A stretch of DNA of 64,000 bases from Bryoerythrophyllum caledonicum (lineage: Eukaryota; Streptophyta; Bryopsida; Pottiales; Pottiaceae): NCBI GenBank assembly GCA_963971425.1, contig OZ020525.1, forward strand, positions 12,840,187 to 12,904,186, given 5' to 3'. Positions 1 to 64,000 of this stretch are shown here, one piece after another. Each line of letters begins with the position of its first letter. Position 1 is the first letter of the stretch. The notes under the pieces were generated by a model. That model saw only the letters and a list, made by a program, of their open reading frames with translations, was not told the DNA's origin and did no database searches. The position numbers and the translations under genes are program-made.

Positions 1-391
1 GGCCAAACCTGGCCCCTATTTTGTTTTTGGATGGGGCCCAATTTATAGCACGGAAGGGTGCTTAACCCCTAAGAACCCAAGTATACTTGGGTCGTACGTT
101 TTGGATTTTGGGCATGTACCTTTCGCAGCTGTAGTATATAGTACCATCCCACAAGTGTACGAACTTTTTTGCTTATGTATGTTTCCACGCTACACTGCTG
201 CCAACTTTGTCGCCCAGGGCAAATTGACCCCTCGTTCGTACTTACCCGAGGGGTCACAAGGTGGTGAGGCCAAACCTGGCCCCTATTTAATTTTTGGATG
301 GGGCCCAATTTATAGCACGGAAGGGTGCTTAACCCCTAAGAGCCCAAGTGTACTTGGGTCGTACGTTTTGGATTTTGGGCATGTACCTTTG
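1..391 (+). repeat. Two direct partial copies of a dispersed transposon segment
   Basis: Positions 1-122 and 269-391 are nearly identical. They differ at a few bases, such as AAGAACCC versus AAGAGCCC. Both begin in the left arm of the MITE family annotated at 212-1595 and run into the TTAACCCCTAAG start of a TTAA-flanked element. The same nested arrangement therefore occurs twice in a row, and the first copy is cut by the window edge. No coding content is seen. Confidence 0.8.
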
Positions 392-1595
392 AGTGGAAAA
401 AATACTCCGATTCTTATGAAAATTTTACACTGCATTGTCCTTGATGAAATCTATAGGGGGGATTTTTCAAATATGATTTTGGACTTTTGGTTCAAAAGTT
501 ATTAGCCTTCAAAGGTCAAAATGGGGAGTCTGGACTATAGGGGTAGCCATGTCAACCAATGCAATTTGAGGAGAAAAAAGGGGCAGAATTTTGGGACAGA
601 AAGGGCGAGGAAAGGAATCCACACTTCTATGCACAAAGTCAAAGTAGAAAAAGTATTGAAAATTATTAAACGAGTTGTTAAAATAATTAAAAAAAACAGC
701 AAACAATCAGCCCTCAGCTGGCCTGCCACCATCACGCACCAGAAGCGGGCCCGCTAAAAAAACATAAAAGACTATTTCCCCCCCCCCTTTTCCGTCCAGC
801 TGCGAGGGCGGTCAACAATGGGACGAATTGGCCACCCAATTTCAAGCACTACCCTTTCCCATAATGCTTTATTTATTCCATATATTCATGAAAATTATGA
901 ATTTTACTAATTGTAGTCGTTTCTTTTTCTAAAATTTGTGAAAAAATAAATTGAAAGTTTCCACCATTGGGATTCTCAAATGCAACAACTTGTATGAAAC
1001 AAACAATTTCATATCACTTACGTAGTAATTGTCAACATTTTGTACCCCCTTTCACTAAAGTGTATATTTCTACATCTATTACCCCTCGAATTGACCTCAA
1101 ATTTTGCACACAAATAGCTAACAACATATAAGTCATATTGGTAAAAGATTTGATCACATTTCAATGTAAAAACTAGAAGATATGCCTAGTCAAAGTAGGT
1201 TGACCTTGCCTGGCAAGGGGGGAAAGATACTTTTCTTTGCACTTCAAATGCTATAATCTTCACATCCGTGCGGTGGATTCCAACCAAATTTGTGTTGTAA
1301 GTTCATATACGTGTCTATTTTATGATTTTGCGGTTAAAAGTCTAAAATTAGACTTTAATATTAGATTTCATTGCCACTTGTTGGTGATGGCAGTTTTGGA
1401 GTGTTTCATGAGGGAAATGCCTGGGCTTTCAGGGGTTAAGAGTGAACAATGGCCACGGGCTCCAAATTTGTCCCAAAAAATCCAAAAATAGCCTCTAGAC
1501 CCCCCAAAATAAGAGGGCCAAAAAAATGACCTCATCTAATTAAGACGGGGCCAACCTCGGGCAAGTTCGAATGAGGAGGTCAATTCGCCCTGGGC
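212..1595. mobile_element. MITE with GCCCAGGGC inverted ends, split by a nested element
   Basis: The ends are inverted repeats: GCCCAGGGCAAATTGACC at 212-229 and its complement near 1578-1595. The match continues imperfectly inward to CCCGAGG. The left arm (212-328) and right arm (1440-1595) together match the uninterrupted 261-bp copy at 12741-13001. The 1.1 kb between the arms is therefore an insertion, annotated separately. No open reading frame belongs to this element, so it is a non-autonomous DNA transposon of unassigned superfamily. Confidence 0.75.
329..1439. mobile_element. TTAA-flanked non-autonomous DNA transposon (nested)
   Basis: A TTAA at 329-332 and another at 1436-1439 bracket inverted ends CCCCTAAGAGCCCAAG and CTGGGCTTTCAGGGG. 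TTAA targets with ends starting CCC are typical of piggyBac-type and some Kolobok elements. No transposase frame is present inside. The DNA is AT-rich with poly-A and poly-T stretches. It lies inside the MITE at 212-1595, so it inserted later. Confidence 0.7.
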
Positions 1596-1710
1596 AACTT
1601 TGACACCCTCCTGAGGGCTGAGAAGTTGTCAATTTACCATGAAATTTTTGGTACAATTTTCCAACAAATGTTATTTACCTATTGATGGCTCCAATCATTG
1701 GGAGTTGGTG

Positions 1711-1890
1711 GTTGTGTTCGACGGCCTTCCGTGTTTTGTGTGTGGCGAGAAGAAGGGCGCGGCTGCCATGTTGCTTTGTGATCTTTGCTAGCGTGGTTGG
1801 CATATGGCTTGCTTGACGCCGCCTCTTTTAACTCTATCGTTCTGGGATTGGGCTTGCCCTCGTTGTCAGAGGTCTTCAAGCCACGTTTCA
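1711..1890 (+). pseudogene. PHD-finger remnant with a nonsense codon
   Basis: The forward frame from 1711 spells a C4HC3 PHD zinc finger: CFVC, then LLCDLC, then GWHMAC, then WACPRC. All eight zinc ligands are present. A TAG directly after the second CxxC pair (about 1786-1788) interrupts the frame. A stop soon after the finger and the lack of any start nearby show it is a fragment. PHD fingers bind histone H3 tails in chromatin proteins and also occur in some transposon proteins. Sitting among transposon debris, this one may be a retroelement remnant. Confidence 0.6.
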
Positions 1891-2002
1891 CCTGATGAAA
1901 CGGCTTGAATTCCTCGTGGACTTGTCACTATGTGGTGCGTTGCCATCCACTTGGAGTTCGTGGTTTCGATTCAGGGATAGGCAACAAAGTTTCCTTAGGC
2001 GA

Positions 2003-2948
2003 TTAACCCCTAAAAATCCTTGAAAGCCAAAACGGCTTTTTGTTATTTCGGGCATCCTAGATGAAGGAGTTTAAAATAATATTTTTTCCTAAGATTTTTA
2101 CAGGGTCTTCTCTATACTACTAGGTGCTTGTGGAAAAAATTGCAAAGTCAAATTCCAATTTTTGAAGTTTAAAATGCAAATTTTCGTTTTTGAGCCCAAA
2201 TCGGGCAGAAAAAAAGTTTTTATTTTCAACTTTCTTTTGAATTTTTTTTAGAGAATTGGTTAATAATTAAATTCCTATTGAGATTCCCAAGTGAACTAAG
2301 TTCAAGCTTTCACCAATTTCATAAGGGCAGCCTCCAAAAATTACGAGGCTAAGCTTCATAGATTTCTGTAATTTTCCAATATTTTCTTTCAAAATTTGTC
2401 AAAATTTGAGATTTAGGAATTTTTCAAACTTGTTTTTTCCTATAATTAAAAAACTTGTAGAGGTACCTTCTCACCGTTCATTTTTTCCAAAATCTAAATA
2501 CGATTGACGAAATCTGTGTTTTTTCGAATCATTGTTTTTATACCTTCTTCTAGAAAACAAATTGCATGATGGTTCAAAAAGCCAAATGAGTCTCTAAAAT
2601 TTTGCACAGGTGTACTTAACTTGGTTATCTACATGGAAAAAAATATGAGAAACTTTTTTGGGGTAACAATCATCAAGTCCCCCTTTGCACAAAGTAGACT
2701 ATGTCTTCCAAACAATGCCCAAAAAAAAACTTGCACCAACTTTGAATGTTACGATCTCACAAATGGTGCAGATCCAACGGTTGAAATTTTATATGGTAGT
2801 ATTGATAGTAGGTAGGTTTGAGATCCCACGGTTGCAACCACAAAAAGACATTGAAAAATTTGACCATACCTCAATTTCAACATGGTGGTAGAAAATCGCA
2901 GTTTTCGATTTTGGAAGTCCCAAAAACGCTTGGATTTTTAGGGGTTAA
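2003..2948. mobile_element. TTAA-flanked non-autonomous DNA transposon
   Basis: TTAA at 2003-2006 and at 2945-2948 flank inverted ends CCCCTAAAAATCCTTG and, read inward from the right, CCCCTAAAAATCCAAG. The interior is AT-rich and has no credible coding frame. It belongs to the same end-type as the elements at 329-1439, 13369-14544, 24953-25683 and 45743-46645. Confidence 0.75.
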
Positions 2949-3123
2949 AGATGGGGCTCACATTGCACTCGGCCTACCCTCTCTTTGTTACTTCTCCATA
3001 TGCTTATTGATTCGGCGACGGATGACATCTTCAACTGAATGCGTACAGTTGTTGCAGCGACATCACTGTGGCGTTTAGTCTTGTTTGGTCCTAGCTGGAT
3101 AGAGGGTCTCTTTATCTGCTAGG

Positions 3124-3850
3124 GGGGCACTTGAGGGTGTATTACATATACTTGTTTTAGTGTATGTTTTTTGTTTATTTGATGTTGGTTAGGACTCTCG
3201 ATCTATTGTGGTTATCGATCTTTCTTTATACGACAGCTGTTACGGGATGTGGCGTCGATGACCTCTTCATATCGTAGTTTAGGCGTAGATTAGTTTGTAA
3301 CTAATCTACAAGTGTTTAGGGACGAACGGCGGCACACCGCATTCATCCGTGGATGTTTTCCATCCACTTAGGGTTGTATGCGTGTGCGTATAGCGCCGCA
3401 CACGTCCTTGACTTGACGTCTTTGTCAAGTCAAGCTTTGTGAATGAGTTAGGGAGTGTTTAGTGATTACCTTTGCTTGTAAGTGATTGTTTATCATTAGT
3501 AAAGGCTCCACATTCTTTTATAGTACTTGCACTTGTTGATTCTCCATTCGTGGAGTGCAAGGTGCTTGACTATTCTAGTCACTCACTAGTTAATCCTTGA
3601 GGGTGTACTACGTATATTTGTTTTAGTGTATATTTTGTGTTTATTTGATGTTGGTTAGGACTCTCGATCTGTTGTGGCTATTTATCTTTCTTTACACGAC
3701 ATAGCTTATTACGAGGCAGAGAGGCCTTAGCTGTAGATTGGTCTCAGAGGATTGACGACCAGGGTTCCACAACCCTTGAGCCGTAGATTGGATTCCAAGG
3801 ATCAATGATCCTTGTTTCAAAACCCCCAACCAAAGATTAAATTCTGAGGA
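3124..3850. repeat. Direct repeats enclosing a hairpin-rich stretch
   Basis: About 120 bp at 3124-3247 recurs at 3593-3712 with roughly 85-90% identity (shared core TTTGATGTTGGTTAGGACTC). Between them are several short perfect hairpins, for example TAGATTAG/CTAATCTA near 3292-3312 and TTGACTTGAC/GTCAAGTCAA near 3411-3435. From 3717 to 3850 a degenerate ~50-bp unit with the core GTAGATTGG..CAGAGGAT repeats three times. No coding function is visible. It may be the end of an old retroelement. Confidence 0.55.
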
Positions 3851-5039
3851 TCAACATGCGAGGTTCGACAACGTGTTCCAACGCCACGTAGCATTGGGGA
3901 AAATATAATTGTCGACGTTGAAGAGCCGACGTGGATCATAGTCTGACGTGTACATGTTGATATGGACTTCGTGGACTTGGCCAATGTGTACTGCCTCATC
4001 GGACTGACATGGTGGACAAAATGACTTGTAAAGATCACGGAAACTTCCATACAAGGTTCCCAACCAGTGAAGGAGAAAACAACACCTACAACGTCATAAA
4101 TTTTTAATGACGTTCTGGGATGTGTTGTAACAATGTTTGGGGGTTTCGGAGACAGACAATTCGTAGTGTATTTGACAACGCTAGAGACGTTGCTACAGCG
4201 CATGTTTTCTTGTAGTGTCTACTACGATTGTGCTTCCAAGCACTAACACCACCCCGGCAAACTCTTGAGCATTAAAGCGAGGAAGGGGCAATTCATTGAG
4301 CTAACGCACATGCAACAAGACGGAGCTCCCATCCGGACCCCAACGTCAAATGGTGGGCCCCACCTACAATGAAATTTTATTTTCTGACATTTTAAAGTTA
4401 CACATTAGAAACACTAGGGAACGACGGTGCCCACTTGGGAACTCGCTTGGGAACGCAATTGGGAAGATTAGGGAACACATGAGAACAATGTCGGAACGCA
4501 CTGGGAACGGATAAGTTACGAATATGGTAAAAATGTCAAAGAAGGATAAACAAACGGTTCGGTTTGTAATCAAACGAGTTTTCCACCTCAACCCGATATG
4601 GGTGTAAGACACCAAACCCGGCCGTGTATGGTGCTCATGTGCGTATGCTTAGGGCTGGTTTACATTAGACCTAGGGTCGGATGGAAGGCCGGCCGAATTT
4701 GCCTTCAATCCGGCCCTAATTATTCCATCCGGCCCCAAGTAATATAAAGCATAGAGGCCAGATTCTAGGGCCGGATTTCAAATTCATCATCTTGGCGCTA
4801 GTCAATGAAAAGTGTTGGGGCCGGAGTCTAGGGCCAAATTTCCAATTTTTAAGTGTCTTAGATTTTCATAAGGCTTAACTAAAAATTATAGAAGCACATA
4901 TGTCAAGCCTTTGTCTTTGTTTCTTTCCTAATTGAAAGAAAAATAGGTTTCTTACATTTACTTTATATGTTTTCTTTCCTAACTACATTTAAAATTAAAA
5001 AATAAATAAGAATATTTTTCTATTTTCATATCTTATCGT
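3851..5039. other. Non-genic stretch with low-complexity patches
   Basis: No convincing gene is seen. At 4410-4515 the motif TTGGGAAC or AGGGAAC recurs about every 12-15 bp. At 4650-4850 GGCCGG-rich words such as ATCCGGCCC occur in both orientations and could fold back. The remainder is AT-rich. Confidence 0.5.
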
Positions 5040-5516
5040 CTAGAGTGCGGGCTTGACATCCCGAGGCTTAGAAATTTGCAGACAAAGTTTGAGGTGCCGG
5101 AGCATCAAGTCGTCCGAAGCGAAGTGGTGTACCCCCGCTTCGCGCATGACGTCTAGAGGGCAGTGAACGGATAAAGTAATTAACACGGGCCGTCTGTTCC
5201 ATAAATTTTCCGTCAGAGAGCGTCGCGAGCTTGGCATGTTTGACGAATCGGGAGAAGGGTGAAGATCTAGGTTATCACCAGGCTTGTATTTTGTTGTCGT
5301 CAAAAAATCCCGTGCTGAGTTGTGTTGGTCGGTCGGGATCACTGCACATAATTCCAGCTTGAGGCCATTGTTTTGGGCGAGACGGATTTTGAAAGCGGAT
5401 ACCGCGTCCATTCTAGGTCGCATGGTCTGCAGAACTTTGTCCTCGAGGAGAAGATCAGCAACTTCCGCTACCATCCTCTGCAGCAGTTGCTGCCTCCGAG
5501 AATCCGTCGATGGCAA
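5040..5516 (-). CDS. Unrecognised open frame, possibly the last part of a decayed gene
   Basis: A 158-codon reverse-strand frame of balanced composition. The N-terminal third is helical-looking and charged (RRQQLLQRMVAEVADLLLED), followed by a basic, leucine-containing region. I do not recognise the family. Further upstream on the same strand (about 5560-6640) are protein-like but repeatedly interrupted frames. This may be the 3' end of a degenerate gene or of an unknown multi-exon gene whose introns I could not resolve. Low codon degeneracy on the opposite strand also gives shadow frames here. Confidence 0.25.
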   Translation of the reverse strand: MPSTDSRRQQLLQRMVAEVADLLLEDKVLQTMRPRMDAVSAFKIRLAQNNGLKLELCAVIPTDQHNSARDFLTTTKYKPGDNLDLHPSPDSSNMPSSRRSLTENLWNRRPVLITLSVHCPLDVMREAGVHHFASDDLMLRHLKLCLQISKPRDVKPAL

Positions 5517-7056
5517 TTGTGCATTGTCCTCTTCTTGAAAGACTTGCGATTGTGGGAGGTTGATGTCTCCTATCGTGTTGGTGGTGAGGCCTCGAAGCCC
5601 ACCGTTGTTGCAAACGGAGTGTTGGAGCCTGGGTTTCCCGTCAAAAGGACGGAGTGAGCTTGCGAGACTGGGAGTTTGCCAGGCATGCGCTCATCATTGT
5701 CCGTCACGAGCGGCTAGATCAAGGAAAAATAGTCGTGGTTGGTCAGGGAACATTGGCGAGGGATTCCATGGTGATCGTGGTAGCTGAACGTCTGGCGCCA
5801 TGTGTTTCTTGGAGATGAGTGCTACTCCCCGTTCCGACAATCCTCCCTCAAGTCTCTGCAGCAGACATATAGCAGCATGTTGTTGCTATCTTCTCGTGAA
5901 GCCTATAGTAATTCGTGGGGGCCGAAACTCTTGTAGTCTTCGTGATTTACATCCCACTCCGCATCATGCAGAGATTCAACGGTGTCTGGGATCACTCTGA
6001 GATCGTTGCGCCGAATTTGAAATGAGGCTGTCCGAAAGAACTTTGTTTGTCGCGAGAAGAGAGTTGGCATCTTGCCGTGGAATGAAGGGGGTCTCTACAT
6101 TTGATGAAGGTAAAAGCAGTATGAGCTGCTAAAGAAGTGTAGAATCGCACATCGACTTAGGGGAAGGCCTCTCGTGCCGAAGATCTGGTGTCTCAGCACT
6201 TCTATCAACGAACTGTCTGTTGTGGCCTTCAGAGGTGAGCGCACCGCTCTCAGTGGACCCCAGGTGGACGAGGAACCCTCCAGATCCTGCTGGATGTTTC
6301 GCTGAGTGTGCGGAAATGAGTTGGTGAGATGTGGGAATTCCAAAGGAAGGAAGGTAGAGCAGTTCGAAAGTACTTGCTTTGAACCTCAAGCTCCTTCACC
6401 AAGTACAGGCCTGTCCAGCGAGCCCTGAATTTGCAGCGGCCATCTTCGTTCTTCAAACACAGGAGATGCAGATGGACAGGATCCTAGCTCTACAAACATC
6501 CGCTCAAAATGCCTACCTGAATTAGTGTGTGCAACACTAAACGCCGTAGTTGGAGAAGTGCAATTACAGAATCGAAAGGACGAGGAACACTGCCTATATT
6601 CAAGCGACCAAATGCACATAAAGTGGAGCAAACAATATTTTCATTCCCAACAGCAATTCCCTAGGGTACAAATCTTCGAGAGAAAGCCTCCATCACAAAT
6701 GTAGTAAACTTCCGAATGAACATGAAGAAGCGCCAGAACTTCTGATACTCCGGAACAGTTGCTATTTTCCTGAGAGAACACTTGTGTTAGATACGCTGGT
6801 TACGTTATTGAGTTGGCTGCTGAGACCAAAGCAAAGTCCTTGGCAGGAAGAATGAGTTTCCACTTTCAATTTCGTTCTTCTATGAAGGGAAAAGAGACGG
6901 ACCTTTCCCACTCATCATCAACATTGCGCTGCTACTACGTTCTACAAAATCTTCACTCTAGACGCCCGCCTAGATGTGAGGCCGAACTCTCTCCTGACAA
7001 ACGAGGCGAGGCCAAACCAATTATTCTCCATCCAAATCAGTTAATTACGAAATCAG
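5517..7056. other. Downstream flank of the adenylate kinase gene, no clear gene
   Basis: Base composition is more balanced than in the AT-rich intergenic DNA. Reverse-strand frames of 60-85 codons overlap in all phases between 6095 and 6631. None shows a motif, a splice pattern or a family I recognise. It could include the adenylate kinase 3' UTR (just below 7057) and remains of the unidentified gene at 5040-5516. Confidence 0.4.
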
Positions 7057-9087
7057 TCACGCAGTCATCTTCCTGGAATTCTCTTGCGAGGCCATCTTCT
7101 TGTCCTCCAAGTTCAGGGCGGCCAAGAGCCGCGGCCACGTCTCGGGAATGCCTCCGGCCACGTCAAAGTCCAGGAGCATGCCTCGTGAACGGTAAAAGTC
7201 CTCTACAGGTTGACTCTGTGGAAAACAACCAGCCAAGGTATCAGCCACAAGAAAACAGAGCTCTCTGTAGAGTCACCCTAGAGGCAAGTATTCTATCATC
7301 TAATAGTTACCAGAGTGAGGAAAGAAAGTACTCTACAGGTTGACTCTGGAAACAACCAATCCAAGTAAAAGCCACAGAAGAACTCAAGAGGGTAAAGCTA
7401 TTTGTCAGCAAAGGCTTCTGCTAAAACATGCTAATTACGTTACGTTCACCGTCCAAGAGCAAGTCAACTTCGCCATCAACAGGGAGGAAGTGCAATCAAT
7501 TGTAAAATGGATTTGTACCTCTTGGTAGTAGACACGCAGCCTAGCACGCACGACTTCCTCGTTGTCGTCAGCTCGGATGGTCATCTTGGACGCACAAGAG
7601 GGCGGAGGTAAAAGGGGCGGCATGTAGATGCGAGGCACACTGTCGTAGCCGTCGATGTCGATGGTGGCCACGTTGAAGTTGCCCCCACATTGGCTGCAGA
7701 TGCGCCTCCCGAGGCACTTGGTCACCAGGACATCCTCGCGTAATCTCAAGTTCACCACCAGATCGATGTTGGCTACTTCATCCATGATATCCTGCAAAAG
7801 AGCACCAAAATTCAGATCAGGGTTGAGGTCAAACCGGAGAATATCAAACATGTGCTCTTCGTGTGACTCCCGATAAGGATGTAGCTATATCTTGTGAAAA
7901 CAAGTATTTAGACAGATGAATTCCATCAATACCATGTGTTTTAGATGACAGTTTCTTCGACAGAAAAGAACTACAGCTGAAAGCACGAAGTTTAGGTTCA
8001 CATCACAATGATGCCGTTTCTCATTATCAGACCTGTACCATCAACTACACTAATTATTGCAAATTGTGCCACCTACACTAGTTGATTTAAAATGTTAAAA
8101 CATTTGCGCAGAATGAGTACTTTTGAAGATTACATGTGAAGTAAGTAGTATTAGTATCTCTGCGTTTGGTTAAGGTACTCATCATACATAAAAAAAAACT
8201 AGTCCTGTGTAAGTACTTAGTGTGGAAGGCGCTACTCATTGTAAAACAAAAGTGAAAGAAATACGGCGTTTCATGCACACTTTTCTCAGAAGGTGATCTC
8301 CACACTAAACAATCAAAATACGAGAAGTGACTAGAGAAGAGGATTTACCGCCTGGTTTACTGTTCGGGGGAACCCATCCAAAATGAAACCTGATTCTCCT
8401 CTTGAGACGCCGCTCTCAAGGCGCTTGGTGAGGAGGTTGAATATGATTTCGTCAGGAAGCAACTGTCCTGCACCCATTATTTTTTTCAGCTGCAATCACC
8501 AAGAAATAATGTCACCCACAGCAATGAAACACATCTAGATCCTCCTCAACTAAACGAGTACTTTCAGAAATCAACCCCAAATTCAAGTATTCTCTACATG
8601 TACACAATACCGATCGTTACAAAGATCATATCAGCACTTTCCAATGCATCCAACTAATGTGCAGGTGCACCCTACACGAAAATAAGAGAGAGAACACATG
8701 TTTTTTCTCATCCGAGGTCACGAATACTGACATGATCTACAGACAAAGATGCAAACAAGTGTAAACGCTACGAATCTTCACCTGCTCTGCCATGGAGGTT
8801 TTCTGCAGGATTTCGTTCCGGACCAAGTCGCCCATGGCGATATGCGGGACCTCCAGCAGCTTGGCCAGGCGACTGGCGTAGGTGCCTTTGCCCACACCGG
8901 GGCACCCGAGAAACACCCACTGCACGCCGCGATCCTTCTCCTGCGAGTGCATGGCCTCGACGGGCCGGCTGGGCTCGCGCCACACCTCCTCCTCCACGGA
9001 CGCCTGCGCGGCGTACCCCATGGGGCGCGCCCACGCCATCCGCATCCCCATCACTGCCGTCGAGCGCAGGCGGCTCACTGCCGCCAT
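7057..9087 (-). CDS. Adenylate kinase, organelle type (four exons)
   Basis: Catalyses ATP + AMP to 2 ADP. The exons are 9087-8782, 8489-8349, 7791-7519 and 7215-7057, all with GT-AG borders and in-frame joins, giving 292 residues. This is close to the ~284 of the Arabidopsis plastid/mitochondrial AMK (At2g37250 type). The N-terminus (about 1-30) is rich in Arg, Ala and Met with no acidic residues, as in a transit peptide. Then follow the P-loop GCPGVGKGTY (61-70), the AMP-site motif GFILDGFPRT (136-143), a lid with GRRICSQCG (about 178-185), and RADD..VVRARL near 222-234. The start was chosen at the first Met of the open frame. The 5' edge of exon 4 is partly duplicated in intron 3. It looks functional. 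Plastid versus mitochondrial targeting is not decided by sequence. Confidence 0.92.
7201..7395. repeat. Direct repeat copying the exon 4 splice acceptor of adenylate kinase
   Basis: About 65 bp at 7201-7266 recurs at 7331-7395 with small indels. Both contain the motif CTCTACAGGTTGACTCTG, which on the reverse strand is the acceptor and start of exon 4. The distal copy is a second potential acceptor within intron 3, and only the proximal copy continues into the real exon. Confidence 0.75.
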
Positions 9088-12000
9088 CCTGGCCTACTCC
9101 GCCAAATCCCGCGAATCCCAAAAACCCACCACGCAAACCGAAAAATCCCACTCCCAACAAGTCCGTGACGCAAAAAGCGATTCAGAATGCAACGCCGATG
9201 TGTTGGGTTGTTCTCGTGTAGGCGCCGCGATGGAAGTCCCTTGCTCGTGATGGAGAAACTGAGTTAGGGCAGAGTCGCCTTTCAGGCTGCCTCCGAGTGA
9301 CGGCCGCTAAACCGCTACTATGACCCAACCCCGTCAGGGAGCCTCAAACCACGGGACTCTCAGATGACGGCTTTCAAAGCCGCCACCTCTATCTCCACAA
9401 ATCCTAGATTTCACGCAGAACCGTCAGTGAACCGGGACCCTCAGATTTGAGGTACGGCATTCGTGGTGCTACTCTTGTCTCTCGCTCCCTCCGACCACAA
9501 AACCGTTAAGCCATCCACTATCAGCGCTACCTGGGTATATACCCTAAACCGCCACACATTCTAAAACCACAGAAACCCCTAAATCAACAGAACTCTTAGA
9601 TTTTCGGTCCCTCCAAGATCACAAAACCGCCAATCTCTCTACTATCTCCTATGATCCTAGATTACATCCCCCAGACGCCAGCGAGCCTTAAACCGACGTG
9701 GCCCTCGGATCTGTGGGTACAAAAGCCAACCTCCCGAGGCACCCTGGTCCGTGAGAACTGTATGTGGGTCCCACCGAGCGACGGTTCTAGGTGCGGTGGA
9801 GACGCGGCAGTGACTTTTGTACTAGAGATGGAATTGGGAGGTGGGGAGGGAGCGACGGAATTGGGAGGTGGGGAGGTGGCGACGGAATTGGGAGGTGGGG
9901 AGGGAGCGCATGAGCACATGCGAGGCAGGCTGGCACAGGTCGCGGGCCGGGATTGGCCGGGACCCATCCCGGTCACACGGAAGATGTTCGGTGGGCGTTG
10001 AGTGGCGCCATCTTGCCCGCGCGGCCACCGCCACCCACTCTTTTCTCACTTTTCGGTTTCATCTTTTCTTTTTCCTTGGAACTTTCCGTGAGAAAGTGTG
10101 TGTTAGTCAACAATTGCATGTAAATTTTCAATTAGTTTAGGAAATTTCAAATAGTTTAGTCTACACTATATTCAGGGAACAATGTAGTCTCTCTGTATAA
10201 TAAAAAGCCTGCGGGTATCACCTAGGTACCACGCCATAAGACATGGCAACATGTGGCATTTACTTTTGTTATGTTGAATTTTATTTGTTTGATTGAGAGC
10301 TCACATATTTTTTACCATGTCATTTCTCATATGAGTTTGAAAGAAGATCATATGGTTACATTCTCGAGCAAGGAGTGGGAAACGGCGGGGATGGGGACTT
10401 GCTCAGGGGAGCGGGGGTTATGGACATGGACTAGGGGAAGGGAGTCAGTGATGGAAACCGGGGATGGGGAACGATAGAGAGTTGCAACGTTGCCTTGTTG
10501 GGGACAACGGGTCAGTATATAAGTATTAATAAGAAGAAGTATACATGGTAACAGGGTAAGTAATATAGTCACTGCTACGTTACTGGTTATATTATTATAA
10601 CTTATTTATCAATAGACCTTGGAAGACAACACTAAATTTGTGGTCTTGTTAAATCTATCTCAGTATATTTCAACTAGGAACTCAGATGATCAATAGGATT
10701 TGTTCAAGATAGGTATGAATAAGCTAATATTTTAATTACAATTAAAAAATTTACTTGTTCTCATATAATTACACATTTATATCATTGATTATATTCAAAA
10801 CATATTAGTATAATTTTTTGGAAATAACTTTTATGGTATTGGTTTCACCAAAGAGAGCAAAGACACTCTTAAGCTCTTTGACATTCAACATATAACTTTG
10901 CAAGGGTATTTTTTAAAAGAGCACCAAAATACATACAACTAAGGCATTATAACATCTAATTCCTAAATGTTCATACAAAAATGTAAATTTATACTTCAAA
11001 ATTTATATCTACTAGAAGAAAGATATGAAAAATATTTGAAATCAACCCCATGTATAAGTTTCAAGAAGCTCTAGAAAAATCTTCAGAAATGAATGGATGA
11101 AAATAATGTCCATTGATAATATAATAAGCCTAAAAGATTTTTAATGTAATCCAATATATGAATGTTAATAGGGTGCGCATGAATTAAAGATGTAACATTT
11201 AAAAAATCCGATGCACCAATTGTTCCAATTATTGGGATTTTGTTTACAATTTAGTAAAGCCTTTACCATGCTATTTAGAGTAGTTTTTTCCCTAAGTGTT
11301 TGTTTTCCCTTAAGCGTTTGTGAATATAGTAATCATGCAGTAGAACTTGTACATATGCTTGAGGTAGAATGAATACATTTAAATGACATTATGTAACCTT
11401 GGGTACGAGTAATTAGAAAGTAAGTGCACACTTTCTAGAATTTTTGGTGTACATTGATTATCCCTAACGAGGATGGATTTTTATAGTGAGGGAGAGAATT
11501 TAGTGAACTTAGGTGATACTCAATTCCTTTTTAGTGTAAAAATTGTGTCACGTGAAATACATCCATCCATCCCATAGGTTATACCTTTGATAATTGATAT
11601 TGCCGATAACTTATAACCACTAATGATGTCCTCACTAGTGCTCCGGCCTTTTTGACAACCTCATTGTGCCTCTCAAGTAAGATGACAAGCGCCTCTAAAC
11701 AATGCAGGTGGATAGAAGTGCAATTAGGTTGAAGTTACCAAGCCCTCAACTAATTTTTAGTCTCTACTAAGTTCTGACCACCTCCATCTACAAACATCAA
11801 ATTTAGCTACAACTTATAGGAGGGATGAGTGTACATAATTTAGAGGTCAAAGGCTTACAGGCAACATGCATTTGTTCATAGGCATGAGGTGCATAACTAG
11901 GACACCATCTATTGGAAATTAATACCACTTCGTAAAATTTCACTTCTTTGATTCCAAGATTTTTCAATATAGAAAGTGCTCTAAGATATATTATTATCAC

Positions 12001-12740
12001 GATAAGGTAATTAAGAGGAAATGCAAGCCAAACGGGGGGGGGAAATCTTTCACTAAATGTACACATGCAGCTGTCCATTTCTACTTGAAAAAATGTCTAA
12101 AGTTGAAAGATAGTAGAGTTTTCTTGAAAATGCTTCCCAAAGAGGCAAGCCATGAGGAATATGGTGCTGGATCGTATGAGATTTAAAAACAGAAAAAAAA
12201 GAGCATGAGGAATTTCATGTCCCTTTTTCTTACTCCAATGAAACGCTTGGCAATCAATGCTTTTGGGCCCTACCCCATGCAAGCTGAAGCCCCCCATAGT
12301 ACCCTAAGTTCTCAAAGAATTGACCAATAGTCCCCCCACACCTTTTCCAAGGCAAGTCACCATGAGCATGTGGTCCCAGTTACTAACAAAAGACCCTAAG
12401 ATTCAGGGTGACAATCCAGTGTATTTTGGTGACTTTCAGGAAAACTCTAGTGTCAGATTTACATCAATGGTAGTCACATGTAAGCCTTTGTTGACATTTA
12501 GTGTTTATGCTCATACTGTATTTAGAACCTGATGCCAGGCACCCACAGTGAATGTCCGGTATCAGTGATAATCACTGTAACAATCAAAATACACTTTGAG
12601 GCTGGTACCAAAAAAAAAAGCCTCTTGCGGTACTTGAAGTGTTAGCAATGGCACCAATGGCAGACACTGCTCATGATCTCCACCAACATGCAAAGTCAGA
12701 AATGGCAGTGACATGATCACGGAGTTGATCACAGGCATTG
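9088..12740. other. Adenylate kinase upstream flank, then AT-rich intergenic DNA
   Basis: 9088-10050 is GC-rich and presumably includes the promoter and 5' UTR of the adenylate kinase gene. It has degenerate repeated words such as AAACCGCCA and CCCTCAGAT and a 27-bp minisatellite (9830-9910). From about 10100 to 12740 the DNA is AT-rich, and I see no gene, tRNA or clear element. A TATAATAA-containing start near 10190 resembles a Helitron 5' end, but no matching 3' end was found. Confidence 0.5.
9830..9910 (+). repeat. 27-bp minisatellite, three units
   Basis: Three consecutive 27-bp units start at 9830, 9857 and 9884, each beginning GGAATTGGGAGGTGGGGAGG. The second has GTGG in place of GGAG near its end. 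The array is G-rich on the plus strand and lies about 0.75 kb upstream of the adenylate kinase start codon. Confidence 0.9.
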
Positions 12741-13001
12741 GCCTAGCGAATTGACCTCTTCATTGGGAGTTACCCGAGGTGGTGAGGCTATACCTAGCCC
12801 CTATTTTATTTTGGGATGGGCCCTAATTATAGCAAGGGAAAGTCCGTGCAGGTAAACCATGACCGTCGACCCCATATTTGTCCCCAAAAATCCAGAAAAG
12901 CCTCCGGAACCCCCGAAATAAGAGGGCTAGAAAAATGACCCCATGTAATAAGAGGGGGCCACCTCGGGTAACTCCCAACGAGGGGTCAATTTGCCCTGGG
13001 C
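12741..13001. mobile_element. Uninterrupted 261-bp MITE, reference copy
   Basis: The inverted ends are GCCTAGCGAATTGACCTC at the left and GTCAATTTGCCCTGGGC at the right. They extend inward to CCCGAGGTGG and CCACCTCGGG. It is colinear with the two arms of the split element at 212-1595, which proves the insertion there. No open frame is present. Confidence 0.8.
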
Positions 13002-13368
13002 CAATAATTTAGGCATGATCCTCAAAGCATGTTCCTGAAGAGTATTCAAACAATTGGGCCCAGGTCACTCTGCCATCTTTGGCCCACCTCATACCAAGGA
13101 GAGATGTACGCGCGTGGTAGATCAATCAAACATTATTCACGTTATTCGTAGATTTTGCCTCTGTCAGAAGTGGGTCTTGAAGCGGAAGCCACGGTAGAAT
13201 ATGCTTATTGGATGTGCGACCCTTCCTGTGCAAAGTCCACTCGCCATGGAATTTCCTAAAGAATTTAAAAAATGACTGTTCACTCCGTCACTTCACGCAT
13301 GGATGTAAAGATGACGTGGCTACCAACATGCCAACACTTCATGTAAGAAGAATTTGCAAGAGGCCATG

Positions 13369-14544
13369 TTAACCCTTTAACGCCTACGAGGCCCTCGCAG
13401 GGTTGATTTTGGTGCTTGTGCTCTTCTAATTCTTTCTACAACTGGTCATTGTCTCTTGTATCTTCTGAATGCAATTCGAGCTCCTCGTTGGCTTTCCAAC
13501 GGATCTCTTCAATCTCCAATCCATGTAGGCATTAGCAAACTATAATGATTTGTGTGAAGTGGGTTCATCTTAAATGTACCCATTGTGTAAATGATGTTTT
13601 ACTTAATCTATTACACTCGTAGATTCTTCTGGTCTCTCATGGTCCACTTAGGACCTACAAGCCTCTTTTAGGAAACTCGATTTTGGTGTTTTGGGTGTCA
13701 AATTTTTTCTCATGATTGGTTCATGCTTGTCGTAGTGTTTAGAATGTGCGTTAGTCTCCGCAACAACTTTCTAGCATATCTCCCTGATCTTCAATTGATG
13801 AAGGCATGGACAAACTACAATGATTTTTGTGAAATGGGGTCACATTGAAATGTATTCAGTGTGTAAACAATATTCTACATAATCTATTACACTTGTAGAT
13901 TCTCCCAAACCTCATGAGCCTGTTAGACCTTACAGGATCAAACGAATTCATGGGGAGGTTTATTACTTAGTGTAAGTGATGAAATCATTGATTTTCAGCT
14001 GAAATTCCAAATAAAAGTTTCGATACTAGAGTTCTACCCAAATGATAATTGTACCAAATGAATTGTTACAAACCAATTGCTTTGATAAAATAAATAGTTA
14101 CCGCTTGGCTTGAAGACACTCCTTGTTCACTACCTCAAACCCCTCGACAAAAGTATGGCCTTCAAACAACTCAAAAGACATTATTTCCCATCTTGACAAC
14201 TATATCATCCACTACCTCAAGTAACCATGTCTTCCACAAAAAATTCTTGGTTTTTCCATTGTCATGTAACCTTTTACACCTAAGTTGATCATGAGGGCAT
14301 GGGAGAATCTACAAGTGTAATAGATTTTGCAGAACATCATCTACATAACGGATACATTTCATCCGACCCTACTTTGATTGCCAATGCCACCATCAATTGG
14401 AGATATGGGAGACCCACTAGAAAGCTAACTTGCCTGAAGTGCATTTGAAAGACCGCAACGACAACCGCAAATTGTGAAAAAAGTTGAAACACCCATAGCA
14501 CCAAAATCAACCCTCCCAGGGCCTCGTAAGCAGTGAAGGGTTAA
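13369..14544. mobile_element. TTAA-flanked element with long inverted arms and an extra direct copy
   Basis: TTAA at 13369-13372 and 14541-14544 bound inverted arms of about 270-330 bp, beginning CCCTTTAACGCCTACGAGG and CCCTTCACTGCTTACGAGG. A third copy of the arm, in direct orientation to the left arm, lies at about 13680-13950. All three share GATTTTGGTG near the start and CTATTACACTYGTAGATTCT near the inner end. No transposase frame is present. The central part (13950-14270) is AT-rich. Confidence 0.7.
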
Positions 14545-14874
14545 ATTATGGTGGAAATACAGTAGTTAAAAAGGAAGCTCCTAGTACAAGTTCAAAACAC
14601 AGCTGTAGCCAATAGTAAACATCAGGGGACCAATGAAACACCAATGAATAAATTGAGAATCTGGAAGGAATGAACTGAAATCCATGGTTGTGTTGTTAAC
14701 GGACCTACGCCTGAATATTCTCTACGCATCAGATGCCTTCCACTTGCGAAGTGGAAGGAATCTGGAAAGAATCGTGGTCACAATACCTTCTTAGCATTTA
14801 CTACATTCCAATGTTGTGTTAGTTGGCTTCACCTACCACTTCCAAATTCCCACATATCATGCCTACCTCGGTGA

Positions 14875-17800
14875 TCAGTCACTCCAGCTTGCTCCTGTCA
14901 TCTTGGCAAGGAAAGAGTAAGCGTCACTCACTTCATCGATCTGCACACGCATCGTACCAGACAATTCACATGAGAATCTCAAACGTCACAACATCAGTAC
15001 TGATTATGTACGTAAATATGATGCTTGTGCAGTTAGTGTTTAGAGTTGAACTAGTTAAGCTATTTGTAAGTCACCCAAACTTTCAATAATATACTTCCCC
15101 TTTTTAATATTAATATCCACTCACTCAAACGGAAGAGCTTGGTGGTTTTTAAAGTCAAGTTGGAAGTAGTTTTAGCTGCCTTTGAGAATGAAGGAGAGGA
15201 CATGTTGTACCATCACTTGAGAGCTATCCAAGGCTGATTTTACTTTATTAAGACGAGAAGAAGAGGTCAAAACTCATGGTGTCTTTGCCTGACTTTACAA
15301 GTAACTTCATAGAGATTATGTGAACTCACCATTTTTTTCGTGGGTCGGCCAGCTCCATGTCCAGCTTTTGTGTCGATGCGTGCAATAATGGGATTCGTTT
15401 GCTGGGTGTTCTCTACGCTCGTACAAAGCGTGTACTGAAGAGTCTGTCCAATCCAGAAACCAGGATCAGCACGAAACGTGTGCAGAAATGTTTAGACGTG
15501 TGTACCGTAATAAGAGAGAGGAGGTGTGTACCGCGAGAAGCTTGAGGGAGTGAAGCGGGACCACTCTGTCGTCGTGATCGGCAGTCAACAGCATTGTAGG
15601 TGGGTACTGCACTCCACTCAGCGTTTCCCAAGGCCTCCGGACGTTGTGAAGCGGGGAGAACCTATTCCATGCACCAGCAGCATCAGCACAATCAACATGT
15701 GATCAGTGATTTGATCATGCATGTAAGATGTTTTCATCTGTTTACTCAGGTCTATAACTTTTTAGACAGATAAAATGCTTTCACCTAAATTGAAGGTATT
15801 GATTATGTAGGAGGATATCCATAAATATTCACCTTGCATAAAATTATCGCTATTATTGGAGGAAGAGAGTGACACATCGTCAAACATCTAATGAAGTGAG
15901 AAAATGGTAAGTCAAGATGACTCTTCACTTTGAATGAAGTGACTTTCTCATGGGACACATCTGCTATGATTCCACTTGCATTAAAGATGTTGGAGTCGAA
16001 GGGCTTACTTGATCAGATTATGAAAATCTTCCTCTTTGTCTGAGCAACCGTAGTCTGACGTCCATGCATGTCCTGCAGACAGACAATAACCTCTGGTTCA
16101 CCATTTTCATAATGCTCCAAAGGAATCACCAGTTGCATGACAAATGCTGCAGAAAACACATGAAACTACTACTACTACCGCAACTCACCTATTGTGAACT
16201 TGTGGAACCTGAGCATATCCATCACACCCACGTGAGCCAAGGCACAACCAAAGAGCTCAGGCCTCTGCACAAAAAGCAGCAGCCAGGTAAGAACTCGAAT
16301 TCATCATCATCATCAAGGCTTCCTTAATTGGTTGAGAGTACGCACCTGATTGATGCACGCAGCCACAAGTAGCCCACCGTTACTGCCACCTTCGATACAG
16401 AGTTTATTCGGCTGCGTGTACCCCTCCTTAATCAGATACTCCGCACACGAAACGAAGTCGTCGAAGCAGTTCTGCTTCTTGAAGAGGGAGCCATCCTTGT
16501 GCCACTCCTCGCCATACTCGCCACCTCCTCTGATGTTTGCCACCGCCACAACTGCGCCATAATGACGAGCTAGTGCCAGGCGAGAGACGCTAAAACTGGG
16601 AGTGATACTGATATTAAACCCTCCGTATCCATACAAAAGTGCAGGATGGTTGCCATCTTGCACCAGGCCCTTCTCTGAGACTATGAAAACTGGAATCCTG
16701 GTGCCATCCTTGCTGCTCACAAACACCTGCTTTGTCTCAAAGCCTGCACGGTCATATCCAACCTCATGCAACACCTTCAGCTCCGGGTTTGGTGCGCTCA
16801 AGTCGCACCTGTAGACAGTTCCTGGGATGAGGAAGCTAGTGAAACTGATGAAAATCTCGCTATCCTGACGCCTTCCTGAGGCCGAGGTCACGCTGCCGAT
16901 CTCCAGCGGGAGGCGCCATAGGAACGCGCCAGATTCAAGGTCATGGATCTGAAGCACATGCTTCACGTCGTGGATGTAGTACACCAGCAGCTGGTTCTTG
17001 TTTACACAAGTTGCGGTGGAGAGGACGTCTGAGCTTGACTCTGGGATCACGTCCCACCACGCGTCTGGCTTGTTGATGTCGACTCTGGTGACTTTGTATC
17101 TGGGCGCGTTCTTGTTGGTCAGGAAGGTGAAAATTGGTCCGTCGTTGGCTACGTACTGGTACTGCGCCTCAAAGTTGTCAACGAGTTTGGTGAACGACAG
17201 CGTGGAGTTCGTGCCTCGGAGGCTGGATAGTCCCCCGGAGAGTGAAGTCAGGTCGAAGTAATAGAGGCGGTTTACAGGGTCGCATCCTTCCCCAATTGAG
17301 AGCACCAGGTACTGCACGACAGGTTATCGCATGTTGTGAAACAGGACAAAAGTACTGACAAAAAGGAAGGACTTGCAACCAATCCATACCTGGCCATCTG
17401 CAGTGACTTTCGGCGAGGACAACCATGCTGCATGTTCCATGTCCTTCCAGCATAAAATGTCTTCGGACTGATCAGTGCCTAAGAAATGGTAGTAAAGCTC
17501 ATGGAACAAGTTGATGTCCGTCTCAGTGCCAGCGTCTGTTCCCTCCATGTCCCTGAAATGCACAATCGTGTCCTTAGTTCCTTATCCAATTACCTTATAC
17601 TCAATCATGAAAATGTGACACTACCAAAATGATGCTAGATGACGTGTGTATAAGAATGGTTTGATCTAACAGGGGTCTACAAGGAATTCAAAATACAAAA
17701 TAAAACAAATATGAGTATCTGAGTGAAAGTTTTATCTATGGAAAAGGAAAGCATTCTAACAAATCTGGAACTGCGAAAACTCTTACAATAACAAGAGACT

Positions 17801-18952
17801 GGAAAGAGGAAGCTGAGTACGTACTTGGGCTGCGGGTAGCGACCATAGAAGAAGCCTTTGTGGTCATGAGTCCAAGCAATGGACGTGAATTTCACCTGCA
17901 AAGAAAGCCCACGCAATGACTTCAACAAAATGCCAGCAGCTCCAAACACAAAGAGCTAAGAAATCACATGAACTGAAGAGGCACAAGGTAGCAGTACCTC
18001 ACCCATGATAGGGTATCAGGTTGTACAACCCGATCCTGCACACGCATCACTTTGATGGTAACCCAATCACTCCCGCTGGAGGACAACCCATACGCCAAAT
18101 ACGCCGCGTTCTGACTGAACTTCTTAATAGAAAGCGCAACCGTGCCATCGTCGCTCAAGGAGTTCGGGTCCAGCAGCACCTCGGGCTCCCCTTCCAACGA
18201 TTCCTGAAAAACAACATCCAACCACTCATCTGAAAAACCACACAGAAGAAGAAATACTCATCACGCACATCCAAGGCGTCCTCAAAATTACACACAAGAA
18301 CTCATCAACAAGTTCTGGAAAAATTGCACGAGACCTAACCGTCCACTGCACGTCCAACAATTCCTTGAACAAAAATCACACATCCGCTTAGTCTCTGATT
18401 ATGATGACCTAAAAATGATGGAATGGCATTTTTTACCTTGACATATAAAACGCTCTGGGCCTGTAATCCAGAGTTATGGCTGTAGAAGTATTTGTTGTCC
18501 AGATGCTGCGGACAACCATATCGAGGATAATTGTACATGGACGTGATCTTCTCTCTCAAAATCTCCCGGTTCGGACATTCCGCCAGGACGCTGTTGGCGA
18601 GCTCCACTTGCTGCGCCACGAACTCTTTCGTCTCAGGTGAATCGGGATCTTCCAACCTGTCAATGCATTTTAGGTCACAAGGAAAGAGACAGAACATAGG
18701 CATCATGTGTGAGATCAACCTCAAAGGAAAAAAAAACAGGACATAGCTTGATGTGTGACATTAATCTCACGGGAAGAAAAAAGAAGAAGGGGACATAGGC
18801 ATACACAGGACACAGGTGATGCGTGAGGCGCCACATTACCAACGATAGGGATCCGCAACTTCGACGCCGTGGTAGACGTCCTTCGCAGACTCGTCACGGC
18901 GAGCTCTGGGATAGCGACGCTGGTTGAACCCGGCGTTGGGGATGGACCCCAT
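14875..18952 (-). CDS. Prolyl oligopeptidase (prolyl endopeptidase), 11 exons
   Basis: A cytosolic serine peptidase of family S9A that cleaves short peptides after proline. The exons are 18952-18840, 18656-18437, 18203-18003, 17895-17825, 17552-17390, 17311-16346, 16264-16189, 16072-16009, 15661-15532, 15443-15330 and 14940-14875. All are GT-AG with matching phases, giving 727 residues against about 730 in plant homologues. The N-terminal helix and beta-propeller are followed by the alpha/beta-hydrolase domain. It has [13 protein letters not shown], the nucleophile Ser566 in GGSNGGLL, the Asp of TADHDDRV (about 655) and His697 in KAGHGAG, so the catalytic triad is complete. Start: Met at 18952 matches the family N-terminus (MGS..). 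The frame stays open to a Met at 19051 (33 residues more), which could be used. It lies head-to-head with the CSA gene. Confidence 0.93.
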
Positions 18953-20562
18953 GGTGGCGGCAATAGAGTGGCCTCCTGCAGCTGCTCTCTGCTTCACCGC
19001 GCGCGGAAGCACGCTCGGCGCCAGCAACGAACCACCTGCATCATCCGACATCGCAACAAACGCGTTTAACACACTACAAAGCCGCTTCCTCACAAAACAC
19101 ATGCCACCAACGTTGCAACAGACACCCACATTGCTAACGCACACGCTCAACCCAAAACTGAAAACGGTTTCACATACCAAACGGAGGAGACGACACAACG
19201 GCGCTGCACAGTCTCACAACCAAACTATTATCCTCTCTCTCTCCGACGGAGGGAAAAAAGGAGCGGCAAATTTCAAACCACAGAATGACGATAGAATGTT
19301 CGGCAAATTTCAAACCTCTAAACTTCATCATGCATGTCCAGGATGATTTCATCAAGCAACCCATCAGAGCAAGCAAGGAACGCCACAACAAAGTAAGTGA
19401 ACAACGGTGGCTGCTTGTTGAGGAAATGTCACTAACGAACCAGGTCTAACATGTGCTCTAGAAAATGCCAGAGGTGACAGCGATGAGTAGTACCTCAAAG
19501 GAATTGGTGGCTGCGGCAACGTCGATTGTGAGAGAGTGAGGAGTGGAAGAAGCGCATCATATTTGTACAAAAAGGTAGTGATCAGACGTGCGATGAAAAT
19601 TAGTGACGAAGTTTACTCCTGCGAGCTTCAACAAAATAAAAATGAAAAACTTTTAAACTGATAGTGTGAGGAAAGGTGTGAACCGTTGTTTTTTGTCAGA
19701 TTCTTGTGATGCATGTTGTGATTCATGACGTGTTGTGCTCAGATTCTGGCACCGCACATGTGACACAACTGTCCTGGTCGTCATGCTCGTGGTGCATGTT
19801 TTATTATGAGGAAACAAGATGCATGTGAAGTATGTTGGTCGCTTCGCCGGCAAAGAATTGGTATGGTACTCGTGTGGTACAAGGATTGACCGCGTGAGGG
19901 AGGGATTCGAGCCTTTTGCACAAGATTTAAGCCTCGAGATCCTGCGATGGCTGGGAAGGGAAGAAGATAACCTCCAAACCATAGCTCAAGTGAGGATGCA
20001 AAACAACAGGTGAAATTGAGATTCACCATTTCATCGCTTGGGATAATCTGAACAGTGATTCTAGTCTGGTATCCACAAACATGACTAGAACGTGTCTCTG
20101 AAAAAACAAAGAAGACAGTAGCAATATTCTAAAACAGAGCCCAGGCTCAAACCCTAAAGCTCAGCTACTGAAACTTGACGGTTCTTTCAGCGGTTGCATT
20201 CCATGATTTTCTTCTTCGGCTGCCCTCCTCTTGAGGTGCTGAAGCTCACAACCTCATCGTTATCAGCGACGAACTCTCATCAAATCCCACATTCTGAAGC
20301 GGCATCAATCCGAATAGTTAGAAGGAAGGCTTTCTCTCTCACACCCCACAAAATTTTCCTCACATTGAAAACCAGCGGCCGATTCTCGCAAGACTCGCGG
20401 CGACGTTCGTCCACGTTTCGACGATATCGTGTGAATTCGTAGGAGGTTGACACCTTGTCCGAGACCAAGGAAGGGTGCAAATTTGGTTGCAGGCGGTTGA
20501 GTTGGTGCGCGTTTGTTCATGGATTTGACGTGCTTGGTGGGTTTTGCGGAATTCGATGGTGA
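18953..20562. promoter_or_regulatory. Shared upstream region of the divergent prolyl oligopeptidase and CSA genes
   Basis: 1.6 kb separates the two divergent start codons and should contain both promoters. I do not see a convincing TATA box fixed relative to either start. Open frames here are short and overlap in all phases. The part next to prolyl oligopeptidase (18953-19198) is open in frame with that gene and includes an alternative upstream Met at 19051. Confidence 0.5.
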
Positions 20563-23500
20563 GTGATGTTGCGGGAGTTGCGACAACGAGAGGTTGGGGC
20601 CGCGAATCCGCGAGCCCTCGCCACGCATGTGCGGGCGGAGCGCGTGCGCCAGATCAACCTCGCCGCGCACAAGGAGGTGGTGAGCGCTCATCACAGCGGC
20701 ATCAACAGCTTGCAGGTCTCGCACCAACCAATTTCCCAAGTTTTTTCTCGCCTCAGATACCAAGTTGCTCTATCAGTAGCTCTTATAGTTTTCTGTAATC
20801 TGAAGTGTGGCATTTCGCCTTGTCAATCAATCTCCAGGCTCATTGCTTGAAGAATTTCCCGAGCTCGTAGCTCTTATTTGATGGCAACCAGGATAGCTTT
20901 TAGACTTCTTTTTCGCCAATTTTCAGACCCATTGCTGGTGTAGAATGGTTCATTGAGATCCCGAGTTGCTCTATTTCATGGCAATCAGGACCAGATTTCA
21001 GGCTCTTTGAGTAGAAGCTTTGCGATTAGGGTTTGCACTAATCGCCTTGTCAATCAATTTCCAGACTCATTGCTTGAAGGCTTTTTTTGAAGATGTAGTC
21101 AGAAGAGGTTCATTAGATCCCGAGTTGCTCTATCTCACGAAGACTGATTACTGATTAGGGGTTGGGTTTTTTTTTTTTTTTCCTTTCTGTTTTGTTTGTG
21201 GTAGGTTGATTGCACAGAAGCGCGCTACTTGCTCTCTGGAGCTGCCGATGGATCCGTGGGAGTGTACGACACGCAGCAGGCCAGTAGTTCCGCGGAGCGC
21301 GTTGCCAAGCACGAGGCGCTGTTCACGGTGGACAAGGCGGTGCCGCGGGGGCACGTCTTCTCGGTGTCGTCAGTGCAGTGGTACCCCGTCGACACTGGGC
21401 TGTTCGTCACGGGCTCGTACGATAAAAACATCAATCTGTGGGACACCAACACTCGCCAGGTAAAGTAGAGCTGCAGTTGCTGCAACTACCTCCGAGGAAA
21501 ATGAGTGCATGTCGATGGATCATGCGTTTGAGGTTTAGAAAACTGAGTGCACGTGGAGCTGCAGTTGCTGAAATTGATCTTTGAGTGTCTTGTGGTTGTC
21601 ATGATCCTTGAGGAAAACGATGGATGCTCTTCAGGTTTGGAATTGGTTGCACGTGGAGCTGCAGTTTGGGATTCAAAACTATCCTCGAATCATGTTTTGT
21701 GGTTGTCCTGACCTTTGAAGAAGATGATGGATACGTTTGCGACAGGTGGAGCTGCAGTTTCGGATGCCGGGGAAGGTGTACGCGGTGGCGATGTCGGCGG
21801 TGGCGACGACGCACATGCTGGTGGCGGCGGGGACGGAGGACGTGCGCGTGCGGCTGTGCGATCTGGCGTCTGGAGCGTGCACTCACACGCTCTCGGGACA
21901 TCGAGGTGGTGTATCTCTCATACGCCCATTTATCTCCCATCTCTGCAACCAATTGTTGTCGATGGCGTTCAAGCGTGAATCTCTGACAAGACGTCACGCG
22001 TTGTGTGGCAGACGGAGTGTGGGCCTTGCAGTGGTCCGCATCCAGCGAGTGGATCCTCTACTCCGGAGGATGTGATGGCGCCATCCGGTTCTGGGACATC
22101 CGCCGCGCTGGCTGCTTCCAAGTCCTGGACCACAACCGGTCGCAGATCACCAACTCCGCCTCTCAAAGACAAGAGCTGGTAATCTCTCTAGTCCTTCCAA
22201 GGTCAGGCTTTGCCGTAGATTTCTTCGTTGCTAAGAGGGTGCAGCTGTACAGGCAGCAGCTTCTTCAGAGAGGCGGCAGCACCAACAAGGAGGAGCCAAA
22301 CGTGCAAAGGCGAGCACAGCGTCGTCACCAGCTCTCAAGTCTGCAGCAGCGCAACGACAGCACCCGGGAATGATGTCGGCAAATGATCGGTCCACAGCTC
22401 ACAACGGCTCCGTGACGTCTCTGCAGACCTCAGATGATGGATTGCACCTCTTCAGCGCTGGTAGGCGCTTCATATGCTCTCGGAACTTGTATGTAATATA
22501 GCATATGAGCATGTAGTACGTAAATGGGCTTATGGCTTCAATGGTGCGGTAAACTTGTCTCTCAGTTTCGTACTTTCCTCTCTTTCAGTGATGGTTGTCT
22601 CTAGACTCGTTTACATCAGTAAATACGGTCGGATTTACTGATGCTCTTGGATGCTCTTGTATGCTCATTTGGTATGGCTCAGGATTGTGGTGGCTTGTGG
22701 AACTGTAGGGACGGATTCAAGAGTGCGGCTGTGGGATGTAGAGTCAGGGTGCAACACGTTGGTGAACTATGAGGCAACCAGGATGAGAACCCATCCGGGA
22801 ACTCAGCTGGCTGTGTCTCTGGATTCTTCGCTGCTCTTTGTTGCATCAGGCCATTCCATCCAGGTAATCTTCCTCCGCATCCATTCTACATTCAGTGTTT
22901 GGTGTACTTTACTCACCATCTTATTTAGTTCGAGATGCACTAACTGTTTTCTACACATGTTTCTCGTTTCACTTCATATTGATTGTGTAGAGCTCTCATA
23001 CATGGATTGTCTGCAGACGTATGATATTTGGAGCGGTCGCATGCACTCCAAACTGGTTGGGCATTATGATAACGTCAACTGCTGTGCCTTTCTTCCGGAG
23101 GATCAGGTACTGCTCATTCAGTGTTGTAGTGGCTACAAATTCAGTTGTCTGTAGAGCCAAGGACAGGAATTCAACAACTGTGCTACCTGTTGAATTTAGG
23201 GAAGTAGAGTTTCATGGGCTTGGAGCTGAGCTAGTGAATTCTTGTTTTGCAGGAGCTTTACAGTGGAAGCAGTGACCGTCAGATTCTGGTCTGGTCTCCA
23301 CCAAAGACTGCTCCCATTGATGATGAGGCAAGTGGATATCATCTTCTCATACTTATGCTTTATGTTAAGCAATGTGCATATATGGAGAGAACAAATAATA
23401 ATGTGATAGCCAATAGAATTACAAGTTCAACCCAAGTGATTTCATATTTTTCCCATGAAATGTGAATTTTTGAAGTACGCTTTCATTTCTAGCTGGTTTC

Positions 23501-23994
23501 TACCTCATAAGCGCCGACCAAAAGTAAGGGGTCTTTGACTAATAGCAAACCTTTCTTTGGAGCTGAATGGGTGGTTATGGGATGGATATACCCCAATTTT
23601 ATAGGTGTCGGTTATGGGTTTTGGTTGGTTACCAAGGAGGTTACCGTATTTGTATAGTTAGGAAGAGTTATTATAGTTTGTATACATATGAAGAGTTTCT
23701 ACCTCTTTTCTTGTGTGGAAAGATAAGCTTTTATGAGCTTATAGAGGAAAAAGGCAACTAAGATTCATGCTACAACATGACCTTTCCTTCTCCCTTTACA
23801 AAAGTGGTTCAAAGAGCTTTAGACTACCAAGCTCTTTCAAACTCAACAATGATTCACCAGAAGTTTTTGTTGACCTAATAGCTATTTAGGGTTTAGGGTT
23901 TAGGTTTTAACTTTCCATATTTATCTTTGCTTCGCAGGAAGAGGAAGAAGAAATGAAAGTTGTAACGGTTGACGAAGATGCTTGGAGCGACTAG
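20563..23994 (+). CDS. Cockayne syndrome A (CSA/ERCC8) WD40 protein, nine exons
   Basis: Substrate receptor of a CUL4-DDB1 ubiquitin ligase in transcription-coupled DNA repair in the nucleus (family knowledge). The exons are 20563-20715, 21205-21459, 21746-21905, 22012-22178, about 22238-22460, 22709-22863, 23017-23106, 23253-23327 and 23938-23994. Together they encode 444 residues; the Arabidopsis homologue has about 450. WD repeats are visible as LLSGAADGSVGVYD, VTGSYDKNINLWD, RVRLCDLASG, SGGCDGAIRFWD, GTDSRVRLWD, YDIWSG and LYSGSSDRQILVW. WDIR (217-220) is a DDB1-binding WDxR box. An Ala/Gln-rich basic linker (exon 5) and an acidic tail ending EDAWSD match plant CSA. Intron 8 is GC-AG (GAG|GCAAGT). 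The start could be Met1 or Met2. The exon 5 acceptor could shift by two bases, but the join used keeps frame. Confidence 0.92.
20816..21076 (+). repeat. Internal duplication in CSA intron 1
   Basis: The segment starting CGCCTTGTCAATCAAT at about 20816 recurs at about 21040, including CTCATTGCTTGAAG and the following GATCCCGAGTTGCTCTAT word. The period is about 224 bp. It lies wholly inside intron 1. Confidence 0.7.
21467..21760 (+). repeat. Tandem copies of the exon 3 edge within CSA intron 2
   Basis: The word (GT)GGAGCTGCAGTT, which is the first coding bases of exon 3 at 21746, recurs at about 21467, 21553 and 21653. The accompanying diverged sequence includes GTTTTGTGGTTGTC-like and GAGGAAAA words, at a spacing of about 90-100 bp. 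Only the last copy has a CAG acceptor placed correctly. Confidence 0.7.
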
Positions 23995-24952
23995 CGTGGT
24001 GCAATCCTCAACTTGTAGCTATTAGAGATGCAAAAGTGCTCTTTTGCAGATGTAGAGATTCTCTTTTGTCTGGTGCTTGAACACTCTACTTTCCTTCATT
24101 GTCAAAGTTAGAATTCTTGCCACTTTGTATATTAATCTTTAATAATCCTTGACTAATTTTCACCAAAATCATTGTACAGCTACTCATTCTAGTTCAAAGA
24201 GTGGAGAAGAAAAACAAAGTTCTTATTTCCATCTTCAACCGTAAGATCTTAATCTTTAGTTCTAAAATCATATACTCATAATTTTTAAATATTTTTGACA
24301 ACATTGATTATCTATAGTAGTGTCTAAAGTGAAAACAAAAGAAGGTTTTTCCCTAGAGTTAAAAAATCATTAAAAATGGAAAATTCTCCCGTGTGTTTTA
24401 AAGAATTGATCAACAAAAAAGGTTTTCTTTCCTCATGCCTTTAAAGAATCGATAGACTTTGACTTGATTTGATGTTATATTATTGTATTATAATTTTTTT
24501 AAATTTCATACCATTATGATGTGTGTGATGTTAGTTTCATTTATACCAATTTTTAGAGGTAGAAGAGGCATTTCTAGAGATGAAAGCAATGAAGAGAGGT
24601 TAAAAACCACCAAAACACATTTTGAATTCTCATCTTCTTGCATCTTCATACAAAATATGAAGAATTGAATATATAAATGCCATCATTGGAACATGCCTAA
24701 GTTTTTGCAAAAGCCCACCTTGAGATCTCTTGGTCTTTTATGGATTAACTGAAACCCAGGAAACTTGAATTCTTTGGCCAAATGCAATGGTATAAATGGG
24801 TTGTTTTAGACATTCTACATTCAAGCCTTTTACACTGTATATAAGTTTTGGCTCCTTCTTTAACACTTCACCAAAAAGTGTCAAATTTATAAAGTCGAAA
24901 GACATTCCCATTTGAATTAGTGATGGGTGGCTTTGCAATTTTTTTATTTTTT

Positions 24953-25683
24953 TTAACCCCTGAGGATCAAAGGAGCCAAAAAGTGGCTTCTCTGATGACA
25001 TTTCAAGGACAATAATTGATGTGAATGTTCGTTTTCCATTCAATTCGTTTTTGGAGAGTTCATTGAATGTGTACGTAATAGATGATGATGAAACTTGCCT
25101 CATTGAGGTAGTCATGTTTTATCTGGAGAAGAAAATCTTTGTGACATGGATCTCAATGTAGTGTATTTTAGAGACTTCTAGTTTTTGCTCTAACAGACTT
25201 TGAGTAATTTGAATGATACTTTTCGAATTTGAGTCCAACTCATGAAACGAAGTTTATGAAGTCTAGTTTCTATTCCAATTTAAAATTTTGAAAAATACAT
25301 AAAAGTGAACAAGTTATTGCAATTTGAACTTTGGGCCTATAACCATGGTTGACCGATTTACTAATCTTAGATGAACACGGAAGTTTCATCTATCTCCAAG
25401 TTTTGGCATTGTCATGTTCCACTTGCTGAAATTTTTAGAATATTTAAGCATACTTTGTATTTGATATGAATTTTCTTCACTTTTGCTTCCAAAAACCACA
25501 ATAAATATAAGTTTTTACCAAGAAAATTTGCAATTTTTGTTACATAAGCAAGACATGTGATCTCATAAGTGAAACCAAAAAAAAAAAAGTTTCCACAATG
25601 TATTTAATGAAGAAATAGAGCACCCAATGGAATGGAAATTGGGATTGATGCCACGATCACAGGCTCTATCCTTTAGGGGTTAA
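24953..25683. mobile_element. TTAA-flanked non-autonomous element downstream of CSA
   Basis: TTAA at 24953-24956 and 25680-25683 flank inverted ends CCCCTGAGGATCAAAG and CTATCCTTTAGGGG. The duplicated copy at 61124-61856 keeps both ends, so it was present before the segmental duplication. Confidence 0.6.
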
Positions 25684-26492
25684 CCACCTACCAATATTCT
25701 CAACGGCTAATGTGGGCATTTATGAGGAGCAAATTGTGCCTAAGGTGATCATGAGCATTTGTATAGATTTGCTTGAATGTCATCTATTTGCATACCCCGC
25801 TTTCTCGACTAATTTAATACCAAGAACAATTTTTTATTTATGCTTTAGGTAGCTGCACTTTAGATAAATGAGTGAATATTTTCTTTAAAGAGTGAAGGAG
25901 AAAATTGAAGAAATGACAAGCAATAAAAGATCTTGCCAATGGCAATTTTCCCAGGTTAAAGTTTACAAATTTGTCATAATTACAGTATGCTAGAAGAAGA
26001 TTGACTTCTTTGAAAGTTGACAGAGCTATTTTGCTTCCTTTTAAAGACTATTTCTTGGGCTCTCTTTTGTGCCTTTCCTTGGATATTATATTTACAAAGA
26101 ACCATTGATTAAGAAATATATGAAAAATAGAAGGATTAGGCTTGACCAATCACAATTCAAGTAATATCAAAGAATATGTAAACACACAAACTTTTAACAT
26201 GAATTTGGAAAAGTATAAAATGTGTATTTTTATATATTTTATATTCTTGTCGTAAAAGAAATATTTTGCTCAAAATTAAGATATCATTTAAATGAAAGAA
26301 ATATAAAGTGCAATAAATCAAGTATGATATACAAAAGTTATAGCCTTCAAAGTTAAAGATGTTTTGGGAAGAAAGAATTGGATGCTCATAGGGCTCATGA
26401 AGGCTAAATACTTATGTTCATAAATAGATTTCTATAAGATTAAATTGATAAAAGCTTTTCGAAGCCAAGTTCACCTATTCATATCTTTAATA

Positions 26493-26914
26493 TCTACCTA
26501 TATAATAAGCGACAGTCTGTCCGTCCGCCGCTCCCGATCACGTGACCTCTCTTTCTTGATTTTGACCTCTTGATGTGAAGGGTGAGGCACGGTGATGCAC
26601 TCTTCTTGAGTCTTGATATTAGGTAGTAACCTAATGACTCTTGATTTTGACCTCTTGATGTGAAGGGTTTTCTCCTATATTAGGCAAGTGATACTTATGT
26701 GCACAAAGGGTCGATCAAAATGCAAATGTAAAGCAAAAGTACTTTATCTTTGGAGTGGATTTAAACTAGGGTAACGTTTACATCCACTCCAAATAAGTAC
26801 TTTTCCATTTAGATTCGATTTGAACTTATAGGTTTTAAAATACAAAACATACAAACGTAATTTTAACACACCATCCTCCCCTCTCCCCGTCAGGACAACG
26901 GGTACTAACCCTAG
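26493..26914 (+). mobile_element. Non-autonomous Helitron, 422 bp, with a precise empty site
   Basis: Starts TCTACCTATATAATAAG and ends GGTACTAACCCTAG, preceded by a 3' hairpin CCCGT-CAGGACA-ACGGG. It lies between A and T with no target duplication. These are the standard Helitron hallmarks: 5' TC, a subterminal hairpin, 3' CTAG and AT insertion. The duplicate at about 62640 reads straight across the junction (TTTAATA then TATCTTAT), giving the exact empty site. Inside, a 28-bp word beginning TTGATTTTGACCTCTTGATG occurs twice (about 26556 and 26641). No helicase is encoded. Confidence 0.92.
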
Positions 26915-27588
26915 TATCTTATAATGAACGAAGATATGTTCCAATCAATACCAAGTTTTAATACAATATATATACTACAATCAAATATTTTTCTAGCTCT
27001 AATTTTGTCTACCAATTCTTACATTAATTTCAAACAATCTTTTCTATACTTTTTCTTAGATCAATCATTAAGTAAGATATCTCTATAATACTTCATGATG
27101 TTTTCTATTCTTTTTAACCTCTTAAATGAATTTTGTAAAAATTACTCCAATAGAATCATATTTTTTATCCACGTCATTGCTACCAACATCTCCTTTTTCA
27201 ATTAAGAAGGTATGAAGTATACAACATGTTTTAAGCGTTGTTGAACCAAAGTCTATTTTTACATTCAACTTTTGTAATATTCACAATATTTTGTAACATT
27301 CTCAGTTTGTATCAGTCATTTGAAGAACTTCAAAAGCATTATCAATAATAACTCAACTAGCTTTCCACCTTCTATAAAAAAAATTGGGTTCTCCACTTTT
27401 AATAGAATTAAAACATCTTATTAATCCTATGCATTAGGAAAAGGAGAATCACTAAGCAAATTAGATTGTATTCATTTATCATTTACCTTATAAAGTTCAT
27501 TATGGAAAATTCTTCAAGATAAAACACTTTTACATGATCAAGACAATTTGAAGTAAACAATACTATGGCAACCTCTTGGTGCTTGTTT

Positions 27589-28358
27589 ATGAAAAATTTA
27601 ATATTGCCGCCTATAAATACAACACCTTGTAACAATTTGGAGTGATACTTCAATCAATTGATATTGATGGCAAAAACTTGTTGCATATTTGGCTTCTGTC
27701 AATTGCTCACCCTATGTATAATATTCCACGTAAATTTTGAGATCTTAACATTATGTCCTGTAATTAATCACCTTCAAAAATCCATAAATTATAGAAATAT
27801 TTTATTAATACTTTGCAAATTTTGTGGATGAACATTGAAATTAGATGTGGTAGCAATTGATATATCTTGGTCATAACCAACAATGTACACGGAGTCTTAC
27901 GTATTCTAACTTGTGTAATATGATTGTGAAGACTTTATCATTGAGAATTGGGTTTTTCATGAATATTTCTTGTTTGGTAGTAGATGCATGCAATATTTCT
28001 ACAAGTTATATAATTATCTATAAATCATCTTAAAGTTGACAGCAATAAAGAAAAAAGAAAAAGACTCTGGTCTCGAAGGGCCGACTTGAATAAAGTGTTT
28101 GTTTGTTCCACTACTAAGTCCATGTCTACCGGACATGATGTAGTAGTATGGAACTACTCCCCCCTCTTGAGGGTAGACCAATAAAGAAAAATGTTAGGTT
28201 TGCGCATTCAATTTATTGTGCAATTTTTTTGGGTCAATAGTGTAACCATATATGTACATCAAAAAGATAACATTGTGGTTTGGGAACATAGAAGAACATA
28301 CATGAAAATGAAAGGAACATGCATTTATCATTGTCATCTACAATTTTTTTTTGTCTTC

Positions 28359-28424
<66 letters not shown>

Positions 28425-30024
28425 ATTAACCAGATAATTATAATGCTTAAGGCTAGGTCTAGTTATTCTTGCTATCGTTACTAGTGCCATTTTGAAAATG
28501 CTATACTTCTCAAATACCTCTAAATATTGGTGTATGACAAACTAACATCTTGTATATTGGAATGGTATAAAATCTAAAACTTTTGTAACACAATCTTTTG
28601 ACACCAAGTGAAGTCAAAGTTTGTTGATCCTTTAAATGTACGGTAGAAGAAAAAGGTATTTCTGCATTTCAACACTATCATCTTTCAATACGTACGGTCA
28701 AAGTTTATGAAATTTTTTATGCATGAGAATTAAGCAATATAGACTAAAATCTTACGATTGGAGATGGAAATAATGATTTTATTTTCTTTTTACTCTATGT
28801 ACTAAAATGAATAGTATTGAAGTGATTTTGGTGAGAGATAGTTAAGGAATTTCAAAGGCTAATTATTAGAATCCTAAAGGACATGGGACTTATTAGATGG
28901 ACATGCAAATAGGCAAACACATGAAGTTGTATTTTCATTAAAACAACAACTGCTTGATTTTGATCATTCAAAATATGATTAGCATGGTGAATAGCTTAAA
29001 AATAAGTGTTTATGCTCATTATTATATTCAAATTCATAAAACCAATATTAAAGTATAAAATTGAATTTGAGAATGAACTCAACTCTTCAAAAAAAAATTA
29101 TTGTATAAATTGAATCTAAATCTAGACCTTAGAAATTGACAAGCGCACTCTATAAATCTAATTTTCCTTTTAATGTTATTACATTATTTTATATAAGTTA
29201 CTATGAACATGTTGAACTAAAGAAGTGAATCTTAATTTCAAGAGGGCATAAGGTAGGAGCACCCAAAATCGCGCCAGACCCTGAATCGCCACCTATAGAT
29301 TGATCCAAACTTGTGCACTGGTTACCTAGGTTTGGACTGTAGTTATAATTAGGCGATTTGAGCACATGTACAAATTACTGCAGGGTCATTTGTGTGTGAT
29401 TTTGGCAAATATGTAGATTGCCAAAATGATGACGGGTGTGGTAAATGCAAACACTTTGGTGGCTACTTTGTGGATGGTAGATGGCAAGCTCTAAAGTAGT
29501 AAAAGGGCACTTCAAGAGTTAGGTGAGGTTGCAATTACTGACCACCACTTCTTACTTTCAAGTACTTGAACAAACCATTCTAGAAGTGGAAAAACGATAA
29601 TTTAACTGCACCAAATTTATATTCCCTCCATTGCATTTTGGTAAATTTTCCACGAGAAATTTCATGATTTTGCAAAGGTTTCATTGATTGCAATTTTTTT
29701 TAAATTTTTTTTTTTGGTAAAATTGGAATACCATGATAATGCACATTCACTACTAACTACAGCGTTGTCAAGGGCGATTTCAGCATGGAGGTATGATCTA
29801 AGCAGTTGAACTTGCAAATTGCCAAGGGATTATTGTAGCGGATATGAAGTTACTGCAACTGATCCAAGGGAAAATCAAAGGCGACGCCTGAAACTACAGT
29901 GCAGTTCATTACACCGCTTAGAACCTCCAAGTGACTTATCAGCGGGAGGGAGTGAGTCTCCACCTGCATGAGTCCAAGAGCACATGGAATTTTATTGAGC
30001 TCATCCATTTGGTGTCCAGTGACT
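27589..30024. other. AT-rich intergenic DNA
   Basis: No gene is seen. It contains the AT microsatellite at 28362-28428. About 28590-28860 is a reverse-orientation relative of the repeat family seen at 45780 and 48640, sharing GACACCAAGTGAAGTCAAAGT and GTACGGTCAAAG. The words TACCGGACATGATG..GGGTAGACCAATAAAG near 28130-28185 look like the tail of a retroelement. The rest is poly-A and poly-T rich. Confidence 0.5.
28362..28428. repeat. AT dinucleotide microsatellite
   Basis: An almost uninterrupted run of alternating A and T, with one TATTATAT break near 28413. It produces spurious Ile-Tyr frames. Confidence 0.97.
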
Positions 30025-30322
30025 GCGAGTGAGCAAGAGAATGCATGGCAGAGGCTGATCTTGTAGTGCCGGTGAATGAGCTCCGAGGCAGCTGTCAATG
30101 TGCATAGTCCAGTCGACGTGCATAGAGTTCATGAACGTGAGGGCCGATGTGCACCTAGGTCACTGAATGTGAATGTGAGTGAGCTGGAGAAAGCATGGCA
30201 GTGACTGATCCTAGGTTACGGTGAATGAGATGTACGTAAGTTGTCGATGTGCACAGTCCAGTCGACGTGCACAAAGTGAGTGAACGTGAGGGTCGATGTG
30301 CACCATATGCAGAGTGCACAGA
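30025..30322 (+). repeat. Tandem duplication, ~149-bp period
   Basis: Two units share GAGTGAGC, GCATGGCAG, GGTGAATGAG, AGTCCAGTCGACGTGCA, GAACGTGAGGG and CGATGTGCACC in the same order. The anchor CCAGTCGACG occurs at 30109 and 30258. No coding role is evident. Confidence 0.75.
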
Positions 30323-30825
30323 ATGTCCCGGAGCATGTGCACACAGTGAATTGGATCAACGCTGATCAGACTGAGCCCGGAGAACTCACTTGCGGTGCAC
30401 AGGAGCCACTCGCCAGGCTGTGATTGCAAGCACCCCGTAAGCTCTCTCGGACTGGCAGCGCACGCAAGTCACATGTGGTTTGAATTTCCACGTCGCAGAT
30501 GGAACCAACGAATCGGGAGCTACAACAGCGGGAGGCAGGGGGGGAGAGAGCGAAAGGCGCGGGAGAGGCGCTCGCCGCGTCCAGCGCGTGGATCTCTGGA
30601 GTCTCAGCGGGAGTTAAGGGTATGATGCACCTTAGCTAAGGGCGCGCCCAACAGCCGACACCATCGTTGAGGAGGCAGTTCCGAGGGAATTGCAAGCACC
30701 CTGTGGGTGACCTGGGAAGCCAAAACGCCGTAGATTTTTGAAAAATGGCAATTGGACCTCGCAGCAGTTTGAGAGAGCATGCCCATGGCTCAACATTATG
30801 ACGGAAGCAGGGTAGGCAATCTATC

Positions 30826-31990
30826 ATGACACCAAGTGAGGAGGACCTATTAGTGAAATACATTCATGACATGGCAACTCGCGGATTTCCACTGACATGG
30901 CTGCAATTGAAAATCAAAGTAGGGAGCATCGTGGAAGGGAGGCCAAATCCATTTAGTGAGGGCATCCTGAGAAATAGTTGGGTGCGTTGGTTTAAGAAAC
31001 AACATCCAGATATTGTGCTGCGAAGCGCACAGAAGCTGGAGCAAGTACGGGCCAGGGTGCTATGCCCGGAGAAGTGGCTAGATCACTTCATGAACCAGGT
31101 AGAGAAGGGGTGGGGGGTGTCACCATCAAATCGCCATCTTCTAATACTAGACGGACATAACTCTCACGTCACTCTAGATGTGATTGTGAAAGCAGGAAGG
31201 TCAGGCATAGACATGCTCACACTCCCCTCACATACTTTCCACGCTTGACAACCTCTAGACATTAGCTACTTCAAAACCCTCAAACAAGCATTTCGCATCT
31301 GTAGAGATGTTTGGACGATGGGCAATAGAGACAAGGGTGCAACAAAGGCTATTCTAGCAGGTTGGGTGTGTAACGCACTCAAGAAAGCATTCACAGAAAA
31401 AAAACATCCAAAGCGGCTTCAGATCCACCGTAATCTACCCGTTGAACCCGAACGCCATGGACTCAAAATATGGACCCTTGGAAGTGTTTGCGGACACCAT
31501 GGACACGCAAGATGAAGAAGAGAAGAACTATGACGTCGTGCTAGAAGAGTTCATGGAAGATCCATTCTCTGACGTCGAAGAGTGCTCTGAATCCCATGTG
31601 GACATTGACTGTGGCAGTGACTGCAAGCCAGGAGCTCCACTCGCTGGCCAAGGCGACGCGGTGTTGAGCCGGGAGCATAGGCGACGGAGCATCTGCGACC
31701 AGCTGCACCTCCCCATCGTGCCTGCGAGGCCGCAGAAGAAGAGGCGTGGTGAGACTTACGTGGACTACTCCAAGTCTATCAACCTAACAGATGACAGCCA
31801 CGTCCAGGATCTCAAGCGAATTGTTGCGCAGCGAGCTGTAGCAGCGGAAGTTGTTGAGATTGCAAGGACCAAGGCCAGCGAGCGGAAAAAGAAGTGTGAG
31901 CAAGAGAAAAAACTCAAAGTAGCAAGGCAAGCTAAGAAGTCCGAACAGAGAGGCATGAAAAGAGACTTGAAGAGTACAGGGAAGGTGTGA
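30826..31990 (+). pseudogene. Decayed pogo/CENP-B-like (Tc1-mariner) transposase
   Basis: The first ~95 codons match the DNA-binding HTH region of CENP-B/pogo-type transposases (EEDLLVKYIHDMATRGFP.. and ..NSWVRWFKKQHPDI). It then jumps directly to the second half of the DDE_1 domain: LLILDGHNSHVT, LPSHTFHA, then QPLDISYFKTLK. The middle of the catalytic domain, with its first Asp, is missing. A TGA at about 31246-31248 replaces the usual Leu between HA and QPLD. One extra A in an A8 run near 31397-31404 shifts the frame. After the shift the C-terminal tail resumes (YPLNPNAM..) and runs to 31990 as a charged, Lys/Arg-rich region. It has three independent lesions, so it cannot make an active enzyme. 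Confidence 0.85.
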
Positions 31991-32791
31991 AGAATGTTGG
32001 GTGGGGAAATCGCTTGCAGGAGATCATGAAGTCGTAGAGGGCTCCTCCTTCAGGTTTACACCGCACCCCATACTGCGGCATTGTCCCTCCAATCTGCATG
32101 TGGAACCAGCGAGTTGCAAAGTTAAGATGGGAATTGAAGAAACAAAAACAAAGCACAAGCGTAGTGGCGCTACTAGCTCAATTGCCATGGACACGACAAT
32201 AGTATTCATCGCATCCACCTGTAAAATGAAGCGTGGCTGGCACCAAATCTTGCGAGCTCCATCTGCAGAGAGTTCACCACAGCTGCTGCGAAGAGGTTTT
32301 GGCTTGGCCGGAGCGGGAGAAGCAGATGCACATCGGGAGGGGCAGGCAGTAGATCATTGCGGCACGACATTCTTTGACTTCAAAAAGCTCCGACGTAGCT
32401 GCATGGATTAGCTCTAGCTGGGAGCGCGGAAATTGCATGCCAGCTTAGGACCACCGGCGAATGTTGCTCGCAGTTGGCACGCTGCTGAGGTGGATACCCA
32501 ATCCCGTTCCTGACAGGCCAAATGGCAAAATGCCAGCCAGCTCGCAGTCAGTTTTTGCTTTTTCCCTACGTAGTTTCAAGTCAAAGGGATAGCTTGACTG
32601 CTGCAGCTCCTCGCGATTTGGTTGCTTTAGCACCATTCATTTTATCACCCTCACAGTGTTCACTGTAGTTACATGCAACTCCATTTTCCACAGACTACAA
32701 TGACCATTGTAAACATCATTCTGCCACTTTCTTGAACTTGTTTATTGCTTGTGGGTGGATGTCGTGACTACATCTCTGAATTTTGTGCACA

Positions 32792-33076
32792 GAATTACAC
32801 TAAACATCGCATTTAGTGTCGTCTACACTAAATACAAACCCTTACACTAAATGTAAGAATCACAATTAGTGTAATGACACAACATTACACTAAATGTGAA
32901 ACATTACACTATGTGAATTGTAGTAAAAATGGGAGTTTTTTTTTTTACTTGTGCACAATTAGTGTATGAAAAAGCTTGCCGCAGCTAACACTAATTGTGA
33001 ACTTGTTCGCAAATAGTGTAGTAGGATAATTACACTATTTGTGTGACTACACTTAATGCGATGTTTAGTGTAGTGG
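32792..33076. mobile_element. Palindromic MITE dense in TACACTA / TAGTGTA
   Basis: The inverted ends are ACACTAAACATCGCATT at the left and AATGCGATGTTTAGTGT at the right. More than a dozen copies of TACACTAA or TTAGTGTA, in both orientations, fill the interior, so the whole element can fold. No open frame belongs to it. Confidence 0.75.
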
Positions 33077-33235
33077 ACCCATTAAACAATTCCGAAAGAC
33101 CTATACTGTACTCTACAAAGCCCTATAACTCACTCAATTTGTCATGGAATGGGTTGGTTCCACTTCACCCAAACTACTTGCAACTTTCCCCACAGACTCA
33201 CTACTTTATTTTCCTTATTTCAACATTGTAAATAC

Positions 33236-33469
33236 CGTACCCTACGATCAGTTTCGGCAGGCAAGTGCCGAAGCATTTTTTTTGGTCACATTGATTCGAC
33301 ACAATGGATATCACATAGGAATTGCACGAGTATCACCTAGATCTTGCACGGGTGTCACCTTGGTATTACATAGGTATCGCCTAGCCAAATCTCTTCAAAT
33401 TTCCAAAATTTTGGACAAGTCCCCATTTTGAATTAATTATGTACGAAACTGACCATAGCGTAGGGTACT
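33236..33469. repeat. Short inverted-repeat element
   Basis: GTACCCTACGATCAGTTTC at the left is matched inverted by GAAACTGACCATAGCGTAGGGTAC at the right, apart from an extra few bases on the right arm. Between them a degenerate ~20-bp word (GTATCACCTAG, GTGTCACCTTG, GTATCGCCTAG) repeats. Probably a small non-autonomous transposon. Confidence 0.55.
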
Positions 33470-34094
33470 CTCACCGGTTTAAAGTGGCCATTTTGGATGC
33501 TACTACCTTGGTGTCATGTGACTAAATCATCTAAATTCCGCACTTCCCAAATGAAACAAAAGATGACAAATTTCTACAAGTTGTAAATCAAGATATTAGA
33601 ACTTCATTGATGGTATGCAAAGACCTAATTTCAAGTATTTTTTAAATATTCACATCCAATTTACTAACAAAATTCAACTCATTTTTTAATCTCCTAAAAT
33701 ATAAGCATCAAGATTCAATAAAAGCAATTACAAAACGTTTCAATAAATTAAGCCAATCAATCAAAATTTTAATGAAGACAATACGATGATAAATGAGGTC
33801 AATACTCATAATATCTCTACTTCACAATGCAAACAACTTCATTAAATTTTAGATTTTGTCAACATGATTATATTGAAAGTGGTAAACATCAATGACAACT
33901 CGCAATTTAGAATCATTTAAAATCTCCTAACACCAAACCCACACCTTTCTACCGACCCACTCAAATACAATTCTATCACAACTTCTACATGCACCACTCA
34001 TTCAATTTCCATCATCAATTGTTCCATGCAATTACTAGCACATACTAAGTCATTACAACAACCGCAAGTAATTTCATAAATGATCATATATAAT

Positions 34095-37000
34095 TCAGAG
34101 TCCATTACAACGCTGCATTAGCTTCTGGAACATCTGAATGAATCTCCATCGAGATCTAGTTCTCTCAATCACATCACCACGCCTAATTTCACATCGAGGA
34201 CAGAGTGCTTGAAGTTCATCAAGGTCAACCCCACTCAAACTAGTGCACCTGCTCACAACCACACGAGTCAAAGCAGGCAAAGGCTTGCTACTCTTGAGTA
34301 ACCTCAACTTGGTGCACTCCTCAAGGTTGAGGATCATTAATTCTGGAAACATACCCAAATCAGGCAATTCCTCCATACCACCATCATCTTCAAGACCAGT
34401 TTTTACAACAAGCACATGCAATGAGTGCAAGGTCTCACTAGCGCTCAACCTTAATAGCCCATTACACCTCTCGAGTTGAAGATCCTCTAAACTTGGAAAA
34501 TTAATAAGATCAGGCAGTGTCATCAGACTACTGCAATCCCAAATCAATAGTCTAGTCAATGCATGGATGGGCTCCTGGATTGTCAACCTCCTTAACCTCT
34601 CACATCTCATCAACTCAAGCTTCCTCAAACGTGGAAAGCAACTCAAATCAGGGAGCTCAATTATTCCTTCTAGATTCGAACAAAATAACCAACGCAAGTT
34701 TGAGAAGGCTCCAATGACCATCACATCTTCAAAGATAGGGCACTCGCTGAGTTCCAATCTCTCCAAGGCCACAAGCATCTGACAGTTTGGAACCCTTGGC
34801 TGAACATAATCATCAATTGATGAGCAAAAACTACTACCTTCCATGGCTCCAACTTTAAAGTCCCACTTTCTCAACACATCACAATCGATAACCCCAACGC
34901 ACTTCAATTTAATAAGCCCTTGCAAATCCGGCAACCTTTCCAACAATCTACAACTACGAATTTCAAGATTCTCTAGAGTAGTTGCATTACTCAAAGCACA
35001 AATACTCTTGAATCCACAACCTTGAATCTTCAAAGTTTGTAAACTAATCAACCCCTGGATGTTAGGGAGACTGTCCACACCAAAACAACCCTCTATCCCC
35101 AGATTCTGCAACATCACCAAGTTGTTCAACTCATTCAATCCTTCCAGATCCCATCCATGCGATATTCTTAGTGCTTGCAACTTAGTAAGTTGCCCCAAAC
35201 TAGGCTTCACCATAAGCTCTCGAAAATCAACCTCCACATCCTCCAACGATACCAGAGAATCAAAGCCCAAAAGTGCCTCCACTTGACACCCATGCAAGCG
35301 CAACATGCGGAGATTCTTCAAACTCCTCACATCAAGTGACGATACCGAGTAGGAGAACCCAAAAACCCCCATTTGAAGCTCTTCTAAAGCAACCAAGTCA
35401 CTCAAACTCGACACCTCGTTGATTAACCGGCACTCCCTCAAGTCCAATTTCCTTAGACTTGTCAACTTCCCTAGATTTGGCAATCTCTTTAGACTTCGAC
35501 ATCCCTTAAAACTAAGGTTCTCCAATTCAACCAAGTCACCCACACCAGGGCAACTACGAAACTTGTGGCATTTGATAATATGAAGCACTTGCAAGTTGCT
35601 CAACTTTGTGCTCAACCCTCTCAAGGTGACCACATCAAGACAACAATAAAAAATGGCCACACGCAATGACACCATGCTCTTCATCTCCGGCAACTTGTCA
35701 CCACTATGACAACATAGCTCCAAATGCTCCAACTTCGTCAAATATCCTACTTGTTTTACAACTTTCCCCCAAGATGCATAATAACCCCCAATTGATGCTA
35801 GGCGCAGAGAAACAAGACATCTTGGCAAACTCAAAATGGAAACCTTGCCATCAATGCTCTTGATCTCTAAACTCTTAAGGCATTTAAGTCCAACTAAATC
35901 CAAAACTAGATCATTGTCCAAAGAAGTCTGTGCTGCAACATTGAAAACTGTAACATTGGGAAAATAAGAGAAGTTCACTCTTCCCAAATCACTCCTTGAA
36001 TCAGAGTCTAAAAAGGCCATACGTGCCACATTCTCCCAACAACCCCCAACAGGACATCTCTCCATAAGCTCCACGTTCCTCTTTGCCCCATATACCCAAC
36101 GCCGACATCTTAACTCCTCGGATTGTACTTCCACTTCACAAAACGCACGCCACAAGTCGTGTATGCCAATGCTCATCTCAATGCCATCACCCAAATTTTC
36201 CAAGAGTGATTTCCTTCTCAACCTCTTCAACTGCAACCAACAAACCATACATACACATTCCAATTCATTAAAACATCCACACATTGGGTACCATAAACAA
36301 GACCCATGCAATTTACTCTCCAATCTCCTACATAGAATTCCATGAAGCAAAGCAAGAGTACTAAACAACTTACCCTGAAAACAACATCATCCACACTTAT
36401 TGTGTGAACCATGCCCAACCATTCATATGTGTTCAGCTTGAACTTAGGTTGTCTAAAACTATAATTCCAAGGAACTGTAGGTGATACTAGAAAGAGTGCC
36501 ACATCCATGAATAATAGCTGATCATTCAAAGTCAACATATCATAGCTCTTTCTCAAGATCGAGAATACTTGATGCTCCACTTCTCCTAATTGGTTGAACA
36601 CATCTTTGTCAATCCTATCCAGATGTGCTTCCCACTCTTCCACGTCAATGTAAGCAAGCTGCTTACCCAACACATCAAGTGTCAATGGATGGTAATGGTA
36701 ACCATCATTGCCATTACCTTTCTTGAAATAACATCGCTCCACACAACGCTTCACAACTCCATCATCCACTTCACATCTTGACTCCATTTCATATGATCTA
36801 CAAAACAAAGACCTAGCTTCCTCCGCCTCCAACTCTGGCATTTCCATCACATTGTTGTCCACAAGGTCCCCTCTCACAAGCTTCAAAGTCTCCATACTTC
36901 GCGATGTAACCATCACAATGCTTCCACTTGGCAGCCTTGCCGAAACATAACGCTTCGCCTCTGCAATTGATACTTGGACATCTGACACGTTGTCTACAGC

Positions 37001-38236
37001 AAGGAATATTGGCTCTTTGATTAATCCTCCACTCAGCTTCTGCAATAGCTGCAATTACCGAAGCAACATCGAAAATCATTCCACAAGTAGATTGATGGAG
37101 AATGTACACCACACCACAAATGACCAAACCACAATTGCTTCAAAATTCTTTCTTACCTCATCTTCATTCCATCTATCCAACACCTCACAACTTGTGTCAG
37201 TCAACCTCTTCAATACTTCTCGCAATAGCTCTTCTCGGCCCTTCCTCTCCAATTCCGCATGGCATACTCTTCCATGAAATCTCGTCACATACTCGTTACA
37301 AAGAGCTTTACATATGGAAGTTTTACCAATGCCACCCATCCCATACAATCCTACCAAAACCACTCCTTCACTCTTCTCAACTTCTAGCCTACTGATTTGG
37401 CCTTGAATCACCTGCAATTCAGCTCAATTGTACATATTTCAAACATAGTATCCAACAAAAGGATTACAAGAACACCATAGTGGATACAAAATGGTTCTTT
37501 CACAATATTTGTCAACATTCACTTTCAAGTTTTTCAAAACTTAAGGTTACCAAGTTCATTACACAACCTCTTCTTCAATTCTAAAAATGTCTAGATCATA
37601 CAACAGCTCAATGACACAAACTTCTCAAGAGTTATTCTTACCTCACATAATCGCGACCTCCCTTGTACATGCGAATCTTCAAGCCTTGTATCAAGTGGAA
37701 CCACTCCACATATCACATCAACAATGTCTCTTCGAAACTTCACTTCTCCCATTCCATCATACACCATGCTACTCAATGGCTCCAAATGCTTCAAAGCACC
37801 TTCCCACTCTTGCACGTCAATTCTCTTGTCCTTCAAGGCCAATTCATGCCAACATTCTTGCCATCCATTCCGCATTTGTGCATCACGAAACTCATCAATC
37901 GACAAGCCAAGAAAAACGGGCACAATTTTGAAGCCCGACTCCCTCTTCTTGGCTTCTCTCACCATCGCCACCAACTCTATCATTGTCCACTTCGACCGAG
38001 TGAAGAACTCGTCGGACAGAATCACTACTCCCACTTGACATTGCCGTATTGCTTCAAATATGTGTTGCGGAAAGTTCTCCCCAATTGGCAAGCTATCGCG
38101 GCGCTTGTCAAAGAAAGGCTGCCGATCCCAACGCTCCAAATCCACACATAGTTGCTCAACAAAATCTTTTTGAGCTCCGCTGTGGCTCAGGAATATCTTA
38201 TGCTTTGAATGGAAACCAACATCCCTAGTGTCTTCC
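34095..38236 (-). CDS. TIR-NB-ARC-LRR immune receptor, 5' end unresolved
   Basis: Intracellular receptor that senses pathogens. The exons are 38236-37642 (TIR), 37411-37157 (P-loop), 37048-36374 (rest of NB-ARC) and 36230-34095 (end of ARC plus LRRs), giving about 1,219 residues as seen. The TIR shows KIFLSHSGAQKDFVEQL and SKWTMIELVAM; the Glu of WxxxEL, the NADase catalytic position, is kept. NB-ARC has P-loop GMGGIGKT, kinase-2 LAVDNVSD, MVTSRS, a GLPL-like HPLTLDVLGK and IHD in place of MHD. The LRR region has about 20 units of the type L..L..L.L..C..L..LP. Exon 1 begins in phase 2, so an upstream exon carries the start. A frame at 39176-38886 (MDLVSGCFDKLLRKF..) is a candidate, but no donor gives the right phase. 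Confidence 0.88.
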
Positions 38237-40229
38237 CTGCATACACATAACAGTATGAAACTATTGTAACATTCAACATTTATGTGGCAGAATTGTATAC
38301 TCTCCCATCACTATGATAGCATTCAACATAAAATCAAAATTACAAGAACTTCCTTTGTGTTGGTTCACATTCCAAGTGCCATACTGCTACAATATCCATT
38401 CATCTAAGAGAGAATGCGGACCATTTAGCTAATGTTTTGTTGCGGACCGAAGCCTTGCCACTTGATTCTGCCATAATTTACCCTTCCAATCTGCAAAACA
38501 ACTCAACGTCGGCAACAAACATAAGGGGAAGGCCCGCTGTACAATCAAATCCTTTCACATTAACTTCCGCTATTGTCCATATCATATAAAAGACCTTATC
38601 AAAGACATGTTTCAGTCACAAGAAACTCAGTCCTCCGAACTAACTCAACAAGAATAAAAACCTAGACGTGTGCTAAAATCATTAACAGACTCTTTAGAGT
38701 TCTCAGGTGGGCCAAGACTGGGATCAAGAACCGCTGCAGCATTACTTAGAGAGGTAAGACTCGTCCACATGAATAGTTCAAGTGCAGGCGAATAAAAAGC
38801 AAGGAGAGCAATTTATGGCTCAGCACATTTCCCAGCTGAAATTGGGACAGGCATAACTTACACTGAAAGCGTTGAAGAAAATCCTTCAAGAGGTGTCTTC
38901 CGTGCTCATCCTGGGTACCAAACATGTTCCAACTTCCAAAAAGAAAGTCAAATTTCGAAGGACTTCTGCACACCGGACCTCATTTCTCTTAGCAAGCACA
39001 GACCTAAGAATCTCTACAAACATGCTCTCTAAAAACAGAATGGCCTCCTTATCCAAGGCATTGCAGCCTGTATTCCTCCATTCTCCTCCTACAAGTTGAA
39101 CACAGATGTAGCCCCTACCAATCTTGAGACTGAATTTCCTCAGCAGTTTGTCGAAACAGCCAGACACGAGATCCATTCCACTGCCATAACATACCCTCTC
39201 ACGAATCACACTTCAGTCCGCTCCGATCCACCACGCCACCTCCCAGCAGACCCTCGCCATTTCAACCTTCAGGACCAACCCCACCAAACCCTTCCTACCA
39301 AGCTCCTGCCAAATCCATCCACACAAAAGAAGCTCTCACCACCTACCAACACCAGGATTCAACGTGCCCAAACTAGATCACCAATCTAATCTCAAACAGT
39401 TTCTAACGAAGCTCTGAAACAATGTCGCGCAAGCGCCACAAACCCCAACTTGGAGTTGAAAGTGTCAAAGCCGACTCAACCGGATGCAATGTCGGAGATG
39501 GATGACTACCATTGGATGACGCAACTTGCACCCGCACTTCTCCGTTTTCGTTCCGATATCGTAGATCTAACTGCTCGAGGGTTTAGCTCTATAATCTATG
39601 ATAAGAGTGTAAATCCAGATCTGCTGGAGGGCGAGGGTTTAAGCGGAGCGGAGTCGGGAGAGCGAGAGCGACGGGACACGAGCCATCACACTTGGCTCGC
39701 GTGAGCGGTGCACATTCTCAGAAGCGTTTCGTGGCGATGGCGTTCGCAGTGTGTCCTGCGGCGGTGGTGCAAACACAAGCGTAGGTGCTCTTCAGAGTTT
39801 GAATGCTTGAACTACGGATGGTGTGGTGCATCTTCTAGGGTTGAGCTTGTGCTGCAGTATCGTATTATCCGGTGTTTTATCAAAGTTGAGTTGCCACGAC
39901 AAGTGATAGTAAAAATTAAATAAACCATGCTACTTAGCAGATGGCTTTAATTGACAATTGAAAGAATGTTGATAACAGAAAGAATCAATGTCGCCACATA
40001 CACATATACATGTGCTGTACAAGCCCTACCTACAACTACAACAACTGCACTATTGACAAACTAATATACAACTATACGAGAGCACAAAACAATTGTTCAG
40101 CTATAAGCGACAGTGAAGGCTGGTAGGATGTGCACCATCACACACTTCAAGTGACCAGCAGAAAGGTTGCTTCACTAAAACAACCTAATCAGGACTCTAG
40201 TCTGAAGGGGACGACGACACGGTCACGGT
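38237..40229. other. Upstream of the resistance gene; possible first exon
   Basis: A reverse frame from about 39176 to 38886 encodes a plausible protein start (FSLKIGRGYICVQLVGGEW, then LDKEAILFLESMFVEILRS). Its composition is natural and it may be an upstream exon of the resistance gene, or an independent fragment. From 39400 to 39900 the DNA is GC-richer but shows no family. 39900-40229 is the 3' flank of the clpD fragment. No other gene is seen. Confidence 0.35.
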
Positions 40230-41158
40230 TTACAGCACCACAGGCAAGCACAAGCCATGGTCGCAGACATCGGGCTTCTCATGGCGGATCACCGTCGGGT
40301 TACCTGTGTCATCGATGTCCATGAGAGCTGTGTCGCCGTCCTTGAACTCGCCCGCGAGCAAGGCTTCGCTCAGATTATCCTCGACTAAAGCCGTCACTGC
40401 TCTTCTCAGAGGTCTGGCGCGCACCGTAGCTTCTGTCGTACCCCTGGTCGCATATCAACTTCACCATTGCTTCCGAAACTTCAAGGTGCAATCCCCGTCC
40501 TAACAAGCGTGCCTTTGTTTCCTCCAGCATGATATCAACAATAGCACGGACCTGTTTCACAAGGATGAGAAACTTAGTCGCGTGTTAAAAAGTGGGCCAC
40601 TTCACAACACAAATACCAACTACATCACATCAGGGTTTGTAGTTGATTCGAGATGCAGGAGACGAGAAAATAGGACCATACCTGTGCCTTCTCCAACGAC
40701 CTGAAGATAACGACTTCATCGAGACGGTTCAGCAACTCGGGCCTGAACTAACCTTTGAGTTCATCCATGACAAGCTCCTTCAACTGCGAGTACTTGCCAC
40801 CATCCGCTTCGTCAGAATTGTAAACCGTGAAACCAATCCGGCTACTTCCACCATTGGCGATCTGTTGCGAGCCTATGTTGGATGTCATCACTATCAATAC
40901 GTTCTTGAAGGACACCTTTCTACCCTGGGAATCGGTGAGGTGGCCATCTTCGAAAATTTGAAGTAGCATGTTGAAAACATCGGGATGGGCTTTCTCGATT
41001 TCGTCCATGAGAATGACTGTGAAGGGGCGCCGGCGCACAGCTTCGGTGAGAACACCACCTTCGCCATAGCCCACGTACCCTGGTGGAGAGCCAACAAGTT
41101 TGCTAACCGTGTGCCTCTCCATGTACTCACTCATGTCCAAACGAATCATAGACTCTTC
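40230..41158 (-). pseudogene. clpD: 3' fragment of ClpD (ERD1-type HSP100 chaperone), broken
   Basis: Two exons (41158-40682 and 40551-40230) encode the second AAA+ domain and C-terminus of a chloroplast Clp ATPase. Visible motifs are [26 protein letters not shown], Walker B-type [15 protein letters not shown], the [12 protein letters not shown] sensor region, FRPELLNRLDE and YDRSYGAR. The [18 protein letters not shown] and TGNPT features point to ClpD rather than ClpC. A TAG interrupts between ELKG and FRPELLNR. An extra base after SYGAR shifts the frame before PLRRAV, after which it can be read to a TAA at 40230. The 5' side is cut within an intron, where prolyl oligopeptidase DNA begins. 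It is non-functional. Confidence 0.88.
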
Positions 41159-41181
41159 CTGAAAAGTCAACGACGTCCATC

Positions 41182-41557
41182 AAAGCGCAACCGTGCCATC
41201 GTCACTCAAGGAGTTCGGGTCCAGCAGCACCTCGGGCTCCCCTTCCAACGATTCCTGAAAAACACTCACATTATACACATCCAACCACTCATCTGAAATA
41301 CCACACAGAAGAAGAAATACTCATCACGCACATCCAAGGAGTCCTCAAAATTACACACAAGAACTCATCAACAAGCTCTGGAAAAATTGCACGAGACCTA
41401 ACCGTCCACTACACGTCCAACAATTCCTTGAACAAAAATCACACATCCACTTAGTCTCTGATTATGATGACCTAAAAATGATGGAATGACATTTTTTACC
41501 TTGACGTATAAAACGCTCTGGGCCTGTAATCCAGAGTTATGGCTGTAGAAGTATTTG
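41182..41557 (-). pseudogene. Duplicated fragment of the prolyl oligopeptidase gene
   Basis: Matches 18131-18494 of the intact gene at about 95% identity: the start of exon 3, all of intron 2 and the end of exon 2. A 12-bp length difference lies next to the exon 3 acceptor. Orientation relative to the adjacent CSA fragment is as in the original locus. Its ends abut clpD intron sequence on one side and about 40 bp of unrelated filler (41558-41597) on the other. Confidence 0.93.
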
Positions 41558-41597
41558 ATAGAACTTGTTGGTTTGAGGAAAGAGTTAGGATAATTGT

Positions 41598-41759
41598 TTG
41601 TGTAGAGCTCTCATGCATGGATTGTCTGCAGACGTATGATATTTGGAGCGGTCGCATGCACTCAAAACTGGTTGGGCATTATGATAACGTCAACTGCTGT
41701 GCCTTTCTTCCGGAGGATCAGGTACTACTCATTCAGTGTTGTAGTGGCTACACATTCAG
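41598..41759 (+). pseudogene. Duplicated CSA fragment, exon 7 (left of the transposon)
   Basis: Starts within CSA intron 6 and includes exon 7 (41632-41721), which is intact and identical in coding sense apart from silent or minor changes. It then runs into intron 7, where the transposon interrupts after TTCAG. Without exons 1-6 it cannot make CSA. Confidence 0.93.
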
Positions 41760-41791
41760 AACACGCAATTAAGCAATTATGCACTTGGCCA
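41760..41791 (+). repeat. Left terminal inverted repeat
   Basis: The first 27 bases match the right end perfectly, inverted. One mismatch follows and then four more matching bases. A subterminal AGTGCACTTGG at about 41798 is also mirrored near the right end. Confidence 0.92.
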
Positions 41792-42334
41792 TATAAAAGT
41801 GCACTTGGGTACAACGGCGGCCATTGCGAACAAAAGTGGCAAAATTGCAAAATTGCAAAAAAAAAAATCAATGAAAAAAAATGATTTCCAAAGAAAAAAA
41901 ATTGAGCTTCTACAACAATATTACGTACAATCATGGTTGTTAATATTGAAAGCGGTTTTTTGGCATTTTCAACTAATTTTTGGTGGCCCCTCGTTAATAC
42001 TAGATAAATCTGTATTTAATAAAGTTTCACAATATTTCAAAGATAGATTTGAAGGATTGTAGTATACAAACCGGCGTAATCACAGAAAAACATAGTTTAT
42101 GCAAGGGTTGGCAGTTGATTAAAAGATATTCTACGTAGTATATAATGCATACAATGGTGGAAATTAAATATAGATTCTTCTACATCTGGACTTAGCACCA
42201 ATAGTAAAATTACCTTTACTCTATAGGATTAATGACATAACGTCTTACATCACCCTTAGAATATACTACTCTTACACGTACACTATATATCAATTACCAT
42301 ACACAACTAGTATACTCTCATAAAGGCACACTAT

Positions 42335-45300
42335 CTACTCTACAGAATTTAGGGCTGCTTGCAAACAGTCGTCATCGATAGCTTCGGTTTGCATTGCAAT
42401 ATATTGTAGGATGTGAGCCTTTGCCGATTGAAGAATGCGAATCCTGCTTTCAACTTGCACTCCAAATACATTGCGCTTTCTCCACCCGCTCGCCCCAGAC
42501 ATGGTTCTTTCCAGTGTGTCTACCCATGAAAAAATGCATGAATCTTTCTCTACCCAACTATGGCTCTCCCCAGATGGCTCCCAGAATGAATCCATGCAAT
42601 TTGCATACCGTTGTGCAGAAGACCCATGTCCATCAGCAACCCCCCTTTGGATGATGGGCCAATACCAACAAACCTTAATCTTAAGTCTCCATCGGTTTTT
42701 TCCTTCCTCAATCACTTTTCCCACATAGAATGGTACACCGCCTTCTATCTCTGCTTGATCAACACTCAAGGCTACAAACTGTCCACAACGGATATCAGAT
42801 TGTGGATTAAATGGTGGAAATGGGTCGTGATTACCTTCATACATTGCTCCTTCTTCGGCGCGTTGCTCAACATAGTTGCGCTCTGTTTGTTGTGCCCTAC
42901 GCACTGCTTGATTAGAGGGTCTTCCTCTACGAGGACCAAAGTATCCTCGAGCCTCGGCATTTGGAAGCATGGTCACTACCTGCTCTACAACATCTATCTC
43001 GCGATTTTCTTCACTTGCACCATCCATTACATCCAAAGATGCGCTCCCTGTAGGTTCGGTGTTGGAAAACTCTGAAGGCCAAAACGGTGAGGAACGATGC
43101 TCATTGCTACGGTCTTTGTGTGGAAATTCAGCTAAATAGAGTTTCAATCTTTCAGCCTCTACTTTTGCCTCACGATTCTTGTCCTCATGCTGCAACCTTT
43201 GGATGCACCTTTCTTTATATACAATGAAGTCATCCAACGCCTTCAACTCCCGTTCATCCGCTCCAAATACTTCCGCAAACGCTGGTCGCTCATCCCTACT
43301 TGGCAACGACCTCAAAGTTTTCGTCCCTGCCTCCGGTCCCCATGGATCCTTGCAATAATGCTTGTGTTGTACTCGAACCACACGAGTCCCTTCTCGATTG
43401 TCCATATAGAATCGCATGTGGTGCGGAAATGTTATGCCCACCAATGAATCCTGACCTGTCAGTAAGTGAGGAGTTATAAACAATTTCCAATCCCATACAT
43501 TCTCTAGCAGCCGGGCGCTAACAAATGCCTCTGTAGGGGATGTTCCTTGTTCTGTAAGACTCATCATTTCCTTCAACGAATCCACGTCCGACCTCTTCAA
43601 CGTATTTGAAATACAACTGAAGCGTTGATCAATATCTTCGTGTGTATGGCCCACTATAAGAAAAGATAGTTCCACCTTCTGAAAAAACCCCAATCCCACC
43701 AATGTAGCACATAGAGCAAACATATAAATGTTTTTGTTCTCACGCGTGCAGTTGTCGGCCTGAATCCGCAATGTTGGTGGCAAAAAGCCCCTCCTCCGCA
43801 GCACATCCCCTATCACGTACAACAATGTACTCACGACTTGGTTGCTATCGTGTTTGTGGTGAGCCCGAACCACACGTCGCAATATAAATCAATCCCATGT
43901 ACAAGAGCACCACACAGATGGGTCTTCACAAATCGGTGTTCAATATTCTTCACAGTCTGACGCATCCTCGGTACCATGGTCGTGTTTTGGTCCATGCCAT
44001 CCACGATGATGCACATGTACAACTCAGGGCTAATATAACACGACCTCTTGAATATCCAATAATGCCTACGTTCTTCCATCTGGTTGCGTAGATGCAACAT
44101 AAACAACTCCTTTATCTTTATCCTTGCATCCGCATTGGTGGTTCCTTCCATAGCACATTTATACTCCCAACAATGATAACACTTTGAGAATCTCGAGAAT
44201 GGAGGTACCTGAACGTGGGGATACTTGATGCGCCACAACCTCCGAAACGAACTCATAGAAATGGTTTCTCCATTACAAATTCTCTTGACCTCCTCGTTCA
44301 CGTAATTGAATACATCAAATTTGGCTGTATTCATAGGAAGGAGAATGAGAGGCACCACTTCGTTGTCACTCTTACGGCGAAAACAACGATGAGGTTGAGG
44401 ACAACCAGCTTCATCGACAAACGATTTGAAGCAAGCCTCTGCTGCAGACACTCTAGTACTCTCTCTTATCGGATCTGAAAGGGTATTGCCGTGAATCGAT
44501 GTCACTCTTCCATATATTAGACAATCCTTCTTCAATTGCTTAAAGCGCCTCTGTGAATATCCAATCCAAGAGCGTAGCAAGCATTGCAAACTTCTTTCCC
44601 ATCTAACTTTGTTACAAACTTGTCTCGACGAGTTCCTTCCGTCCTTGTGTAAAAAGAAACCAGCATCTGTCTCATCCACATACTTCGAACTGAAAACTCA
44701 TTACCCCATGCATTATATCGCATGTCCAATAGATACCTTGCTGGAACGTCCCTCAAACAATTGCGTTTGCATCCTCCTTGTGCCATTGCAATTTGCACGC
44801 TTCTAAGGGATACCTTAGCTGGTGCAGCTTCTGTCAATGATGGCTCCCTTGAATGTCTCCTTCTCCTATTTTGCATAGAATATGGACGACGTGTTGGTCT
44901 AACATAAGCAAATCCATCTACATGGGGCAAATCTTGGATACTCGAGGGAGTAGATTGGGAAAACGGCGAATTTTCATCTATGGCGTTTGAAGCATGACTA
45001 CTACGTCGAGACCTCTGGGTGGATCCTGATGTGTTGATAAACTCAGGAAAATCAAATTCTGTGGCCATCACTTGTGTAGGCGCTATCTGTGATCCAATGT
45101 CGCCATGGACACCTGTGATATCGGGTTCTACAACCACTACACGTAGCAAAGACCGATGCCAACGAATGATCAAGCCCACACACATGCCAAGGCGTTCTCC
45201 TACAATCTCTTCGGTCCAATGCAATGCATCATCCACCCTAGTGATACGCACCGCCACCTCGAATGGGAACAACTTTGACCCATTCAACTCCATGCCACTT

Positions 45301-45530
45301 TTCAATGCATGCTCCCTAGTTGCTAAGCCCACCACATCTCCTCTCTCAGAAAGCAATTCTACTACCGTTTCTAATTCAGATGTTATGATATCAACAGATC
45401 TCTGTTGAATTTGCCTTCCACGTGCTGCTCGTACTAATCGGGCCCCCACAGAGCTATTGGAAAGCATATTATCCCTTTGGATGTGTGGCCGTATCGAAGG
45501 AGTCTGAATCGTGCGGCTCTCCATTATCAC
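42335..45530 (-). pseudogene. DUF7869-type, DDE-transposase-like gene with two frameshifts
   Basis: Three consecutive reverse frames (45530-44532, 44679-43831 and 43882-42335) read as one protein of about 1,060 residues. The N-terminal third is variable. Then come CKRNCLRDVP, GKEVCNACYALG and, after a -1 type break near 44565, GYSQRRFKQLKK. Next are FRRLWRIKYPHV with CYHCWEYKC, and YMCIIVDGMDQ, the likely first catalytic Asp. After a second break near 43885 follow HKHDSNQVV, QADNCTRENKN (second Asp) and VGHTHEDIDQRFS. This order is that of DUF7869 proteins, which I recall as having an RNase H-like, transposase-like character. The frame joins are exact in content, so each break is a single-base indel, or an assembly error. 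The C-terminus is acidic and Arg-rich. Confidence 0.8.
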
Positions 45531-45742
45531 TATTCAAAAAATAGGAACATTATGGCTGCACATTAGTCAAAATACATGTACTAATTGTTAACCTTTAAAG
45601 CACCATTCATCTGATAAAAGATATGTTTCTAAACACATATTTACAGTTCAAAATATGATGATGATATTGGACCTTTTGATGAAACAAGTTTGAAATAAAA
45701 AAATTAAGAATTTTTAGAGCATGAACTCCTTGCACAGAGTCT

Positions 45743-46645
45743 TTAACCCGGAAGATACAATGACAGTTTTACACCAAAAACACTTTAAAATTGTTGGATT
45801 CCAGCGCAATGAACAAAAAAAGAAACAAAAACTTTTATCTCTACTTTTGACCGTAGAATCTCAATTAAGACTTATTCAATAAACTTTGACCGCACGGATT
45901 GAAAAATTATAGTGTTTGAAGTCAAGCAAATGGTTCATTTTGTTCCCTGCATGCAGTGGATCATTAGACTTTGACTTCACTTGGTGTCAATATTTTGCAG
46001 TACAGAAGGTCTAAATCCATAACCATCTTGTTAAGCATGATGTTAGTTCCTTGTACACCAATTTTCAAAACAACTATGCAAGGAGTGGAAGTTTGGAAGT
46101 TGTTAATTCACAGTGTCATTTTTTGTGAACTTAATATGTTTTAGATTGGTAATTCAAATCGTCAATAAGAAGGTTTACACCACATAATGTTGTGGAAAAA
46201 ATGAAAAGTGAAATATAAAAAATTATCTAGGTTTTAATTGAAAAACAAGAAGTTTTTTTGGTACCTTGTCCAACACCGACTGACAATGTGTGAAATGTTT
46301 GACTTGGGTTGGTATGCTATTTTTCGCCAAAAACAAGAACTTATTTTGACAATATCAAGGGAAATTATATTACTTGCAAGTACTGAAAATCTCACATTCA
46401 ACATAGTGTCTTAGCAAAAGTTTTTGGACGTGCTCGACTTGCCTACTCTCCCCATTTGAAATTCAAAACCCTAAATTGTTTTGATCAAATGTCCAATTTA
46501 GGTAAAAAATTGTTTTCCCACTAAAGTCTTCGTAATGCATTTCTATAGAAAAAATTTCAAAGAGAAATGGTGGAAATTGACACCATAGGAACTTGACCGA
46601 ACTTTCAAAAAGCCCATTTTGGACACTTGATCCTTTAGGGGTTAA
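45743..46645. mobile_element. TTAA-flanked element nested in the large transposon
   Basis: TTAA at 45743-45746 and 46642-46645. The ends are CCCGGAAGATAC at the left and GATCCTTTAGGGG at the right, weaker than in the sister elements. Its interior (GACCGTAGAATCTCAATTAAG.., ..CGCACGGATTGAAA) is related to 48637-48900 and to 24230-24500, so the family is dispersed through the window. Confidence 0.5.
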
Positions 46646-47753
46646 ATATGCTACACCTCTTCTGCATCCCTAAACATTGGTGTAAATAGAACTTGTGGCT
46701 TTTTTTGACATGATGATAACGAATCTAGATCATGTGTGATGCGATTTTTTGAATCCAAGTGAACTGAAACGAAGGGAATCCACTGAACTTAGGGAAGAAA
46801 ATCAACCATGTTGTCTACTTGCTATTACCGACACCATTGGAACTTATTACAATCGCTAATAAAAAAAAAGTTTCTACATCCACATAAAGGTTATTCTACA
46901 AACAACATAGTATAGAAGATCAATCAACAATCAATCTTAAACTTGTATAAAAATAAATGTTTACCTCAAGATACGTTGCAGGTGTTAGCGGTATACACAC
47001 AGATGCTTGATGGCGTTCAACATTTAATCACCATTCCGTCGTTGTTGAACATGTTTTTTAACCCTTCTCACTTTACCTGCACCACATGCATAAAATTTAT
47101 ACGGTAAACTATGCAATAAAACCTCCTAAGTATCATCGTATTACATATACCCCAAAATTTTAATAAAATATGTAAAAAATTTAAACATAAGGAGGAACAA
47201 AGCAAAAGGTCCAAAGTTCAAAAGTCAAACTTTGACTTGTAAACTTGAGGCACAAGGTTCCAACATGGATATAAGGTTTCTATGCAAATCTGGAGGTCAT
47301 TTCTCTTCCCAGTTTCTAAGGTGAGCTCTCTTGCATTCGAAACCTTAAGCCATGTGCATTTTTACTCCATTCACTACTTTCTGTCAACTTTGTGTACTGT
47401 GTAGATTGAAGGAAATTTGCACATCGAGGAGATAATAGCGAATTTGGTAAGCTTCTAACTTTGTTTCAATTCTGCATAGAGGGAACTTAGGGATAGGTAC
47501 ATGATGATTGAAGTTCAGTGAGAGTTACGATAGAGTTAGGTAAATACCAATTTCTGAATACACAAATGAGGACACCAACTTCAGTATGTACAAAATTGCA
47601 ACGTTGAATGAATACACATACAACAGTCAAGAACTAGTAAGTTAAACCTTCGTTCAACTGAAATAATTACACCAACACCATACAAATTGAAGTCAATCTG
47701 AAGTTAATAATATGGCACTAAATCCTTAGTACGGCACATCACCGCACAACCTG

Positions 47754-47877
47754 AAACCCTAGCCGCCACACCCAGGCACCCAAACCCTAGTCGCCGCACA
47801 CAAAACCTAGCCGCCGCAACTAAACCCTAGCCGCCGCAACTAAACCCTAACTGCCGCAGCCAAACCGTAGCCGCTGG
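47754..47877 (+). repeat. Degenerate AAACCCTAGCCGCCGCA tandem repeats
   Basis: Six to seven units of about 16-18 bp with the core AACCCTAGCCGCCGC. The AAACCCTA part is the plant telobox, often found in promoters of highly expressed genes. Here it lies between the two divergent transposon genes. Confidence 0.75.
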
Positions 47878-47924
47878 TCCCACGAAGTTCACGCGACGCC
47901 TGATGGAGTAACCGTGGACTGGAG

Positions 47925-48350
47925 GTGTGCGCGCGCACACCCCCAACTGCTGCTGCTCCTGCACCCACCCAAAAACGCCCCGCCGCAGCGAGAGCTGCGA
48001 TTCAAAATCTTAGGACTCGGGGCGCCGCGCAAGCGCAGGCTGCTCAGGCGCAGCGCCAAGGCGCGGCGCGGGCGCCATCTCTCACACCTCCCAATCACTC
48101 TCACATGTTCATCTCATACCTCCCAAACTATTGCTTGCATTTCTCACACCTCCCAAACTTCTCTCCTTCTCTCTCCCATACCCTAGACGCCCACTACTTC
48201 TCTCCCTCACAACTCCCCTCCATTCCTCTCCTTCACAACTCTACTCTCTTCACCCTCTCAAGCCCTTCTCTCAAACCCTCCTCCAAACCCTCTCTATCAC
48301 TCACAGCCTCCCTCAAACTACTGCCAGGGGTGTGCGCGCGCACACCCCCT
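47925..48350. repeat. Pair of GC palindromes flanking a C/T-rich tract
   Basis: GGTGTGCGCGCGCACACC occurs at 47925-47942 and again at 48330-48347, where it is extended to GGGGTGTG...CACACCCC. Each is a perfect palindrome with a CGCGCG core. Between them lies strand-asymmetric DNA rich in CTCCC and CTCTCC. Confidence 0.85.
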
Positions 48351-48872
48351 TGTAGGACTACCCAACTTTGCAAAGGATTGATATCCTCCATTGATACCCA
48401 CATTTCCAAAACCCTAATAGCAAACCCTAATTGATACCCGACTTAGATACCTCGGTTGATAACTTGGAATTGGTACCTATGAACTCATACCCTGGTGGTG
48501 ATACCCTCGCTATTGATACCCAATATACCTTGGTCCATAAATGATGTTGAGAACATCTCAACCCAAAATCTTTAAAAATGCTTGTTTTAGTGCATTTAGC
48601 AAGGAAGACAAAATATAGTTTTTTTGGTCATTTTAACCGTAGGATCTTAATCCTTACCTATTAATTAATATGCTCACAAAATTTCATAAATTTTCACCGC
48701 ACGGATTGAAAGATTATAATGTTTGAAGTAGTGAAAAGCCTCATTTTCTTCACTGCGTTTTCTGGATCAGCAGACTTTGATTTCAATTGGTGTCACATTT
48801 TTGCACTATAAAAGGTCTCAATTAATTACCACAATGTTAAGGATGATGTTAATTTGCTATATACCATTTTTT

Positions 48873-49934
48873 AGAGTTAGAAAAATAGTGTAGCATATTC
48901 AAAAAAATTGTGCAATGAGTGGGGGTTCAAAAATTCTCAATTCACATTATGTTTTTTTGTGAACTTGATATCGTTTGAAATGAGAATCCAAATGGTCAAT
49001 ACAAAGGTTTACATCACATAATGCCGTAGGAAAAATCAAAAGTGAATCAAACAAAGATCTCAAAGTTTTATGTGGAAAGGTAGAAGTTTTTTGGTACTCT
49101 CCTCAAAAATAAGTGACAATGATTGAAAATTATTGACTTGGATTAATATGCTATTTCACCAAAGAACCAAGAACATGCTTAACATGATGGTATTGGATGT
49201 AGATCTTGTGTAGTTTAAAAGATTTTAGAGGTAGACAAGGGGTGTAGCATATTAAACAAAAAATTGCAATGAGTGGAGGTTCAAAAATTCCCAAGTCACG
49301 TTATGTTTTTTTTTTAACTTGATATCGTTTGAAATGAGAATCCAAATGGTCAATGAGAAGTTTTACATCGCATAATGTTGTAGGCAAAATCAAAAGTGAA
49401 TCATACGAAGTTCTCAAAGTTTTATGTGGAAAAGTAGAAGTTTTTTGGTACTATCCTCGAAAATGTGTGACAATGTGTGAAAATGATTGACTTGGATTAA
49501 TATGCTATTTCACCAAAGAACCAAGAACATGCTTAACATGATGGTATTGGATGTAGATCTTGTGTAGTTTAAAAGATTTTAGAGGTAGACAAGGGGTGTA
49601 GCATATTAAAAAAAAAATTGCAATGAGTGGAGGTTCAAAAATTCTCAATTCACGTTATGTTATTTTTTGAACTCGATATCGTTTGAAATGCGAATCCAAA
49701 TGGTCATTGAGAAGTTTTACATCGCATAATGTTGTAGGCAAAATCAAAAGTGAATCATACGAAGTTCTCAAAGTTTTATGTGGAAAAGTAGAAGTTTTTT
49801 GGTACTATCCTCGAAAATGTGTGACAATGTGTGAAAATGATTGACTTGGATTAATATGCTATTTCACCAAAGAACTAACAACATGCTTAACACGATGATA
49901 TTGGATTTAGATCTTCTGTGGTGCAAAAGTTTTT
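48873..49934 (+). repeat. Three tandem 354-bp units
   Basis: The anchor AGAG(G/T)TAG occurs at 48873, 49227, 49581 and 49935, exactly 354 bp apart. Units 2 and 3 are nearly identical and unit 1 is more diverged. They contain GTGCAATGAGTGG, TTTGAAATGAGAATCC and TTTTTTGGTACT. A second copy at 53566-54627 is part of the assembly duplication. A diverged single unit is at about 46080-46400. Confidence 0.88.
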
Positions 49935-50061
49935 AGAGGTAGACAAGGGGTGTAGCATGTTCAAAAAAGTTGTGCAATGAGTGGAGGTTCAAAAATTCTT
50001 ATTCCATACTAATAGTGACTATCATTTTGTAATGATATACAAGTTTTTTGAGTGTTGCGTT

Positions 50062-52572
50062 ATGGCACCACCAAATATTGATAGAATCTGGGAGAGCCAC
50101 GGTTGGTGGATCGCGGAAGTGGATGAGTCGAGCGCCTTCTTATGGGTGACGGATTATCCCTTTGAGCTGGGGAAGCGTACATCGGCGTTGGGGAAGAGTT
50201 TTGGCAAAATCCAGGCAATCACTCTTCGACGTGATGATATGGTATACGTTACTTGCGCAGTGGGTCCAGGTCAATCGGAGGTGAAGACTTCTCTTTCGAA
50301 GAAGTTGCTTCTTGCACCTGTCCCTTTGAATCTTCTTCAAAATCCAGGTCAGGTGAAATTCCTCAAATCATTGCAGACGTTTTGGTTGAACATCTCTCTT
50401 GCGGTACGTACCGCTAGACACAACGTCTTAGGCTGTTTAGCGTTATCACCGGAGATGGTGCTGAAGGCTAAGAAGATTATGGAGGAACATATTAGATATG
50501 AAGCATTTCGGGAGAGGGACCCATCACGTGCGACAACTCAAGCCCCACTAGCTGAACCAGAAGATACAGAAGTTTATCGAATTCTTGCTGAGCCGTTGCA
50601 ACTGGATTGGCGACCACTGGAGGGGGGGAGAGGAAGTGGAGGCCAACATCCCACCACAACTTCTGAGGTACAAACATTACCGAATCCTCCATTAACGAGT
50701 AGACGTCCTACGAAGAGGCCACGACGTGTTGACAATGATGAAGCTTCTGGTTCAAGAGAAGGCCCATCAAGTTTGGATCCAAGTGGGAGGAGGTTGATTG
50801 GGAGAAGTGCAAGATCTGGTGGCAGGATTCCTAGGTCGGGGCTCAGGACGTCTGATGGTCATCATAGGGCCCCTACATCTACACCGGGAGATTCAGCTGA
50901 TTTGTCAGCCATGGCGCCGGAGGAAGAAGATTTTCACAACCTTCTAGACAATATACCAGAGGATTTTGAAGACAATGCAGAGATACCACAGGATGTTCCA
51001 ACTCCTATGAATTTAAAAGCACCAGTGCCTACAACAGAGGAGATTGCGAAAGGATCAGTGTGGGGGAATTTTGTGTTTATGGCACACATGGACCGCATTG
51101 TCTCTGTAGAGAATCCGGAAACCAACCACCGGGTTTTATCACAGAAGAGGGTCAGAGAAGTATTCAACCGCTTACGAGACCCAGAATCCGCGACTCGGGT
51201 GAGTAGATTGGTACTTCGACCGATCAGATACATCGTGCATACTACCACCGATGATGGTGTCGTTGAGAAGGAAGAGCTGCCATTTCCGTTGGTAGGTACC
51301 GCACGAGAGTTTGAGCGCATGTTCATTGCACACGGGAGTGCTTCTGCACAGGATGCCATGGGATCCCAATATTCTTGGCTTCAAGATCATATCATTTGGG
51401 AACCGGTGGATGGGCAACACATAGTAGCAGCTTGTAAGTTTGCACAACAGCAGTGGAGAGATGGTACTATGCCTTTAAACGAGTATCTGGACACGTTTGA
51501 GCGGCGGGAGGCCTCTTTTGTGGTGTATGATGATCGTCGCTTTTACATTGAGAAGTCTGCGCGGATCAACGTGGCGGAGTTCCAGAGACATTCATATTCT
51601 ACCATGGAGGAGGATTTGAGGAAGATCCGTCAGATTTGGGATCTATACGGGAGGCCTGATAGCACACTACGTGCGGACGATGCACGCAGGGCAGTTGCTT
51701 TGGTGAGTGCGGCAAGTGTAGTGCATAAGTTGCCCAAGGGGGATGGAGTTGTCACGGTGAAGAGGTTGGCCAAAAACATGGACGATCTGACCAATCATGC
51801 ATGGAATCCGAGCAATGACTGCTTCGAAGCTATCATTCAAATATGCAAGGACTACAAAGACGGCATTCTCTTTTACAACAAGGAGGAAGAGGACAAGTGG
51901 AAAGACATGGCGAGGAAGAAAGAGTTGGATCCAAATGTGGACGTACGACCAACAAGAAAGGAGATGACGCAGAATTGGTTGAGGCCTCTAGGTAGGGTTC
52001 CGAATCCATATTATCTTCGGTTGGCAAAGTCTGCTGCAGCGAAGCCGGTGAGGGAGGATGGAGTAAGACCTTCTCAAGCATATTACTTCGATGGTGTAAA
52101 AGACAAGAATCCACATCCTCGTACGATTGCCGGTGTGGTTGACCGATATCAGAGACGAGAAGCTGTGATGAATTCGATCCGTTGGTTGATGGTGGAGAAC
52201 AAGGAAAGTACACCTGATTCCATGGAAGACTTCTTTCGTATCCGTGTAGCGAAGTATTTTCCGAGGAGTAGTGCACAACTTGATACCTTTGGGAAGCTTT
52301 TGAATGCTGTCACGAAAAAAACTTGGAGTGCTCCTGTGCGGGGGAAGGTGTCTAAACTGGAAGACATAGGCTACCTCATCCCCCCTTCCGTCAGGTTTCA
52401 TTATGGTGACATTGCAGCAGGGGGGCGTGGATACATTGGACTGTCCGTGGATGTGGGAGAATTGGCTACTGCTAATTGGGAATGGCAGATGGAAGTCAAG
52501 AGGCCAGGGCAGAGCGACACAGAGAATCTTCTTCCGGTTCGGTGTAGAAGAGGATTATTCCGCACCGACTAC
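50062..52572 (+). CDS. Large transposon-borne ORF, first copy, cut by the gap
   Basis: Identical to the first ~837 codons of the complete copy at 54755-58696. It stops at the N run. Any translation past the gap into 53127 is in a meaningless frame of the C/T-rich tract. It is probably the same locus as the complete copy, seen twice. See that entry for description. Confidence 0.8.
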
Positions 52573-52772
52573 NNNNNNNNNNNNNNNNNNNNNNNNNNNN
52601 NNNNNNNNNNNNNNNNNNNNNNNNNNNNNNNNNNNNNNNNNNNNNNNNNNNNNNNNNNNNNNNNNNNNNNNNNNNNNNNNNNNNNNNNNNNNNNNNNNNN
52701 NNNNNNNNNNNNNNNNNNNNNNNNNNNNNNNNNNNNNNNNNNNNNNNNNNNNNNNNNNNNNNNNNNNNNNNN
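52573..52772. other. Assembly gap, 200 N
   Basis: A run of exactly 200 undetermined bases, typical of a scaffolding placeholder of unknown true length. Confidence 0.99.
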
Positions 52773-54754
52773 TCTCACACCTCCCAATCACTCTCACATG
52801 TTCATCTCATACCTCCCAAACTATTGCTTGCATTTCTCACACCTCCCAAACTTCTCTCCTTCTCTCTCCCATACCCTAGACGCCCACTACTTCTCTCCCT
52901 CACAACTCCCCTCCATTCCTCTCCTTCACAACTCTACTCTCTTCACCCTCTCAAGCCCTTCTCTCAAACCCTCCTCCAAACCCTCTCTATCACTCACAGC
53001 CTCCCTCAAACTACTGCCAGGGGTGTGCGCGCGCACACCCCCTTGTAGGACTACCCAACTTTGCAAAGGATTGATATCCTCCATTGATACCCACATTTCC
53101 AAAACCCTAATAGCAAACCCTAATTGATACCCGACTTAGATACCTCGGTTGATAACTTGGAATTGGTACCTATGAACTCATACCCTGGTGGTGATACCCT
53201 CGCTATTGATACCCAATATACCTTGGTCCATAAATGATGTTGAGAACATCTCAACCCAAAATCTTTAAAAATGCTTGTTTTAGTGCATTTAGCAAGGAAG
53301 ACAAAATATAGTTTTTTTGGTCATTTTAACCGTAGGATCTTAATCCTTACCTATTAATTAATATGCTCACAAAATTTCATAAATTTTCACCGCACGGATT
53401 GAAAGATTATAATGTTTGAAGTAGTGAAAAGCCTCATTTTCTTCACTGCGTTTTCTGGATCAGCAGACTTTGATTTCAATTGGTGTCACATTTTTGCACT
53501 ATAAAAGGTCTCAATTAATTACCACAATGTTAAGGATGATGTTAATTTGCTATATACCATTTTTTAGAGTTAGAAAAATAGTGTAGCATATTCAAAAAAA
53601 TTGTGCAATGAGTGGGGGTTCAAAAATTCTCAATTCACATTATGTTTTTTTGTGAACTTGATATCGTTTGAAATGAGAATCCAAATGGTCAATACAAAGG
53701 TTTACATCACATAATGCCGTAGGAAAAATCAAAAGTGAATCAAACAAAGATCTCAAAGTTTTATGTGGAAAGGTAGAAGTTTTTTGGTACTCTCCTCAAA
53801 AATAAGTGACAATGATTGAAAATTATTGACTTGGATTAATATGCTATTTCACCAAAGAACCAAGAACATGCTTAACATGATGGTATTGGATGTAGATCTT
53901 GTGTAGTTTAAAAGATTTTAGAGGTAGACAAGGGGTGTAGCATATTAAACAAAAAATTGCAATGAGTGGAGGTTCAAAAATTCCCAAGTCACGTTATGTT
54001 TTTTTTTTAACTTGATATCGTTTGAAATGAGAATCCAAATGGTCAATGAGAAGTTTTACATCGCATAATGTTGTAGGCAAAATCAAAAGTGAATCATACG
54101 AAGTTCTCAAAGTTTTATGTGGAAAAGTAGAAGTTTTTTGGTACTATCCTCGAAAATGTGTGACAATGTGTGAAAATGATTGACTTGGATTAATATGCTA
54201 TTTCACCAAAGAACCAAGAACATGCTTAACATGATGGTATTGGATGTAGATCTTGTGTAGTTTAAAAGATTTTAGAGGTAGACAAGGGGTGTAGCATATT
54301 AAAAAAAAAATTGCAATGAGTGGAGGTTCAAAAATTCTCAATTCACGTTATGTTATTTTTTGAACTCGATATCGTTTGAAATGCGAATCCAAATGGTCAT
54401 TGAGAAGTTTTACATCGCATAATGTTGTAGGCAAAATCAAAAGTGAATCATACGAAGTTCTCAAAGTTTTATGTGGAAAAGTAGAAGTTTTTTGGTACTA
54501 TCCTCGAAAATGTGTGACAATGTGTGAAAATGATTGACTTGGATTAATATGCTATTTCACCAAAGAACTAACAACATGCTTAACACGATGATATTGGATT
54601 TAGATCTTCTGTGGTGCAAAAGTTTTTAGAGGTAGACAAGGGGTGTAGCATGTTCAAAAAAGTTGTGCAATGAGTGGAGGTTCAAAAATTCTTATTCCAT
54701 ACTAATAGTGACTATCATTTTGTAATGATATACAAGTTTTTTGAGTGTTGCGTT

Positions 54755-57700
54755 ATGGCACCACCAAATATTGATAGAATCTGGGAGAGCCACGGTTGGT
54801 GGATCGCGGAAGTGGATGAGTCGAGCGCCTTCTTATGGGTGACGGATTATCCCTTTGAGCTGGGGAAGCGTACATCGGCGTTGGGGAAGAGTTTTGGCAA
54901 AATCCAGGCAATCACTCTTCGACGTGATGATATGGTATACGTTACTTGCGCAGTGGGTCCAGGTCAATCGGAGGTGAAGACTTCTCTTTCGAAGAAGTTG
55001 CTTCTTGCACCTGTCCCTTTGAATCTTCTTCAAAATCCAGGTCAGGTGAAATTCCTCAAATCATTGCAGACGTTTTGGTTGAACATCTCTCTTGCGGTAC
55101 GTACCGCTAGACACAACGTCTTAGGCTGTTTAGCGTTATCACCGGAGATGGTGCTGAAGGCTAAGAAGATTATGGAGGAACATATTAGATATGAAGCATT
55201 TCGGGAGAGGGACCCATCACGTGCGACAACTCAAGCCCCACTAGCTGAACCAGAAGATACAGAAGTTTATCGAATTCTTGCTGAGCCGTTGCAACTGGAT
55301 TGGCGACCACTGGAGGGGGGGAGAGGAAGTGGAGGCCAACATCCCACCACAACTTCTGAGGTACAAACATTACCGAATCCTCCATTAACGAGTAGACGTC
55401 CTACGAAGAGGCCACGACGTGTTGACAATGATGAAGCTTCTGGTTCAAGAGAAGGCCCATCAAGTTTGGATCCAAGTGGGAGGAGGTTGATTGGGAGAAG
55501 TGCAAGATCTGGTGGCAGGATTCCTAGGTCGGGGCTCAGGACGTCTGATGGTCATCATAGGGCCCCTACATCTACACCGGGAGATTCAGCTGATTTGTCA
55601 GCCATGGCGCCGGAGGAAGAAGATTTTCACAACCTTCTAGACAATATACCAGAGGATTTTGAAGACAATGCAGAGATACCACAGGATGTTCCAACTCCTA
55701 TGAATTTAAAAGCACCAGTGCCTACAACAGAGGAGATTGCGAAAGGATCAGTGTGGGGGAATTTTGTGTTTATGGCACACATGGACCGCATTGTCTCTGT
55801 AGAGAATCCGGAAACCAACCACCGGGTTTTATCACAGAAGAGGGTCAGAGAAGTATTCAACCGCTTACGAGACCCAGAATCCGCGACTCGGGTGAGTAGA
55901 TTGGTACTTCGACCGATCAGATACATCGTGCATACTACCACCGATGATGGTGTCGTTGAGAAGGAAGAGCTGCCATTTCCGTTGGTAGGTACCGCACGAG
56001 AGTTTGAGCGCATGTTCATTGCACACGGGAGTGCTTCTGCACAGGATGCCATGGGATCCCAATATTCTTGGCTTCAAGATCATATCATTTGGGAACCGGT
56101 GGATGGGCAACACATAGTAGCAGCTTGTAAGTTTGCACAACAGCAGTGGAGAGATGGTACTATGCCTTTAAACGAGTATCTGGACACGTTTGAGCGGCGG
56201 GAGGCCTCTTTTGTGGTGTATGATGATCGTCGCTTTTACATTGAGAAGTCTGCGCGGATCAACGTGGCGGAGTTCCAGAGACATTCATATTCTACCATGG
56301 AGGAGGATTTGAGGAAGATCCGTCAGATTTGGGATCTATACGGGAGGCCTGATAGCACACTACGTGCGGACGATGCACGCAGGGCAGTTGCTTTGGTGAG
56401 TGCGGCAAGTGTAGTGCATAAGTTGCCCAAGGGGGATGGAGTTGTCACGGTGAAGAGGTTGGCCAAAAACATGGACGATCTGACCAATCATGCATGGAAT
56501 CCGAGCAATGACTGCTTCGAAGCTATCATTCAAATATGCAAGGACTACAAAGACGGCATTCTCTTTTACAACAAGGAGGAAGAGGACAAGTGGAAAGACA
56601 TGGCGAGGAAGAAAGAGTTGGATCCAAATGTGGACGTACGACCAACAAGAAAGGAGATGACGCAGAATTGGTTGAGGCCTCTAGGTAGGGTTCCGAATCC
56701 ATATTATCTTCGGTTGGCAAAGTCTGCTGCAGCGAAGCCGGTGAGGGAGGATGGAGTAAGACCTTCTCAAGCATATTACTTCGATGGTGTAAAAGACAAG
56801 AATCCACATCCTCGTACGATTGCCGGTGTGGTTGACCGATATCAGAGACGAGAAGCTGTGATGAATTCGATCCGTTGGTTGATGGTGGAGAACAAGGAAA
56901 GTACACCTGATTCCATGGAAGACTTCTTTCGTATCCGTGTAGCGAAGTATTTTCCGAGGAGTAGTGCACAACTTGATACCTTTGGGAAGCTTTTGAATGC
57001 TGTCACGAAAAAAACTTGGAGTGCTCCTGTGCGGGGGAAGGTGTCTAAACTGGAAGACATAGGCTACCTCATCCCCCCTTCCGTCAGGTTTCATTATGGT
57101 GACATTGCAGCAGGGGGGCGTGGATACATTGGACTGTCCGTGGATGTGGGAGAATTGGCTACTGCTAATTGGGAATGGCAGATGGAAGTCAAGAGGCCAG
57201 GGCAGAGCGACACAGAGAATCTTCTTCCGGTTCGGTGTAGAAGAGGATTATTCCGCACCGACTACATAGAGTTGGGTAAACCATGTTTGTGGGTGATTGA
57301 TTGTCGACGTGGCGGTGGGAGGCATGAAGATGGTCATTGGGGAGACGCCCAATTATCCGCAGCTTTTGCACAGCTGACATTATGGATGGCAAATATTGAA
57401 CGATGGAACGTCATCTTCTTGTTACCAGCGGCTGCGTATGCCAATGAGGAGTTTTTCACGAAGGTGAAGCTTCCAGAGGGATGTACTATGCGACGTGGAT
57501 GCTGGGCTTTTGATCCCAACTCGGTTAATCCCTATGCTCTTGATTTTACAGAGAATAGGCGTCTGGAGCAAGTAGTACAACCGATTGGCGATGTTGTGAT
57601 TTGTATGCAGCACCCTGTGGGTACATCTCCTGGCCCGAACTATGTTTCTGGAGACGTTCCACTTCCACTTGTATTCTTAGATCACTGGAGTGAGGCACGC

Positions 57701-58696
57701 CAACCCTCTGAAGTTGATTCACTTGAGAGATCTCCATTAGAGCTCGCAAGACTAGTGGGCTCATACTTGCCCCGTGGTTGGGGTTTAGTGGCGTGTAACA
57801 TATCTACGGCCATTCCCACGATCCTTGAAGGAGATTTCCAGGGATCTGAGGTTTTTATCATTGACGATTGTACAGACAGAGTTTCATTCCTGTACAATGA
57901 GTTGTCCGACAATTTCCAAGGACAACTGTTGGTCAGGACTGGTGGAACAAGTACTGGTTGCAACATCGTACCTGAGACCGAAGATGCGGTTGGTGGAGTG
58001 AGGAATGAAGAGGACAATGAGGATGGAGGTGGTTTACATGAGAGATTGCCACGTTCATGTACCACTGAAGATTTTTCATCTGGCAGTGATTCAGACGCCG
58101 ATGAGGATGGAGAGAGAATTCCATCAACACAACGGACGGTGGGAGATACTTCAGGGGCGACGTCTGCAACACCTACAGAGAGGATGCAAGATACAGGTGT
58201 AGTAGATGTTAGTTTGGCGGCAGGGGCAGGACGGGGGCGTACATTTGATGGTTTAAGGTTGGAGATGGAGGAAGAAGGATTGGATTCATGTGAATTTTTT
58301 TCGGTGCAGAGGAGGATTCGACAGCCTTCGATGCCTCCTCAATCAGAGCCTGTATCGGAGACACAAGAGATGTTCGGAGGTACTCAGAGTGATACCGGAC
58401 CAGGTTTGCCTCCCATTCCAAGATCTAGCGTATCTGAGGACATCATTGCATTTCAGGGGGCCTTCTCATCAGAGCGAGAGATGTCCTTCAATGCAAAGGA
58501 TGGCTTTTTCTATAATGATGACAAGGTAAGGCATACGCGGGAGGGTGTTCCTGGCAATTACCGATTTGTTGAGTGTGCGTCCATTGGCATCGAAGATGTG
58601 GGAGATCGTCCAGTGGAGGATCATGAACTATCCGCTATGGTAGGTAGCGCCATTGGACACGTGGAGGGAGTCGTTCCGCCAGCAGATGAGCTGTGA
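54755..58696 (+). CDS. Unrecognised ~1,313-residue transposon protein; ParB-like and degenerate methylase-like regions
   Basis: A single uninterrupted frame. I prefer the Met at 54755 (MAPPNIDRIWESHGW) because the 27 codons before it read through the end of the tandem array. Residues 1-150 form a compact N-terminal domain. About 170-330 is low-complexity, with RRPTKRPRR basic runs and acidic patches. About 440-540 has VDGQHIVAACKFAQQQW followed by a segment with IEKSARINVAEF, the pattern of ParB/Srx-like folds (GQH in place of GxxR). About 830-1040 holds IDCRRGGGRHEDGHWG, GDVVICMQHPVG (951-954 where a DPPY motif would sit) and SPLELARLVGSYLPRGWGLV (from 993), resembling a decayed DNA methylase. 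The tail is Ser/Asp/Glu-rich. Function is unknown; the domain assignments are inference. Confidence 0.75.
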   Translation: MAPPNIDRIWESHGWWIAEVDESSAFLWVTDYPFELGKRTSALGKSFGKIQAITLRRDDMVYVTCAVGPGQSEVKTSLSKKLLLAPVPLNLLQNPGQVKFLKSLQTFWLNISLAVRTARHNVLGCLALSPEMVLKAKKIMEEHIRYEAFRERDPSRATTQAPLAEPEDTEVYRILAEPLQLDWRPLEGGRGSGGQHPTTTSEVQTLPNPPLTSRRPTKRPRRVDNDEASGSREGPSSLDPSGRRLIGRSARSGGRIPRSGLRTSDGHHRAPTSTPGDSADLSAMAPEEEDFHNLLDNIPEDFEDNAEIPQDVPTPMNLKAPVPTTEEIAKGSVWGNFVFMAHMDRIVSVENPETNHRVLSQKRVREVFNRLRDPESATRVSRLVLRPIRYIVHTTTDDGVVEKEELPFPLVGTAREFERMFIAHGSASAQDAMGSQYSWLQDHIIWEPVDGQHIVAACKFAQQQWRDGTMPLNEYLDTFERREASFVVYDDRRFYIEKSARINVAEFQRHSYSTMEEDLRKIRQIWDLYGRPDSTLRADDARRAVALVSAASVVHKLPKGDGVVTVKRLAKNMDDLTNHAWNPSNDCFEAIIQICKDYKDGILFYNKEEEDKWKDMARKKELDPNVDVRPTRKEMTQNWLRPLGRVPNPYYLRLAKSAAAKPVREDGVRPSQAYYFDGVKDKNPHPRTIAGVVDRYQRREAVMNSIRWLMVENKESTPDSMEDFFRIRVAKYFPRSSAQLDTFGKLLNAVTKKTWSAPVRGKVSKLEDIGYLIPPSVRFHYGDIAAGGRGYIGLSVDVGELATANWEWQMEVKRPGQSDTENLLPVRCRRGLFRTDYIELGKPCLWVIDCRRGGGRHEDGHWGDAQLSAAFAQLTLWMANIERWNVIFLLPAAAYANEEFFTKVKLPEGCTMRRGCWAFDPNSVNPYALDFTENRRLEQVVQPIGDVVICMQHPVGTSPGPNYVSGDVPLPLVFLDHWSEARQPSEVDSLERSPLELARLVGSYLPRGWGLVACNISTAIPTILEGDFQGSEVFIIDDCTDRVSFLYNELSDNFQGQLLVRTGGTSTGCNIVPETEDAVGGVRNEEDNEDGGGLHERLPRSCTTEDFSSGSDSDADEDGERIPSTQRTVGDTSGATSATPTERMQDTGVVDVSLAAGAGRGRTFDGLRLEMEEEGLDSCEFFSVQRRIRQPSMPPQSEPVSETQEMFGGTQSDTGPGLPPIPRSSVSEDIIAFQGAFSSEREMSFNAKDGFFYNDDKVRHTREGVPGNYRFVECASIGIEDVGDRPVEDHELSAMVGSAIGHVEGVVPPADEL

Positions 58697-59262
58697 GCCG
58701 TGGAGCTATATACTATAGTAGAGCATGCACGCAGTTTAGGTGGCAAGTACGTTAGTATTATGCAGTTTGAGATGTGTCTATCGTTCGGTTGGTGGTATAT
58801 ATTTATATATTGGGTGGTCCATATGATATGTTTGATTTTAGAATTCCTCAGCAATAGTGTGGAATTGCTTGATTATGTATGTTTTTGCATTATAAAATAC
58901 AGTGAGATACTTTACACTGTCTTAGGAATTTGCATATATATTTTTGTATCTCTTACACATTGTATTTGTAGTGCAGTACTCTAAAATCCTATAATAACTC
59001 ATAACACATTTATAATCTCTTTGGGCACATGATCATAATTTTGTAGCATGATTTGCAAACTAGAGTAGAAATCATATATTTTCTAAAAAAAGGTAGCGAA
59101 TGTAAAAAAAGTATTACTGATATGAGCATAAAGATGCCAATGTATGATACGACAAACACCAAAAAAAATTGACTAAAAACATACTAAACTTTTGCCAAAT
59201 TTTGATTTAAAAAAAAGTTATGAGCAAATAACTTGCGGCTTTCTACCACCAACTAGTGCACT
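58697..59262. other. Downstream flank of the large ORF up to the transposon end
   Basis: AT-rich, with no supported gene. It presumably carries the polyadenylation region of the large ORF and the subterminal part of the transposon. Confidence 0.5.
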
Positions 59263-59294
59263 TGGCTAAGTGCATAATTGCTTAATTGCGTGTT
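59263..59294 (-). repeat. Right terminal inverted repeat
   Basis: The inverted complement of 41760-41791, with one mismatch. The host sequence resumes at TCAGTTGTCTG (59295). If the target duplication is the 5-bp TTCAG, the element ends one base earlier. Confidence 0.92.
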
Positions 59295-59410
59295 TCAGTT
59301 GTCTGTAGAGCCAAGGATAGGCCAGGAATTCAACAATTGTGCTACCTGTTGAATTCAGGGAAGTAGAGTTTCATGGGCTTGGTGCTGAGCTAGTGAATTC
59401 TTATTTGCAG

Positions 59411-60168
59411 GAGCTTTATAGTGGAAGCAGTGACCGTCAGATTCTGGTCTGGTCTCCACCCAAGACTGCTCCCATTGATGATGAGGCAAGTGGATATCAT
59501 CTTCTCATACTTATGCTTTATGTTAAGCAATGTGCATATATGGAGAGAACAAATAATAATACATTTATTTTTCAGTGATAGCCAATAGAATTACAAGTTC
59601 AACCCAAGTGATTTCATATTTTTCCCATGAAATGTGAATTTTTAAAGTATGCTTTCATTTCTAGCTAGTTTCTACCTCATAAGCGCCGACCAAAAGTAAG
59701 GGGTCTTGACTAATAGCAAACCTTTCTTTGGAGCTGAATGGGTGGTTGTGGGATGGATATACCCCAATTTTTTAGATGTCGGTTATGGGTTTTGGTTGGT
59801 TACCAAGGAGGTTACCGTATTTGTATAGTTAGGAAGAGTTATTATAGTTTGTATACATATGAAGAGTTTCTACCTCTTTTCTTGTGTGGAAAGATAAGCT
59901 TTAATGAGCTTATAGACGAAAAAGGGAGCTAAGATTCATGCTACAACATGACTTTTCCTTCTCCCTTTACAAAAGTGGTTCAAAGAGCTTTAGACTACCA
60001 AGCTCTTTCAAACTCAACAATGATTCACCATAAGAAGTTTCTGTTGACCTAATAGTTATTTAGGGTTTAAGGTTTAGGTTTTAACTCTCCATATTTATCT
60101 TTGCTTCACAGGAAGAGGAAGAAGAGGTGAAAGTTGTAAAGGTAGACGAAGATGCTTGGAGCGACTAG
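59411..60168 (+). pseudogene. Duplicated CSA exons 8 and 9 (right of the transposon)
   Basis: Exon 8 (59411-59485) and exon 9 (60112-60168) retain open frame, the GC donor (GAG|GCAAGT) and the EDAWSD end. A few substitutions change EEMKVVTV to EEVKVVKV. It has been separated from exon 7 by the transposon and lacks exons 1-6, so it is a gene fragment. Confidence 0.92.
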
Positions 60169-61123
60169 CGTGGTGCAATCCTCAACTTGTAGCTATTAGA
60201 GATGCAGAAGTGCTCTTTTGCAGATGTAGAGATTCTCTTTTGTCTGGTGCTTGAACACTCTACTTTCCTTCATTGTCAAAGTTAGAATTCTTGCCACTTT
60301 GTATATTAATCTCTAAAAATCCTTGACTAATTTTCACCAAAATCATTGTACAGCTACTCATTCTAGTTCAAAGAGTGGAGAAGAAAAACAAAGTTCTTAT
60401 TTCCATCTCCAACCGTAAGATTTTAATCTATAGTACTAAAAACATATACTCACAATTTATTTATGTATCTTTTGACAACATTGATTATACATAATAGTGT
60501 CTGAAGTGATAACAAAGGAAGGTTTTTCCCAAGTGTTAAAGAAATCAATAAAAATAGAAATTTTATCCCTTATGTTTAAAGATCCAACAAAAAAAGGTTT
60601 TCTTTCCTCATGCCTTTAAATACTCGATAGACTTTGACTTGATTTGATGTTATATTATTTTATTATAATTTTAAAAAATTTCATACCATTATGATGTGTG
60701 AGATGTTCATTTATACCAATTTTTAGGGGTAGAAGAGGCATTTCTAGAGATATAAGCAATGAAGAGAGGTTAAAAACTACCAAAACACATTTTGAATTTT
60801 CATCTTCTTGCATCTTCATACAAAATATCAAGAATTGAATATATAAATGCCATCATTGGAACATGCCTAAGTTTTTGCAAAAGCCCACCTTGAGATCCCT
60901 TGGTCTTTTAGAGATTAACTGACACCCAAGAAACTTGAATTCTTTGGCCAAATGCAATGGTACAAATGGGTTGTTTTTAGACATTGTACATTCAACCCTT
61001 TTACACTGTATATAAGTTTTGACTCTTTCTTTAACACTTAACCAAAAAGTGTCAAATTTATAAAGTCAAAGACATTCCCATTTGTACTAGTGATGGGTGG
61101 CTTTGCAATTTTATTTTATTTTT

Positions 61124-61856
61124 TTAACTCCTAAAGATCAAAAGAGCCAGAAAGTGGCTTCTCTGATGACATTTCAAGGACAATAATCGATGTGAATGTT
61201 TGTTTTCCATTCAATTTGTTTTTGGAGAGTTCATTGAATGTGTACATAATAGATGATGATGAAACCTGCCTCATTGAAGTAGTCATGTTTTATCTAGAGA
61301 AGAGAATCTTTGTGACATGGATCTCAATGTAGTGTATTTTAGAGGCTTCTAGCTTTTGCTCTAATTCTAACTTCGAGAAATTCGAATGATACTTTTCGAA
61401 TTTAAGTCCAACTAATGAAACAAAGCTTATGAAGACTAGTTTCTATTCCAATTTAAAAATTTGAAAAATACATAAAATTGAACAAGTTATTGCAATTTGA
61501 ACTTTGGGCCTATAACCTTGGTTGACCGATTTACTAATCTTGGATGAACACGGAAGTTTCATCTATCTCCAAGTTTTGGCATTGTAATGTTCACCTCTAG
61601 TGGAATTTTCAGAATATTTAAGCACACTTTGTATTTGATATGATTTTTCTTCACTTTTGCTTCCAAAAACCACAATAAATATAAGTTTTTACCAAGAAAA
61701 TTTGCAATTTTTGTGACACAAACAAGACATGTGATCTCATATGTGAAAATCAAAATAAAAAAGTTTCCACAATGTATTTAATGAAAAATAGAGCACCCAA
61801 TGGAATGGAAGTTGGGTTTGATGCCACGATGACAAGCTCTATCCTTTAGGGGTTAA
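61124..61856. mobile_element. TTAA-flanked element, duplicate of 24953-25683
   Basis: Same position within the duplicated block and same right end (CCTTTAGGGG then TTAA). The left end has mutated to TTAACTCCTAAAGATC. Confidence 0.6.
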
Positions 61857-63320
61857 CCACCTACCAATATTCTCAACGGCTAATGTGGGCATTTATGAGG
61901 AGCAAGTTGTGCCTAAGGTGATCATGAGCATTTGTATAGATTTGCTTGAATGTCATCTATTTGCGTACCCCGCTCTCTCCACTTTTTTAATACCAAGAAC
62001 AATTTTTCATTCATGCTTTAAGTAGTTGCAGCTTAGATAAACGAGTGAATATTTTCTTTAAAGATTGAAGGAGAAAATTGAAGAAATGACGTGCAATAAA
62101 AGATCTTGCCAATGGCAATTTTCCCAGGTTAAGGTTTACAAATTTGTCATAATTACAATATGCTAGAAGAAGATTGACTTCTTTGAAAGTTGACAGCTAT
62201 TTTGCTACCTTTTAAAGACTATTTCTTGGGCTCTCTTTTGTGCCTTTCCTTGGATATTATATTTACAAAGAACCATTGATTAAGAAATATATGAAAAATA
62301 GAAGGATTAGAGCTTGACCAATCACAATTCAAGTAATATCAAAGAATATGTAAACACATAAACTCTTAACATGAATTTGGCAAAGTATAAAATGTGTATT
62401 TTTATAATCTTGTAATAAAAGTAACATTTTGCTCAAAATTAAGATATCATTTAAATGAAAGAAATATAAAGTGCAATAAGTCAAGTATGATACAAAAGTT
62501 ATAGCCTTCAAAGTTAAAGATGTTTTGGGAAGAAAGAATTGGATGCTCATAGGGCTCATGAAGGCTAAATAATTTTGTTCATAAATAGATTTCTATAAGA
62601 TTAAATTGATCGAAGCCAAGTTCACCTATTCATATCTTTAATATATCTTATAATGAACAAAGACATGTTCCAATCAATACCAAGTTTTAATACAATATAT
62701 ATACTACAATCAAATATTTTTCTAGCTCTAATTTTGTCTACCAATTCTTACATCAACTTCAAACAATCTCTTCTATACTATTTCTTAGATCAATCCTTAA
62801 GTAAGATATCTCTATAATACTTCATGATGTTTTCTATTCTTTTTAACCTCTTAAATGAATTTTGTAAAAATTACTCCAATAAAATCATATTTTTTATCCA
62901 GGTCATTGCTACCAACATCTCCTTTTTCAATTAAAAAGGTATGAAGTATACAACATGTTTTAACTGTTGTTGAACCAAATTCTATTTTTACATTCAAATT
63001 TTGTAATATTCACAATATTTTGTAACATTCTCGATTGGTATCAGTCATTTTAAGAACTTCAAAAGCATTATCAATAATAACTCAACTAGCTTCCCACCTT
63101 CTATAAAAAAAATTGGGTTCTCCACTTTTAATAGAATTATATCATCTTATTAATCCTATGCATAAGGAAAAGGAGAATCACTAAGTAGTTTTGATTGTAT
63201 TTTTTTATCATTTACCTTATAAAGTTCATTATGGAAAATTCTTCAAGATAAAACACTTTTACATGATCAAGACAATTTCAAAGTTAACAACACTATGGCA
63301 ACCTTTTGGTGCTTGTTCAT

Positions 63321-64000
63321 AAAAGTTGAATCTTGGAGCCAACATGTGTGGAGTTAGAATGAGTGTGTGAGCTCCGCTTTTCCTGGTGAGGGAGGTGGGG
63401 ACTTAGCCTATGACTGCAAACTGCGTGCGATAGGAGTTGGCTGACCCTATTGTGAGCCCTCGTAGTAAGCAGATCTGTGGTAGTTTGGTGAGATTTTAGA
63501 TACAAAACATGTGTTGGATGGCTCAACACCAGATCTGAGGAGGGAAGTTTGTAGTTGGCCTAAGAAGGTACAGATCTGTGCAAGTATGCTCTGAAGCAGG
63601 GAACTTAGTGTTGGGGTCAGATCTGCAACCACTTAGTCCACACAGAAAACAACCCATCCCAGATCTAGAGCACCGGAACCAGATCTGAACTCCTCCCCAC
63701 CAAGTCTCCCCCTCCCCACTCAGGATTGCAAATTTCAAGATAGCGAGAAGGCATCTCCCAGCACTACTGCTACACAGCTCCAACGCACCATTACAGGCTA
63801 CCCTTCACCCTTCTATTCCATGCAATTTCTTGTTATTAGGGTCTAATTTTGTTAACACATTATGCAATCGTGTGTACAAATCTGTGTGCTTTATTAAAAA
63901 ATTTAGTTGTAATAGCAACAGAGCTGCCCTCAGAAGAAGTGAAGCAGCTGCTACCCTCAAAACATCGCGAAGCACACCACGCATGCCAGCTGCTGCTCCC
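63321..64000. other. Unrelated DNA beyond the duplication; AGATCT cluster
   Basis: No supported gene. AGATCT occurs six times between 63471 and 63686, mostly as CAGATCTG, far more than chance. The last 100 bases are CAGCTGC-rich and may be the edge of another feature cut off by the window. Confidence 0.5.

Follow-up and report, generated by a model that had tools for sequence, protein, structure and literature searches.

The insert at positions 41,760–59,294 of the 64,000-nucleotide stretch of Bryoerythrophyllum caledonicum contig OZ020525.1 analysed here (the window) is a genuine two-gene DNA transposon that has integrated into an empty site. With a probability of roughly two in three, we assign it to the Sola1 group of the Sola superfamily, as a large cut-and-paste element that combines a transposase (gene 1) with a helper protein (gene 2).

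The element is bounded by 32-bp terminal inverted repeats, the left one at 41760–41791 on the plus strand, starting with AACACGCAATTAAGC, and the right one at 59263–59294 on the minus strand. The repeats are complementary at 31 of 32 positions (97%, one mismatch), in agreement with the near-perfect repeats described in the initial annotation of this DNA. Immediately outside them lie two 4-bp copies of TCAG, at 41756–41759 and 59295–59298. The window also contains, as claimed earlier, a paralogous copy of the host site that lacks the insert. When the two are aligned within the window, the left flank (41593–41759) corresponds to 22978–23144 with 97% identity, the right flank from 59295 onwards corresponds to the paralogous sequence from 23141 onwards with 93% identity over 3.4 kb, and both flanks share exactly the TCAG at 23141–23144 on the unoccupied site, with no footprint. 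Ends, duplication and empty site together uphold the view that the boundaries of the element can be proven from its own surroundings. The target-site duplication had been given as either TCAG or TTCAG, and of these only the 4-bp form stands: other copies duplicate 4 bp, and they show that the extra T in TTCAG belongs to the element, as its terminal base. The host carries what, judged by eye, is presumably a TIR-type resistance gene, in keeping with a moss.

As assembled, the element spans 17.5 kb, the large length initially claimed for it, which our present data do not support. A 200-N assembly gap (52573–52772) separates two letter-identical segments of 4,493 bp, one on each side (48080–52572 and 52773–57265, plus strand), the first of which includes a truncated gene 2 (49981–52572). 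Without the gap and one repeat, the window element measures 12,842 bp. A 200-N gap is likewise present in all ten other copies that were fetched from the genome, and the eight completed copies among them are 12.2–15.3 kb long with the gap letters counted in. For six of the ten, the sequences bordering the gap were placed on the window. Four copies (L011, L015, L017 and L019) have both borders near positions 47,700–48,550; for L025 a position was obtained on one side, and for L009 on neither. The G+C content is 61–67% at 47,800–48,100, adjoining the mapped gap positions. Since an exact repeat surrounds the gap and gaps occur at a similar place in other copies, the 4,493-bp duplication together with the gap is most simply an assembly artefact; 17.5 kb is rejected as the true length, which is probably about 12.8 kb.

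The family is abundant and has moved recently. In the 437-Mb assembly (894 contigs), the first 501 bases of the element recur in at least 40 copies with 96–100% identity and the last 501 bases in at least 40 copies with 97–100% identity, and a 30-mer from the end yields 1,852 matches (916 + 936) with up to three mismatches, against none for the reversed control. Ten copies, hand-picked among plus-strand matches, were retrieved in full as 20-kb stretches. Both ends and both genes are present in eight of these, and the other two (L013 and L023) yielded no more than the left end and gene 1 within the 20-kb stretches. Other genomic copies therefore share the boundaries of the window element, and the two genes do co-occur between the same ends, so that the initial reading withstood both of the refuting checks it had named. 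Exact 4-bp duplications flank the window element and all eight complete copies (nine of nine: TCAG, CATT, ACAA, GTAA, CCTA, TGTT, GTTG, TGTT and CTAC).

Ten further end pairs, spaced 2.2–12.4 kb apart and hand-picked among the visible matches of the end 30-mer, gave five exact 4-bp duplications and five in which three of four bases match. L048/L049 and L050/L051 are readings of a single insertion from opposite directions, so the ten pairs represent nine independent ones; this insertion accounts for two of the five inexact cases. The ends of eight of the ten pairs are only 2.2–6.0 kb apart, too close to hold both genes, and three of these eight have exact duplications; judged from the spacing of their ends, such short pairs are likely deleted derivatives that are still mobile.

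Gene 1 lies on the minus strand (42335–45533). Its initial reading as a DUF7869-like transposase gene is strengthened by Pfam, where PF25273 (DUF7869) matches the minus-strand open reading frame (ORF) 42335–43888 with an E-value of 1.5e-45; the domain segment covers 43385–43861, i.e., residues 10–168 of that ORF. In the window copy, two frame changes break the gene into three overlapping ORFs (44532–45533, 43831–44697 and 42335–43888), and with its transposase gene broken, this copy could move only if intact copies elsewhere assisted it. The gene-1 frame is intact, with 1,066–1,077 amino acids, in eight of the ten fetched copies, and two pairs of copies from separate loci show 99.9% identity in the gene-1 region. 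No other transposase, integrase, helicase or nuclease model in Pfam matches the genes scanned at E-values up to 1 and 3; five matches to unrelated Pfam families (E 0.056–0.18) are at chance level, and searches of PDB sequences with both proteins returned either nothing or chance-level matches only (E 0.43–2.8).

Three-aspartate (DDD) RNase-H-fold catalytic cores are characteristic of Sola1 transposases. In an alignment of DUF7869 proteins (A2), the aspartates in the motifs VDGMDQ, QADN (the DN motif) and IDQ are invariant, and they are kept in L035, a DUF7869 locus from a cyanobacterial bin. The residues preceding IDQ vary between HTHED, HTHSD and HTHDH in the alignment and L035, and the glutamate of HTHED was rejected as third catalytic residue, being absent from L032 and L035. 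DUF7869 would thus represent the RNase-H-fold catalytic core of the transposase, with a putative DDD triad formed by D512 or its neighbour D515 (VDGMDQ), D594 (QADN) and D636 (IDQ), in the numbering of copy L011; this choice of triad is one that we infer, since other residues are invariant as well. In a structure model of the transposase with a mean pLDDT of 50.5, and below 50 at all three positions, the first aspartate is placed in a strand, the second directly behind one and the third at the start of a helix, an order that, at this low model confidence, fits that of the RNase-H fold.

The second protein of about 1.3 kilo-residues reported between the same ends is confirmed as a 1,340-residue ORF on the plus strand (54674–58696), with a PVDGQH block and a C-terminal DCR block. 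Just before it lies a tandem array of 3.2 units of 354 bp (53562–54692, plus strand), which has an artefact twin at 48869–49999. Gene 2 has no match in Pfam, NCBIfam or PDB sequences at E-values up to 1 and nothing of weight in PHROGs or PADLOC (the latter given only the PVDGQH block), and no profile in Pfam, NCBIfam, PHROGs or PADLOC recognizes ParB or a methyltransferase in it. The block, IIWEPVDGQHIVAAC or IIFEPVDGQHLVHAC, is kept between gene-2 proteins that are 28–34% identical. By eye it resembles the ParB/sulfiredoxin fold in its DGQHR form, and it was for this reason that the ParB literature was sought. The C-terminal part may be a diverged DNA methyltransferase, a guess that draws on the DCR block and on an algal element from Ectocarpus (PMC12477816). 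A structure model of 750 residues of the protein, with a mean pLDDT of 34.6, was unusable.

Among the eight copies that hold gene 2, the frame is open in four (1,341–1,348 amino acids) and broken in four. For pairs of copies hand-picked among those with open frames, dN/dS is 0.18–0.30 for gene 1 (six pairs of intact copies) and 0.27–0.54 for gene 2 (four pairs). Judged from these ratios, purifying selection appears to be acting on both genes and maintaining the two proteins.

Relatives of gene 1 are numerous in this genome, where a DUF7869 search gave 3,610 candidates, of which the best 150 were listed; the same domain had no match in 14 control genomes. Six further DUF7869 genes are all open (1,044–1,087 amino acids), four of them 36–46% and two 84–91% identical to L011. 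The element around L029 is 10,998 bp long, with 19-bp ends starting with AACACCGG and the 4-bp duplication TATT. Its transposase is 36% identical, and it has the AACAC terminus, the 4-bp duplication and the gene pair in common with the window family. The gene-2 homologue of L029 is arranged in the same layout and aligns with 31.5% identity over 222 residues (E 1e-21) and 25% over 246 residues (E 6e-14), which places gene-2 identity between L029 and the window family at 25–32%. The L029-family end has 23 matches in the genome with at most one mismatch, and its control has none. Exact 4-bp duplications were found in six of six members of this second family (AACACCGGTT...), namely L029 and five more with GGAA, ATGA, CTAA, CTAA and TATG, the five being all inward-facing pairs with both ends listed, L029 aside. 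Over both families, the 20 exact duplications comprise 16 different 4-bp words. The third base is A or T in all 14 exact duplications of the first family; we do not claim this as a preference, since ATGA in the second family breaks the pattern.

Outside this genome, no relative was confirmed in viral contigs, and the prokaryote genomes contained one DUF7869 locus, L035. This is probably a eukaryotic contaminant of its cyanobacterial bin, which may be linked to the fern Azolla.

Duplications of 4 bp are typical of the whole Sola superfamily. Because duplication length, size and gene layout match, a giant Sola1 is the best filing for the present element; together with the host group, these features make the Sola1 link most likely, by comparison with published descriptions. 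The statement in the initial annotation that no named plant superfamily fits was overstated, as Sola is named and is listed for land plants with a Physcomitrella Sola1 as example (PMC9033089, Table 1). In Ectocarpus, Sola1-1_Ec32 is described as a 21.5-kb element with 1,989 copies, two of them intact, and with a 1,104-residue ParB-like and DNA methyltransferase gene opposite to the transposase; similar ParB-like/methyltransferase proteins are reported in the same account from transposons of green and red algae (PMC12477816). Our element resembles Sola1-1_Ec32 as described there (PMC12477816) in exceeding 10 kb, in combining a transposase with a long gene on the opposite strand, and in its high copy number, but differs in its plant host and in its length of about 12.8 kb. 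Its second protein has 1,340 residues with the PVDGQH block, the domains lacking profile support, compared with the 1,104-residue ParB-like and methyltransferase protein of the algal element (PMC12477816), and whereas two intact copies are listed for the latter, the gene-1 frame is open here in eight of the ten fetched copies.

With the Physcomitrella Sola1 (PMC9033089), the element would share membership of a Sola group in a moss, and also 4-bp duplications, insofar as the length typical of the superfamily applies to the Physcomitrella element; the likeness is one of description, and the passage on the Physcomitrella element does not mention an accessory gene. Sola2 elements with Fanzor1 likewise combine 4-bp duplications, a long transposase (888 residues in that case) and two genes, but their ends of 12–21 bp, their AT-rich targets of the AWWT type and their Fanzor second gene, as given in that description, set them apart (PMC3627910).

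A separate, unnamed plant superfamily with AACAC ends, which would share only the 4-bp duplication with Sola and would have acquired its ParB-like gene independently, is in our judgement unlikely. In its favour, the core is annotated in Pfam as a domain of unknown function and nothing more, and the duplications conform neither to the AWWT type described for Sola2 (PMC3627910) nor to any one fixed word. The word DUF7869 was also not found in the literature searched, so that a connection between this domain and such elements may not yet have been published under this designation. Against it, however, the duplication length, giant size, opposite-strand ParB-like gene and host group match the published descriptions of Sola1.

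The pairing of the two genes was followed through the genome. With the window gene 2 as query, 35 copies were scored; a listed DUF7869 gene lies within 20 kb of 23 of them, in every case upstream on the opposite strand, 5.4–8.2 kb away; the window copy is itself among the 12 unpartnered ones, because its broken DUF7869 gene is not among the best 150 of the 3,610 candidates. The more distant gene 2 of L029 as query gave 79 places (79 of 85 rows, omitting five second fragments of listed places and the artefact gene-2 twin of the window), 36 of which have a listed DUF7869 gene within 20 kb. In 34 of the 36 the partner lies upstream on the opposite strand, and in two it is the wrong way round; shifted DUF7869 positions, used as control, paired with 0, 2 and 1 of the 79 places. 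The paired places include gene-2 relatives of 30–41% identity, and one gene-2 place lies 13.6 kb from a DUF7869 gene that resembles L031, to judge only from its score and the length of its frame. For the remaining 43 places there is no DUF7869 partner within 20 kb among the matches listed, which does not show absence, as only the best 150 of 3,610 were listed. The co-occurrence of the two genes thus extends from the close copies to the wider set, and there is good evidence that the second gene has long been a partner of the transposase, also in distant relatives within this genome. In this respect our data differ from the account of Sola1-1_Ec32 (PMC12477816), the pairing being seen here across several diverged lineages.

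That gene 2 is instead captured host cargo outside the transposition machinery is improbable. Cargo would be in line with the broken gene 2 in four of eight copies, with the short end pairs, which cannot hold both genes and of which three of eight nevertheless have exact duplications, and with the three divergent DUF7869 genes L030, L031 and L032, where the 10 kb upstream revealed no gene 2; element ends, including right ends, were not found in the fetched stretches for these three either. It is less easily reconciled with the occurrence of the same gene, in the same orientation and on the same side, where the transposases are only 36% identical, with the common layout of 34 of 36 partners, or with dN/dS below 1.

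Membership in another named superfamily (Academ, Ginger, CACTA, Kolobok/piggyBac or KDZ) is very unlikely, as the ends start with AACAC and not CACTA, the exact duplications are 4 bp and never TTAA, and the genes scanned match no Pfam model of another transposase, integrase, helicase or nuclease. CACTA (EnSpm) elements have CACTA termini, a 3-bp duplication and a Transposase_21-type protein, and Kolobok and piggyBac elements duplicate TTAA. The former were rejected on the AACAC ends, the 4-bp duplication and the absence of a Transposase_21-type match in Pfam, and the latter on the 16 words found over 20 exact duplications. AcademX is similar in that its duplications are 3–4 bp and may thus be of the same length, but Academ elements (AcademX/AcademH) are described as encoding a nuclease or helicase (PMC10045372), and Academ was rejected because no XPG nuclease or helicase match was obtained at E-values up to 1 and 3.

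For the element as a member of Sola1, we propose the following mechanism. The gene-1 transposase would bind the inverted ends that start with AACAC and then excise the element, which would be joined to target cuts staggered by 4 bases, giving rise to the 4-bp duplications. Gene 2 occupies the other half of the element, with transcription in the divergent direction, and would provide a helper with a ParB/DGQHR-like block and perhaps a diverged DNA methyltransferase in its C-terminal block. This helper may bind or mark the DNA of the element, either countering silencing or aiding synapsis. A further-reaching possibility, which we regard as rather doubtful, is that DUF7869 transposons represent a two-component system of ancient origin, the ParB-like protein being inherited together with the transposase as its obligate partner and acting as a DNA clamp or as a self-methylating anti-silencing factor. 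If true, a prokaryote-type partition/methylation module would be core machinery of a land-plant transposon superfamily.

The present data link DUF7869, an uncharacterized domain in Pfam, to a transposon that has moved recently and whose ends and target length are proven. With no fewer than 40 nearly identical copies, and matching ends in the many hundreds, this plant genome is one in which transposition could be tested. The data further assign to the ParB-like gene, so far an accessory gene of algal transposons, a place beside the transposase that has been kept over deep divergence. Giant Sola1 elements are already known from algae, and the present one is most likely a member of this kind from a plant; what is new is the evidence for a long-kept pairing of its two genes.

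Parts of the host gene region occur twice in the window, at 18131–27606 and 41182–63335, with 93–97% identity, and it is because of this duplication that the window also holds the empty site of the element, the TCAG at 23141–23144. Within the element (41760–59294), an exact duplication of 4,493 bp surrounds a gap of 200 Ns (48080–57265). Gaps of 200 Ns also occur in all ten of the other copies fetched from the same assembly, and in four of the six copies mapped both gap flanks lie near one GC-rich stretch; this recurrence, together with the shared position, suggests a sequence on which assembly fails.

Long ORFs on the minus strand at 34095–38307 look, on inspection by eye, like a resistance gene of the TIR-type NBS-LRR class. 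Judged in the same way, the start of a plus-strand ORF at 31358–31990, GFRSTVIYPLN, resembles the end of a DDE transposase of the pogo type. A 187-bp stretch at 28523–28708 is 71% alike to a non-coding repeat of the element at 45879–46065, and is perhaps the remnant of a related element.

Upstream of the divergent DUF7869 transposase gene L031 of the same genome, one 12-mer recurs every 1,995 bases, and this stretch therefore appears to contain a long tandem array. The search of prokaryote genomes returned an open DUF7869 frame of 915 aa (CAKZGI010000425.1; E = 1.5e-51; best segment 26% identical) on a contig that binning had assigned to the cyanobacterium Trichormus; it is probably a eukaryotic contaminant.

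The distribution of the element ends was compared between two contigs using 100 listed exact matches to the first 30 bases of the terminal inverted repeat. Among these matches, the 65-Mb contig carries 28, with 22 in the first 12.8 Mb, two at 12.8–62 Mb and four in the last 3.2 Mb, and, judged from the matches listed, a large stretch of it is nearly free of the element. By comparison, at least 72 exact copies are found along the 40-Mb contig.
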